This document shows, piece after piece, positions 1 through 64,000 of a stretch of DNA of 64,000 bases. The position numbers and the translations under genes are program-made. Numbering within the stretch: the first letter of the stretch is position 1; every line of letters begins with the position of its first letter. The DNA is from Protonemura montana (Eukaryota > Arthropoda > Insecta > Plecoptera > Nemouridae): positions 26,139,769 through 26,203,768 of the forward strand of contig OX387605.1 of the NCBI GenBank assembly GCA_947568835.1. Direction: 5' to 3'. The notes under the pieces were generated by a model. The model had not been told where the DNA came from and searched no databases. It saw only the letters and a program-made list of their open reading frames with translations.

Positions 1-430
1 TGTGACATCGTGCGCGTGCAGCAAGAACTGGCGACTACTCGGTCGTCTGCGCGCCTGGTAGCAACGAGCTCAATTAACTCAGAATTTCAGACGAGCTTCA
101 AGCGAAAACTAGTCGCGCTAGCCTCGCCTTACGGGTTTACTTCCACCCGTGCTTGTATGTACCACTGGTTGCCTACCTATCAGTCATTTAAAACAACTAT
201 AGTTGATGACGACATTGGGAGATGCAATTAATTATGCTTGACGATGATTTGATAAAATGAGATGGAATGGCATAATAGAGTTTGTTGGGTGAAGATGGAA
301 AAACTTATTTTTTTTTATTTCGGTGTTGCTTAATTTTTGTGTTTGGTGTTTTTAATTCTTAACAAAGCTGTGTTGCTAAACTTGTCACGAGAACCGGTGT
401 TTCCACCACGTTCCGCACGTTCCGTACGAA
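1..430. other. Intergenic, with a degenerate 5S-like fragment
   Basis: No gene is recognised. At about 368-428 the minus strand carries a decayed copy of the head of the 5S-derived SINE described below (ACACCGGTTCTCGTGACAAG followed by a TTTAGCAACAC-like stretch). The rest is AT-rich and unremarkable. Confidence 0.5.
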
Positions 431-439
431 CACTACAAA

Positions 440-1482
440 TACGACGCGAAAAACAGAATTCCTCTACAAATCCATGCTGTCGAGAGGTTGATAAGCAAGG
501 CGAGTAAAGTTGCTGTACTAACTTTCATCCCTCCAACCTCTCTCCCGAACAGAACTGGTCATGTGTATGATGGTCACCCATCCAATACCTGACCCAGCGC
601 AGTGTTGCTTAACTTTCATCCCTCCAAACTCTCTCCCGAACAGAACTGGTCATGTGTATGATGGTCACCCATCCAATACCCGACCCAGCGCAGTGTTGCT
701 TAACTTTCATCCCTCCAACCTCTCTTCCAAACAGAACTGGGCATGTGTATGATGGTCACCCATCCAATACCTGACTCAGTGCAGTGATGCTTAACTATCA
801 TCCCTCCAACCTCTCTCCTGAACAGAACTGGTCATGTGTATGATGGTCACCCATCCAATACCTGACCCAGCGCAGTGTTGCTTAACTTTCATCCCTCCAA
901 CCTCTCTTTCAAACAGAACTGGTCATGTGTATGATGGTCACCCATCCAATACCTGACCCAGCGCAGTGTTGCTTAACTTTCATCCCTCCAACCTCTCTCC
1001 CGAACAGAACTGGTCATGTGTATGATGGTCACCCATCCAATACCTGACCCAGCGCAGTGTTGCTTAACTTTCATCCCTCCAACCTCTCTTTCAAACAGAA
1101 CTGGTCATGTGTATGATGGTCTTCCATCCAATACCTGACCCAGCGCAGTGTTGCTCAACTTTCATCCCTCCAACCTCTCTCCCGAACAGAACTGGTCATG
1201 TGTATGATGGTCACCCATCCAATACCTGACTCAGCACAGTGTTGCTTAACTTTCATCCCTCCAACCTCTCTCCCGAACAGAACTGGTCATGTGTATGATG
1301 GTCATCCATCCAATACCTGACTCAGCACAGTGTTGCTTAACTTTCATCCCTCCAACCTCTCTCCCGAACAGAACTGGTCATGTGTATGATGGTCACCCAT
1401 CCAATACCTGACCTAGCGCAGTGTTGCTTAACTTCGGTGATCTCACGAGAACTGGTGTTTCCAACACGACAAACCGTACGGG
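440..1482 (-). mobile_element. 5S rRNA-derived SINE, copy 1, about 10 tandem promoter modules
   Basis: On the minus strand the element starts near 1482 with a 5S rRNA-like head (GGAAACACC, then a GAGATCACCGAAG-like run). It continues with the box A-like AAGTTAAGCAACACTGCGCT and the box C-like TTGGATGGGTGACC. A 91-bp module spanning box A to box C plus a GGGAGAGAGGTTGGAGGGAT tail is repeated about ten times. The unique SINE body begins near 530 and breaks off near 440, so the 3' end is missing. 5S-derived SINEs (SINE3 class) are known; assignment to a named family needs a repeat-library search. Confidence 0.85.
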
Positions 1483-3241
1483 ACGACCCCTAAAATGTTA
1501 GGCATTTTAATATTAGGTATTTTTATGTACTTTTATTGTAAAAATTATGAAACTCTTGGTATATACTGGACTGGCGCGACTATCAATGTTCTTTTTAATA
1601 ATGCTTATTTATTTACACTTAACGCTTTGAATCGTTTCGTGCCAAGAGTTTTACACTGAAAGATTTAAAGTACCACTCGGCTTGTTTATTCTGTTAATGC
1701 CATCATTGACTGCACTTTACACAGAAATTTGCGTGACTTGTTTGTTACTAGACGGCCATTTTTGATTGACTATTCCAACTACAACGACAGCAATACCAAA
1801 TATCAATTATTTTCCAAATGAAAGTCAGCACCTACCACTTGGTGTTTGAAGCATGTCTTAAGTCGGGAAATTTAACTAATGTATAAGTGAAGTGCAGAGT
1901 ACGTCTGCAAAAAGCGTCCAGATATTCGAAGTAGTGATTTTTTTCACGCCGATTGGCTTTGATATCTTGGGAAATAGGAAATCTTCAGTTCCAGCTTGAC
2001 AGTATCAAGATCAATCTGTCCGAGCTGTCCTAGAATTTCAAGCACCCGCTAAAGCACCACACACATTTGCAAGTTGTACGAGGTTTGATATTAGTGCGAT
2101 TTTCATCTTTCCGCTGAGCGCCGGCTGAGAAAAACACATGAAGACGTGCTGCTGGCTGATGGGCCTCAATTACAATAAAACTGAAATGCAATGAAAAAAA
2201 TCAAAAAGTAACAAATTTGACAAGGGTTTAAGTTATCAAATTCTACATTTGATTCCACTTAACCCCACTAACAAGCGGAAATATTTACTTTTCAGCCAAC
2301 ATCCATGATGACACAATTGATTTTCTGGCTTTTCTGGTTTTTCCGACAATCAAAAGGGGAGATAAAAATGACTGTTTAAGATAATATTTATCATTTATTT
2401 CAGAATAAACGATTCAGCATCAAAACTATTGATTGACATTTCTCCAACCGATTTGACGTTTCTGTCAAACAAAAGACAATGCCATCTAGATGATGTCAAA
2501 TATAAATCTGAGGCAAATATAAAGAATAAATATATTTATTATTATTATTATTATTATTGCTAAGTCTGGTAATATAATCTTGGTGGCTTTTGTTAGGTCA
2601 ATCGAAAAATGACCACCGGTCATCATGACGTCACGATTACAAGAATTGCGTCCCGAAATCAACAATGCCCAAGTATTGTCAGCAATAATTCAAATCGTTG
2701 AATTACACAACAAATAAACCAAGATGTTACCAAGGAAACGTAATCCGGTTAGATTCGTTCGCCGGAGGAAGTCGTGGGTGATTTTAGCTCTCTTAAAATC
2801 TTACACAATGCTTCCAAATCACAATAAAACCGAGATGTTTGGAGTTTCCCATGGTAAGTGAACTCAAATTCATCAGATGAGATGAAAAAAACACACACTG
2901 CACGTGTACATTTTCACTTTTAATATCCCAAAAGTAATCCACACAATTGCATCTTGGAATCAGAACACAAGCCACAAAACAAACTAGTTAGATCTAAAGA
3001 CATCCTATCTTTCAAATTCCAGTTTATATATTTTAGAAGAGTCACATTTTGGGGTAAAGTCCCAGCAATTGATCTTGGCTATCGTGAAAATTATGTCAAA
3101 TCACTCACTAAAAATCCGGCCACCCTCAGATTCAACACAGACGAACTCCTAGATGATTAACTGCTATCAACTCCCGCAGATCCCATTCACCCGACTCTTG
3201 TGGTCGTTATTTTTAATTTGTTCTCGTATCTTTGTCCCCAG
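1483..3241. other. Intergenic / probable upstream intron, AT-rich
   Basis: I see no convincing exon. There is a short (ATT)n run at about 2535-2560. The last 40 bases (about 3205-3241) form a pyrimidine-rich tract ending in CCCCAG, which looks like a 3' splice site for the next coding exon, so part of this stretch may be intron. Confidence 0.4.
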
Positions 3242-3270
3242 CTCCCGCCCACCTGGAACGCTGTGGCAGA

Positions 3271-4758
3271 ATGGGAAATGCAGCCCTGGGACCGCCGTGC
3301 CACGGTATCCAGGAACAACAAGAACGGCACGCGAACAGAACAACCAGTTCGCAGGAAGGACATCGCCGAGCCGAGAACATGGAGCATAACGGCACCAAGA
3401 ACCGCCCCCGCTCCTCAAAGACACTGGCTGAGCACCGCGAGGGCCTCATAGGCAACCTGAGACAAAACTGTAATCCTGTCTTCTACCACAGTGTGCTTCT
3501 CATGTCTACCAACCCGCAAGCACAAATGGCAGGTAAGAAATACCAAGAAGAAGCCAAGCATGTGTTCTCTTCAATGAGAACTTGGCCGACAGTGGGGGTC
3601 GACGGGCGGGCCGAGTTCCCTAACAATAATAACAAACTCCACAAGCCATCCCGCAAGAGAAGTCGCCCGTTTCACCCCAAACAAGCCGCCATTGCAAAAG
3701 CATACGTAACCATGAGGCCCTTCCTTCTGGCCCTGGAAAAACTATTGGTGGAACCAATCCACGCAGATATGCAACATCCAGAGGTGGAACCTGTCCCTGT
3801 AGCTATGCAACACCAAGAAGTGGAACCCATCCCTGCAGCTTTGCAACACCCAGTGGTGGAGCCCATCGCTGTAGCGACGCATAAACCAGAAGTGGAAACC
3901 ATCCCTCTCGCTGTGTATAAACCAGTGGTGGAGCCCGTGAATCTCGCTCTGCAACACCCAATGGTAGATCCTTTCCGTCTCGCTATGCAAAAACGAGCGA
4001 TGAAACCCGTCCCTCTTCCTATGCAAGAACCAGCGGTAAAACAAGCCGAGGAACTGACCAGTATCCCACTGGCGTCACATAGGTCCATGTTCCTGCAGTA
4101 CACTTTGGAACCATCCCATCTCAATCCAACGCAATATTGTAACGTCTTGTTCAAGTCTGAGTTCCACCAATTGCGTGAAGATGGGCGGTATTGGTTGAGG
4201 AAGGAGCGATCGCGGCAACGTGTAGACGTAGCGGACAATATTGAGGACTTGGCGGAAGCGGTGTTCAATCACGAGTTCCGTTGGCCTATGGATTCTTGGA
4301 AGATCCGTTTTAGACCAATGTCAGTGCGGAAAGCATTCCGGTCCAGCATCAGACCTGTGCTATCGCCAATTGCCGAAGTTAGCGACGAGGATGAGGTGTC
4401 CTGCAATGAGGGCCTTGATGCGCCCGTGCAAAGGAACCTACAAGAACAAATGTCGGAAGACGGTAGCCTCACACAGAGCACACCCGAGCACTTGTTCCCG
4501 ACGGTCACAATCATCCAGTGTGGCTCTCGGAGCGGCAGTGATACGGAGGAAGAGAGGGATGAAGACCGGGAAGACCAATCAGTTGTCGGTGTTATTGTTG
4601 ACACAAGGGTCCACAAGCACCGCACACTGTCGCTGAAAAACATTGACTTGGACGCGATTGAGATTCTGGAGGCGGCGCCGAGAAGCCCGGAGAAAAAAAC
4701 AATGTGGAAAAGATTTAAAAAGATGTTTACCTGTTGCCTTCCTTCTCGCAAGAAATGA
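3271..4758 (+). CDS. Orphan protein with eight 12-residue repeats and possible lipid anchors
   Basis: This is an uninterrupted frame of 495 residues from the first ATG (3271), which follows a good splice acceptor ending at 3241; upstream non-coding or coding exons are possible. I do not recognise the family. The N-terminus reads MGNAALG, a partial match to N-myristoylation signals (Gly2 present, but Leu6 is not favoured). Residues 161-256 are eight degenerate 12-residue repeats of the type EPIPAALQHPVV. A Ser/Glu/Asp-rich stretch follows (SDTEEERDEDRED). The C-terminus is strongly basic and hydrophobic with a cysteine pair, MWKRFKKMFTCCLPSRKK, which could be palmitoylated and membrane-bound. 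Codon use and the length of the open frame support a gene; the membrane role is inference. It could also be a lineage-specific or transposon-derived gene. Confidence 0.6.
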   Translation: MGNAALGPPCHGIQEQQERHANRTTSSQEGHRRAENMEHNGTKNRPRSSKTLAEHREGLIGNLRQNCNPVFYHSVLLMSTNPQAQMAGKKYQEEAKHVFSSMRTWPTVGVDGRAEFPNNNNKLHKPSRKRSRPFHPKQAAIAKAYVTMRPFLLALEKLLVEPIHADMQHPEVEPVPVAMQHQEVEPIPAALQHPVVEPIAVATHKPEVETIPLAVYKPVVEPVNLALQHPMVDPFRLAMQKRAMKPVPLPMQEPAVKQAEELTSIPLASHRSMFLQYTLEPSHLNPTQYCNVLFKSEFHQLREDGRYWLRKERSRQRVDVADNIEDLAEAVFNHEFRWPMDSWKIRFRPMSVRKAFRSSIRPVLSPIAEVSDEDEVSCNEGLDAPVQRNLQEQMSEDGSLTQSTPEHLFPTVTIIQCGSRSGSDTEEERDEDREDQSVVGVIVDTRVHKHRTLSLKNIDLDAIEILEAAPRSPEKKTMWKRFKKMFTCCLPSRKK

Positions 4759-4849
4759 TCAAACAAAAGGTGAAGTAGGTGACAAGAATGCCCCATTTCA
4801 GGGACCAGGTTCCAGCAGAAGCTGCCATCAACAACAGCATTTCATCAAA

Positions 4850-5830
4850 ACATTTCATCTCATCTCATCCCATCAACGAACTCAAGCAACCAGGAATCGT
4901 GGATCTTCATGGAGGTACGAATGCCCTCCATCTCAGGAACCATATTCCTGCGAAGACAGCATGAGATGTCCTAACATCTGGACGTGATAAAAACATCATC
5001 TCATCTCATCCCATCAACGAACTCAAGCAACCAGGAATCGTGGATCTTCATGGAGGTACGAATGCCCTCCATCTCAGGAACCATATTTCTGCAAAGACAG
5101 CTTGAGATGTCCTAACATCTGAACTTCATAACAATATCATCTCATCTCATCCCATCAACGAACTCAAGCAACCAGGAATCGTGGATCTTCATGGAGGTAC
5201 GAATGCCCTCCATCTCAGGAACCATATTCCTGCAAAGACAGCTTGAGATGTCCTAACATCTGGACTTCATAACAATATCATCTCATCTCATCCCATCAAC
5301 GAACTCAAGCAACCAGGAATCGTGGATCTTCATGGAGGTACGAATGCCCTCCATCTCAGGAACCATATTCCTGCTAAGACAGCTTGAGATGTCCTAACAT
5401 CTGGACGTGATAAAAACATCATCTCATCTCATCCCATCAACGAACTCAAGCATTCAGGAATCGTGGATCTTCATGGAGGTACGAATGCCCTCCATCTCAG
5501 GAACCATATTCCTGCGAAGACAGCTTGAGATGTCCTAACATCTGGACTTCATCACAGCATCATCTCATCTCATCCCATCAACGAACTCAAGCAACCAGGA
5601 ATCGTGGATCTTGATGGAGGTACGAATGCCTTCCATCTCAGGAACCATATTCCTGCGAAGACAGCTTGAGATGTCCTAACATCTGGACTTGATCACAACA
5701 TCATCTCATCTCATCCCATCAACGAACTCAAGCCACCAGGAATCGTGGATCTTCATGGAGGTACGAATGCCCTCCATCTCAGGAACCATATTCCTGCGAA
5801 GACAGCTTGAGATGTCCATAACAACGAATC
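4850..5830. repeat. 141-bp tandem repeat, about 7 copies
   Basis: A unit beginning CATCTCATCTCATCCCATCA recurs at about 4853, 4994, 5136, 5278, 5418, 5560 and 5700 with few differences. It lies just 3' of the orphan coding region, so it may be in that gene's 3' untranslated region. Short open frames in it are by-products of the repetition. Confidence 0.9.
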
Positions 5831-6001
5831 TCATAACGAAAGATCATCATCATCTTTATCAACACCAACCAACAGACCGGTGTTTGATTACCCGATCGGG
5901 TAAAAAATTTTCCCCTTCGTGGCTAGCACCTTATTGTGGTGAAGGGGTTTGCGCGACCCAATGACCCGGGAGGCCATGCCGGTGGGGAGGTTCCACTCCC
6001 C

Positions 6002-6205
6002 GTCAAGGTCTCCTATACCGGACAGGCTCCCAGTGAGACCCAGACCAAGACTAGCCCATCCCGTCGCTGTCAAGGTCTGCTATACCTGACAGGCTCCCAG
6101 TGAGACCCAGACCAAGACTAGCCCACCCCGTCGCTGTCAAGGTCTGCTATACCTGACAGGCTCCCAGTGAGACCCAGACCAAGACTAGCCTACCCCGTCG
6201 CTGTG
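6002..6205. repeat. 67-bp tandem repeat, 3 copies
   Basis: GTCAAGGTCTGCTATACCTG-type units start near 6002, 6068 and 6135; the last is truncated near 6205. Confidence 0.85.
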
Positions 6206-8658
6206 GCAGGACACCTTGGACTGGGGAGAATCCAACCGATGTGTATTTCTCAATATGTCCATTACACTATTATCACATCGCATTTCATCATTAAACTCAA
6301 GCAACCTGAAATCATGGATCCCCTCCATCTCAGGGACTCGGCTTTAGAGAATACTGCTCTAGATGTCATGAGAAATGGATTGCAGCTTCAACATATCATC
6401 TCTGCATCTCATCTTATCTCTTTATAAAAATTCAACATCAAGAAGTCGTGATTCTTCCCATCTGCCATCTCAGATAGCCGGCTCAAGATGTACATTACAA
6501 GTGGACCATCATTCATCGACCAATCAGTGGCAAGACAAATGACAGGCTGAACCCTGACGGACTCCGAATGCTACCTGATGTCTGAACAATCATTAGACTG
6601 CAAACCTGTCAACAATAAGTGATAATTACTGGACTCAAGTTTGTTGGTACGAATTTCTGCACTCGCATTTTCTGCACAAGAATCTTGGAAAATGCCTTCC
6701 ATTGAAATAAGCAGAGATACCGTGAATATCAATCACGTGACACATTTGATTGTATCTGGTAAACTGTCACTAGGGGCAGTAAAAACAATAAAACTACATT
6801 TGGAAATGTCATTATCGCAGAGGTTTCTTTTATTTGGACTGTTTATTTTGTCTTCAAAAGTGCTAAGTCATTTTTTGGATACGTGTTACCAGCGTCACTT
6901 ACATATGTGATTTGGTGTTTGTAGTTTTTATGAGAATAAGTTGAGTGATCTGGTCTTATGGTGGTAAGAGCGAATAGATAGATCAAGAAATGTCTGTGTA
7001 ATGGTGAATCGTGCTGGACTCGGTAGTTGGCTGCTATAAGTGATCGGCCTGCACTGTTCTACGTTAGGACAAAGCACCATCTTCTTCGTCGGAGGGTTCC
7101 TGGGATCAATGTGATGTCTTCAGTCTACTAGGCCGAGTCCTAGGTCATAAGATGTTGGTTTCTTGCAGCGCGCCGGACGACTTAAGGATAAAGCCCGGGC
7201 CACTTGTTGGTGGTTTCTAAGTAAACCTGGGGTTATGACCCGATCTTACTTTAGTCGGCTAGTTTAACTCTGTACTGGGGTTACTTGAAGTTATGTCGTC
7301 ATGACTTTCGGGGACAACGGTGGTCTATGTGCACTGACGAGGAACACTTGTCTGTCAGTTTGTAAGTGTGTTCGGGTGATTTGTTCCCCGGATGTTGCAA
7401 TGCACGCACCTTGTATCGGTCACCACTTCTGTGATAGAGCGTCTCGCATCACGAGGCGCTCAACTCTGAACTAACTCTGGAGCTAATCTGATCTCATTGT
7501 ACCTCTCATTACTTTCGAGCAAGGTGTATGTTTCTGGCGAGTATAAGTGTTGGATGTGTGGACAAACTCGTCTAATGGGTTCACGGGGTGCCAAGGTAAT
7601 TATTTGTGTACTCTATTGAAGGTTATCAATAGGTGATTGGAATGACCTAGGACATATGTGCAAACAAACTAATTGTTTTGTCATTTGTTGGCATGGATAG
7701 CAAGGAAGGAAAGTAAGCAAAAGTAAAAATGAAATAGTTGAATACATGGGTCAGTGATAATTTTGCTTACTGTTGCAGATGATATTGCTGTTTCAGTTGA
7801 AATCAGAAAAACCGGTCCAAATTTGTTTCTTATCTTGAGGTATCTCAGCATAGTTTTAACAATTCACATGGTTTTATGTCGTGTGAACTTTTGCGTGTTG
7901 TCAGTGATATACGTTAAATGCTGGATTTCTGAATTTTTCAGAGTAGCCTCTTGAAGGGTACTTTTATATCCGCAGTGTTCAATGTGAATATGCCGCCAGT
8001 TGGGGTTGGTTCCTTTCCGTCAAATGATTGAATGGAACACATGTGGTCCAAGACCTTTACCCCGACCGCCTGCAATTTCACAACTTCACGACTTATCAAT
8101 AAATATCTGCTTCATCGGCTGAATGATATATATTCTGTGCATTATTCATTATTTTCTTCACGGCTCAAGATAAATAAAAACATTCCACACTTCTTCATAT
8201 AGCACATGAAGCAGTACTACAGAAGAAAGTCTAGGTTAGTGGAAGAAGATCAGGTTAGAAGAAAGATCACTACTTTATTATTTTTCTCACATCTATCATC
8301 CACGAAAAAAACATTATTTGAAAGTAGAGGTCGTGGTCCATAGTCACATTCAGGAGAACCAGCTAATTTCGAGGATCTTTTCTTGTGGGAAATGAACTCC
8401 TGTTGTAAACACTGATCTGACCCTCGGCAACTGCTGGGTCTGCCCTCACCGCAAATCTTTCTAATGATTTCAGGCTGAAATGTGAGATAATGGTCTTTCT
8501 CTAAATTATACCGCCTATGTCTCAAGCAATTGTGGTCCACAATATTTTATTACAAAAACTAATATCTTCTATGCTAATATCTCTCAACTTATTTTTAGGC
8601 TTCTGCAGGAGTAATAACAAACAGCTTTTACCTCATAGTATGACTACGCCACTGCAGA
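6206..8658. other. Intergenic region without recognised genes
   Basis: Several short open frames occur, none with family similarity or splice structure I can defend. The part just before 8659 would contain the promoter and 5' untranslated region of GRHPR, but I see no clear core-promoter motif. Confidence 0.4.
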
Positions 8659-11600
8659 ATGATTAAGATAGGTGGTCTGTGCTGTAAACCCTTGCAGCTA
8701 TCCAACTTTGTGAGCGGTATTGTACATCGTGCTAATGCTGATAGAAATTTGTTTCGTACATGTTCACTAGCAACCTACACAACTATGAGCAAGCAAAAGG
8801 TTTATGTGACTCGATCAGACATTCCAGCTGTTGGTTTGCAGCTCCTAAGAGAAAGGTAGCCGCCCCTGTTACGTATTTTTACATATATATACAATTTATC
8901 AAAGCATGATTGCTTATAAAAGCACAATTTTCCTAGGTACGATGTAACCGTGTGGACAGAAAAAACTCCCGTCTCCCGCGAAGAACTGTTGAAACAAGTG
9001 CAAGGAAAGGATGCATTATTTTGTCTTCTCACAGACAAGATTGACGAGGAGGTTCTCGAGGCTGCAGGTGAATATCGATGTCTTTAGTTCCACATTGCCA
9101 TCGCGTTGTACAGTATTTTACATTGCATGTGTATCGCAGGGCCGTCCTTGAAGGTTGTCGGTACCATGTCAGTTGGCTACGACCACGTAGACCTTGCAGC
9201 TCTGTCGAGACGAGGCGTGAAGCTGGGATTCACACCCGACGTTCTCACAGACGCGGTAGCGGAACTCACTGTCGCACTGCTGTTGGCCACCTCACGCAGG
9301 ATCTTTGAAGCACACGACCAAATAGTCAAGTAAACAATTTTGAGCTCATTTGACTTCTCCCTCCAAACTCCCTCCTTAACAACTCCTTTCTAAACCCTCA
9401 AGGAATACTTCTCCCGAAGTAATTTTTAAATCTGTTAATTGTATCAGTATTTATTTTTATTTATTTTTTATTGTATCCAGATTGAACATACATGTTATTG
9501 GATTGTCAGGGTTGGATTGTGATCCCAATTAATATAAATAATAATACTACCCTACGAGGTAGTACTATAACTACTATACTACTACTACTATAATACTACA
9601 ATATAATGCTACTAATATACAAATTCATTGACATTATAAAAACATTTTTCTAGAAGCCATGATTTTAATTTACATTTGAAAGCACTCCCTTTTATTTGTC
9701 TCAGTTCTTTTGGCAATGCGTTAAAAAACATTTTCCCTGCAAAGGATGGTCCCTGTTTAAACTGTTGCTTTATTCTGTTGATTTATTGCTGTACTTTATT
9801 CATTGCAATATCATCACATACCTTTATCTCTCCGTTGATTGGGAGAGTACGGAATTACCGAGGGTGAGTGGCAGGCCGCGATAGTGGATACTTGTTTACC
9901 TTCATGACTTCTCTTCTCTTCCAGCCATTTGGTACATTACAAATCAACTGCTCAATTATAAAATTTTATTTGACGATGTTTATACATTTACTATGTAAAG
10001 GTCACAAAAAAACAAACAAAACAAAGCATTGCAATAGTTTCTTGGTCTTGGTACAATCTGGAATCTTACTGTCCCTGTAAGACTTTGCATATCTTATGCA
10101 GAATACCAGCCAAGTTGGTGTCTGTATCTGTATCTTCATCTTTTATGTCTATGTATCTTTTATGAATCTGACGTTCCAAATATGTAATCACTAATCAATC
10201 ATGGAAGAAAATTAAAATACAATACGATTAGTGGATTGACTTTTGTTTCCAGGGGCACTTGGGGTGCATGGTCTCCCGGATGGATGTGTGGTCAGGGCGT
10301 GGCCAACGCCACAGTGGGCATCGTTGGCTTTGGAAGAATAGGGAAAGAGGTGAGCAAGCGCAAGGGATTCCTGTCTTTTAATTTCTTTGTTTGACCATCG
10401 ATGCTTGTTGTTCAGTTTACGCTCATGGTTTGAATGGAACATATTGAGCTCGTTTCTGTCTAAACCCTACTTTTGTTTCCATTTCAAGGGAAATATTATA
10501 AATGATGATATAATTATGTTAACTACTGATGTATTTGATGTAATTTACAATCTGAATTTACAGCCAATAAAGCCCAAACCTAAGCAAATCCAATAAATAA
10601 ACAAATAAAGCAACCAGAGGATGAGATTGAAGCAGACAAAGCCTCTGATTAGTTGAATTTCCAGCCGAATTTCAAACTAGCAGATCTTTTTCAAGATCCA
10701 CTACTTTTGAATCTGATTTGTTTTCGAGCTAGTCGAGTCCATTGCTCAGCTGCTTGGTGCCAGCAATGACGATAGAAATTATGATTGAGTTTTATTCCCA
10801 ACAACGCAACGAGTCGAAAGGAATGTCGAAGTTTACTATTGGAACAACATCCAATGTACCTTTGCAATTATACAAACACTAATCGACTAAATTCTTTAAC
10901 CTTAACTTAAACTTTTCAATGTATAATTTTCTCACTTCTGGTAAACAATTGCAAACTTTCCCTCCTTCAAATGTTTTTACTACTTTTAGATTTATTAACT
11001 TTCAAATATTCAACAATGATTGGTCCTCTTTTTTACTTGTGCTATTCAGACGTCAATCCCCTATCTTATGTATTCAAATTAACACATTGTATTTAGTTGT
11101 CAAAATGCTATGTCAATCAGGGATGAAATCGATGATCTGTGCACCCAGGTAGCAGCTCGACTTGCTCCTTTCAAGCCGGCGGCCATCTTGTTCACCAGCC
11201 GTTCCTCTGCTGGGGGCGTGTCCCTGGACGAGCTGCTCGCAAGCAGCGACTTTGTCATCGCGACATGTGCCCTGGTGGACGAGACACGCAACCTGTTCGA
11301 CGCCGCCGCGTTCCGCAAAATGAAGAACTCGGCCGTGTTCGTTAACACGAGCCGCGGAGGTGAGTTCCGTCCGTTCTTGCCACAGACTCGGGGGACAAAC
11401 CCTTGGTTCAAACTGAACAGTTTGTCATGTTGGAAACACCGGTCCTCGTTAGATCACAGAAGTTAAGCTCACTGCGCTGGGTCAGGTATTAGATAGGTGA
11501 CCATCATACACATGACCAGTTCAGTTAGGGAGAGAGGTTGGAGGGATGAAAGTTAAGCAACACTGAGCTGGGTCAGGTATTGGATGGGTGATCATCATAC

Positions 11601-13591
11601 ACATGACCAGTTCTGTTCAGGAGAGAGGTTGGAGGGATGAAAAATCAGCAACACTGTGCTGGATCAGGTATTGGATGGGTGACCATCATACACATGACCA
11701 GTTCTGTTTGGGAGAAAGGTTGGAGGGATGAAAGTTAAGCAACACTGCGCTGGGTCAGGTATTGGATGGGTGACCATCATACACATGACCAGTTCTGTTC
11801 GGGAGAGAGGTTGGAGGGGCGAAAGTTCAGCAACACTGCGCTGGATCAGGTATTGGATGGGTGACCATTATACACATGACCAGTTCTGTTCGGGAGAGAG
11901 GTTGGAGGGATGAAAAATCAGCAACACTGTGCTGGATCAGGTATTGGATGGGTGACCATCATACACATGACCAGTTCTGTTCGGGAGAGAGGTTGGAGGG
12001 GCGAAAGTTCAGCAACACTGCGCTGGATCAGGTATTGGATGGGTGACCATTATACACATGACCAGTTCTGTTCGGGAGAGGGGTTGGAGGGATGAAAGTT
12101 AGTACAGCAACTTCACTTGCCTTGCTTATCAACCTCTCGACAGCATGGATTTGTGGAGGAATCCTGTTGTTCACGTTGTACCGTCCTTCGGAAGGGACGT
12201 GAAGCCGGTGGTCCCCTTGGTGCTCTTCGACAGAAGTAGGCTACGTGCCGGCACCGGGTTTCCCCTCCTTCCTTCCAAGCTATGTTAGGCTCATCATCAT
12301 CCACTCATTCACCGACGCCATTAGACCAGTGCCACATGGCACGTCATCAAAACAGTGCGTCGTTAAACACCACAAATCAATCAATTGGTTCAAAGCTGGA
12401 AACAAGAACTGTAGAGAATGCAAGGCAAAGCTTGCCCAGACATTTGCTGCATGGCACTAAATATTTAATTTTTTGGAGTTTTTTGTTTTTGAGGTTATTG
12501 AATTCCCTACAAAGCCTTTGCGTCAAGGTATTTGTAAGCCGGATGGTTGCGTTGCAGGAGTGGTAGACCAAGAAGCGTTGTTGGCTGCCCTGGACTCAGG
12601 GGAGATCTCAGCCGCCGGGTTGGACGTCATGGTGCCGGAGCCTCTGCTTCCCGGTCACCCGCTACTCGCCCGGCAAAACTGCGGTGAGTCCGGGATTCGG
12701 TAAACAATTTCGTTGCTATGGAAACTATTTCTGCAAATTTCAATGACAATGTGTCTGTACTTTATGAACTTTGAAAAGTTTATTTAACTAACATGAAAAT
12801 TGTCCATAAAATTTGAAAAGTTCCAAAAATTGTATTATTAGGTATAGCAATAACCTCTCAAAAATTGATACTCAAACGGGGAATCAAACCCCGATCTCTA
12901 CCTGTAGCTGGTGTTGCTCTAACCAATTGAGGTACTTAGACACATCATTTTTGAGAGGATTTTAGTGTACCTAATAATAAAATACCCCGCATATTGTAAG
13001 CGTTTGCAATTTAAATAAGATTTCTCACATTTAAAAAGCATCCAACTTCAAACCGGAGTTATTCGAGTTTGACAGGTTGTGACGTGGTACTAGTTAACAT
13101 CACGTTAAGTGGAGCCACTGTCGTATGAATTTTAATTTCGATATTTCTCGTAGGTTAACTCGCTTTTGAGACTTTTCATGCTCAAAAGATCTCCGTCAAT
13201 GTTTACCTCAACGATTGATAAACACGTAACAATATTAAAAAGCAAGTAACCTACGAGAAATATCGAAATTAAATTTCATACGACAGTGGCTCCACTTAAC
13301 GTGATGTTCCGGTACTCTGCATTTTTGTCGGTAAGGTAGTCATTTGGCGGCCATATTTCACGCAGAGACTGTAACATTAACGTTGTTTCTCTACCTATAA
13401 CCTGCACTCAACGGTAGTACGTTGAGGTTTTAATCAGCTTCAGTTGTTTATGTTTGTGTCATGTTGCAGTGGTGCTTCCCCACATTGGTAGCGCCACTAC
13501 GCAGGCGCGCGCCTCCATGGCCGAGTTGACAGCGCAGAACATCATCGCTGCGCTGGAAGGAACGAAGCTGCCAGCGCAAGTGCAGGTCTAA
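8659..13591 (+). CDS. GRHPR: Glyoxylate/hydroxypyruvate reductase, 7 exons
   Basis: A D-2-hydroxyacid dehydrogenase that reduces glyoxylate to glycolate and hydroxypyruvate to D-glycerate with NAD(P)H. Coding exons: 8659-8855, 8937-9067, 9140-9329, 10253-10349, 11149-11359, 12558-12683, 13470-13591. All introns are GT-AG and the joined frame is exactly 1074 nt (357 residues). Visible motifs: TMSVGYDH and TPDVLTD of the substrate domain; the dinucleotide fold GFGRIG (residues 198-203); the family's catalytic Arg274 (SRGG), Glu303 (VPEPLLP) and His322 (LPHIGSAT), at the usual 29 and 19 residue spacings. A second in-frame ATG at 8785 (MSKQKVYV) matches the usual cytosolic start. The 42 extra residues from 8659 are Arg-containing and nearly free of acids, so a mitochondrial leader is possible. 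Introns 4-6 hold repeats described separately. Confidence 0.95.
9830..9960 (+). repeat. Dispersed repeat family E, copy in GRHPR intron 3
   Basis: It shares TTGATTGGGAGAGTACGGAA and GCGATAGTGGATACTTGTTT with copies at 15180-15412 (+), 18703-18812 (-), 21088-21130 (-) and 25198-25315 (-). About 40 bases later this copy has CATTTGGTACATTACAAATC, close to the 42-bp satellite unit in the Pellino introns. Confidence 0.65.
10890..11100 (+). repeat. Dispersed repeat family F, copy in GRHPR intron 4
   Basis: About 200 bases (beginning AATTTTCTCACTTCTGGTAA) recur at 63535-63765 with high identity. This copy lacks an internal segment of roughly 50 bases that the other has. Both copies can be read as an open frame in the same phase, but no protein family is recognised. 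Confidence 0.7.
11413..12386 (+). mobile_element. 5S-derived SINE, full-length copy 2, 7 promoter modules
   Basis: This copy lies in GRHPR intron 5. The head (GGAAACACCGGTCCTCG) resembles 5S rRNA. Seven 91-bp modules with box A and box C follow, then the unique body from about 12095 (GTTAGTACAGC..., GTCCTTCGGAAGGGACGT, GTGCCGGCACCGGGTTTCCC) and a 3' end reading CGTTAAACACCACAAATCAA with a short TCAA tail. It gives the layout of a complete element: 5S head, n modules, body, tail. Confidence 0.88.
12835..13030 (-). mobile_element. Inverted-repeat element with tRNA-like core
   Basis: Read on the minus strand, 12880-12942 is tRNA-like: an A box with CTCAATTGGTTAGAGC-type D arm and a B box (GGTTTGATTCC). 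The flanks are inverted copies of each other (CCTCTCAAAAATTGAT on one side, TTTTTGAGAGGATTTTAGTG on the other), followed by TAATAATAAAATACCCCGCA and TTTGCAATTTAAAT. It lies in GRHPR intron 6. Confidence 0.7.
13085..13385. repeat. Palindromic dispersed repeat family D, copy 1
   Basis: Arms of about 70 bases (ACATCACGTTAAGTGGAGCC at about 13098 and its complement ending near 13306) flank a loop of about 70 bases. The right flank GTCATTTGGCGGCCATATTT is shared with a second copy at 29588-29815. It looks like a non-autonomous hairpin element (MITE-like); no target duplication was verified. Confidence 0.65.
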
Positions 13592-13719
13592 AGAGACAAG
13601 ACACTAACCTCTGGGCTTGATCGCAGTAATCAGACCAAATTGATTATTTTTATTTAGATGCATTTAGGAAGCTTGAACTTGGTAATTGTTATCATTTTAT
13701 GTGGTTCTTTTTGTTATTG

Positions 13720-13850
13720 GAAAATTGTCAGGGACTGCTTTAACTCTTGATAAAGTAACAGGTACATGTTACGAAAAGTTGGGAAATTTAGTTGTTCTTT
13801 ACTTAGCATTGAAAACCCAGTTGAAATAGTTTTTGTTAAAACTAGTGCTA
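13720..13850 (+). repeat. Dispersed repeat family C, copy 1
   Basis: Contains TTAGCATTGAAAACCCAGTT and AAAGTAACAGGTACATGTTA. The same roughly 130 bases occur at 17815-17960 (+) and 25765-25905 (-). Confidence 0.7.
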
Positions 13851-14291
13851 AGATCAGGTAAAGTAGGAGTCTAAAACCAGTACAAGACCAAAATAGCGTT
13901 TGTGAATGCGAAAAATATTACAGTAGAATGTCCAGGTGTGAAAACCGGCCGTGATATTGTATCGCATTACAAGGTATGCACCATATTGCCTTCTCATTTC
14001 CTTTGCTTTTGGTACTTTTAAATAAGCGTTTTTAAATTGTATAATTAATGACGGGTACACACTTTTAACCGAGCGTGCAATGGCAGTAATGACAAACGTA
14101 GGCTTAAGACTTGCTGACGAGAGCACAATAACTGGGAGGCAAGCGAACCGGTGGCCTAAAACGCACATGTCGGGCGTGGCTCGGACAGGGCTACCTCGAG
14201 GGTAGACTGCAATATACCGATCCGTCATCCACGAGGAAGCCTGGAGGGAGATTAACGAGATGTTCCGCGAGTCTACCTACATTGGCTGAAA

Positions 14292-14441
14292 CGACCGAAG
14301 ATCAAGACAATCCAACCAAGATCCGAAGTTGGGAAGTTCTCCCTGGTCGTAGATGGAATACGGCTGTGGAACAAACTCCCTGTCCTGGTCATGTCCCCCT
14401 TCCCTAAGAACGCAAAGGAATTTAGACACAGGTTAAACTAA
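14292..14441 (+). pseudogene. 3' remnant of a non-LTR retrotransposon reverse-transcriptase ORF
   Basis: A 49-codon frame ends in TAA and contains GKFSLVVDGIRLWNKLP followed by FPKNAKEFRHRLN. This resembles the C-terminal tail of CR1/Jockey-type LINE ORF2 proteins (a hydrophobic RLWNKLP motif, then a short helix before the stop). Roughly 130 bases further the sequence ends in AATAAATATTATTATTA, a plausible LINE 3' end. The 5' part is missing, as is usual for LINE copies. Confidence 0.55.
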
Positions 14442-14579
14442 AACCAAAGACGAAACAATTCAAACGACTAGTCCTGTAAATAACGCAGCTAACTCCAACC
14501 GGACACCATACAACCGGCAATCATAGAACATGTACCATGCCTAAGTATGAGGATAAATAAATATTATTATTAAAGGTGT

Positions 14580-15179
14580 ATATAGGTCACTGGAGCCGTC
14601 ATTTCGGGAGTCTAGATTTGAAGTGGAGAGGAAGACCATGCAATAGTTTAGGCCTCTGGGACACGTGTGAAGCTACGACCGAGCTCGGGTCTTCTGGCTA
14701 TTTGCTGGTCTGTCCAGTCAAACCTGTGCAACCCTGTGTTATTATTGGGATCCGTGTGCAGAGAACACCGTTTGCAATGAGTGAGCAGACTATGTTCCTC
14801 GTGTTTAACTGAACAATTATAGACGATCTGAGCTGGTTAGTGTTTTTACGCATAGCGTGCGGGGTTTTTGCTGTAACTGCCGCTAGAATCAAACGTCCGT
14901 GTACGTAACTTAGACTTGTCTGTTACGCAATAAATGCAATTGGGTTTAAATAAGCAGTGCCTGAACAATCTCTACGTGACGGATACCTCTCCCAAAGCCA
15001 AGCGAAACTGTGAGTACCATCCACAACCGTCACAATATACTTGACTACATACGATAATATAAGTTACATCAAGCTTGGCTGCAACGCCAAGCCTATAACT
15101 TTATAAAGGATCGAGGCATAGCATACCAATTATATTTTTGAATAGGAGATAAAAAAAATAATTTAAAAAAATTTCGAAT
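14580..15179. other. Intergenic, nothing recognised
   Basis: No gene, RNA or repeat that I can name. Confidence 0.4.
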
Positions 15180-15412
15180 ATGTTGATTGGGAAAGTAAAA
15201 TGAGAGTACAGAACTTACCGAGCGGTGAGTGGCAGACCGCGATAGTGGATACTTGTTTGTTTAAGTTTCGGCCGTTGCATTTATCACTGGAGATAAGGAA
15301 CAGTTCTCCAAGGACTAGAACCAAGAGGCTGTGAATACTCACAGTCACTCTGATTCTAGTGACGCTATATCACGTCACAACCTGTCAATCTCGAATAACT
15401 TCAATTTGACGT
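15180..15412 (+). repeat. Dispersed repeat family E, longest copy
   Basis: Contains TTGATTGGGAAAGTAAAATG, ACCGAGCGGTGAGTGGCAGA, CAAGAGGCTGTGAATACTCA and GTCACAACCTGTCAATCTCG. It overlaps partial copies elsewhere in the window and so defines most of the family. Confidence 0.65.
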
Positions 15413-15434
15413 TGGATGCGTTTTAAGATAGAAA

Positions 15435-15655
15435 AAGTTGGGCTAGGCAACAATTTTTGAGAGGTTACTAGTGTTTCTAGAAATAAGAACAACCTTACCT
15501 TACTTAGGATGAAATCTGATTTAAATTGCAAACGCTTGCAATGCACAGGTAATTTTATTTTTATCAACACTATAACCATCTCAAAAATTTATGCCCAAAC
15601 GTTGGGCATCAATTTTTGAGATGGTTATAGTGTTGATCAAAAAATAAACCTTACC
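15435..15655. mobile_element. Inverted-repeat element lacking its tRNA-like core
   Basis: The two arms TCAACACTATAACCATCTCA and its complement meet almost directly at GCCCAAACGTTGGGC. They are the flanks of the tRNA-cored element with the tRNA-like part lost. The tail with GATTTAAATTGCAAACGCTT lies on the left. Confidence 0.6.
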
Positions 15656-16425
15656 TTACTTTAAAAAGACCGTCGAGCTGAAATCGTAGACATCGAATTG
15701 CCCTGCGAGGAAAACCAGGGAATCGCTCACGTCGTGCAAGGCAAAACCGGGTCACAAAATCATAGGCAATGTCGAAACAGCTTTTAGTCGCTCTTGTATT
15801 CCATTTGCGGTAACAACGCTTTCAAAGCACAAGAAGTGGCCACATATTTGGTCTGGCTTTATGATGAACAATAACTTAACAATATCTCCATTTATTGACG
15901 TGTCCTATCCGCTAGCAACGTGGCCAGCAGCTCGCCACAGGGTTCCAGTTGATTTCACCTTCGTCCAACGTTACATAACCACTTGCACAAATAAACACCG
16001 CACTCACGAGCCAACGAGATCATCTTCCCCAACGTGTCCACGTCCAGTCGATGAGATAAAGTCCCAAGATTTTCCCGTCGTCCCTCAAACGCTTGCTTAT
16101 GCTATGAGTGTAAAAAATAATCCCCTAATTTTTTTGCTGCTTTTTTCCCTACCATCTAGACGCCACCGCAATCTCACACACACACACACGCGTTAAACTT
16201 TCTACAAAAGACCACGACAAAAAAAACGACATACGGCCAATAACAAAATAAATTACCTCTGCACCGCTCCGTACCTATCGTCTGTCTGACATAACCGCAC
16301 ATTGGTCAGGCTTCCGCACTGAAAGTCTTTCACTATAGTAACTTGTTGCCGCGCAGAGGACTTTGCTTTGCTTCGGATTCCCCGAGCTACGAGGCTGACG
16401 GAGAGCGCTCGGCGGCAATCTTCGT
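15656..16425. other. Intergenic, downstream of Pellino and GRHPR
   Basis: The 3' untranslated region of Pellino should lie in its right part. There is a short (CA)n at about 16179-16192. Nothing else is recognised. Confidence 0.35.
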
Positions 16426-19400
16426 TCAGTCCACGTTGTCCTGGAAGATGAGTCGCACAAATCCGGGGTCGCCGACCAGGGGCGTGGCACAGAACGGGCA
16501 GACCGCATCGAAGCCGTTGGTGCCGTGAGGAATCGCAACCATCGCCCAGAATCTGAGACACAAAGTCGAGGGTACAAGCTCCGCCCACTTGCCAAGAGGC
16601 TGGATATTGTTAATAGGGTGCCAAGAGGCTGGATATTGTGAATAGGGTGCCAAGAGGCTGGATATTGTGAATAGGGTGCCAAGAGGCTGGATATTGTGAA
16701 TAGGGTGCCAAGAGGCTGGATATTGTGAATAGGGTGCCAAGAGGCTGGATATTGTGAATAGGGTGCCAAGAGGCTGGATATTGTGAAAAGGATGCCAAGA
16801 GGCTGGATATTGTGAATAGGGTGGCAAGAGGCTGGATATTGTGAATAGGGTGCCAAGAGGCTGGATATTGTGAATAGGGTGCCAAGAGGCTGGATATTGT
16901 GAATAGGATGCCAAGAGGCTGGATATTGTGAATAGGATGCCAAGAGGCTGGATATTGTGAATAGGATGTCAAGAGGCTGGATATTGTGAATAGGGTGCCA
17001 AGAGGCTGGATATTGTGAATAGGATGCCAAGAGGCTGGATATTGTGAAAAGGATGCCAAGAGGCTGGATATTGTGAATAGGATTCCAAGAGGCTGGATAT
17101 TGTGAATAGGGTGCCAAGAGGCTGGATATTGTGAATAGGATGCCAAGAGGCTGGATATTGTGAATAGGATGCCAAGAGGCTGGATATTGTGAATAGGATG
17201 CCAAGAGGCTGGATATTGTGAATAGGATGCCAAGAGGCTGGATATTGTGAATAGGATGCCAAGAGGCTGGATATTGTGAATAGGGTGCCAAGAGGCTGGA
17301 TATTGTGAATAGGATGCCAAGAGGCTGGATATTGTGAATAGGGTGCCAAGAGGCTGGATATTGTGAATAGGGTGCCAAGAGGTTGTATATTGTGAATAGT
17401 GTATATTGTGAAGAGGCTGGATATTGTGAATAGGGTGCCAAGAGGTTGTATATTGTGAATAGTGTATATTGTGAAGAGGCTGGATATACGAGGCTAGATA
17501 CTATAAGTGTATGACGTATGAAGTTGCTGTGGTGGAGAACAAACTCACTTGACTGTCTTCTCGGTAGCCATATGTCCGCACGGGTTGAACCCGAACGTAG
17601 GAGGTTTGTCATCAACGTAGAACGCAGGCTCGATGCCCATGCACACCTTCACCACTGGGCCCACCTGCGGCAGGACAAACAACTTGATGGACACTTTTAA
17701 TCCGGTACGAAAACTAGAAATCAAACAATTTGTTTACAAAGGGCTTAGAACGGTTCAGCGTGTTGGAAACGCCGGTCCTTATGAGATCACCGAAGTTATC
17801 AAGGGTAAGAGCAGTCCACAAAAGAATATATCGGAAGGTTGTCAGGACTGCTTTAACCCTCGTTAAAGTAACAGGTACAAGTTATGAAACGTTGGGAAAT
17901 TTAGCTGTTCTTCACTTAGCATTGAAAACCCAGTTGAAATAGTTTTTGTCAAAACAAGTAATAGTTTAGGTTAGATAAAGTAGACATCAGTTAAAAACTT
18001 TATTGTCTTTACTTTTACGAAACTGGACATCAAAATATCGTGTATATGTTTCAATGACAATAAACAAATTATTATTTATTTTATTTGTTATTTATCTTAT
18101 TTTTAAAGAAATATTGAAATTGTAAGGAAAAATGATGAGAATGGAGGAAGATTGCCAAGAAAGATTTTTAGCTTAGAATAACAAAGGGAATGAGGAAAAC
18201 TAATAGAAAGATGGATGCACAAAGTACAAGCAGATGTGGGGGAAAGAGATGAGGAATGGATTGAAGTAGAAGGGAAAAAAAGCTGGCGAGATAAGGAAGT
18301 ATGGAAGAATTGGGTGAATGAAAAACCCGTGAAGACGAAAAATGATTTTCTACCTGTTGTAAGAAATTAATGAACAATAAAATGATCATCATCCAGACGC
18401 ATGCGTAGTTATGTGACTCACCTGCAGACACATCGGGCAACGGCGGTCGCCGGTCTCCTTGTCTTGACCCCAGTCGTGGTGGCCTTGCACGTGACCGCAG
18501 TTCAGATAGACGTACGGCTGCTGCTTGTCGGAATCTACAAGACTCAACGCCATCTTGCCACGAGGGATAACTAACGTGTTCAGACCCACGGGACACTGGA
18601 TCCGAGCAGCGTTCAGTTCGTCCACCATTTTCTCCAGGCACACCTGTCGAGAGCAAACGTAACAGCGAAATCTCATTTAAATTGCAATGTACAGGATATA
18701 TTTTATGAGGAATTAAGGCTGAAACAGCCGAAATGCCAACAAACAAGTATCCACTTCGCGGCCTGCCACTCACCGCTCAGTAAGTTCCTTATTCTCCCAT
18801 TACTTTCCAAATCAACTTATTCTTGTTATCCCAGCCCTTTGCCACATTACAAATCAACATATTCTTGTTATCCCAGCACTTTGACACATTACAAATCAAC
18901 ATATTCTTGTTATCCCAGCACTTTGACACATCACAAATCAACATATTCTTGTTATCCCAGCACTTTGACACATTACAAATCAACATATTCTTGTTATCCC
19001 AGCACTTTTGACACATTACAAATCAACATATTCTTGTTATCCCAGCACTTTGCCGCATTACAAATCAACATATTCTTGTTATCCCAGCACTTTGCCGCAT
19101 TACAAATCAACATATTCTTGTTATCCCAGCACTTTGGCACATTACAAATCAACATATTCTTGTTATCCCGGCACTTTGACACATTACAAATCAACATATT
19201 CTTGTTATCCCAGCACTTTGACACATTACAAATCAACATATTCTTGTTATCCCAGCACTTTGACACATTACAAATCAACATATTCTTGTTATCCCGGCAC
19301 TTTGACACATTACAAATCAACATATTCTTGTTATCCCAGCACTTTGACACATTACAAATCAACATATTCTTGTTATCCTAGCCCTTTGGCACATTACAAA

Positions 19401-22400
19401 TCAACATATTTGTAATAACCACTCAAAAATTATTGCCCAAAAAGTGACTCAAATCCTGAACTCCACCCGTCACAGATGGACAGGGTGGGTCACGCCTGGC
19501 CACTTACCTTGGTGGGTGATTGTGCAAGTCCTTCAGCTGAGCGCCAGAGCAGTGTTGCACCGCAGAGGTCGATGAGCGTTCCATCAAACAGAATGTTCGA
19601 TTCGTCCTCCACCTGAAGGAGCCAAGTCTATGTTAGCACTCTGTTTAAGCACTCAGTGGACACGTTGCCACGAGTCAGTCGGGAGTACGTTGGGAATAAT
19701 TGCCAATTCTGCCATCAGGCTGGATAATGTTGTGGTAAAGGAGGAAAGAGAGAGGGAACGTAACATGCATTTGTTTGCGGATATTCCATCCTTATGAGGC
19801 AAAGACTAACACAGATAAAGCTTGCACAGATATTCCATCCTTATGAGGCAAAGACTAGCACAGATAAAGCTTGCACAGATATTCCATCCTTATGAGGCAA
19901 AGACTAGCACAGATAAAGCTTGCACAGATATTCCATCCTTATGAGGCAAAGACTAGCACAGATAAAGCTTGCACAGATATTCCATCCTTATGAGGCAAAG
20001 ACTAGCACAGATAAAGCTTGCACAGATATTCCATCCTTATGAGGCAAAGAATAACACAGATAAAGCTTGCACAGATATTCCATCCTATTGGGTCAAAGAC
20101 TGCCACTGATAAAGCTTGCACAGATATTCCATCCTTATGAGGCAAAGACTAGCACAGATAAAGCTTGCACAGATATTACATCCTTATGAGGCAAAGACTA
20201 GCACAGATAAAGCTTGCACAGATATTCCATCCTTATGAGGCAAAGACTAGCACAGATAAAGCTTGCACAGATATTCCATCCTTATGCAGCAAAGACTACT
20301 ACAGATAAAACTTGCACAGATATTCCATCTTTATGAGGCAAAGACTAGCACAGATAAAGCTTGCACAGATATTTCATCCTTATGAGACAAAGACTACTAC
20401 AGATAAAGGATATGATTCCGTGGCAAAGTGTTAACTCACCATGGTGCCCTTCTGTTGTGCCGAGCGCGACTCCCGCAGTGTGTAGACTCCGCCCCCGACA
20501 GACACCTCCCTCCACTCCCCGCTGCGCCCCTCCCCTCCACAGAACGGCCCCTTGGGATGTTTGATGAGCACTCCGTTCGTGGTGAGGCCGTCGATCTCGC
20601 GGCCGTCGTTCCATTTCGTGGCCTTCTCCTGCAACGAGGGGAACAAGCGTTGGTTATCGTGCGCTAGACGGTGTATACATTATGCAGAGTCTAGTAGGCG
20701 ATACAACAGGACAATACGGATTCAAATATCGCTTGTTTATTTTTAAATGAAATCTGATATCAATTGCAAACGCTTGCAATGCACGGGGTATTTTATTATT
20801 ATGAACAATATAACCATCTCAGAAATTCATGCACAAACAGGCATTTGTGCATCAATTTTTGAGACGGTTCTAGTGCTCAAAATAATAAAATTGCTTGTGT
20901 ATTGTTTGAAGGAAAAAATTACACCAAAAAATTATCAAAGTATAGTAAAACTTTGTCAGGTTGATATTAATTCCATCGGTACTTTGTATAAATAGCCGTT
21001 AATAAATTGAACAGTTCAAAATTAAACTGTAAACAAGTTCTCAAAAGGATTCTGGAACAAAAATCACTCGATGCTATTTAACAGAATAGGAGATCACTTC
21101 ACTCCAGTGATAAAGGCAACAGCCGAAATGTACTTTGCCACATTACAAATCAACATATTCTTGTTATCCCAGCACTTTGGCACATTACAAATCAACATAT
21201 TCTTGTTATCCCAGCACTTTGGCACATTACAAATCAACATATTCTTGTTATCCCAGCACTTTGACACATTACAAATCAACATATTCTTGTTATCCCAGCA
21301 CTTTGACACATTACAAATCAACATATTCTTGTTATCCCAGCACTTTGGCACATTACAAGTCAACAGATTTTTCTTCAGAGTATTTTTTTTTGGTAGCAAA
21401 ATGCCTGAAATCTCTTTTTATTTATTTTATTTATTTATTTTTAACTTAGGTACAAGTATACCGGTGGTTAGTGCTAGTAGGCAATCTGGCCTATGCTAGT
21501 TCCTAGGTCTAAGATGTATTTTTATTTATTTATTTATTGATTTCTAACTTAGGTACAAGTATACCAGTGGTTAGTGCTAGTGGGCAATCTGGCCTATGCT
21601 AGTTCCTAGGTCTGAGGTGTATTTTTATTTATTTATTTATTGATTTCTAACTTAGGTACAAGTATACCGGTGGTTAGTGCTAGTAGGCAATCTGGCCTAT
21701 GCTAGTTCCTAGGTCTGAGGTGTATTTTTATTTATTTATTTATTGATTTCTAACTTAGGTACAAGTATACCGGTGGTTAGTACTAGTAGACAATCTGGCC
21801 TATGCTAGTTCCTAGGTCTAAGATGTATTTTTATTTATTTATTGATTGATTTCTAACTTAGGTACAAGTATACCGGTGGTTAGTGCTAGTAGGCAATCTG
21901 GCCTATGCTAGTTCTTAGGTCTGAGGTGTATTTTTATTTATTTATTTATTGATTTCTAACTTAGGTGCAAGTATACCGGTGGTTAGTGCTAGTAGGCAAT
22001 CTGGCCTATGCTAGTTCTTAGGTCTGAGGTGTATTTTTATTTATTTATTTATTGATTTCTAACTTAGGTGCAAGTATACCGGTGGTTAGTGCTAGTAGGC
22101 AATCTGGCCTATGCTAGTTCCTAGGTCTAAGATGTATTTTTATTTATTTATTTATTGATTTCTAACTTAGGTACAAGTATACCAGTGGTTAGTGCTAGTA
22201 GGCAATCTGGCCTATGCTAGTTCCTAGGTCTAAGATGTATTTTTATTTATTTATTTATTGATTTCTAACTTAGGTACAAGTATACCGGTGGTTAGTGCTA
22301 GTAGGCAGTCTGGCCTATGCTAGTTCCTAGGTCTATGGTGTATGTTTGGCACCACGTATGATTACATAATAAAGTCTCACTCGTTGGGAGCGATTATTAT

Positions 22401-25400
22401 AACGAGCACGAAACACCGCACTTACCCCGAGAGCGATGTTTTTGGAGCCGTTGAATCCCGCTGCGTATATCCTGGCTACGCGGGGGTTGGCGCGGTCGGC
22501 CAGGATCCGACAAGCGAAGCGCGATATCGTGCTCGGGACGACGCGGCCCTCGGCAGACTTGTCTCCCGGCACCGTGTCGAGTACAACAAAGTCGATCGGG
22601 CTCTCGGACGAACGCCCAATCTGTAACAAAGACGCTGTTACCATGGCGATACACGTTCATTTACATTCTACGATGTCGAAAACCAATTTCCAAGCAATAT
22701 CGAGTAACCAAGCAACCAACATTATTGGCATTGTTAACCTTTGGGGTCATTCCATGTGAAATAGGACCACTTTAAATGAGTTTTGACCTTGACCGACTCA
22801 GAATTTCATGAAATTCGGCACACTTGTTCAGAATGTTGGTTTGAGTAAAAGTATTTTTTTGTTTGTTTTTTACTCGAAGAGTTCAAAAGTTACAGGGGGT
22901 TGAAGTTCGGGTGTTTTCACCCCCCGCGCGCGTATCACCGTCACATTATATACTTTATCTCGGGTTGTATGACAGCTACAGAGTTCCAGGAGAGCTCATC
23001 TGAAAGCTAATTAAATTCTCTACTTGAATATATAATAATATGTTCCACTTGGTGGACAGCTAATTTATCTTGATTTTCTACATCTGCATTTTCAAAAAAC
23101 GCCACTGGAAAAAACCCTCCCCTTTCATTTACCTAAAAAAAATGTATTAATGTTGCCAACATATGAATGAATATTTGTGCCAAAATTCAGAGTTGGCCCT
23201 TCACAGGTTTTCAAGAAAAAAAATATCTTGTGCAAAAAGTTTTTTTTATCAGGCAGTTCCAGAGCATAGATCCTATACCCACAATGCATAACAGCTCAGG
23301 CTTTTATCAACATGGTGAGTAATGCTCATTTTACATTTGATTGTGTTTGTTCCACTTTTCAATACACGTTTATTCTTGAAAGCACACTTTCATCAAGTGA
23401 CATGTTGAAACTAGAAATGTGTGCAGAAGTCAAAAACTTATCATTTCTTGTCTGAACCTCATACTTGATAACCTGCATTAGTTTCTCTTCACATCTTGAA
23501 GAGTGTAGTAGTGAATTTATTGTTCACACCCTTAACATTTTTTGTAATTGTATAATTAAAAAATGTGTTCAGTTGGACAGCTCTTGAAAGAAGAGTGTGA
23601 AGATCATATGAATATTATTAGCGACTTGGAAAATGACAATCAGATTTTATTAGCATTGCGTTCAAAATGTGAAAATATTACATCAGTGTGCAGTTACATG
23701 AAAATACATTAAAATCCCCAACTTTGTTACTGCTTTCGTGGAAAAATCTTCATGCGAATCATATTCGTCACCGAGGACACAAGTTTCAGCCGCTTCTTGA
23801 AACTCTTGGTTGCATCACGGCGTTTTCTTTTTAAATATAATTTAGATTTACCTTTTAGTCTTTTCCTGTTGAGTGGAGATACACCAAATGCAGCTAAAGA
23901 CTGGTTAACTAGTTTTAACGCAGAATCTGTTTCCACGAAAGGTTAGTCAGGTTCAGCAGATTTCGTTCGTGTCTGAATGGAAATGGTATTTTATTCTTTT
24001 TGCTTTTCTGGTAGTAGTTTCCGACAGGTCGAGCATAATTTCTTCCCAGGAATAAGTTCCACAATCTCCAGATATTTATTTCTGTATGTTAAATTAATTG
24101 ATGTCAATCTTTTACCTCTGTGTGTGCCAGTGTGTGTTTTGAAAGGATCACAGCACGACTTGTTGCCAAGGCAATAATGTACAAGAAATGTATTTTCATG
24201 TAACTGCACACTGATGTAATATTTTCACATTTTAAACGCAATGCTAATAAAATCTGATTGTCACTTTCCAAGTCGCCAATAATGTGCATATGTTCTTCAC
24301 ACTCTTCTTTCAAGAGCTGTCCAACTGAACACATTGTTTAATTAATAATTATACAAATACAAAAAATGTTAAGGGTGTGGACAATAAATTCACTACTACA
24401 CTCTTCAAGATGTGAAGAGAAACTAATGCAGGTTATCAAGTATGAGGTTCAGACAAGAAATTATAAGTTTTTAACTTCTGCACACATTTCTAGTTTCAAC
24501 ATGTCACTTGATGAAAGTGTGCTTTCAAGAATAAACGTGTATTGAAAAGTGGGACAAACGCAATCAAATGTAAAATGAGCATTACTCACCATGTTGATAA
24601 AAGCCTGAGATGTTATGCATTGTGGGTATAGGATCTATGCTCTGGAACTGCCTGATAAAAAAACTTTTTGCACAAGTTATTTTTTTTCTTGAAAACCTGT
24701 GAAGGGCCAACTCTGAATTTTGGCACAAATATTCATTCATATGTTGGCAACATTAATACATTTTTTTTAGGTAAATGAAAGGGGAGGGTTTTTTCCAGTG
24801 GCGTTTTTTGAAAATGCAGATGTAGAAAATCAAGATAAATTAGCTGTCCACCAAGTGGAACATATTATTATATATTCAAGTAGAGAATTTAATTAGCTTT
24901 CAGATGAGCTCTCCTGGAACTCTGTAGCTGTCATACAACCTGAGATAAAGTATATAATGTGACGGTGATACGCGCGCGGGGGGTGAAAACACCCGAACTT
25001 CAACCCCCTGTAACTTTTGAACTCTTCGAGTAAAAAACAAACAAAAAAATACTTTTACTCAAACCAACATTCTGAACAAGTGTGCCGAATTTCATGAAAT
25101 TCTGAGTCGGTCAAGGTCAAGGGTGGTCCTATTTGACATGGAATGACCCTTTGTTGCCATATACGATATATGGCAACAATTATAATTAATAATTAATCAA
25201 CGTCAAATTTGAGTTAATCGAGATATTGACAGGTTGTGACGTGATATAGCGTCACTAGAATCAGAGTGACTGTGAGTATTCACAGCCTCTTGGTTCTACT
25301 CCTTGGAGATCCGTCATTCTCATCAAATACACTGAAATCATATCTAAAAGCATGTGTCTAAGTAGCTCAATTGGTTAGAGCAACACCCGCGACAGGTAGA

Positions 25401-27766
25401 AATCGGGGTTCGAGTCCCCGTTTGAGCACCATTTTTTGAGACTAAGTTTTTCCTTCTAGGTTAGGTTAGGTTCATCATCATCCACTCATTCACCGACGCC
25501 ATTAGACCAGTGCCGCATGGCACGTTGTCAAAACAGTGCTATGTTAAACAGCACAAATCAATCGATGATTACGTCGGCTTGCAAGGTTGGCTAACCTGGA
25601 ACATGTCAGTCTCGTCATCGTGGGTGTATTCAACAATCACCGCTTGGCTCCGTGACAACGTGTACGAGATCGAGTGTTGCTTGTTGTCGAGGATCGCCTG
25701 AAAATAATTGGGGAATCAGTCTCGTAGTGAGAGTTTTTAGACTCATGTCCACTTGATGTAAACTTAGCACTAGTTTTAACAAAAACTATTTCAACTTGGT
25801 TTTCAATGCTAAGTGAAGAACAACTAAATTTCTCAACGTTTCGTAACTTGTACCTGTTACTTTATCAAGGGTTAGAGCAGTCCTGACAAAAAATTGTCAC
25901 GAAAATGCAAATAAACAAATAATTGGTTGGTTCGAATGGTTGGTGCAAAAACTTTTGGCACAATACAGAATTCCTGAAATGTCCCATGAAATTTGATAAG
26001 TATAAACTCTTCGATTGATATCCCTGTAAGACACAGATGTTTTCGACATGAAAACTACCCTAGACTGGAGACTGACCTGCGAGGAGTGGGGCGTCCGTAC
26101 AACGTAATGCTTGGATCGCTTGACACCGTTCGCAGTGTAACGTTTGTACAAGACAAACTTGCTGCGACGTCGCCCTCGGTCTCCCGACGGGAGCAGCCCG
26201 TTGTACCTGCAAGCAACGTTGACCTCAAAACATGCATCGACAACTCAACGAGGGCTGCCAGCCAGTACAGTCGACCGTACACTAGACCACGAGAGAAGTG
26301 ATTTATTTCTTTAATTTTCAATTAAGTTAGGAAAATGTCCAGTATTTTTATCTTTCACTTATTGAGAAAAAAAGCTACAAGCTAGAAATATTTCCCGTGG
26401 TTTTGAAAGTTTAATCGAAATGGAGAGACTCGATGGTCAGAGGCCAGAGACCCTCAGTTTGGCTGCCAGCCTTTCTTTATGAAATAACATCTGGATAATA
26501 ATATCTTAACAACTTTTTTCTCCCAAAATAGCAAGTATTTTTTCTCACTGACTAAAATTCGTAATAACCTGCTATCAATGAAATCACAAAGCAAACAGTG
26601 TCAAACGTTTCCATAAACCCCCGACATCTTGATTCTGAAAACAATCATTTGTTTGACTCATGCAGCATGAGTTGCAATGTGTGTGGCAACATCAATGGGT
26701 CGTAAATTATGATCTTGGAGTCGACTAGAGTACGCGGCAAAAGTATGAACAATGAACAAGTCACTATTAATATCTCTCTGTGTCTGTGTGTATGCAGCCA
26801 GATCGCTATCTGTTGAACCAAACATTTCCACGCTTTCAAAAGCTGACCTTACAGCCGACAGCAAACACAAACATGGACAGCTTGGGTTTCTGCAGACTTC
26901 GCCCGATCAAGGAAATAACAACACGACGCCGCCGCGAAACATAGCCAAGATGACACTTGAAGTGCAAAAAAAACTGTAAACAAAACGAGCGCAAGTCGCA
27001 GCACGGTGCACTGGATGCCCTGGCACGGCACGTGGACCCCCACCACTGGACCTCACAGTATCACAGCTGTCTTGCATACAGCTGTGCGCGGCGTTGCCGT
27101 CTCGAGCCTTGAGACGGGACAAAGCCTGTGCTTGACTCAGCATACTGCGCCGCGATCCGACCACCCGAGATAGCGACCATATAAGCCGTGCCTGACGCTA
27201 CACGGCTACAGACAATCGCTATCACGATTGCAAACATACAAGTCTCTCGGCCTGGGCGACCCGTAGAACGCCTCCCGAGCGATCCCGTTGCAAAGCTAGT
27301 GAGGGGGGGGGGGGGGGGGGGAGGGCGTCGTACACCCTCGGGGTGCTATGCTTACCCTAGGATGACCAGCTCCCCGTATTTGCAGACGGGTTTCGGCTCG
27401 GCTTCTTGGGTCTCGGGAGTGCTGCAGCCGTCCGAACTGCAACAGAGAACACGAAATCATGATGGGGCAATCTTGTCCTTGACCGCGGTGTTGTTGACAA
27501 CGGCGCGACCTGCCAGGGCGATCGATCCAGTCTAACGGCGCAAGCTGCCTGGCTGGCAAACAAGACCGATTGAGCGGATGTCCGGGCGGCCGGACCTACA
27601 ACTGGTCTCGCTACGGGTAGCACCCATGGTGGCACCCAGGGCAGGAAGCTGACGCACACCGATTTCTCGGCCGCGACTGTACCGCCTCCTGGAAGGATAC
27701 CGTAGCCTGCTGTGTCTAGGTTTTGCCCCCGAGGGGTCGTGAAGCCAGGACTCACCGAATGACCAT
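16426..27766 (-). CDS. PELI1: Pellino E3 ubiquitin ligase, 10 exons
   Basis: Pellino proteins bind phosphorylated IRAK kinases through an FHA-like domain and ubiquitinate them in Toll/IL-1 receptor signalling. Coding exons in transcript order: 27766-27756, 27436-27356, 26206-26077, 25697-25596, 22620-22426, 20628-20440, 19612-19508, 18643-18422, 17664-17549, 16552-16426. All phases fit and the sum is 1278 nt (425 residues; vertebrate PELI1 is about 418). The first exon is only 11 coding bases (ATGGTCATTCG, good start context), supported by exact phase and a GTGAGT donor. Recognisable: KYGELVILGYNG, QHSISYTLSRSQ, IGRSSESPIDFVV, STISRFACRI, DGLTTNGVL, LIDLCGATLLWRSAEGL, and the Cys/His-rich C-terminus with CPVGLNTL, YLNCGHVQGHHDWG, RCPMC, NPCGHMATEK, CPFCATPLVG and RLIFQ. 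The introns are packed with arrays. Orthology to PELI1, 2 or 3 individually cannot be decided. Confidence 0.95.
16591..17490. repeat. 29-bp minisatellite in Pellino intron 9
   Basis: About 28 copies of a unit containing GCCAAGAGGCTGGATATTGT occupy nearly the whole last intron, ending about 40 bases from the acceptor of exon 10. Long minus-strand open frames across it reflect the repeat, not a gene. Confidence 0.93.
17750..17960 (+). repeat. 5S-SINE head fragment joined to repeat family C
   Basis: At 17757-17797 a 5S-like head (GTTGGAAACGCCGGTCC, then GAGATCACCGAAGTTA) stops short of box A and runs into family C (17815-17960, with TTAGCATTGAAAACCCAGTT). It lies in Pellino intron 8. Confidence 0.6.
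18703..18812 (-). repeat. Repeat family E fragment abutting the 42-bp satellite
   Basis: On the minus strand it reads GAACTTACTGAGCGGTGAGT and GGCATTTCGGCTGTTTCAGC. It runs directly into the satellite that follows. Confidence 0.6.
18807..19412. repeat. 42-bp minisatellite, Pellino intron 7
   Basis: About 14 copies of a unit with ATTACAAATCAACATATTCT and TTATCCCAGCACTTTG. The same unit is repeated at 21130-21365 in intron 5 of the same gene. Confidence 0.93.
19405..19490 (-). pseudogene. Decayed tRNA-like element
   Basis: AACCACTCAAAAATTATTGC followed by a weak complement of the tRNA-like core (TCACAGATGG in place of the usual anticodon-arm sequence). It is probably a worn copy of the inverted-repeat tRNA-like element, fused to the end of the 42-bp array. 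Confidence 0.4.
19778..20410. repeat. 49-bp minisatellite, Pellino intron 6
   Basis: About 13 copies of a unit with GATATTCCATCCTTATGAGG and AGATAAAGCTTGCACA; the later units are more diverged. The array ends within 35 bases of exon 6's donor side (exon border 20440). Confidence 0.92.
20745..20890. mobile_element. Inverted-repeat element lacking its tRNA-like core, copy 2
   Basis: AACAATATAACCATCTCAGA and its complement TTTTTGAGACGGTTCTAGTG flank a short centre (CACAAACAGGCATTTGTG). The tail TTGCAAACGCTTGCAATGCA is on the left. Same family as 15435-15655. Confidence 0.55.
21088..21365. repeat. Family E fragment plus 42-bp minisatellite, Pellino intron 5
   Basis: GATCACTTCACTCCAGTGAT and AACAGCCGAAATG (family E, minus strand) lead straight into six copies of the 42-bp unit also found in intron 7. 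Confidence 0.85.
21415..22345. repeat. 104-bp tandem repeat, Pellino intron 5
   Basis: Nine copies of a unit with CTAACTTAGGTACAAGTATA, GGCAATCTGGCCTATGCTAG and a (TATT)n run. The last unit ends about 80 bases from exon 5. Confidence 0.92.
22744..25149. mobile_element. 2.4-kb palindromic DNA transposon, TTTG target duplication
   Basis: The ends are GGGTCATTCC and its complement GGAATGACCC, flanked on both sides by TTTG (22740-22743 and 25150-25153), a likely 4-bp target-site duplication. The arms, about 22744-23711 and 24186-25149, are near-identical inverted repeats of roughly 965 bases. The roughly 470-bp centre reads on the minus strand as pieces with protein character: CCDPFKTHTGTHRGKRL and KKLCSTCRKLLPEKQKE (cysteine pairs), then a Lys/Arg-rich run (LKGKSKLYLKRKRRDATKSF). 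Both arms encode a MCSVGQLLKEECE-type peptide. A 4-bp duplication and long inverted repeats occur in the Sola group; that assignment is a guess. It lies in Pellino intron 4. Confidence 0.85.
25198..25315 (-). repeat. Repeat family E fragment
   Basis: On the minus strand it contains CCAAGAGGCTGTGAATACTC and GTCACAACCTGTCAATATCT, matching 15300-15400 (+). It lies in Pellino intron 4, just beyond the palindromic transposon. Confidence 0.6.
25360..25570 (+). mobile_element. tRNA-like element fused to a 5S-SINE 3' end
   Basis: 25364-25435 is tRNA-like on the plus strand (TAGCTCAATTGGTTAGAGCA; B box GGTTCGAGTCC), but its acceptor stem has mismatches. After a remnant TTTTTTGAGAC flank, the sequence becomes the 3' end of the 5S-SINE (TCATCATCATCCACTCATTC to ACAGCACAAATCAATCGATG). 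This is a chimera of the window's two Pol III families or one inserted into the other. Confidence 0.6.
25765..25905 (-). repeat. Dispersed repeat family C, copy 3
   Basis: Reverse orientation of 17815-17960; contains CAACTTGGTTTTCAATGCTA. It lies in Pellino intron 3. Confidence 0.65.
27299..27322 (+). repeat. Poly-G tract beside Pellino exon 2
   Basis: A run of about 20 G, interrupted by one A near each end, starts about 35 bases beyond the exon 2 donor. On the transcribed strand it is poly-C. It is a candidate G-quadruplex on the plus strand. Confidence 0.85.
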
Positions 27767-28840
27767 CTTGCCGTTGTTAGCTTTCGAAAGCAGACAAATC
27801 GCGGAGGCCTTTGTTGGCTTGTTTTGCAGATTTCACTCGGTCGCGGTTGGCCGTGCTCGACGCGAACACTTCATGGCACTTAGCACGCGATTAGCGCTCG
27901 CTTGTTTTAGGAGACGAACGATCCGACCCTAGGCTCGAACAGTTGCCGTCTCGACACTATGGCACGGCTTTCCCGGAACTAACACGATGTTGGTTGCTAG
28001 CAACCAGGCCAGATCAACACAAAGTGTGTCGTTGTAACGGATGACGCGGGGAGGGGGGGAGGGCGTCGATATAGCAAGGCGCGCGCGTGGCGCTGTCTGT
28101 GAGCCAAGCGGGCAACTAGAGTACAGGGTGGGTCAAAACATGGGCAGCGATGTCTTCCAAGAATTTCTCGCCCCTGTCATCGCTTGGCAGTTAACTTTGA
28201 GAATGTTTCGAGCGAGTGGATCGCGGGAGCAGAATTTAGCAGAAGAGTCACCGCTCCATTCATTGGCTGGCGGTCGAAGGAACTGTGCATTTTCAAACAG
28301 TCTTGCAACAAACTGCCAGAAACATCTCGAAAGTTACGAAAAGCATGACAGGAAATCGGTGAATTCTTTTCATATCTTTCTTCGGTGGTCTGGGCTTTGT
28401 AGAATAATCTTCTGTCCCTTTTTATCAGAGGCTACCAGCGCTACCCTCCTCAACTGCATTGTCGGGTGCGAGCCTCGTATGAACTCTAGTCTGGTATACG
28501 GGTTTAACTTTCCAGGATGGGCAGCCCCTGAAAGTTGGACTGATCGGGAGACAACATTATTCGACGTGTAAACAAAATCTTGCATAAAAGATTCGTTTAG
28601 CTAATGAACTGGCGCGAACCGCTTCTTCAGTTCTTGTCAAGTTTTGCTAGAGATTAAAATATGAGCAGGTGTTATTCTGTATAAATCGATATATTGTTTG
28701 AATATGAAAGGTAGTTTTCACGTTTTCTGTCACCTTTACGTTTATTTTTATTATTATCGTTCTCTATTGAAAGCTCCAGATCCACGGCTTAGGGAATGAG
28801 AGGGAAAATAGTGTATTGGCTCAAAACTTGGGATTAGTTT
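27767..28840. other. Region upstream of Pellino (promoter / 5' UTR side)
   Basis: GC-richer than its surroundings. A 176-codon plus-strand frame (28041-28571) has no recognisable family, starts without good evidence and may be incidental. No TATA box was identified. Confidence 0.35.
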
Positions 28841-28844
28841 GTGA

Positions 28845-29295
28845 TTTTATTATTATGAACTAGTGTTCATTAACCGTCTCAAAAATTGACGCCCAAACGG
28901 GGACTCGAACCCCGATCTCCACCTGTCGCAGGTGTTACTTCTAACCAATTGAGCTACTTGGACCCCGATCTCCACCTGTCGTGGGTGTTGCTCTAACCAA
29001 TTGAGCTACTTGGACCCCGATCTCCACCCGTCGCGGGTGTTGCTCTAACCAATTGAGCTACTTGGACCCCGATCTCCACCTGTCGCGGGTGTTTCTCTAA
29101 CCAATTGAGCTACTTGGACCCTGATCTCCACCTGTCGCGGGTGTTGCTCTAACCAATAGAGCTACTTGGACACCGGCTTTCTGAGACGATTTTAGTCCCC
29201 GTTTGGGCATCAATTTTTGAGACGGTTATAGTGTTGATAATAATAAAATACCCCACGCATTGCAAGCGTTTGCAATTTAAATCAGATTTCATCAT
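28845..29295 (-). mobile_element. Inverted-repeat element with five tandem tRNA-like units
   Basis: The flanks TTCATTAACCGTCTCAAAAA and TTTTTGAGACGGTTATAGTG are inverted. Between them, on the minus strand, five tRNA-like units occupy 28891-29171. The unit at 28891-28963 is complete (73 nt, B box complement GGACTCGAACC at 28901-28911). The other four are exactly 52 nt each (28964-29015, 29016-29067, 29068-29119, 29120-29171) and carry the A box/D arm (TAGCTCAATTGGTTAGAG) but no T arm. The tail ACGCATTGCAAGCGTTTGCA lies on the right. Confidence 0.8.
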
Positions 29296-29587
29296 AGTTT
29301 GTGATTATTTTGTGATGCAATGTTTAGTTATCTGTTGATAGTGGTTGAGTCAGTATTTGTGTCTGTAAAGTAAACATCTCTGTACTCAAGTTGAGACTTG
29401 TCATGTTGCCATGGTGACAACGAGATTATCTCGCTCAACTGAGACAACTTCTCTACGATCGGCTGCTAATCGCTCAATATTCATTCAAATCAAAATTCAA
29501 ATCCAACATTCAATTCACAGTCAAGATTCGACCAACAAAATTCGTCATCTGTGCATCGATAGGCTTTCTAATAAATAATAAATAATA

Positions 29588-29815
29588 AATGTTACAGTCT
29601 CTACGTGAAAGATGGCCGCCAAATGACTGCCTTACCAACAAAAATGCAGAGTACCGGAACATCACGTTAAGTGGAGCCACTGTCGTATGAAATTTAATTT
29701 CGATATTTCTCGAAGGTTAACTCGCTTATGTGACTTTTTATGCTCAAAAAATCTCCATCAATGTTTACCTCAACGATTGATAAACACGTAACGATATTAA
29801 AAAGCGAGTAACGTA
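29588..29815. repeat. Palindromic repeat family D, copy 2 (one arm)
   Basis: Shares ACATCACGTTAAGTGGAGCC, TCAACGATTGATAAACACGT and the flank GATGGCCGCCAAATGACTGC with 13085-13385. The second arm is missing after about 29810. Confidence 0.6.
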
Positions 29816-30708
29816 TTGAAATAAACATATTGTGCCAATGAAATTATGAATGTACTTATAAAAAAAATTAAAAATCTATAGTAATTTTTTTTTTTTTTTT
29901 AATAGTTATACAAATTTTACCTAAATTTCCTGCTAATAAATTGAAAGTTGATGCATAAATATGACTCAGGATTTCAAGTGCCAAGAAAAACATTAATATA
30001 TTTAAACGCGTAAAATTGCTAAAAATGGCCCTCAAATTCTGTTCCCACATCCACACCCTTATTTTTTGGGGAGCTTTGTCTGTCCCCCGAGCCTCCGGCC
30101 TAATTACTTTTCATTTGTTAAAATTTGTCCCGCCTCCCGAAATGTTTATTATGGCAATACAAACTGTACAGACACCAACTATGTCCGGGTCATGTTTGCG
30201 AGAAGTTGGAATATTCATTATTTCTTCATGTCGGGAAACTTGGGCCGTCTCGACCTCAGTTTGCAGTGATATTCACATCAAAGTGACCACAGATTGAGAA
30301 AGTTAGACAGATTTAAGATCCAACTTCCAAGGTACCGCATACTGTACTTTAGATTGGAGGAAATAAGACATGGCACATTGTGCCAAATTTCATTGAGAAT
30401 AACTAAAACTGGTAGGTATTATTATTAATAAACCCCCACATTTGATAATTATAATCTAATCTATTCTTACTGAATTTCCTCGTAGTGCACGTTAAACACA
30501 TTCCCATGATGTTATTAGAAGTTTCTTTCGTCACAACCAAACTATCGCTGCATACCGGAACTCGAACCAAAGCTGCTGATTTTATGAAGTTAATTCTCTT
30601 TCTTGTTCTTGTCTCATTTAATAACTCGGTGACTTCCGTCAGCCACGACAGTCCAGTGAACAGTGACTACTCAACTACGTACTGCAATGTGTAAGAGCAG
30701 TTTTTTTC
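29816..30708. other. Intergenic, AT-rich
   Basis: Poly-T tract near 29885-29900; otherwise nothing recognised. Confidence 0.35.
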
Positions 30709-33555
30709 ACATGCTACTATTACCAGCAGTAGGCAAGTGTCACAGTCTCAATGGGGCAGTGAGAGTGCTTGAGATGCAACTATTACCAGCAGTAGGCAAG
30801 TGTCACAGTCTCAATGGGGCAGTGAGAGTGCTTGAGATGCAACTATTACCAGCAGTAGGCAAGTGTCACAGCCTCAATGGGGCAGTGAGAGTGCTTGAGA
30901 TGCTACTATTACCAGCAGTAGGCAAGTGTCACAGTCTCAATGGGGCAGTGAGAGTGCTTGAGATGCAACTATTACCAGCAGTAGGCAAGTGTCACAGCCT
31001 CAATGGGGCAGTGAGAGTGCTTGAGATGCAACTATTACCAGCAGTAGGCAAGTGTCACAGTCTCAATGGGGCAGTGAGAGTGCTTGAGATGCAACTATTA
31101 CCAGCAGTAGGCAAGTGTCACGGTCTCAATGGGGCAGTGAGAGTGCTTGAGATGCAACTATTACCAGGAGTAGGCAAGTGTGACAGTCTCAATGGGGCAG
31201 TGAGAGTGCTTGAGATGCAACTATTACCAGGAGTAAGCAAGTGTCACAGCCTCAATGGGGCAGTGAGAGTGCTTGAGACGCAACTATTACCAGCAGTAGG
31301 CAAGTGTCACAGTCTCAATGGGGCAGTGAGAGTGCTTGAAATGCAACTATTACCAGCAGTAGGCAAGTGTCACAGTCTCAATGGGGCAGTGAGAGTGCTT
31401 GAGATGCAACTATTACCAGGAGTAGGCAAGTGTCACAGTCTCAATGGGGCAGTGAGAGTGCTTGAGATGCAACTATTACCAGCAGTAGGCAAGTGTCACA
31501 GTCTCAATGGGGCAGTGAGAGTGCTTGAGATGCAACTATTACCAGCAGTAGGCAAGTGTCACAGTCTCAATGGGGCAGTGAGAGTGCTTGAGATGCAACT
31601 ATTACCAGGAGTAGGCAAGTGTCACAGTCTCAATGGGGCAGTGAGAGTGCTTGAGATGCAACTATTACCTGCAGTAGGCAAGTGTCACAGTCTCAATGGG
31701 GCAGTGAGAGTGCTTGAGATGCAACTATTACCAGGAGTAGGCAAGTGTCACAGTCTCAATGGGGCAGTGAGAGTGCTTGAGATGCAACTATTACCAGCAG
31801 TAGGCAAGTGTCACAGTCTCAATGGGGCAGTGAGAGTGCTTGAGATGCAACTATTACCTGCAGTAGGCAAGTGTCACAGTCTCAATGGGGCAGTGAGAGT
31901 GCTTGAGATGCAACTATTACCAGGAGTAGGCAAGTGTCACAGTCTCAATGGGGCAGTGAGAGTGCTTGAGATGCAACTATTACCAGGAGTAGGCAAGTGT
32001 CACAGTCTCAATGGGGCAGTGAGAGTGCTTGAGATGCAACTATTACCAGCAGTAGGCAAGTGTCACAGTCTCAATGGGGCAGTGAGAGTGCTGGAGATGC
32101 AACTATTACCAGCAGTAGGCAAGTGTCACAGTCTCAATGGGGCAGTGAGAGTGCTTGAGATGCAACTATTACCAGCAGTAGGCAAGTGTCACAGTCTCAA
32201 TGGGGCAGTGAGAGTGCTTGAGATGCAACTATTACCAGCAGTAGGCAAGTGTCACAGTCTCAATGGGGCAGTGAGAGTGCTTGAGATGCAACTATTACCA
32301 GCAGTAGGCAAGTGTCACAGTCTCAATGGGGCAGTGAGAGTGCTGGAGATGCAACTATTACCAGCAGTAGGCAAGTGTCACAGTCTCAATGGGGCAGTGA
32401 GAGTGCTTGAGATGCAACTATTACCAGCAGTAGGCAAGTGTCACAGTCTCAATGGGGCAGTGAGAGTGCTTGAGATGCAACTATTACCAGCAGTAGGCAA
32501 GTGTCACAGTCTCAATGGGGCAGTGAGAGTGCTTGAGACGCAACTATTACCAGCAGTAGGCAAGTGTCACAGTCTCAATGTGGCAGTGAGAGTGCTTGAG
32601 ATGCAACTATTACCAGCAGTAGGCAAGTGTCACAGTCTCAATGGGGCAGTGAGAGTGCTTGAGATGCAACTATTACCAGCAGTAGGCAAGTGTCACAGTC
32701 TCAATGGGGCAGTGAGAGTGCTTGAGATGCAACTATTACCAGCAGTAGGCAAGTGTCACAGTCTCAATGGGGCAGTGAGAGTGCTTGAGACGCAACTATT
32801 ACCAGCAGTAGGCAAGTGTCACAGTCTCAATGTGGCAGTGAGAGTGCTTGAGATGCAACTATTACCAGCAGTAGGCAAGTGTCACAGTCTCAATGGGGCA
32901 GTGAGAGTGCTTGAGATGCAACTATTACCAGCAGTAGGCAAGTGTCACAGTCTCAATGGGGCAGTGAGAGTGCTTGACATGCGACTATTACCAGGAGTAG
33001 GCAAGTGTCACAGTCTCAATGTGGCAGTGAGAGTGCTTGAGATGCAACTATTACCAGCAGTAGGCAAGTGTCACAGTCTCAATGGGGCAGTGAGAGTGCT
33101 TGAGATGCAACTATTACCAGGAGTAGGCAAGTGTCACAGTCTCAATGGGGCAGTGAGAGTGCTTGAGATGCAACTATTACCAGGAGTAGGCAAGTGTCAC
33201 AGTCTCGATGTGGCAGTGAGAGTGCTTGAGATGCAACTATTACCAGGAGTAGGCAAGTGTCACAGTCTCAATGTGGCAGTGAGAGTGCTTGAGATGCTAC
33301 CATTACCAGGAGTAGGCAAGTGTCACAGTCTCAATGTGGCAGTGAGAGTGCTTGAGATGCTACCATTACCAGGAGTAGGCAAGTGTCACAGTCTCAATGG
33401 GGCAGTGAGAGTGCTTGAGATGCAACTATTACCAGGAGTAGGCAAGTGTCACAGTCTCAATGGGGCAGTGAGAGTGCTTGAGATGCAACTATTACCAGGA
33501 GTAGGCAAGTGTCACAGTCTCGATGGGGCAGTGAGAGTGCTTGAAATGCAATTAT
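30709..33555 (+). repeat. 63-bp minisatellite, about 45 copies, open for 1011 codons
   Basis: The unit contains AGCAGTAGGCAAGTGTCACA and GGGGCAGTGAGAGTGCTTGA. Because 63 is a multiple of three and the unit lacks a stop in one frame, an ATG at 30687 opens a frame to 33722 made of 21-residue repeats (LLPAVGKCHSLNGAVRVLEM). Differences between units include many that change the residue (Ala/Gly, Gly/Val, Met/Thr, Gln/Leu), so I see no sign of selection on the protein. There is no signal peptide, recognised domain or convincing gene context. I annotate a minisatellite; a repeat protein cannot be ruled out. Confidence 0.85.
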
Positions 33556-33757
33556 TAACTGAAAGATTATTTTGGCAAACAACAAATAAATTTGACGTGG
33601 GTCGTCGGTCGGCGCGACCCATCAGAGAAAAACCTCTGGGTCATGGGGCGGTAGCTACGACACTGCTTGGAACCCCAAGAAAACTTGATATCAACCAACT
33701 TAATTCGTCGCCACCCTCTTGACGGGGTCCTCCGACTCCACGAACTGTCGTACTCAC

Positions 33758-33894
33758 GTCGTCACCCTCCTGACGTAGACCTCCGACTCTATGAGCTTGT
33801 CGTGGCACAGCACGTATGGGTCTAACTTAAACCTCTTGCTGTCTTCTATGTACATGGCTCCGGCCGTGCTAGGAGTTGCCACGGCGGCGGGCGA
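33758..33894 (-). CDS. Candidate internal exon of an unidentified gene
   Basis: On the minus strand an acceptor (GGTCGATCTCAG) and a donor (GAC|GTGAGTACG) bound 137 nt open in one frame: a Pro/Ala/Ser-rich start, then MYIEDSKRFKLDPYV and LCHDKLIESEVYVRRVT. Composition and splice sites look like real coding sequence, but I do not recognise the family and found no partner exon. An imperfect copy of its last 45 bases lies just downstream (about 33703-33748). Confidence 0.35.
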
Positions 33895-35040
33895 CTGAGA
33901 TCGACCCTAGTCTGGCCAGTTGTTATTATACGCAAGCTCCCAGCCAGTCATCGTGCAAGTCAGAGCACGGCGGCAGCTTGAGCATGCACAGACAAGTCTC
34001 GGCTCAGCCGGGTGTGACGACGATAACGCAATGCCGGTGTCATCGATCCACACTACACATGCTGATCGGGTGTCAGCCGACGTCGATCAGTGGTGGGAGG
34101 GGCGTTTCGCGTGATTGTTTCACACTAGACTCGAATGGGTTCGGGACGGGAACACTTCTGCAGCATACTGCGGCTAGAGCGAAATGTCACGGGAGCTTGC
34201 GGTTGTCGGTGGCTATTTAGGACATCGATTTTATACGCCAGTCAATGGCCAACTGGCTGCGAAACAGAAACAATGACAGCTCGACTGTCAATAATGTTAA
34301 ACGCAATACGCGGACAAGTCGTGTGAGAGAGAATTCATATGAAAGCGAGCGACGTTTGCGTCTTTTATTGTGTCGACTGCCTGACAAAGCAAGTTGGCTT
34401 CAGACAAAATAGGAAGTAACTCGGTAATCTACTTGCTTGGGTTCTTGTGGATTACGTAAAAAAAAAATGGTTGCCCGTCAAAACAGCTATCAACTAACAC
34501 ATCGACGTCTCGTTCAGAGGCGAATGCTGTGCAATCGAAATGGGAAAACAGGTCGTACATCGGTCGTATTTAACGAAAAGTCTACTCACATCAGTGGCAT
34601 CACTGGAACCCACTCACTGGCAGTCACTGCACTAAACTTGCAGCAGACACACTCGTCGCTTCCGCCATTTTTAAAAGTGCACTGCTGCTATCTGTTAGTT
34701 GATGCCACGGCCGCTGCGTTCATGGCGCCACCTCTCGGCCGCGTGGTTCGACGCGAAGAAAAACAAAAGTAACGCCGGGAGAATATTTTAATTGGTCACA
34801 TATATATTTGCGCTGTTTTAGCGAATGGCAAGAAAAAAAATATTCGAGAAAGTATCAGTTGCTGCTGCTGAGCATTTCAACCATGCGCTAGTTCAGATAT
34901 GTTCGTGAAATTATGCCTCGCTCGCGACCGAATGCACTGTAATTGTGGTGCCTACGACTGCGGTGTATTTTAGGAGCCCACAGACCCAGGTCTGGCACGA
35001 GTCCTATCCGTGGCAGTCGCCCCCTGTTCCCGACGCCAGC
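33895..35040. other. Intergenic; upstream region of the DUSP23-like gene
   Basis: No gene recognised. The last roughly 65 bases before 35041 are open in frame with the phosphatase (from an AG at 34970), so a longer N-terminus through an upstream exon is possible. Confidence 0.35.
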
Positions 35041-37051
35041 ATGGACGACGACGACGAAGAGCTGAGCTACCCTCCATGGAACTTCTCGTGGATCGTGCCC
35101 GGCGAGCTCGCTGCCATGGCCTGGCCGAGCTGTGAAGCTAACCTCAAGTACCTAGTTGACCAGGGTATCAACCACCTTGTCACCCTCTCCCCGGAGAAGT
35201 TGCCCAACGTGTACCGCTTCCCAGAGCTCAAGTGGTCTGAGGTGGCCGTCGACGAGTTTGAACCGCCCACGCTGGCGCAGATGAAGAAGTTCATCGAGAT
35301 CTGTCAGAGGAGCAACTTGTCTAAAGAGGTAAAACCGTTGAGTGTGCAGGTTCTTGGTCGAGACAGAACGTTAATGTTAAACCGTTGAGTGTGCAGGTTC
35401 TTGGTCGAGACAGAACGTTAATGTTAAACCGTTGAGTGTGCAGGTTCTAGGAAGAGACAGAACGTTAATGTTAAACCGTTGAGTGTGCAGGTTCTAGGTA
35501 GAGACAGAACGTTAATGTTAAACTGTTGAGTGTGCAGGTTCTAGGTAGAGACAGAACGTTGATGTTAAACCGTTGAGTGTGCAGGTTCTAGGTAGAGACA
35601 GAACGTTAATGTTAAACCGTTGAGTGTGCAGGTTCTAGGTAGAGACAGAATGTTAATGTTAAACCGTTGAGTGTACAGGTTCTAGGTAGAGACAGAATGT
35701 TAATGTTAAACCGTTGAGTGTACAGGTTCTAGGTAGAGACAGAACGTTAATGTTAAACCGTTGAGTGTGCAGGTTCTAGGTAGAGACAGAACGTTAATGT
35801 TAAACCGTTGAGTGTGCAGGTTCTAGGTAGAGACAGAATGTTAATGTTAAACCGTTGAGTGTGCAGGTTCTTGGTAGAGACAGAACGTTAATGTTAAACC
35901 GTTGAGTGTGCAGGTTCTAGGTAGAGACAGAACGTTAATGTTAAACCGTTGAGTGTGCAGGTTCTAGGTAGAGACAGAACGTTAATGTTAAACCGTCGAG
36001 TGTGCAGGTTCTAGGTAGAGACAGAATGTTAATGTTAAACCGTTGAGTGTGCAGGTTCTAGGTAGAGACAGACTGTTAATGTTAAACCGTTGAGTGTGCA
36101 GGTTCTAGGAAGAGACAGAACGTTAATGTTAAACCGTTGAGTGTGCAGGTTCTAGGTAGAGACAGAACGTTAATGTTAAACTGTTGAGTGTGCAGGTTCT
36201 AGGTAGAGACAGAACGTTGATGTTAAACCGTTGAGTGTGCAGGTTCTAGGTAGAGACAGAACGTTAATGTTAAACCGTTGAGTGTGCAGGTTCTAGGTAG
36301 AGACAGAATGTTAATGTTAAACCGTTGAGTGTACAGGTTCTAGGTAGAGACAGAATGTTAATGTTAAACCGTTGAGTGTACAGGTTCTAGGTAGAGACAG
36401 AACGTTAATGTTAAACCGTTGAGTGTGCAGGTTCTAGGTAGAGACAGAACGTTAATGTTAAACCGTTGAGTGTGCAGGTTCTAGGTAGAGACAGAACGTT
36501 AATGTTAAACCGTTGAGTGTGCAGGTTCTAGGTAGAGACAGAACGTTAATGTTAAACCGTCGAGTGTGCAGGTTCTAGGTAGAGACAGAATGTTAATGTT
36601 AAACCGTTGAGTGTGCAGGTTCTAGGTAGAGACAGACTGTTAATGTTAAACCGTTGAGTGTGCAGGTTCTAGGTTTAACGTGGCCTTATGTCGGTTATGT
36701 CGGCACCAGTGAGTGAGTGGATGATGATAAGGATGATGATGATGAACCTAGTCTAGAAGGGAAGAGGGGGACGGATGGGTGGGCGGCCTATCCTCAATGC
36801 GCCAAATCAGCCGAAAAGAGGTGTCGGCACCGGGTTCAACCTCGTCTTCCTTGCAGGTGGTTGGCATACACTGCCGCCAGGGACGAGGACGCACGGGTGT
36901 CATGGCCGCTATCTTCCTCGTGCACTTCTACGATCAGTCGCCAGAGCGCGCCGTGATCAACGTGCGACGCATGCGTCCTGGATCGGTGGAGACTCCTGAA
37001 CAGGAGCGAGCAGTCATCAAGTACCACGACTGTCTTCGTGGACTCAAGTAG
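35041..37051 (+). CDS. DUSP23: DUSP23-like dual-specificity phosphatase, 2 exons
   Basis: A small cysteine-dependent protein phosphatase (VHZ/DUSP23 type). Exons 35041-35328 and 36857-37051 join in frame to 483 nt, 160 residues (human DUSP23 has 150). The start ATG has good context (CCAGCATGG). PPWNFSWIVPGELAAMAWP matches the family N-terminus. The active-site loop is HCRQGRGRTG (Cys102, Arg108). RRMRPGSVETPEQERAV near the end is typical. At the general-acid position, 30 residues before the cysteine as in DUSP23, the residue is Glu72 (VDEFEPP) where the family has Asp, with Asp71 just before it. A polyadenylation signal follows at 37089. The intron is almost entirely a 47-bp satellite that begins at its first base. 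Confidence 0.93.
35329..36675. repeat. 47-bp minisatellite with 658-bp higher-order repeat
   Basis: About 28.5 copies of a unit with TTAAACCGTTGAGTGTGCAG and GTTCTAGGTAGAGACAGAAC. The first unit starts at the exon 1 donor (GTAAAACCG). Diagnostic variants recur exactly 658 bp apart: GGAAGAGACAG at 35450 and 36108, GTGTACAGG at 35671 and 36329. This is 14 units, so a 14-unit block was duplicated. Confidence 0.93.
36680..36856. repeat. SINE-like debris before DUSP23 exon 2
   Basis: GATGATGATGAACCTAGTCT and AGAAGGGAAGAGG resemble the 3' region of the 5S-SINE in minus orientation. GTGTCGGCACCGGGTT (36823-36838) matches the plus-orientation SINE body with one difference, and the splice acceptor TCTTCCTTGCAG follows it. 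Confidence 0.45.
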
Positions 37052-37088
37052 CCGTTATTAACTTGTTTATATTTTGTTTTTCAAGGAA

Positions 37089-37094
37089 AATAAA
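37089..37094 (+). terminator. Polyadenylation signal of the DUSP23-like gene
   Basis: AATAAA 38 bases after the stop codon; a GT-rich stretch (GGGGTTGTTTTTTTC) follows about 25 bases later, as expected for a downstream element. Confidence 0.6.
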
Positions 37095-37204
37095 CGGCGA
37101 TTGTTTTCCACCCGGGGTTGTTTTTTTCGGCTCGCTGGGGCCTTGGCTTGTGTCAATCCACATCGAACGAATCGAGTTGGCGGTGGGATCCAGAATGATT
37201 TGGG

Positions 37205-37722
37205 ATCAATTAATTGATTTGTGTTGTTTAACGACGCGCTGTTTTGACAACGCGCCATGTGGCACTGGTCTAATGGCGTCAGTGAATGAAATGATGATGA
37301 TGAACCTAACCTAGCCTAGAAGGAAGGGGAAACCCGGTGCCGACACGTAGCCTACTCCTGTCGAAGAGCACCAAGGGGACCACCGGCTTAACGTCCCTTC
37401 CGAAGGACGGTAGAACGCGAACAACAGGATTCCTCCACAAATCCATGCTGTCGAGAGGTTGATAAGCAAGGCGAGTGAAGTTGCTGTACTAACTTTCATC
37501 TCTCCAACCTCTCTCCCAAACAGAACTGGTCATGTGTATGATGGTCACCCATCCAATACCTGACACAGCGCAGTGTTGCTTAACTTTCATCCCTCCAACC
37601 TCTCTCCCGAACAGAACTGGTCATGTGTATGATGGTCACTCATCCAATACCTGACCCAGCGCAGTGTTGCTTAACTTCAGTGATCTCACGAGGACCGGTG
37701 TTTCCAGCACGACAAACCGTTC
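37205..37722 (-). mobile_element. 5S-derived SINE, full-length copy 3, 2 modules
   Basis: Minus orientation. The head is at 37722-37680 (GGAAACACCGGTCCTCG and a GAGATCACTGAAG-like run), followed by two 91-bp modules, the body, and a 3' end at 37205 (TTAACGACGC on the plus strand). It lies head to head with copy 4, 60-70 bases away. Confidence 0.87.
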
Positions 37723-37784
37723 GGTGATTTGGGATCGCTGCAGACATTGCCCAATATTTCCAAAATCCAAACAAATATATGTAC

Positions 37785-38780
37785 GGTTTGGCTTGTTGGA
37801 AACACCGGTCCTCGTGAGATCACTAAAGTTAAGCAACACTGCGCTGGGTCAGGTATTGGATGGGTGACCATCATACACATGACCAGTTCTGTTCGGGAGA
37901 GAGGTTGGAGGGATGAAAGTTAAGCAACACTGCGCTGAGTCAGGTATTGGATGGGTGACCATCATACACATGACCAGTTCTGTTCGGGAGAGAGGTTGGA
38001 GGGATGCAAGTTAAGCAACACTGCGCTGGATCAGGTATTGGATGGGTGACCATCATACACATGATCAGTTCTGTTCGGGAGAGAGGTTGGAGGGATGAAA
38101 GTTAAGCAACACTGCGCTGAGTCAGGTATTGGATGGGTGACCATCATACACATGACCAGTTCTGTTTGGGAGAGAGGTTGGAGGGATGCAAGTTAAGCAA
38201 CACTGCGCTGGATCAGGTATTGGATGGGTGACCATCATACACATGACCAGTTCTGTTTGGGAGAGAGGTTGGAGGGATGAAAGTTAAGCAACACTGCGCT
38301 GCTTCAGGTATTTGATGGGTGACCATCATACACATGACCAGTTCTGTTTGGGAGAGAGGTTGGAGGGATGAAAGTTAAGCAACACTGCGCTGCTTCAGGT
38401 ATTTGATGGGTGACCATCATACACATGATCAGTTCTGTTCGGGAGAGAGGTTGGAGGGATGAAAGTTAAGCAACACTGCGCTGAGTCAGGTATTGGATGG
38501 GTGACCATCATACACATGACCAGTTCTGTTTGGGAGAGAGGTTGGAGGGATGCAAGTTAAGCAACACTGCGCTGGATCAGGTATTGGATGGGTGACCATC
38601 ATACACATGACCAGTTCTGTTTGGGAGAGAGGTTGGAGGGATGAAAGTTAAGCAACACTGCGCTGCTTCAGGTATTTGATGGGTGACCATCATACACATG
38701 ACCAGTTCTGTTTGGGAGAGAGGTTGGAGGGATGAAAGTTAAGCAACACTGCGCTGCTTCAGGTATTTGATGGGTGACCA
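37785..38780 (+). mobile_element. 5S-derived SINE copy 4, about 11 modules, no 3' body
   Basis: Head at 37793 (TTGTTGGAAACACCGGTCCT), then about eleven modules of 91 bp. Variants in the modules (GCTTCAGGTATTTGATGGG; TGCAAGTTAAGC) recur in blocks, suggesting repeated unequal exchange. The SINE body and tail are absent. A second short head (GTTTGGCATGTTGGAAACAC) follows at 38787-38818. Confidence 0.85.
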
Positions 38781-38819
38781 CCGCACGGTTTGGCATGTTG
38801 GAAACACCGGTCCTCCCAG

Positions 38820-39250
38820 TAGCGATAGGTTGAATCGCGAACAGAAAGATATGTAAACCAAGAAGTGTAAGTGTAATTCAGCCAACAATGTTCAGTCCTC
38901 AATTTGCATATAAAATCGTCTAGTGGTTTTATAAACTCAGCGCCGGCGCTTGCATAATACACGCACGGCAAAGTCTGTCCACATATTGTTACATAAAAAC
39001 CGGTTTCCATGGCAATGCCTTGAAATGTTTATACATGATTCTGCTGCTTGCGCAAGATTGCGCTCTCTGCTTGCGTTGCAGGCGTTTGTTTCGCTCACTG
39101 GGCACAATTCTTTGCTTGTGTCTTGGGTTGGGTGGGGTGGGGGGGGGGGGACACATGATACCCCTTCCACTCTTACTATGTTATCTCATGTCTCACAACG
39201 CTCACATATCGTGATGCCTCAGTGCATCTTTAGCTGGCAGTGGACTCGAT
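38820..39250. other. Intergenic with poly-G tract
   Basis: A run of about 12 G lies near 39139-39151. Nothing else is recognised. Confidence 0.35.
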
Positions 39251-39895
39251 TCTTGTCACACGTGTTTCTTATCTGTCAAAAGTTAAAACATCTGTCACGT
39301 GACTTTAAAATCTCTGTACTCGAAGCTCTTAGTGGCTGTGTTCTGTCAAAGTTGACAGCTGTCACGTGACTCTGTACTCGAAGCTCTTAGTGGCTGTGTT
39401 CTGTCAAAGTTGACATCTGTCACGTGACTCTGTACTCGAAGCTCTTAGTGGCTGTGTTCTGTCAAAGTTAAAACATCTGTCACGTGACTCTGTACTCGAA
39501 GCTCTTAGTGGCTGTGTTCTGTCAAAGTTGACAGCTGTCACGTGACTCTGTACTCGAAGCTCTTAGTGGCTGTGTTCTGTCAAAGTTGACAGCTGTCACG
39601 TGACTCTGTACTCGAAGCTCTTAGTGGCTGTGTTCTGTCAAAGTTGACAGCTGTCAATAGTTAAAACATCTGTCACGTGACTCTGTACTCGAAGCTCTTA
39701 GTGGCTGTGTTCTGTCAAAGTTGACAGCTGTCACGTGACTCTGTACTCGAAGCTCTTAGTGGCTGTGTTCTGTCAAAGTTGACAGCTGTCACGTGACTCT
39801 GTACTCGAAGCTCTTAGTGGCTGTGTTCTGTCAAAGTTGACAGCTGTCAAAAGTTAAAACATCTGTCACGTGACTCTGTGCTCGAAGCTGTTAGG
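39250..39895. repeat. 58-bp minisatellite with a CACGTG E-box in every unit
   Basis: The unit contains CTCTGTACTCGAAGCTCTTA and GTGGCTGTGTTCTGTCAAAG. Each unit has GTCACGTGAC or a close variant: CACGTG at 39259, 39296, 39363, 39421, 39481, 39539, 39597, 39673, 39732, 39790 and 39868. Most units also have CAGCTG. An 18-base insert (AAAGTTAAAACATCTGTC-like) breaks the 58-bp spacing at two places. Confidence 0.9.
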
Positions 39896-39911
39896 TGTTG
39901 TATTCTCTCAG

Positions 39912-40175
39912 ATGTGATAGCAGTGAATCTAATGCTCGGGGAGGCGTTGGGCAGCGGCGCTGGCGCCTGGCGTTGGCCTGAACACTCGCTGTTGTTGCTG
40001 TTTTACCGCCTGGCCGAGACGTTGTTGGCGCAGGCGCAAGGACCTGCGCTGCGCAGCGCAGCGGCGCTCGAACATATCTTGTCGCTGCAAGACGACCTGG
40101 ACGCCGACGCATGTCCAGCATTGTGTGACGGACTCAGCGAACAGCTGTCAGCGGGAGGGTGGCGATCAAATCAAG
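39912..40175 (+). CDS. Candidate internal exon of an unidentified gene
   Basis: Bounded by TATTCTCTCAG and the donor TCAAG|GTAAAT, 264 nt open in one frame and much richer in GC than the flanks. The peptide is Leu/Ala-rich and helical (VIAVNLMLGEALGSG, LLLLFYRLAETLLAQAQG, LEHILSLQDDLDAD). I do not recognise the family and found no partner exon between the DUSP23-like and BTBD genes. The acceptor lies in the last, diverged unit of the 58-bp minisatellite. Confidence 0.4.
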
Positions 40176-40184
40176 GTAAATCAG

Positions 40185-40335
40185 CGCCAGGTCCTCTGGA
40201 GTCCTGGACCCTGGAGTCCCAGGTCCCTGAAGTCCTGGACCCTGGAGTCATGGACCCTGGAGTCCCAGGTCCCTGCCAGGGACAGCACCCTGGGTGCTGG
40301 CGACCCTGCCAGGGACAGCACCCTGGGTGCTGGTT
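40185..40335. repeat. Short imperfect direct repeats
   Basis: Two small arrays: CTGGACCCTGGAGTCCCAGG-type units (40195-40270) and two copies of a 38-base block with CCTGCCAGGGACAGCACCCT. Confidence 0.75.
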
Positions 40336-40494
40336 GCGTAACAACGGCCGCATGTTGCAACTTACTCCGCGATGTCTTCAGCTCGCCGAGTGAGGTTATG
40401 TAATCTCTTACAAAACAAAGGAAGCAAGTTGAGTGTCGGCAACAAGTCTTGCTGTTGCCGTGATGAACAAGTTTGTCATTGCCGGGGTTCGATG

Positions 40495-40575
40495 TGGTGC
40501 TCTTCGACAGGAGTTGGCTGCATGTTGGCACCGAGATTCCCCTACAACCTTCTAGGCTAGGTTAGGTTCATAACG
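40495..40575 (+). mobile_element. 5S-SINE body fragment
   Basis: GTGCTCTTCGACAGGAGTTG through CTAGGCTAGGTTAGGTTCAT, plus orientation, immediately followed by an inverted copy. Confidence 0.6.
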
Positions 40576-40577
40576 TT

Positions 40578-41368
40578 CTTTTGATTGGTTGATTTGTGGT
40601 GTTTAACGACGCACTGTTCTGACAACGTGCTATGCGGCACTGGTCTAATGGCGTCGGTGAATGAGTGGATGATGATGAACCTAACCTAGAAGGGAGGAGG
40701 GGAAACCCGGTACCGGCACGTAGCCTACTCCTGTCGAAGACCAAGGGGACCAACGCTTAACGTCCCTTCCGAAGGACGGTACAACGCGAACAACAGGATT
40801 TCTCCACAAATCCATGCTGTCAAAAAGTTGATAAGCAAGGCGAGTGAAGTTGTTGCACTAACTTTCATCCCTCCAACCTCTCTCCCGAACAGAACTGGTC
40901 ATGTGTATGATGGTCACCCATCCAATACCTGACCCAGCGCAGTGTTGCTTAACTTTCATACCTCCAACCTCTCTCCCGAACAGAACTGGTCATGTGTATG
41001 ATGGTCACCCATCCAATACCTGACCCAGCGCAGTGTTGCTTAACTTGCATCCCTCCAACCTCTCTCCCGAACAGAACTAGGCATGTGTATGATGGTCACC
41101 CATCCAATACCTGACCCAGCGCAGTGTTGCTTAACTATCATCCCTCCAACCTCTCTCCCGAACAGAACTGGGCATGTGTATGATGGTCACCCATCCAATA
41201 CCTGACCCAGCGCAGTGTTGCTTAACTTCGGTGATGTCGCGAGGACCGGTGTTTCCAACACGCCAAACTGTTCGGTGGTCATCCATCTTAAACCTGACCC
41301 AGCGCAGTGTTGCTTAACTTTGGTGATCTTACGAGGACCGGTGTTTCCAACACGACAGATTGGTTAGT
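40578..41368 (-). mobile_element. 5S-derived SINE, full-length copy 5, with a duplicated head
   Basis: Minus orientation, from the 3' end at 40578 to the head at 41368. There are about four modules, then two 5S-like heads (near 41240-41268 and 41325-41360), so a head-plus-module unit was itself duplicated. Confidence 0.85.
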
Positions 41369-41369
41369 T

Positions 41370-42995
41370 ATGACGATTATTTTGTGCAGCGAATAATAAT
41401 TTCATTATAAGTGTTACTAATAATAAAACACTTTGCCCATTGCAAGCGTCTGCAATTTAAGCCTGATTTCACTATGGGGCATAAAAACGCCGCAGTCATC
41501 GCTAGGGTCAGTGAAATGATAAGCAATGCCCCCAAGTGTGTTCCCCAACCGGCCGTGTTGGTAGTGGGGCACAGGCGACCCCCATGGCTGCACTCGCCGG
41601 GAGGCGAGCCATCGAAGAAAGCAGACTTTGGTCTACAGTGACCAAGTCAGCCTCTCTCCGGCTAGTTGGATTCACAGCGCTATGCACGACGTTGACGGGC
41701 TCCTAGTTAGGGAGGCGTTGAACCTGCTTGTGAAGCCGGGGACACTAGACGACGGCGACGCAGGTACTGACTCCATCTCACTATTGCACCGCCGCGTTGT
41801 GGGGCTTACATCACTGCCGATTATAATGGCTGATATTTGGACACTTTGCCTCCAGAAGTGTGCCAAGCCGGGAGATGTGGACATATCGCATAAAGTAGCT
41901 TATTATAGCAGTATTGCAGCATGCTAGAGATCATAGCGAGTGGTCTCGGTCGATGGTATTTGCCGAGGATGTTGGCTCTCTACGTCTTAGAAGAGTCGAT
42001 GGCTGTCCTAATTAGCGTGAATAATTAGCAATAGTTTGACAGAACATTTGTTGACAAGACAGAATGCACTCGCCGATCGCGGGCCACCTCTATCGTCGTG
42101 TCGCAACTTGCAAGGAAGTCAAATCGAGGTCGGTTTTACTTGTTGCCATTGAAATCGAAACCGAGTCTCGAAGAAGTTCCCTTTCGCTGCGCGGCGAAAG
42201 TGCATCGACTTTGGCACTCTCGTGGAGACAATTAATCAAGTCGGCCGTTAATTTGCTGGCCTAGAAATCTCGGCGACTGACATCTGTGCTCGGGGTCAAC
42301 GATCGTGACCTATTCGCATCGCCGGCAAGACTCGAGCGTGCGTCGTTCCTCTCAGTTCCAGCTGGCTTTCGTTGGTTTGTTGTGGTGCTATGAACTTGGA
42401 GGCGCACAACTGCAGCTTGCAGTTCATGACAGTTATCTCGCTTATCAGTAGTCGTTAATACCGCGTTATCTGACACATCATTGGCAGGGTAATAGGAGTC
42501 AATCAACTTGCTTCGAAGTAATATTAGCTTCTGTTGAGTATGCCAACGAAGATAACAATGCCAGTGCACTGCCCACATCATAATATTCTGCATTAGTTAG
42601 ATCTGATTAGATATCGATGATGCTATGACCAAAGTTATGACCATGTTATGACGCAGTCGCTACAGATAGCATCTATGTACTTACGTTCAAAGACCATAGA
42701 TGAAGCCGAGGGGATGCTACTTTTTGGGTCGAACAGTCTGGAGGGTTAAAGTGTATGTATGCATCGCTGACGAGCAAGGAATCTCGAATTGATATAAATA
42801 GCAAGACAAGAGAATTCTATAAACTACTGCGCACCTGCCGTAGCGCTTGTTATCGACCTCGCCGTGTGTGTCTCCCTCCCACTCCCCGCTCGGGCTGCAA
42901 CCCGCCAAGAGGCGACAGAAAGGAAAACATGGCTGCTGCAGTTCGCAAGTAAACATTGGCCAAGTGCAGTAAATGTCAACAAAAGCAGCCAGGCG
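41370..42995. other. Intergenic; upstream region of the BTBD gene
   Basis: 41405-41472 is a tail fragment of the tRNA-like inverted-repeat family (TAATAATAAAACACTTTGCC, TTGCAAGCGTCTGCAATTTA). A 99-codon frame (41628-41927) has no recognised family. The BTBD promoter is expected near 42700-42990, but no motif is certain. Confidence 0.35.
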
Positions 42996-45900
42996 ATGGC
43001 GATGTCAAATTTTTACTCGAAAATCGCTGCGAAACCAGTGAAACGTTACCAGGATGGCATGTCGGTGTCGCAGACGAACGCATGGGTGAACGGTGAGTGT
43101 TTTTATCCGAGTGTTTGCGAGAGGACTTCCAGAATTATTGCGTGCGCTATGGGAAGGGTGTGGGTACTGTACCCTCACCCTTCGAGTGCTTTGTAGCCGA
43201 GTGGAGTTCCCCTGAGCTGGAAAACACGCCGTTATCGTACACAGGGGACTACGTCTTCTCAATCATGCAGCAAGTTCAAGGCATTTTATTGCTCCTACGA
43301 GTTCTCCCTTGATTTAGTCAGCGTTTGGTGAATAAATCGAACAAAGGAAGACAGCCTCAACTACTTATACATGCGACATTTCTTTCGTTTCCAGCGGAAA
43401 CGCTCAACAATGGCAGCCTGTCATTGTCTCCACCGCACAGCATCTCTCAGCGCGAAGCGATGCAGATCACGCAGCCAGCGAGTGCCCCCACGTCGCCACT
43501 ACAGTCCCCTAACCCGAGCAATGCCTCGCTGAACCTCGGCAGCAGCGGCCAGGCAACGGTGGACCCCAACTGGCAGGCTTTGAAGCCAACTGTTCGCGAA
43601 CGCAACGCCGCTATGTTCAACAACGACTTGATGGCCGATGTCAAATTCGTAGTAGGCAGTCCAGGTAGGTGTGGCGTTGGGCGAGGCTTGCGAGGCGGCA
43701 CTCGATTGGCCACATTTTTACTGGTTTTCTGTGCGACAGGACACTCGCAGTCCGTGCCCGCCCACAAGTACGTGCTGGCGACCGGGAGCTCTGTCTTCTA
43801 CGCGATGTTCTTTGGCGGGCTGGCGGAACACAAGGAAGAGATTGAAGTACCGGACGTGGAGCCGGCGGCATTCCTCACGCTGCTCAAGTAGGTCCTGGCT
43901 ACGTAGCCGTTTGTCAGATGGGCGACCATCATACACATTACCATCATACACTTGACCAGTTCTGTTCGGGAGAGATTTAGGAGGGCTGAAAGTTAAGCAA
44001 CACTGCGCTGAGTCAGGTATTGGATGGGTGACCATCATACACATGACCAGTTCTGTTCGGGAGAGAGGTTGGAGGGATGAAAGTTAAGCAGCACTGCACT
44101 GGGTCAGGTATTGGATGGGTGACCATCATACACATGACCAGTTCTGTTTGGGAGAGAGGTTGGAGGGATGAAAGTTAAGCAACACTGCACTGGGTCAGGA
44201 ATTGGATGGGTGACCATCATACACATGACCAGTTCTGTTCAGGAGAGAGGTTGCAGGGATGAAAGTTAAGCAACACTGCGCTGGGTCAGGTATTGAATGG
44301 GTGACCATCATACACATGACCAGTTCTGTTCGGGAGAGAGGTTGGAGGGATGAAAGTTAGTACAGCAACTTCACTCACCTTGCTTATCAACCTCTCGACA
44401 GCATGGATTTGTGGAGGAATCCTGTTGTTCAAGTTGTACCGTCCTTCGGAAGGGACGTTAAGCCGGTGGTCTCCTTGGTGCTCTTCGACAGGAGTAGGCT
44501 ACGTGCCGGCACCGGGTTTCCCCTCCTCCCTTCTAGGCTATTGCTAGGTTATGTTCATCATCATCCACTCATTCACCGACGCCATTAGACCAGTGTCACA
44601 TGGCACGTTGTCAAAACAGTGCGTCATTAAACAATATAAATCAATCGATCGATGGCGTTGTATCCTTGCCGCTCTGTGACCGACGCTTGCCGTGGCAGGT
44701 ACCTCTACTGCGACGAGGTAGCGCTGGAAGCCGACACGGTGTTGGCAACACTGTACGCCGCCAAGAAGTACATCGTGCCGCACCTGGCGCGTGCCTGCGT
44801 CACGTACCTCGAGACGAGTCTCACCGCCAAGAACGCGTGTCTCCTGCTCAGCCAATCACGGCTCTTCGAGGAGCCGGAGCTCATGCAGCGCTGCTGGGAG
44901 GTCATCGACGCACAGGTAGGCTGAGTTCATTGTCGAGAGAGAATCGGAAAAATTCTTCTTCGAGGCTCGAAGATGTGTATCACGTGCGCATATTAACGAA
45001 GTGCTCATTGGCACGATCAATTATAAATGTGATATAAATGTACATTCGTGTTAGCCTTACCTTACCACAGCCTGGTAGACTCTGAATACACGTTGCCAAC
45101 TTTAGAATGCAAAATAAAGCCAGTCTTCACCGGGGAGTTTGAAAATTAACCAGGAAATTATGAAAGAATAATACATCTCGCATTTTAATTCTTCTGTGAA
45201 TTTATCAGTTTATTTACAGGAAATTAAATCTATTGAAAAATAAGAACTTAAATGCAAAACTAAAAGTCCTAATGGCTTCTGCTAAATACCTGCCGTACAC
45301 TAGCGAATTCTAGCAATGGCTGCCAAAAAGCAGTTTGCAAGCTTGGTGCATGCCAACCTGATAAAAGTTAAAAGTAGCCCAAAATATATTAATTTGAACT
45401 TTCGTTGAATAACATTTATTGTTTTTCATTAAATATTTTGTTTTCCTGAAATTTTTAAATGTTTCAACCAAAGAAAAACATTATTTTGTTGCTTTTAAAT
45501 CAGATAGCTAACAGTTGCATCATGGTGTCATGTTTTCTAGGTTGGTACAAGCAGCCCAGAAAGTGGCAAACTCAAATTAATCCTAGTGTAACAGTAGCAT
45601 CATGGTGTCATGTTTTCTAGATTGGTACAAGCAGCCCAGAAAGTGGCAAACTCAAATTAATCCTAGTGTAACAGTAGCATCATGGTGTCATGTTTTCTAG
45701 GTTGGTACAAGCAGCCCAGAAAGTAGCAAACTCAAATTACTTCTAGTGTAACAGTAGCATCATGGTGTCATGTTTTCTAGGTTGGTACAAGCATCCCAGA
45801 AAGTGGCAAACTCAAATTAATCCTAGTGTAGCGACAAGAATAACATGATAAGTATCACGGGAATCAATGCTAGTCGATGCTATGACGTGCCACTTTGGTC

Positions 45901-48900
45901 ACTTTTCGGAACTTACTGGATCCCATTACCGGTAGACGTACATTCCTGACATTGTGCCAATGGACATAAACTTCTGACAGTTCAGAATATACTTGTAGAG
46001 ACTGGTGAAGCTACTTGCTTGCTAGCTTAAATACCAATTTAGTACTTATAATAATATAGTTGTACATTTGCTTACAATGCTGATGACTGATGAATGATAC
46101 ATAAGATTTTAATGCTACCACCAAAACATTGGATAATTATCATCAAGTTCCTACTGTAGATAACAGATAGGTTAGGCAGAAGAGCAACGTAATTCAGCCA
46201 ACGACTCTTGCAAAAATATAGTTCCTTTTTGTGCCAACTGCTTACCAGTAGTAGAAAACCGCTGTTCGTATCGCCGAGTAAATAAAATCCGTGGTCAGCT
46301 CTTGCCTGATACGATCGCTAGTGGTACCATTGCATTGCAAGAGATTCGTTGATTGTATTGCGTTACGCTTTTACCCAACCTAGTCCTTTTTCTATACTAC
46401 TAGCAATCTTTTTCTTAACGATCAATTCAAACTTTCAAACATACTTTTTGTTCAGCGCTCATCGTCTCACTTCCACGTTGCCCGCCATCTTTCATTTAAA
46501 TTTTACTAGATTCATAGTCTCCAGTTGTGCCAGCAGCTTTTCGTCGCTGTGACACAAGGTTTCGGAACCGAAATCCAGCGACTGAGGTTACGTACTCTGT
46601 ATAAAATTATTCCTGGCCGAGAAGATCCAGTAAGTTTCGGAATGCGTCCTCTACCTGTATAAAAACATATAAACATATCCCAAAACAAGCGAGGCGGTGA
46701 TTATTAAAGAGTGAAAGACTTTGTGTATCTAGAAGGCCAGCTGTCAAGCTGAACTTTTGTCTCAGTAAATGTCAGCCATGACAGTAACAGCTGATTTATC
46801 AGGCTTGTCAATTAAAGTTAGTCGGCTGCAGTTTCTACCTAGCCATCGGCATGGATTGTCGTCCAGTGCTCACCAATTGATAATTCAGACATCATAATGT
46901 CATTATTTGGCCCTCAGCACCGTATGCTTCTCAACTGCAGCTCGAACAGATGACATCGAAATGATGCTTTGACACGTGTTAGTTTCCATGTTGAAATGAA
47001 ATGTGACATGTTTCTCAAGCCAAGCAAAGTTACAGTGCCAGTTTAAAGTGTGTTGAATGTGCTTTCTTTAGTCGATGTGTCGTTCAAAGCTTTACAAAAC
47101 GTGACTGTACCGAATGTGTTGGCCTCTAATAAACTACATGTTCGAAAACAACACGTGCCAGTAATTTATTCAGAGCTAGCTTCCTTCCATCATCCGCGAT
47201 TGCTCTCTCAAGCCTCTGCTTTCGAAGGTAATGTCTTTATTGGTTGATCGCAAGGCTTTCTGCCATGGCAACGCAGCTCCTAAAAGGATCCCTCCCATCT
47301 TCCTTTGAACACATGATTTTAATTAACTGGCTAGGTTCGGTGAATAATGATACAGTTCTTTACAAACTAAAAGTGCCAGTTGCTGGTTCCAATGCACAAA
47401 TCTGCAGGTCTGTTAAAGTCTGTCTTCAATGCAGGCACTTAATGCATCTTTTCAATGCAGGCACATACCAAAGTTGAATGGCTGTGAAGCCATGCAAAGG
47501 CTTTTTATTTTATTATTAGAAACACTAATAACCTCTCAAAAATTGAACCCCAAACGGGAAATCGAACCCTGATCTCCACCTGTCGCGGGTGTTGCTCTAA
47601 CCAATTGAGCTACTAACACACATCATTTACAAAGAGTAGAACCATTCAGTCCCCAGGAAGTCCAAATTGACGTTGGATAAGTTTTACACTGTAAAATCTG
47701 ATTTAAATTGCAAATTATTGCAATGCTAGGAACACTAATAAAAAAATACTTTGCACATTGCATGCATGCAGGATCTGGTCTCCATGGCAGCCAGGATCTG
47801 GTCTCCATGATAGCCAGGATCTGGTCTCCATGATAGCCAGGATCTGGTCTCCATGGCAGCCAGGATCTGGTCTCCATGGCAGCCAGGATCTGGTCTCCAT
47901 GGCAGCCAGAATCTTGTCTCCATGGCAGCCAGGATCTGGTCTCCATGACAGCCAGGATCTGGTCTCCATGGCAGCCAGGATCTGGTCTCCATGGCAGCCA
48001 GGATCTTGTCTCTATGATAGCCAGGATCTGGTCTCCATGGCAGCCAGGATCTGGTCTCCATGATAGCCAGGATCTTGTCTCTATGATAGCCAGGATCTGG
48101 TCTCCATGGCAGCCTGGATCTGGTCTCCATGACAGCCTGGATCTGGTCTCCATGGCAGCCAGGATCTTGTCTCCATGGCAGCCAGGATCTGGTCTCCATG
48201 GCAGCCAGGATCTTGTCTCTATGATAGCCAGGATCTGGTCTCCATGGCAGCCAGGATCTGGTCTCCATGATAGCCAGGATCTGGTCTCCATGGCAGCCAG
48301 GATCTGGTCTCCATGGCAGCCAGGATCTGGTCTCCATGGCAGCCAGGATCTTGTCTCTATGATAGCCAGGATCTGGTCTCCATGGCAGCCAGGATCTGGT
48401 CTCCATGGCAGCCAGGATCTGGTCTCCATGATAGCCAGGATCTGGTCTCCATGATAGCCAGGATCTGGTCTCCATGGCAGCCTGGATCTGGTCTCCATGA
48501 TAGCCAGGATCTGGTCTCCATGGCAGCCTGGATCTGGTCTCCATGGCAGCCAGGATCTGGTCTCCATGGCAGCCAGGATCTGGTCTCCATGGCAGCCAGG
48601 ATCTGGTCTCCATGGCAGCCAGGATCTGGTCTCCATGATAGCCTGGATCTTGTCTCTATGATAGCCAGGATCTGGTCTCCATGACAGCCAGGATCTGGTC
48701 TCCATGGCAGCCAGGATCTGGTCTCCATGGCAGCCAGGATCTGGTCTCTATGGTAGCCAGGATCTGGTCTCCATGGCAGCCAGGATCTGGTCTCCATGGC
48801 AGCCAGGATCTGGTCTCCATGGCAGCCAGGATCTGGTCTCCATGGCAGCCAGGATCTGGTCTCCATGGCAGCCAGGATCTGGTCTCCATGATAGCCAGGA

Positions 48901-51643
48901 TCTGGTCTCCATGACAGCCAGGATCTGGTCTCCATGACAGCCAGGATCTGGTCTCCATGGCAGCCAGGATCTGGTCTCCATGATAGCCAGGATCTGGTCT
49001 CCATGGCAGCCAGGATCTGGTCTCCATGATAGCCAGGATCTGGTCTCCATGATAGCCAGGATCTGGTCTCCATGGCAGCCAGGATCTGGTCTCCATGGCA
49101 GCCAGGATCTGGTCTCCATGGCAGCCAGGATCTGGTCTCCATGATAGCCAGGATCTGGTCTCCATGACAGCCAGGATCTGGTCTCCATGACAGCCAGGAT
49201 CTGGTCTCCATGGCAGCCAGGATCTGGTCTCCATGATAGCCAGGATCTGGTCTCCATGGCAGCCAGGATCTGGTCTCCATGGCAGCCAGGATCTTGTCTC
49301 TATGATAGCCAGGATCTGGTCTCCATGGCAGCCAGGATCTTGTCTCTATGATAGCCAGGATCTGGTCTCCATGGCAGCCAGGATCTGGTCTCCATGGTAG
49401 CCAGGATCTGGTCTCCATGATAGCCAGGATCTGGTCTCCATGGCAGCCAGGATCTGGTCTCCATGGCAGCCAGGATCTGGTCTCCATGGCAGCCAGGATC
49501 TGGTCTCCATGGCAGCCAGGATCTGGTCTCCATGGCAGCCAGGATCTGGTCTCTATGGTAGCCAGGATCTGGTCTCCATGGCAGCCAGGATCTGGTCTCC
49601 ATGGCAGCCAGGATCTGGTCTCCATGGCAGCCAGGATCTGGTCTCCATGGCAGCCAGGATCTGGTCTCCATGGCAGCCAGGATCTGGTCTCCATGATAGC
49701 CAGGATCTGGTCTCCATGACAGCCAGGATCTGGTCTCCATGACAGCCAGGATCTGGTCTCCATGGCAGCCAGGATCTGGTCTCCATGATAGCCAGGATCT
49801 GGTCTCCATGGCAGCCAGGATCTGGTCTCCATGATAGCCAGGATCTGGTCTCCATGATAGCCAGGATCTGGTCTCCATGGCAGCCAGGATCTGGTCTCCA
49901 TGGCAGCCAGGATCTGGTCCCCGACGCCTGCTCGTGTGATCAACGTGTTTGTCCCAACGACCACCGATTGTCCCCAGGCTGAGTTGGCGCTGCGTTCCGA
50001 GGGGTTCGTTGATGTGGATCTGCCGACGCTGGAATGTGTCCTTGCCCGCGAGACGCTCAACTGCAAGGAGCCCGCGCTGTTTGCCGCGGCGCTAGCGTGG
50101 GCAGCTGCCGAGTGCCAGCGCCGCGACTTGGCCCCAACGGCACACAACAAGCGACAGGCGCTCGGTGCTGCCCTCTACTTGGTTCGCATCCCGACGATGG
50201 CGCTGGAGGAGTTCGCTGACGGGCCTGCCCAGCTCGGGATCCTCACCTCCCAGGAGATCATCGACATCTTCCTGCATTTCACGGCACACAGCAAGCCGCT
50301 GCTGGGATATCCTGTTAAACCGCGCACAGGTCTCAAGCCACAGGTTGGTGCTATCACACAAAGTCATCATACACATGACCATCATACATGTGACCATCAT
50401 ACACGTGACCATCATACACGTGACCATCATACACATGACCATCATACACATGACCATCATACACATGACCATCACACACATGACCATCATACACATGACC
50501 ATCATACACATGACCATCATACACATGACCATCATACACATAACCATCACACACATGACCATCACACACATGACCATCATACACATGACCATCATACACA
50601 TGACCATCATACACATGACCATCATACACGTGACCATCATACACATGACCATCATACACATGACCATCACACACATGACCATCATACACATGACCATCAT
50701 ACACATAACCATCACACACATGACCATCACACACATGACCATCATACACATGACCATCATACACATGACCATCATACACATGACCATCATACACACGACC
50801 ATCATACACATGACCATCATACACATGACCATCATACACGTGACCATCATACACATGACCATCATACACATGACCATCATACACATGACCATCATTCACA
50901 TGACCAGTTCTGTTTGGGAGAGAGGTTGGAGAGATGAAAGTTAAGCAACACTGCGCCAGGCCAGGCATTGGATGGGTGACCATCATACATTTGATCAGTT
51001 CTGTTCGGAGAGAGGTTGGAGGGATGAAAGTTAGTACAGCAACTTCACTCGCCTTGCTTATCAACCTCTCGACCGCATGGATTTGTGGAGGAATCCTGTT
51101 GTTCACGTTGTACCGTCCTTCGGAAGGGTCGTTTTTAGCCGTTGTTCACCTCGTGACATTCCACAGGTGTGCCACCGCTTCCAGTCGTGCGCGTACCGCA
51201 GCAACCAGTGGCGTTACCGCGGTCGCTGCGACAGCATCCAGTTCAGCGTCGACCGTCGCATCTTCGTGGTCGGCCTCGGGTTGTACGGCTCGTCAGGCGG
51301 GGCGGCCGACTACACGTGCCGCATCGAGCTCAAGCGACTCGGCCGCGTCATGGCGGAACGCAGCACCAAGTTCTTCTCGGACGGTTCCAGCAACACGTTC
51401 CACGTCTACTTCGAGCAGCCGGTGCAGATCGAGCCCGAGTCGTTCTACACGGCGTCGGCCGTGCTCGACGGCGGAGAGCTGAGCTACTTCGGACAGGAGG
51501 GCGTCAGCGAGGCCAGCGTCGGAGCAGTGACCTTCCAGTTCCAGTGCTCGTCGGAGAGCACCAACGGCACCGGCGTCCAGGGCGGGCAGATCCCTGAACT
51601 CATCTTCTACGGGCCGGCCCCAGCGACGGCCGTCGACGAATGA
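42996..51643 (+). CDS. BTBD6: BTBD3/BTBD6-type BTB-BACK-PHR protein, 6 exons
   Basis: Proteins of this family are Cullin-3 substrate adaptors; BTBD6 acts in neurogenesis in vertebrates. Exons: 42996-43092, 43395-43664, 43740-43887, 44699-44915, 49978-50343, 51167-51643. All phases match; 1575 nt, 524 residues. A Ser/Pro-rich N-terminus precedes the BTB domain (about residues 95-215: [57 protein letters not shown]). BACK follows (about 230-335: [20 protein letters not shown]). The PHR domain from 367 is very close to BTBD3/6 ([48 protein letters not shown]) and ends [11 protein letters not shown] plus a short tail. Intron 2 is only 75 bp; intron 4 is 5 kb. Choice between BTBD3 and BTBD6 is uncertain; invertebrates usually have one such gene. 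Confidence 0.95.
43930..44642 (+). mobile_element. 5S-derived SINE copy 6 in BTBD intron 3
   Basis: It starts within a module (no 5S head). About five modules, the complete body (44358-44530) and a 3' end ATTAAACAATATAAATCAAT at about 44640, 58 bases before exon 4. Confidence 0.83.
44916..47500. other. BTBD intron 4, unique part
   Basis: AT-rich intronic sequence with the 80-bp array listed separately. No exon or RNA gene was recognised. Confidence 0.5.
45508..45832. repeat. 80-bp tandem repeat, 4 copies, BTBD intron 4
   Basis: Unit with CATCATGGTGTCATGTTTTC and TTGGTACAAGCAGCCCAGAA; period about 80. Confidence 0.9.
47505..47760 (-). mobile_element. tRNA-cored inverted-repeat element, BTBD intron 4
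   Basis: The minus-strand tRNA-like core (about 47550-47620) has TAGCTCAATTGGTTAGAGCA and a B box, with flanks AACCTCTCAAAAATTGAAC and AACACTAATAAAAAAATACT. About 80 bases of extra sequence lie between core and tail. It runs directly into the 23-bp satellite. Confidence 0.65.
47767..49920. repeat. 23-bp minisatellite, about 93 copies, BTBD intron 4
   Basis: The unit is built on CCAGGATCTGGTCTCCATGG, with alternation of CATGGCAG, CATGATAG, CATGACAG and CTATGATAG at one site. It fills 2.15 kb and stops about 57 bases before exon 5. Long open frames on both strands are artefacts of the unit. Confidence 0.95.
50362..50905. repeat. 15-bp satellite derived from SINE sequence, BTBD intron 5
   Basis: About 36 copies of CATCATACACATGAC starting 20 bases after the exon 5 donor. 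It flows without a break into 5S-SINE copy 7 (ACACATGACCAGTTCTGTTT). Confidence 0.93.
50895..51166 (+). mobile_element. 5S-derived SINE copy 7, ending at a host splice acceptor
   Basis: One module and the body (AGTACAGCAACTTCACTCGC, GTACCGTCCTTCGGAAGGGT). From about 51130 the sequence still aligns with the SINE body but is diverged (SINE CCTTGGTGCTCTTCGACAG against CCTCGTGACATTCCACAG here), up to the AG that precedes BTBD exon 6. Confidence 0.75.
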
Positions 51644-52195
51644 CATCGCTTTCGCCGAGCTTAGAACTTGCCGAGTAGTCTCGTTTGGATTTTGTGATAT
51701 CGTTTTTTTTGTACTCGCTACGAGTGTATTTATTTGCGTCGACGTGTGGACGAGAGATGTTTTGTTCGGTACATTGGCTGCGAAATACAACGTGCCAATT
51801 GCGTGCTAAAATTTACTCCAATAAATGCCTTTTATTGGAAACTGTCAGCAGTCGCCGTGGATAAAGGTAGGTAATTAAAGAGAGGTAGTGAACGATGTTA
51901 TCATCGGATTATACATTAAAAAAATGCTTTATTAAATGTAATACAAATGCAAAGAGGAATCCCTTTTAAAGGGTCTCAGGTAAGTTTTAACAAGAGTAAT
52001 ACTAGGTCGTGGCATGTGACCATGCTTGAATGCCACTGTGAATTAAACACAAGCGAGTCCGGGTCGTAGCAAGGTCGTTGCAGTGCGTGGCAACTTTAAG
52101 TCAGTAGCAGCGATCGTAGTACATAGTTTCATAGTAGCCGGGAGGTGCAGATGGGTAGCCTACAAACACAAGGTATTATATACCTATCTCTATCC
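51644..52195. other. BTBD 3' UTR and downstream region
   Basis: AATAAA at 51820-51825, 177 bases after the stop, is a likely polyadenylation signal. Beyond it nothing is recognised. Confidence 0.5.
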
Positions 52196-52199
52196 AAGC

Positions 52200-53055
52200 T
52201 ATTTATTATTAATATTATTATTATTTGAGATCAGCTGGCTAGATCCTATGCTCTATCCAGGTTATTTGAGATTAGCTGACTGGATCCTATGCTCTATCCA
52301 GGTTATTTGAGATTAGCTGACTGGATCCTATGCTCTATCCAGGTTATTTGAGATCAGCTGGCTGGATCCTATGCTCTATCCAGGTTATTTGAGATTAGCT
52401 GACTGGATCCTATGCTCTATCCAGGTTATTTGAGATCAGCTGGCTGGATCCTATGCTCTATCCAGGTTATTTGAGATCAGCTGGCTGGATCCTATGCTCT
52501 ATCCAGGTTATTTGAGATCAGCTGGCTGGATCCTATGCTCTATCCAGGTTATTTGAGATCAGCTGGCTGGATCCTATGCTCTATCCAGGTTATTTGAGAT
52601 CAGCTGTCTGGATCCTATTCTCTATCCAGGTTATATGAGATCAGCTGGCTGGATCCTATGCTCCATCCAAGTTATTTGAGAACAGCTGGCTGGATCCTAT
52701 GCTCTATCCAGGTTATTTGAGATCAGCTGGCTGGATCCTATGCTCTATCCAGGTTATTTGAGATCAGCTGGCTGGATCCTATGTTCTATCCAGGTCATTT
52801 GAGATCAGCTGACTGGATCCTATGCTCTATCCATGTTATTTGAGATCAGCTGACTGGATCCTATGCTCTATCCAGGTTATTTGAGATCAGCTGACTGGAT
52901 CCTATGCTCTATCCAGGTTATTTGAGATCAGCTGGCTGGATCCTATGTTCTATCCAGGTCATTTGAGATCAGCTGACTGGATCCTATGCTCTATCCATGT
53001 TATTTGAGATCAGCTGGCTGGATCCTATGCTCTATCCAGGTTATTTGAGATCAGT
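52200..53055. repeat. 41-bp minisatellite, about 21 copies
   Basis: Unit with TATGCTCTATCCAGGTTATT and TGAGATCAGCTGGCTGGATC. It lies between the convergent 3' ends of the BTBD and RNA-binding genes, or in a 3' intron of the latter. Confidence 0.93.
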
Positions 53056-53080
53056 AAGGCCAGAAGACTCGGTGTCTTAC

Positions 53081-53243
53081 CTCGCATAGCGCTGTCGCCC
53101 GCCTTCAAGTGGAACGGCGGGAACTGCTGGCCGTGGAAATCTTTGTGGAATAACTGCTCGCCGTGGAACTGCTCGTGCATGAACTGTTCGGCGTGGAACT
53201 GCCCGTGCATGAACTGCTCGGCGCAGAACGGTTCCTGTTGCAC
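53081..53243 (-). CDS. Possible additional 3' exon of the RNA-binding protein gene
   Basis: On the minus strand an acceptor (CGTCAGTTCCAG) and a donor (GCGAG|GTAAGAC) bound 163 open nt, coding a Gln/Phe/His-rich peptide with internal repeats (QFMHGQFHAEQFMHEQFHGE). Exon 5 of the RNA-binding gene contains several in-frame CAG|GTACAG donors that would join it in phase. It may therefore be an alternative C-terminus replacing the stop at 53880; a following terminal exon was not found. Confidence 0.45.
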
Positions 53244-53378
53244 CTGGAACTGACGGAGCTAACATCACAATTGTGTTCTGCGCGAGGCAACAGGTCGCAG
53301 CAGTCAGGTGCATGTCACCCACCGACAATCTCAGATCTCGTCCATACACGACGCTAAAAGCTGGAACACTCTTGGGAA

Positions 53379-53879
53379 TTGATTGATTTGTGGTGTTTAA
53401 CATATCTGGTCATAAGGCACAGGTCTAATGGCGTCGGTGAATGAGTAGATGATGATGATGATGAACCTAACGTAGCCTAGAAGCGAGGAGACGAAATCCG
53501 GTGCCGGCACGTAACCTACTCCTGTCGAAGAGCACCAAGAGGACCACCGGCTTAACGTCCCTTGTCAAAGGACGGTACAACGCGAACAACAGGATTCCTC
53601 CACAAATCCATGCTGTCGAGAGGTTGATAAGCAAGGCGATTCAAGTTGCTGTACTAACTTTCATCCCTCCAACCTCTCTCCCAAACAGAACTGGTCATGT
53701 GTAGTATGATGGTCACCCATCCAATACCTAACCCAGCACAGTGTTGCTTAACTTGCATCCCTCCAACCTGTCTCCCGAACAGAACTGGTCACTCATCCAT
53801 TACCTGACTCAGCACAGTATTACTTAAGTTCGGTGATCTCACGAGGACCAGTGTTCCCAACATGACAAACAGTTCGGTC
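53379..53879 (-). mobile_element. 5S-derived SINE copy 8, abutting the RNA-binding gene's stop codon
   Basis: Minus orientation, head at 53879-53835 (GTTGGGAACACTGGTCCTCG), about two modules, body, 3' end at 53379 (TTGATTGATTTGTGGTGTTT on the plus strand). The TGA of the last certain coding exon (53880-53882) touches the SINE's 5' end, so the SINE would form the start of the 3' UTR or of the next intron. Confidence 0.82.
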
Positions 53880-56800
53880 TCATGTAAATCTAGGGATGTC
53901 CAGCTGTACCTGTTGCTGTACCTGTTGCTGTACCTGTTGCTGCACCTGTTGCTGCACCTGTTGCTGCTGGTATACTGGAGGTGGTGACACTGGTGTCTCG
54001 CAGCGTCTTCGGGCGCCCTCTACGCTGGCGGCTTGCAGTCTGTTCCAGTTTGCCAGCACGTGTTGACAGACAGCGATCTGCGCGTGTAGGGCAGTCTCGT
54101 GGTATCCGTCCACGCGAAACGAGAGGGCGTCGCCCGGACACTTCTCCAGCGTTACCTGTCCAGAGGGTCACCGTTAAAGATCCAGGGGCGCTGGGTATAT
54201 GGCCCGGGATGACGAGGATAGGTCTACCTGGCATGCGTTAATGGCCGGGTCGTCTCGCCGGGGTCTCGACTTGACCACAAACTCGAAGCTCGGCGGCCGG
54301 AAGCCGAACTTCGAGCAGCGACTGGCCAGCAGCACGACGGCGGAAGCGTTGACTCCCAGGTCACGAGGTGACGCACCTGGAGGCATGATGCGATGCACTG
54401 GTAGGTCGGGAGACACGGCCAGTGGGTGTCCAGGCCTGACAGGACAGACAGAATGTCAGTTGGTTGTCATGGCGACACAGACTTGTTGACAACATGGCGG
54501 CATTGAAACGACAGCTGTTGTCATTCTGTTGCCTGTTCCTAAGCAAGTCTTTGATTGAGATGTGGTCCAGCCAGGGGCGGCTGCCCTCCCTAGCATTTTC
54601 GACAGAATAAAAGTATAGTTGTTATTATTATTATAATTAGAAGTGTTATTACTATTATTATTATTGTTCTACGCTTGTTCTGTGTTTTAAAATGGGTGCT
54701 ACTTTCGAAATGCGAAAAAACGCGCTATTTGCGTCGCGCCGACAGCACGAGCTGCGATCCAGAAGGCGGTTGTCCGCTGCCTATAGAGTCTGAACGCCAC
54801 CTCTTGCTCTCTTTGAGGCAGCGAGCGCTGCCGTCCTCCCTGCTCAGCTAGGAGTGCGTGGAAATGGCCTTGAACGTGTGTCGCCTGTCGTCGCTCGCAA
54901 GCCCAGCGAGGGCAGCAGAAAACCCGCCCTCGGCCAGCCTCGGCCAGCCTCGGCCAACCGCCGGGCTGAGCTAGCAGCGAGAGCGAGTGAGACAGAACGA
55001 TGCATACGATCGCACATATTTTCCACGGCAATTAATAGTTTCAAAATAATAGTACTACCGTTTACTAGCCTGAATTTCTGTCCCACCTAGTTTCACATAC
55101 TGCGTATGTGAAATGAAAATTAAAATTAAAATTAATCTAATGTGTGACTTGACAGCTAGAATTCAATGATAACTTTTTTTTTAAATATCACATGTTGGAT
55201 TTTAATGTTACAATATTGAAATCCTACTACAGTGTTCATTACTTATGGTGCTGGTGGTGAGGGGGGGGGGGGGGGAGAAATTTTACTGCCGCCCCTCCAA
55301 GAAAAACAGTCACGAGCCGCCACTGGGTCCAGCCACGTGATAGTTTAAACTTAGAAGTGGCCAGTCTTTGGAGCACATAACCTGTATTCAGCCAACAGCT
55401 GTTTGCATATGTGAAATAAAAGACAATGTGAGCTCCACTAGGCCGTGGACATGAGCCCCTATGTCTACCATGTTGTTTATGTTTCCTCACAGCATAAGTT
55501 GGTGAGTCGACACCAGGCGCGCCACGTCGGGACCCGTGAGTTGGCAACGCTGCATTCGAGACAAGAATTTGTGTGTAGCGTGCTGCTCTCTGGTGACTGG
55601 TTTCGCCCACGATACTTGGATTACACAGCCCTCTAGATCACGTCCTGGAACGAAGTGCATGGAATAGGTGAGGTGAGGCAATGCAAGGCTAGGCAGGGCA
55701 AAGCAAGACAAGGCAAGGCAAGGCAAGGCAAGGCATGGCGTGGCATGGCATAGCAAGGCAAGGCATGGCATGGCATGGCATGGCATGGCATGGCAAGGCA
55801 AGGCATAGCATGGCCTGGCATGGCATGGCAAGGCAGGGCAAGGCCTGGCAAGGCAAGGCATGGCATGGCAAGGCATGGCATGGCCTGGCATGGCATGGCA
55901 TGGCATGGCAAGGCATGGCATAGCATGGCATGGCATGGCATGGCATGGCATGGCATGGCATGGCATGGCATGGCAAGACATGGCAAGGCATGGCATGGCA
56001 TGGCATGGCATGGCATGGCATGGCAAGGCATGGCATAGCATGGCATGGCAGGGCATGGCACGTCATGGCATGGCAGGGCATGGCAAGGCAGGGCAGGGCA
56101 GGGCAAGGCATGGCAGGGCAAGGCATGGCATGGCAAGGCAAGGCAAGGCAGGGCAGGGCAGGGCAGGGCAGGGCATGGCATGGCATGGCATGGCATGGCA
56201 TGGCATGGCATGGCATAGCATGGCATAGCATGGCATGGCAGGGCATGGCATGGCATGGCATGGCATGGCATGGCAAGGCAAGGCAGGGCAGGGCAAGGCA
56301 TGGCAGGGCATAGCAAGGCAAGGCAAGGCAGGGAATGGCATGGCAGGGCATAGCAAGGCAAGGTAAGGCAAGGCAAGGCAGGGCATGGCATGGCATGGAA
56401 TGGCATGGCATGGCATGGCATGGCATGGCAAGGCATGGCATGGCAAGGCAGGGCAGGGCAGGGCAAGGCAAGGCACGGCATGGCAGGGCATAGCAAGGCA
56501 TAGCAAGGCATAGCATGGCAAGGCAAGGCAGAGCAAAGCAGGACAAGGCAAGGCAAGGCATAGCAAGGCAAGGCAAGGCAAGGCAAGGCAAGGCAAGGCA
56601 AGGCAAGGCAAGGCAGAGCAAGGAAGGGCAAGACTATCATAAGGTCTTACCGTTCCAGTAATCCTTGCATCTCTCAGCGGAGTCTCGAGTTTGGAAATGC
56701 ACGAAGGCAAAGTCCTTACACTTCTTCACCTTCTCGATGGACTCGGGCAGCGCTGCTCGTGTAAACGCGCGGCGAATTGCTGCCTCCGTAATGTGTGGTG

Positions 56801-59484
56801 CTATGTTGCGCACGAACAACGCCTTCACCTGCAACCACGTGGCATGGTGGTCACCTATCCAACACCTGTCTCAGCGCAGTGTTGCTTAACTTTCATCCCT
56901 CCAACCTCTCTCCCGAACAGAACTGGTCATGTGTATGATAGTCACCCATCCAATACCTGACCCAGCGCAGTGTTGCTTAACTTTCATCCCTCCAACCTCT
57001 CTCCCGAACAGAACTGGTCATGTGTATGATAGTCACCCATCCAATACCTGACCCAGCGCAGTATTACTTAACTTTCATCCCTACAACCTCTCTCCGGAAC
57101 CGAACTGGTCATGTGTATGATGGTCACCCATCCAACACCTGTCTCAGCGCAGTGTTGATTAACTTTCATCCCTCCAACCTCTCTCTCGAACAGAACTGGT
57201 CATGTGTGTGATGGTCACCCATCCAATACCTGACCCAGTGCATGGATGCAGTGATGATTTGTGTTGAGCTGGGTCAGGTATTGGATGGGTGACCATCATA
57301 CACATGACCAGTTCTGTTCGGGAGAGAGGTTGAAGGGATGAAAGTTAAGCAACACTGTGCTGGTTCAGGTATTGGATGGGTGACCGTCATACACATGACC
57401 AGTTCTGTTCAGGAGAGAGGTTGGAGGGATGAAAGTTAAGCAACACTGTGCTGGGTCAGGTATTGGATGTGTGACCATCATACACATGACCAGTTCTGTT
57501 CGGGAGAGAGGTTGGAGGGATGAAAGTTAGTACAGCAACTTCACTCGCCTTGCTTATCAACCTCTCGACAGCATGGATTTGTGGAGGAATCCTGTTGTTC
57601 GCGTTGTACCGTCCTTCGGAAGGGACGTTAAGCCGGTGGTCCCCTTGGTGCTCTTCGACAGGAGTAGGCTACGTGCCGGCACCGGATTTCCCCTCCTTCC
57701 TTCAAGGCTAGGTTATGTTAGGTTTATCAGTATCACTCATTCACCGACGCTTTTAGCACAGCGCCAATGTCAAAACAGTGCGTCGTTAAACACCTCGAAT
57801 CAATTAATCGCAAACCCTGTTTTGTGGTTTAGAGCCAAATTGAAGGGTATCGGGTGGGTGTTATAAGCTCCCCCCCCCCCCTACCCCCTCTAATTATAAA
57901 GTCTGAAATAAGCCGACAGCATGAAAGTGAATTGAATCAGAGAATGTGTTTGGTGCGGAAGGTGCATGGATTCCGATGAAGTCCACGCTGAGCCGACGGG
58001 TGCTTAGGTCGGTCTACTGAGAAACGCAGAACGCGGAACAAAGGTGGAATTAAGAAATCTTGTTCGACGCACCATCGATTCCGACATCAGTAACCATTTG
58101 AAATGGCACAACTTTGCATAACGCTCATCCTGCATATGGGCTTCAACAAAATTAAATGATCACACAAAACATATCCATGCATCGAGCAAGAAAACGCCAA
58201 CGATTCCTCAGAAATGCTGATTTACACACAAAAAAACAGTGATTCCACGCAAGAGCAGGGGAGAAATTCTTAAGCACTGCGGCAGCTAGCAGCAAATTAC
58301 TGACTTACCAATTGGCGAACTGAGTTTCAACGAACCTGCAAAGTCTAGTATGAGATTGTAGAGTGTTGAGTGTAGATTTCTGGCTACTCGTCCAGTCTCG
58401 ACCACCGGGTTGCTAGCTACCCGCGCTATCTTTGTTATTGTCAGTCTCTTTGACGCGAGATGCCGACACCCTGGACCAAGGCCACGTTACTAGAAGCAAC
58501 CTATCAAACCTAGCCAGATACCCGGCCAACCTCTAGCTCCCATGGTTCGCGACCATCATTTACATGTCCAGTTCTGTTCGGGAGAGAGGTTGGAGAGATG
58601 AAAGTTAGTAAAGCAACTTCACTCGCCTTGCTTATCAACCTCTCGACAGCATGAATTTGTGGAGGCCGGAGCTTCGTGAGGAACATTAAGCCAGTGGTTG
58701 ACATGATTATTTGATAAGCCATTCACCGACGCCATTAGACCAGCGCCGCATGGCCAGATGTCAAAACAGTGCGTCGTTAAACACCACAAATAATAATTAA
58801 TTGAAAAGCCAGCAGGCTTACCTGTTTCATGGTGGCTTCGTCTACCTCCACCTCTGGCTCGGCCCAGTCCACGGTTACACGCTCCCCGAGTGGACACGGG
58901 AAGAAAGACCTGCGCGCCAGCGCAGCCTCCCGATGCGTCGCGAACTCGACGAACGCGAATCCCCGATGTCGTCCCGGTATGCCGGGGTTACCATACATGA
59001 ACACCTTGATGACGCCGCGCAAGTTTGATTGCAGCGAGGCGGCCAGCTCCTCTCTGGGTCGATCGACGGGCAATCCTCCTACGTACAGGCGACAATTGTC
59101 CAGCGAACGCGTCACTGCGATGCGATATCCCTGTCGCAGCTGGTATTGATGGAGGCGTCGAACAGCCAGCTCGACGCTGCCCTGGTCCACGTACTGAACG
59201 AACGCGTAGCCTCTCGTGGTGCCCGAGAAGTCCATCATCAAGCGCATCTTGAAGATATCGCCGACGCTTGCGAACAGAGGCACCAGCTCGTCTTCGAAGA
59301 CATCCCGTGGCAGCTTACCCACGAAGATCTCGCATCCCTTGCCAGGAGGTCGGGGCAGGGGCGTCGTCTGTGCGAACTGGCGCTGTCCGTTGTTCTGTTG
59401 AATGTCGTAGCCCGGATACGCGCCGAGTAGCTTCTGCAGCTTTTCCTGCGTCTCCGGGTCGATGTTGGGTAGGTTTTCCAGCAT
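53880..59484 (-). CDS. Three-RRM plus dsRBD RNA-binding protein (A1CF/RBM46/RBM47/DND1 group)
   Basis: Exons in transcript order: 59484-58822, 56828-56651, 55644-55491, 54435-54228, 54155-53880. All phases match; 1479 nt, 492 residues. N-terminal helical NURR-like segment ([20 protein letters not shown]). RRM1: [19 protein letters not shown] with RNP1 [11 protein letters not shown]2: CRLYVGGLP with RNP1 RGFAFVEF and the family signature [18 protein letters not shown]3: [34 protein letters not shown]. The C-terminal module is of the DND1/A1CF dsRBD type ([40 protein letters not shown]), followed by QQQV repeats. Such proteins bind AU-rich RNA and act in editing or germ-cell mRNA control; the exact role here is inference. 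The start is the first in-frame ATG of the first exon seen; an upstream exon is possible. Confidence 0.9.
53908..53970 (-). repeat. In-frame 12-bp repeat coding Gln-Gln-Gln-Val
   Basis: CAACAGGTACAG-type units give QVQQ repeats near the C-terminus of the RNA-binding protein. Each unit contains CAG|GTACAG or CAG|GTGCAG, which resembles a splice donor. Confidence 0.75.
54436..55490. other. Intron 3 of the RNA-binding protein gene
   Basis: Contains (ATT)n near 54625-54665 and a run of about 16 G at 55261-55276. No other feature is recognised. Confidence 0.5.
55675..56632. repeat. Pentanucleotide array (GGCAT/GGCAA/GGCAG)n, about 190 copies
   Basis: Almost pure 5-bp units TGGCA, AGGCA and GGGCA fill intron 2 of the RNA-binding gene (intron 55645-56650) from end to end. 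Long frames on both strands are artefacts. Confidence 0.97.
56845..57250 (-). mobile_element. 5S-derived SINE copy 9, modules only
   Basis: Minus orientation. About four 91-bp modules without head or body. It begins 17 bases from the exon 2 acceptor of the RNA-binding gene and meets copy 10 head to head near 57255. Confidence 0.8.
57262..57812 (+). mobile_element. 5S-derived SINE copy 10
   Basis: Plus orientation. Three modules, complete body (57530-57710) and 3' end CGTTAAACACCTCGAATCAA. The 5S head is missing. Confidence 0.85.
57813..58549. other. Intron 1 of the RNA-binding protein gene, unique part
   Basis: A C-rich run lies near 57868-57890 (CCCCCCCCCCCTACCCC). Nothing else is recognised. 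Confidence 0.4.
58550..58803 (+). mobile_element. 5S-derived SINE copy 11, internally deleted
   Basis: The end of a module, then body (GCAACTTCACTCGCCTTGCT) with most of the middle lost, and the 3' end CGTTAAACACCACAAATAAT. It stops about 18 bases from the exon 1 donor of the RNA-binding gene. Confidence 0.8.
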
Positions 59485-59960
59485 TTCTGATGCGTGCCGT
59501 GCTCTTGAAGTCCTGCGGTAGACTGACTCGGTCGCCTGGTGCCGCGTGCTGAAGAGGGCTGCCCCTTGGTAAGGCGGGGTGGGGGAGGAAAGCTGGGGAC
59601 GCGGGCATTCTCGCAGGACACGCTGGAATCTTGGAAGAGTTGGAGGTCTCCTGTTAGTGTGCCCACACAACACGAGTGGTTCCTACTGCTTGATACCGAT
59701 TTTAACAATTGAAGATATAGAGTGGTAATGTTTAATCGGCCGAACTCGCCCTCGGAGTTCGTCATCTTCGCACACTTAGGTTATTGTCCGAGTTATCTTC
59801 TCACCGGTATTTTTTGTTAGCAAGCTTTCTTCTGTGGGAATCACTGGAATTTTCTAAGCACCAATATCGATCGATATTTCAATAACTGAGTAATCATTAT
59901 TTTTAGCAGTTTTGTATCGACTCAAGCTAGCCGCGCATCCGCCATCTTTGAAATTGAAGA
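59485..59960. promoter_or_regulatory. Divergent promoter region, RNA-binding protein and MRPS7
   Basis: The two coding starts face away from each other with 476 bp between. No TATA box is evident. Part of this stretch may hold a non-coding first exon of the RNA-binding gene: an acceptor-like CACTAACAG lies near 59655 on the minus strand. Confidence 0.4.
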
Positions 59961-61031
59961 ATGGCGACCGCTGCGAGGATCGTGGTTTGGAGGTTAACCA
60001 AAAATCGGCCGATTTTATCCAATTACTCTCAGTCAGCACCGTAAGTTGCGTTACTGATAACACTGAATCTTGAACAGTAGTAATAGCTGTGATGCCAAAC
60101 TGAATCAACCCAAACTAAAGTTGCTTCCATTCCAGATGGGCTGCACCAGTGGTGCTCAGTTACAGTTCTTATGCCCCATATTTCATCAATCCTACCTTCA
60201 AGAAAGACAAGCTGGCGGAGATGTTCGAGTCTGGCGACGCTCAAAAGAAAGCACACATTCCCATCAAAGCTGCAGCTAACGACGATACATGCTCCGTGTT
60301 CCACAACGAGATGGTTCGCAAGCTGACAAACTACGTGATGCGTGCAGGACAAAAGGCCCTGGCTCGAGAGCTCGTCGAAAAGACCTTTGAAAACATAAAG
60401 CGAATACAGCTAGAGCGACTAAACAAAACAGAGTTAGTTGAAGAGCGCGAGAAAATCATCACCAATCCAGAGACGATCTTAGCAAATGCGATCAACAATT
60501 CGCGACCAATTCTGCAGCTGAGCCCAATCAAACGGGGAGGCGTAACCTACCAGGTAAACTGGGAGGAACTATTTACTCCTGAGGAAAACCTCTTCAAAAC
60601 TGACCTCACATATTCATAGCTTTACCATTCATGGTGGTGAACACAGAATCTAATGTCAATTTTGGACAAGACCATTTCTGTAAGTTGCTAGTTAAGGCAG
60701 ACCATTTCTTGAGGCTTGAATGTGACCTAGTCCTATCTTCATCCCTTTTATGTTAAGTTGTGGACTCTGTACCCATCAATATATCCTCGGTTACCGTGGC
60801 TGGTGGTTTCAGGTTCCTGTCCCGATAACAGAGAAGCGGTCGTTGTTCTTGGCAATGAAGTGGACGCTAGCAGCGGCCAATGAAAAGCAGCGAACGCAGC
60901 GCTTCTCGGAGCGGCTGGCGCGAGAGCTGCTGGACGCGGCTAACGGAGGCGGCCGCGTGGTGCAGCGGAAACAAGAGCTTCATCGGCAATGCGAGGCTAA
61001 CCGAGCTTACGCTCACTATCGTTGGAGCTAA
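59961..61031 (+). CDS. MRPS7: Mitochondrial ribosomal protein S7 (uS7m), 3 exons
   Basis: A small-subunit protein of the mitochondrial ribosome that binds 12S rRNA in the head, as bacterial S7 does. Exons 59961-60040, 60136-60553, 60813-61031 join in phase to 717 nt, 238 residues (human about 242). The N-terminus MATAARIVVWRLTKNRPIL is basic without acids, as a mitochondrial leader should be. The S7 core is visible: HNEMVRKLTNYVMRAGQKAL, ILQLSPIKRGGVTYQ, then VPVPITEKRSLFLAMKW and the family C-terminus ANRAYAHYRWS. Without the last intron the second exon would run on to a stop at 60617; the spliced form is clearly favoured because QVPVP and AMKW match the family. Confidence 0.95.
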
Positions 61032-61785
61032 CTCATCTCGTTCCTGTCACTGCACACCGCGTGCACTCTTCAAACAGACGACAGAGATCTTGTAGCGGAA
61101 CTCTCTGTCGATGCGTTAAACCACTTCTCGAGCAAAACCAAAAACAAGGACATGCAACCCGAGTTATTTTCTTGAAATACGCACTTCAGTAGTTACAAGG
61201 ACCCTACATGCGGAAACTTGGATGTCAACTTTCAACAAGTTACTGAAGAATTTTTAAGATTTTTGCTGGGAAAATTTTGTTCCACAGATTGTATTCTAAG
61301 TTTAATATTGAAATAATTAAAGTTACTTCGTGCTTGTATATCTGGATTCTCTGTGAAACGTCTGTAGCGCAAATCAAGTTTCCCGTGTTTCTAAGTCGTG
61401 CGCGCCTTGTGTCAGTACCTGTACATGTCAGTGTACTGCGATGAATGTTCATATGAAGTTAATGAAGGTGATCAATACGACAAGTTGCTAGGCAATAATA
61501 TGGCTGTCATCGTTCTGCAATGCCCGCTACCCGAAAGCTAGCGGGACAAAGCCTGTCATTTCATTGTGTTTCTCTTGACCCGAGACTCCTTGCCCGATAT
61601 TTTATCTAAGTCAACTTTTCAACAACCAAGTCTTGAGCTGCGTAGAACTGTAGTTCGTTTTTTCCTGGCGGGGAAACATTTCCCTTATTTACTGAGCCTC
61701 ATTTTATGCACAACCCTTGTATGCAACCGATATACAAACTACCCGTGGTAACGTCTACCAAAAGTTAAATCTACCATACCATTGA
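61032..61785. other. Downstream of MRPS7
   Basis: MRPS7 3' UTR expected; no canonical AATAAA close by. Nothing else recognised. Confidence 0.35.
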
Positions 61786-62572
61786 ACCTCCTATGCTAGG
61801 CCATGATATACCCGTGGTAACATTGAACCTCCTATGCCAGGCCATGATATACCCGTGCTACCATTGAACCTCCTATGCTAGGCCATGATATACCCGTGGT
61901 AACATTGAACCTTCTATGCCAGGCCGTGATATACCCGTGGTAACATAAGATAGCAGAATTGAGAAGCTCTGTCAGGCAATCTCAGCATCTCCATGGCTAC
62001 CAAACGTTGAATCTACCATTGAACCTCCTATGCCAGGCCATGATATACCTGTGGTAACATAAGATAGCAGAATTGAGAAGCTCTGTCAGGTGATCTCAGC
62101 ATCTCCATGGCTACCAAACGTTGAATCTACCATTGAACCTCCTATGCTAGGCCATGATATACCCGTGGTAACATAAGATAGCAGAATTGAGAAGCTCTGT
62201 CAGGTGATCTCAGCATCTCCACGGCTACCAAACATTGAATCTACCATTGAACCTCCTATGCTAGGCCATGATATACCCGTGGTAACATAAGATAGCAGAA
62301 TTGAGAAGCTCTGTCAGGTGATCTCAGCATCTCCACGGCTACCAAACATTGAATCTACCATTGAACCTCCTATGCTAGGCCATGATATACCCGTGGTAAC
62401 ATAAGATAGCAGAATTGAGAAGCTCTGTCAGGCGATCTCAGCATCTCCATGGCTACCAAACGTTGAATCTACCATTGAACCTCCTATGCTAGGCCATGAT
62501 ATACCCGTGGTAACATAAGATAGCAGAATTGAGAAGCTCTGTCAGGCGATCTCAGCATCTCCATGGCTGCCC
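61785..62572. repeat. 114-bp tandem repeat, about 6 copies plus short 5' units
   Basis: GATAGCAGAATTGAGAAGCT recurs at 61949, 62063, 62177, 62291, 62405 and 62519. Before 61949, a shorter sub-unit (CATTGAACCTCCTATGCTAG, about 45 bp) is repeated alone three times. Confidence 0.92.
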
Positions 62573-63500
62573 TATAAAAACTTCCTATCCCTGATGGTTT
62601 TTTTTACTTCAAAAGCTGGGACAGAAAAGACCATTTTTAACAATTAGAAACAGATTTCAACGTGTGAACCAGTCTCAAATGCAAGAAATAGCGAAATGAA
62701 ATTATACTGACACAATTTACTCAATGTAGCGGCATTCTCCACTTTTATCAGATAAGCAACGCCAATCAGATCACCTGATCTTGTTGGTCCAAAGCCCTGA
62801 ACGGTGGAAACCAATCTTTTTGTATTTTGTGAACGAATTCGTCAGCTCTCTTTGTATTTGGGTGTGAGCTGAGTTAGATCAGGAACCAGAACACTAGTTG
62901 ATGTCAATGTATTCAGCTTATTTATTAAAAATCAGACAATCACACAATAAAGAAAATCTTTGCCTAGAGTGACTATTAAAATGTTTGTTCAGAAGAGTGG
63001 AATTTGGAAGAGTAGAAGAGTAGTTTTTTGAGTCCCACTTCTAATTTTAGTCTGATTTCTTGGGCCTCGAAACATTGAACAGAACGCCGAGTAGGTTGAA
63101 GATGATCTATTTCATCGAGATCTTTGTACTGTGAGGAAGCCGTGGACTTGGCCTGGTGACTGTCACTTTGAGGTCGTCTCAAAGTAAGTGAAGATCAACT
63201 CCGTGTCGTGTCAGAAGACTCGGCACTTTACCAGCTCAGCTGCAGTCATGAAGTCAAGCTTTAAATAACAAACCAGTCGATTTCAGTCGCCATGTGAGAT
63301 TTGTTAGCACAGTTGTTTGTATGTCATTTTTTAATTTTAGCTGATGCTATTTTGAAATAAATCTATACATGAAATTTGCTCACACAAAAGATAGTGATAA
63401 TAACACAGGTACAATTGTAATTGTTTAACATTGTTGCCAATACAATATCAATAAACATACTGAAGTTCAGTATTATTATATGCTAATACACTTTCCCAAT
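62573..63500. other. Intergenic, nothing recognised
   Basis: AT-rich, no gene or repeat that I can name. Confidence 0.35.
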
Positions 63501-63534
63501 CTTTTATCAATAATTTCGTTAACCTCAACTTTAA

Positions 63535-63840
63535 CTTGTCAATGTCTAATTTTCTCACTTCTGGTAAACAATTGCAAACTTTCCCTCCTTCAAATGTTTT
63601 TACTACTTTTAGATTTATTAACTTTCAAAGAATCAACAATGATTGGTCCTCTTTTTTTACTTGTGCTATTTTCTCTGTTACTGACTTTCATATATATTCT
63701 TTACAACAGATATTCAGACGTCAATCCCCTATCTTATGTATTCAAATTAACACATTGTATTTCAGAGAAAAGAAAACGTCGATCTAATCTGGGACATGGT
63801 ACCTTGATGCCAAGGGGACTCATAATCGAGGAGGTTTAGG
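63535..63840 (+). repeat. Dispersed repeat family F, longer copy
   Basis: Matches 10915-11100 over about 200 bases (ATTTTCTCACTTCTGGTAAA; ATCTTATGTATTCAAATTAA), with about 50 extra internal bases. A 119-codon and an 83-codon frame overlap it, but the function is unknown. It could be the 3' part of an unrecognised transposon. Confidence 0.6.
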
Positions 63841-64000
63841 CAACACAAAATATTGTTTTAGTTGTATTTACATTGTTTATTTGTTTATTACTAAAATGGG
63901 AAGTCATTCAGGGCTGATTCCGCCTCGTGACCATCACATCGAGTTATCCATCGTTCTTGCAACAAACAACAAAGTACACTTACCGTAACCAACTCTGACT

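Follow-up and report, generated by a model that had tools for sequence, protein, structure and literature searches.

A 5S rRNA-derived SINE of Protonemura montana with tandem copies of its promoter-like region

Background

Zebrafish SINE3 is reportedly a short interspersed element (SINE) derived from 5S rRNA, and Twin of Culex is said to be a SINE with a dimeric head.

Other SINEs of 5S origin, according to the accessible parts of the papers concerned, are HaSE3 of Helicoverpa (PMC3272025), whose tail is common to the tRNA-headed HaSE1, and PxSE4 and PxSE5 of Plutella (PMC8010984); the word "tandem" is absent from the main text of both papers. Tandem arrays are known from Cassandra, for which the accessible part of PMC7215508 describes transcripts covering two to five units. 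Satellites derived from 5S, namely PcP190 of Physalaemus and a centromeric repeat of Hoplias, are cited in PMC11202950 and PMC5437419, and Twin is a dimeric-head SINE by the title under which PMC8010984 cites it.

The first-pass annotation of the DNA analysed here, made from its letters alone, proposed a 5S-derived SINE that multiplies its own internal promoter, a layout for which it knew of no described example. The open-access literature, a scope outside which most subscription papers fall, likewise yielded no SINE with tandem internal promoters, and the agreement is provisional. The analysis favours, with a probability of roughly 0.7, a 5S-headed SINE of the SINE3 type whose promoter part has undergone two kinds of duplication and which inserts both as monomers and as multimers.

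Organization of the element in the window

The window is the whole stretch of 64,000 nucleotides that was analysed (C3:26,139,769-26,203,768), located about 1 Mb from the end of the 27.2-Mb contig C3 in a genome of 258 Mb and 34 contigs. Alignment of the copies divides the element into a head (H, 47 nt), a core (C, 45 nt), a segment T (46 nt) and a body (B, about 290 nt in three pieces, B1 to B3). The core carries what we take, from textbook knowledge, to be box A, the intermediate element (IE) and box C, and together with T it forms a module of 91 bp, the alpha unit. In its simple form, found at L013, L024, L031-L034 and L051-L055, the element reads H-C-T-B with a single module. The short matches that bound the module, AAGTTAAGCAAC at the start of the core and AAAGTTAGTACAGCAAC at the start of the body, are as originally described.

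Segmentation of the window resolves 11 copies or large fragments containing module sequence, the number first counted, together with a lone head at 17748 and short fragments of T or B at 9358, 36732, 36821, 40481 and 51550. The range of 2 to 11 modules initially reported for most copies also holds, with about 2 to 10.5 modules in 9 of the 11 and fewer at 50892 and 58556. TRF detects eight tandem arrays with a 91-bp period and a single array with a 92-bp period (41184-41354). The Rfam 5S_rRNA model (RF00001, gathering score 38) matches the minus strand at 1362-1482 with 57 bits, and three further 5S matches lie at 37605, 37778 and 41162.

Copy A (about 430-1482, minus strand) consists of a 5S-like head (1435..1482, within the 57-bit match), ten 91-bp modules, each with the box A/IE/box C region (525..1434; TRF 519-1434, 10.1 copies), and an incomplete body in which the start of B1 passes into diverged sequence (430..524); an old head remnant lies beside it at 385-410. 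Copy B (11413..12385, +) has a head, seven modules (TRF 11460-12101, 7.1 copies), the full body and the tail, with the target site duplication (TSD) TTGGTTCAAA. The lone head (17748..17792) is on the plus strand. Copy C (37209..37725, -), with a head, two modules (TRF 37490-37677, 2.1 copies), body, tail and the TSD GATCCCAAATCA, is the first half of an inverted pair. Next to it, a head is followed by ten modules with a three-unit higher-order repeat and no body (37778..38815, +; TRF 37825-38780, 10.5 copies), and this array ends in a core linked to a head fragment via the beta junction described below.

Copy D (40584..41357, -) begins with a partial head and core, crosses a beta junction and continues with a head, four modules (TRF 40851-41228, 4.1 copies) and the body. 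Copy E (43918..44649, +) is headless and has about 4.5 modules (TRF 43940-44359, 4.6 copies), body and tail. A 15-bp minisatellite (36 copies), one module and a partial body make up copy F (50365..51170, +), which is apparently intronic in a BTB/PHR-like gene recognised by eye. Copy G (53378..53877, -) has a head, two modules, one of them with a deletion, body and tail. A headless array of about four modules (56848..57249, -; TRF 56850-57242, 4.3 copies) forms the left arm of a palindrome whose right arm consists of about three modules, body and tail (57265..57808, +; TRF 57268-57529, 2.9 copies). Copy I (58551..58791, +) is 5'-truncated and retains T and a body with deletions.

Head-to-head inverted pairs of arrays, or palindromes, occur at 37209-38815 and 56848-57808. 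The 15-bp minisatellite, with the unit CATCATACACATGAC, has grown from the boundary between core and T both in the window (50365-50906, 36 copies) and at L006:99-1500 (about 90 copies), and is a satellite nested inside a SINE module.

Relationship to 5S rRNA

The genome's own 5S genes are represented by 104 pattern matches (55 + 49, with at most 2 mismatches), many of them about 956 bp apart on C15 and C23. The three that were read (L056-L058) score 105-115 bits with Rfam. The alignment of the element with the genome's own 5S gene starts at base 16 of H and reaches GGGTGACC close to the core's end, and the pairwise similarity of bases 1-15 of H to 5S is weak. By pairwise alignment, H and the core are 5S-derived, the core coinciding almost exactly with the predicted box A-IE-box C control region. 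The body and T do not resemble 5S: the alignment of T with the 3' part of 5S is no better than that of shuffled sequences, 1161 of 2000 being equally good. The Rfam model disagrees with the pairwise alignment in that it is matched at all 120 positions, and hence into T, so that the start of T may be decayed 5S sequence.

The head had been described as 5S-like and the module as containing box A, the intermediate element and box C; by alignment, the resemblance to 5S is confined to H and the core. The broader proposal of a 5S-derived SINE is borne out by the Rfam matches, by the alignment to the genome's own 5S gene and by the TSDs. As in SINE3 elements, the head derives from 5S rRNA and is found, by Rfam and by the 5S gene alignment, with box A, IE and box C.

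Two repeat units

Multiplication of the promoter-bearing module, first claimed for the window, is apparent throughout the genome. A 44-nt core pattern has 39 matches in the window and at least 32,988 in the genome with up to 3 mismatches, far more than chance would give, and its reversed control has 0. Exact core patterns had no match in bacterial and archaeal contigs (44 letters) or in viral contigs (28 letters). Junctions between parts were counted with 32-letter patterns (at most 3 mismatches, reversed controls 0), and all of these counts are lower bounds: at least 8,986 for H to C, at least 25,992 for T to C (the alpha junction) and at least 8,537 for T to B in 258 Mb. Like SINE3 elements, the element is dispersed in thousands of copies, as the T to B junctions show. 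The ratio of 25,992 T to C junctions to 8,537 T to B junctions suggests about four modules per copy.

A second unit, beta, which is absent from the first-pass annotation, consists of H and the core in tandem (92 bp). The exact 92-bp spacing among the H to C matches listed led to its C to H junction, of which there are at least 2,282 in the genome. One breakpoint of this junction falls precisely on base 1 of the element. This breakpoint and its partner base are identical at two places in the window and at L027-L029, none of which was chosen by that junction; the other beta loci were chosen by the C to H junction itself and are uninformative on breakpoint recurrence. In L027, a complete element is preceded by five H+C units; eight cores make up the H+C array L028, in which a three-unit block is repeated; and in L029 alpha units are followed by beta units. 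Pure beta arrays without T or body are present at L028, L035, L036, L037, L040 and L044, and a headless array of at least 18 modules at L001. The H+C array at L028:235-960 seemingly makes up about the whole intron of a transporter-like gene, with exon edges placed by eye.

Target site duplications

An exact direct repeat of at least 9 bp flanks 9 of 13 complete copies, as against 1 of 156 mismatched flank pairs. The nine include copies with one module (L013, L024, L031 and L034), with two (window 37.2-37.7 kb and L023), with four (L026) and with seven (window 11.4-12.4 kb), and a beta dimer (L042). Among the remaining complete copies, L032 has a repeat of 8 bp, and no clear TSD was found at copy G, L021 or L033. 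Elsewhere, no clear TSD was found at copies A, D, E and I or at L025, and the best candidate at the beta copy L027, of 6 bp, is unconvincing. In a set of seven further copies, one has a TSD of at least 9 bp (L052, 11 bp), and L051 and L054 show, by eye, direct repeats of 15 and 13 bp with one mismatch each.

The tails end in short AAT or CAAT repeats, and the 3' tail is common to a tRNA-headed SINE. The TSDs are of the LINE type, as in SINE3 elements. The ends that they mark are H and the tail of B and their length is 9-15 bp, which separates the element from the TRIMp3 group (Cassandra, Ajax), where the 5S promoter lies within LTRs and TSDs measure about 5 bp. Since the alpha arrays of complete copies span the distance from head to body, with the TSDs adjoining, these copies are SINEs and not a satellite that was hit once.

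Multiplication before and after insertion

The most direct indication that arrays can arrive already multiplied comes from L007. This copy starts at base 8 of T and continues with seven modules and the body, and an exact TSD of 14 bp adjoins that start, the best among 500 shuffles being 11 bp. A single-module template cut at this base holds no core, so this one copy shows that its modules were multiplied before or during insertion. L007 was also considered as strict proof of a multimeric RNA, and this was dropped, since a reverse transcriptase slipping on a one-module RNA could build the same array; hence the wording "before or during". A TSD by itself is silent on whether an array pre-existed the insertion. 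Weaker arguments for inherited multimers are provided by the recurrent beta breakpoints and by the non-CpG variant 22A. Of 103 modules, 27 carry this variant, and 9 of the 10 multi-module arrays that contain it also have other letters at that site.

Arrays change after insertion as well. L046, L047 and L048 (C1, at 20.98, 22.42 and 26.09 Mb) have common flanks of about 95% identity beyond the arrays, one of them inverted, and are therefore segmental duplicates. One insertion common to L046 and L048 carries 13 modules in the former and 5 in the latter, and a second, common to L046 and L047, carries 10 and 9, respectively. Array length is thus unstable after insertion, as predicted by the unequal exchange initially proposed. 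Moreover, higher-order repeats of three and of five units occur inside arrays (window 37826, L001), and 36.7 of 79 modules have their closest relative within their own array, where 7.9 would be expected, which suggests that much of the multiplication was local.

The facing arrays at L046-L048, about 3-4 kb apart, were considered as a composite transposon. This candidate was rejected since the flanks outside the arrays are common, as in segmental duplicates; an inverted pair that moves with its interior as a unit, as in foldback or composite elements, was not found there.

A possible origin of the arrays

In the favoured explanation, that of a SINE inserting as monomers and multimers, alpha repeats would arise and grow through misalignment between AAGTTAAGCAAC at the start of the core and AAAGTTAGTACAGCAAC at the start of the body. 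Beta repeats, in which the control region's end meets base 1 of the element, would result from a template jump of the reverse transcriptase, the most likely origin given that the breakpoint is the exact 5' end. Multimeric arrival would proceed from a multimeric RNA, which is judged likelier, or from slippage at AAGTTAAGCAAC/AAAGTTAGTACAGCAAC on a one-module RNA. After insertion, arrays lengthen, shorten and build higher-order repeats in the manner of a minisatellite, apparently more so near chromosome ends. Several points stand against this explanation: multiplication before or during insertion is known from one copy, L007; modules often have their closest relative in the same array; a number of copies show no clear TSD, and in six of the seven further copies none of 9 bp was found; the Rfam model is matched into T; the first 15 bases of H are weakly 5S-like; and pure beta arrays without T or body are unexplained by ordinary retroposition.

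Promoter number and the tRNA-headed SINE

It has to be considered whether the arrays are a selected strategy, in which more control regions would give better transcription or protection and consequently more progeny. Alpha and beta units each contain exactly one entire control region. T has nearly the length of H and stands in its place in the arrays, so that each internal core would lie at its natural distance from a possible start site; indeed, a 5S-type start 47 nt before the core would coincide with the first base of T, plus or minus one base. The consensus pieces contain no TTTT terminator, and the individual sequence of copy A includes one. Internal promoters and read-through are plausible at most, and it is from sequence only that we infer that the cores might be working TFIIIA/Pol III sites.

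The tRNA-headed SINE speaks in the same direction. In the window, a tRNA-Ser-like head with the same 3' tail (the end of B2, and B3) lies at 25356..25566 (+), and a tRNA-like head with a 52-bp box-A unit repeated five times at 28890..29180 (-). Genome-wide there are at least 17,564 such box-A units, a number that includes any true tRNA genes of this sequence, and at least 13,996 unit-to-unit junctions. This SINE multiplies its box A too, so that the 5S head is not alone in multiplying its promoter. A wider reading, in which the unrelated 5S (type 1) and tRNA (type 2) Pol III promoter heads on one tail have both evolved open-ended promoter arrays that insert as multimers after transcription and reverse transcription, with a promoter copy number that is inherited and selected and that seeds satellites of short units throughout the genome, is put forward as a tentative possibility with the odds against it.

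Weak clustering of the multi-module state on a tree of bodies also favours a benefit of promoter number: 8 changes were counted against a shuffled mean of 11.7, and 8 of 500 shuffles were as low, on a tree that is star-like, with little resolution, and in which one pair is a single insertion represented twice. Against it, conservation is no higher in the cores than in T (mean non-CpG divergence 0.031 versus 0.023, with equal medians; p = 0.46, 142 modules). Nor are multi-module bodies younger than one-module bodies, with median ages of 5.0% (20 rows, which include some segmental duplicates) and 4.8% (12 rows), respectively (p = 0.64). One-module copies are common, and a benefit of this kind does not predict the regional bias described below. 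Selection for promoter number appears unlikely.

Regional distribution of the arrays

A neutral process, in which one-module SINEs insert and repeat-prone regions then multiply the module, the promoter being incidental, would account for several regional features. TRF arrays of period 10 or more occupy 31.4% of the window and 2.1% of 14 mid-chromosome samples (140 kb), and tandem repeats other than this SINE make up 15.8 kb of the window. In a small hand-picked set, multi-module copies are 7 of 7 at up to 2 Mb from a contig end and 1 of 12 farther inside (p = 0.00016); when the window copies, L013 and L021 are removed from this hand-picked set, the figures are 2 of 2 and 0 of 9 (p = 0.018). 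The set leaves out the loci chosen by module or by known module number (L023-L026, L030, L046-L048, L059 and the headless L001-L008). Multi-module copies among those left out lie 2-3 Mb from an end (L023, L025, L030, L059) or in mid-chromosome (L046-L048), positions that do not fit the neutral process.

On C1, counts were made by hand among the first 100 exact matches listed, over the stretch common to all lists (tails reach 31.39 Mb). Among these matches, 36 of 45 T to C arrays lie at the ends as against 56 of 100 tails (p = 0.0055), the tail matches including those of the tRNA-headed SINE. With the first 2.1 Mb taken as the sole end, 13 of 22 arrays and 9 of 53 tails among the matches listed are terminal (p = 0.0006). 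Compared with heads of the same SINE, again among the matches listed, the proportions are 36 of 45 and 29 of 46 (p = 0.10), with p = 0.25 for the first end only and p = 0.03 when segmental duplicates are merged. That arrays are commoner near chromosome ends is likely rather than firmly shown.

The tandem repeats of the window include units of 63 bp x 45, 47 bp x 29, 23 bp x 94 and 29 bp x 30. At about 30.15-32.05 Mb of C1, the exact SINE matches listed are nearly all on the plus strand for several patterns, an excess that is probably an effect of listing; in the 8-kb stretch L059 of this region, a 5S copy and a tRNA unit both lie on the minus strand. Open reading frames of the window (34909-35388, 43313-43891, 49861-51643, 58777-59682 and 60119-60619) resemble, by eye, a dual-specificity phosphatase, a BTB/BACK/PHR protein, an RRM protein and mitochondrial ribosomal protein S7, which suggests that the region is genic.

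The neutral process also agrees with the varying module number of one insertion between duplicates and with the nested 15-bp and higher-order repeats. It is at odds with L007 and its 14-bp TSD, with beta breakpoints that recur without evident homology in the window and at L027-L029 and whose junction is found thousands of times in the genome, with the mixture of shared variants within arrays, and with the lack of any repeated piece of B among the copies segmented. As a full account it is quite unlikely. As regards the long arrays, the evidence leans slightly towards a by-product of repeat-prone regions rather than a service to the element.

Possible effects on the host

The dispersed cores, which number at least 33,000 beside about 104 5S genes, might act as a sink for TFIIIA or as boundary or chromatin elements, an effect that we consider highly improbable. 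The ratio of about 300 to 1 between cores and 5S genes, taken from pattern counts, and the seemingly intronic position of some arrays, judged by eye, are in its favour. Against it, the 5S gene count is a lower bound, the cores show no extra constraint, and the chromatin of SINEs is often silenced. Given that the cores are no better conserved and that the window is rich in repeats, the sequestration of TFIIIA or chromatin role suggested for the arrays in the first-pass annotation is conjecture.

That annotation had itself raised the alternative of a 91-bp satellite hit once by a SINE, which was checked and does not apply. An independent satellite of this kind, with arrays without transposon ends, or an artefact of assembly is scarcely credible, for although long headless arrays (L001, at least 18 modules) and pure beta arrays without body do occur, head and body junctions are about equally numerous (at least 8,986 and at least 8,537), complete copies with one, two, four and seven modules have TSDs, the arrays differ in their variants and higher-order repeats, and the arrays read measure about 1-2 kb in contigs of up to 33 Mb.

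Implications

If the element does insert both as monomers and as multimers, promoter number per copy would vary over thousands of copies and constitute a natural dosage series for Pol III and retroposition. This would provide a natural test of whether extra promoters improve the mobility of the element or merely accompany regions prone to repeats. The path from a SINE to a satellite is visible within one genome, with stages of 1, 2, 4, 7 and at least 13 modules and with nested 15-bp repeats. Moreover, the presence of at least 33,000 5S control regions alongside about 100 5S genes in the assembly raises a testable question of TFIIIA supply.

Comparison with known systems

Several described systems share part of this organization; they are compared here as far as the accessible parts of the sources go. 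Twin of Culex also has more than one Pol III-like head per element, but by its title it is a dimer, whereas the number of units is open-ended and variable here. PcP190 of Physalaemus and the Hoplias repeat are likewise tandem 5S-derived DNA. By their titles, however, these are satellites, whereas in P. montana complete arrays stand between a head and a tail, with TSDs adjoining. The Ajax TRIMs of nemerteans (PMC10886601) resemble the element in having the 5S control region alone (box A, IE and box C). They are LTR retrotransposons with 5-bp TSDs, and the accessible part of that paper describes no promoter arrays.

The nearest parallel for tandem 5S promoters is Cassandra, a retroelement with, in that case, multi-unit transcripts. 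Cassandra is a plant LTR element (TRIM) whose repeating unit comprises LTR and internal domain, whereas here the promoter part alone is repeated.

In its 5S head (box A, IE and box C), its unrelated body, its TSDs and its dispersion, the element resembles HaSE3, PxSE4 and PxSE5, and, as HaSE3 does with HaSE1, it shares its tail with a resident tRNA-headed SINE. In HaSE3, PxSE4 and PxSE5, as far as the accessible text describes them, there is one promoter per element, whereas two tandem units multiply it here. The SINE3 kind itself is known; what appears to be new is a SINE3 element that multiplies its promoter in two registers and is able to arrive multiplied.
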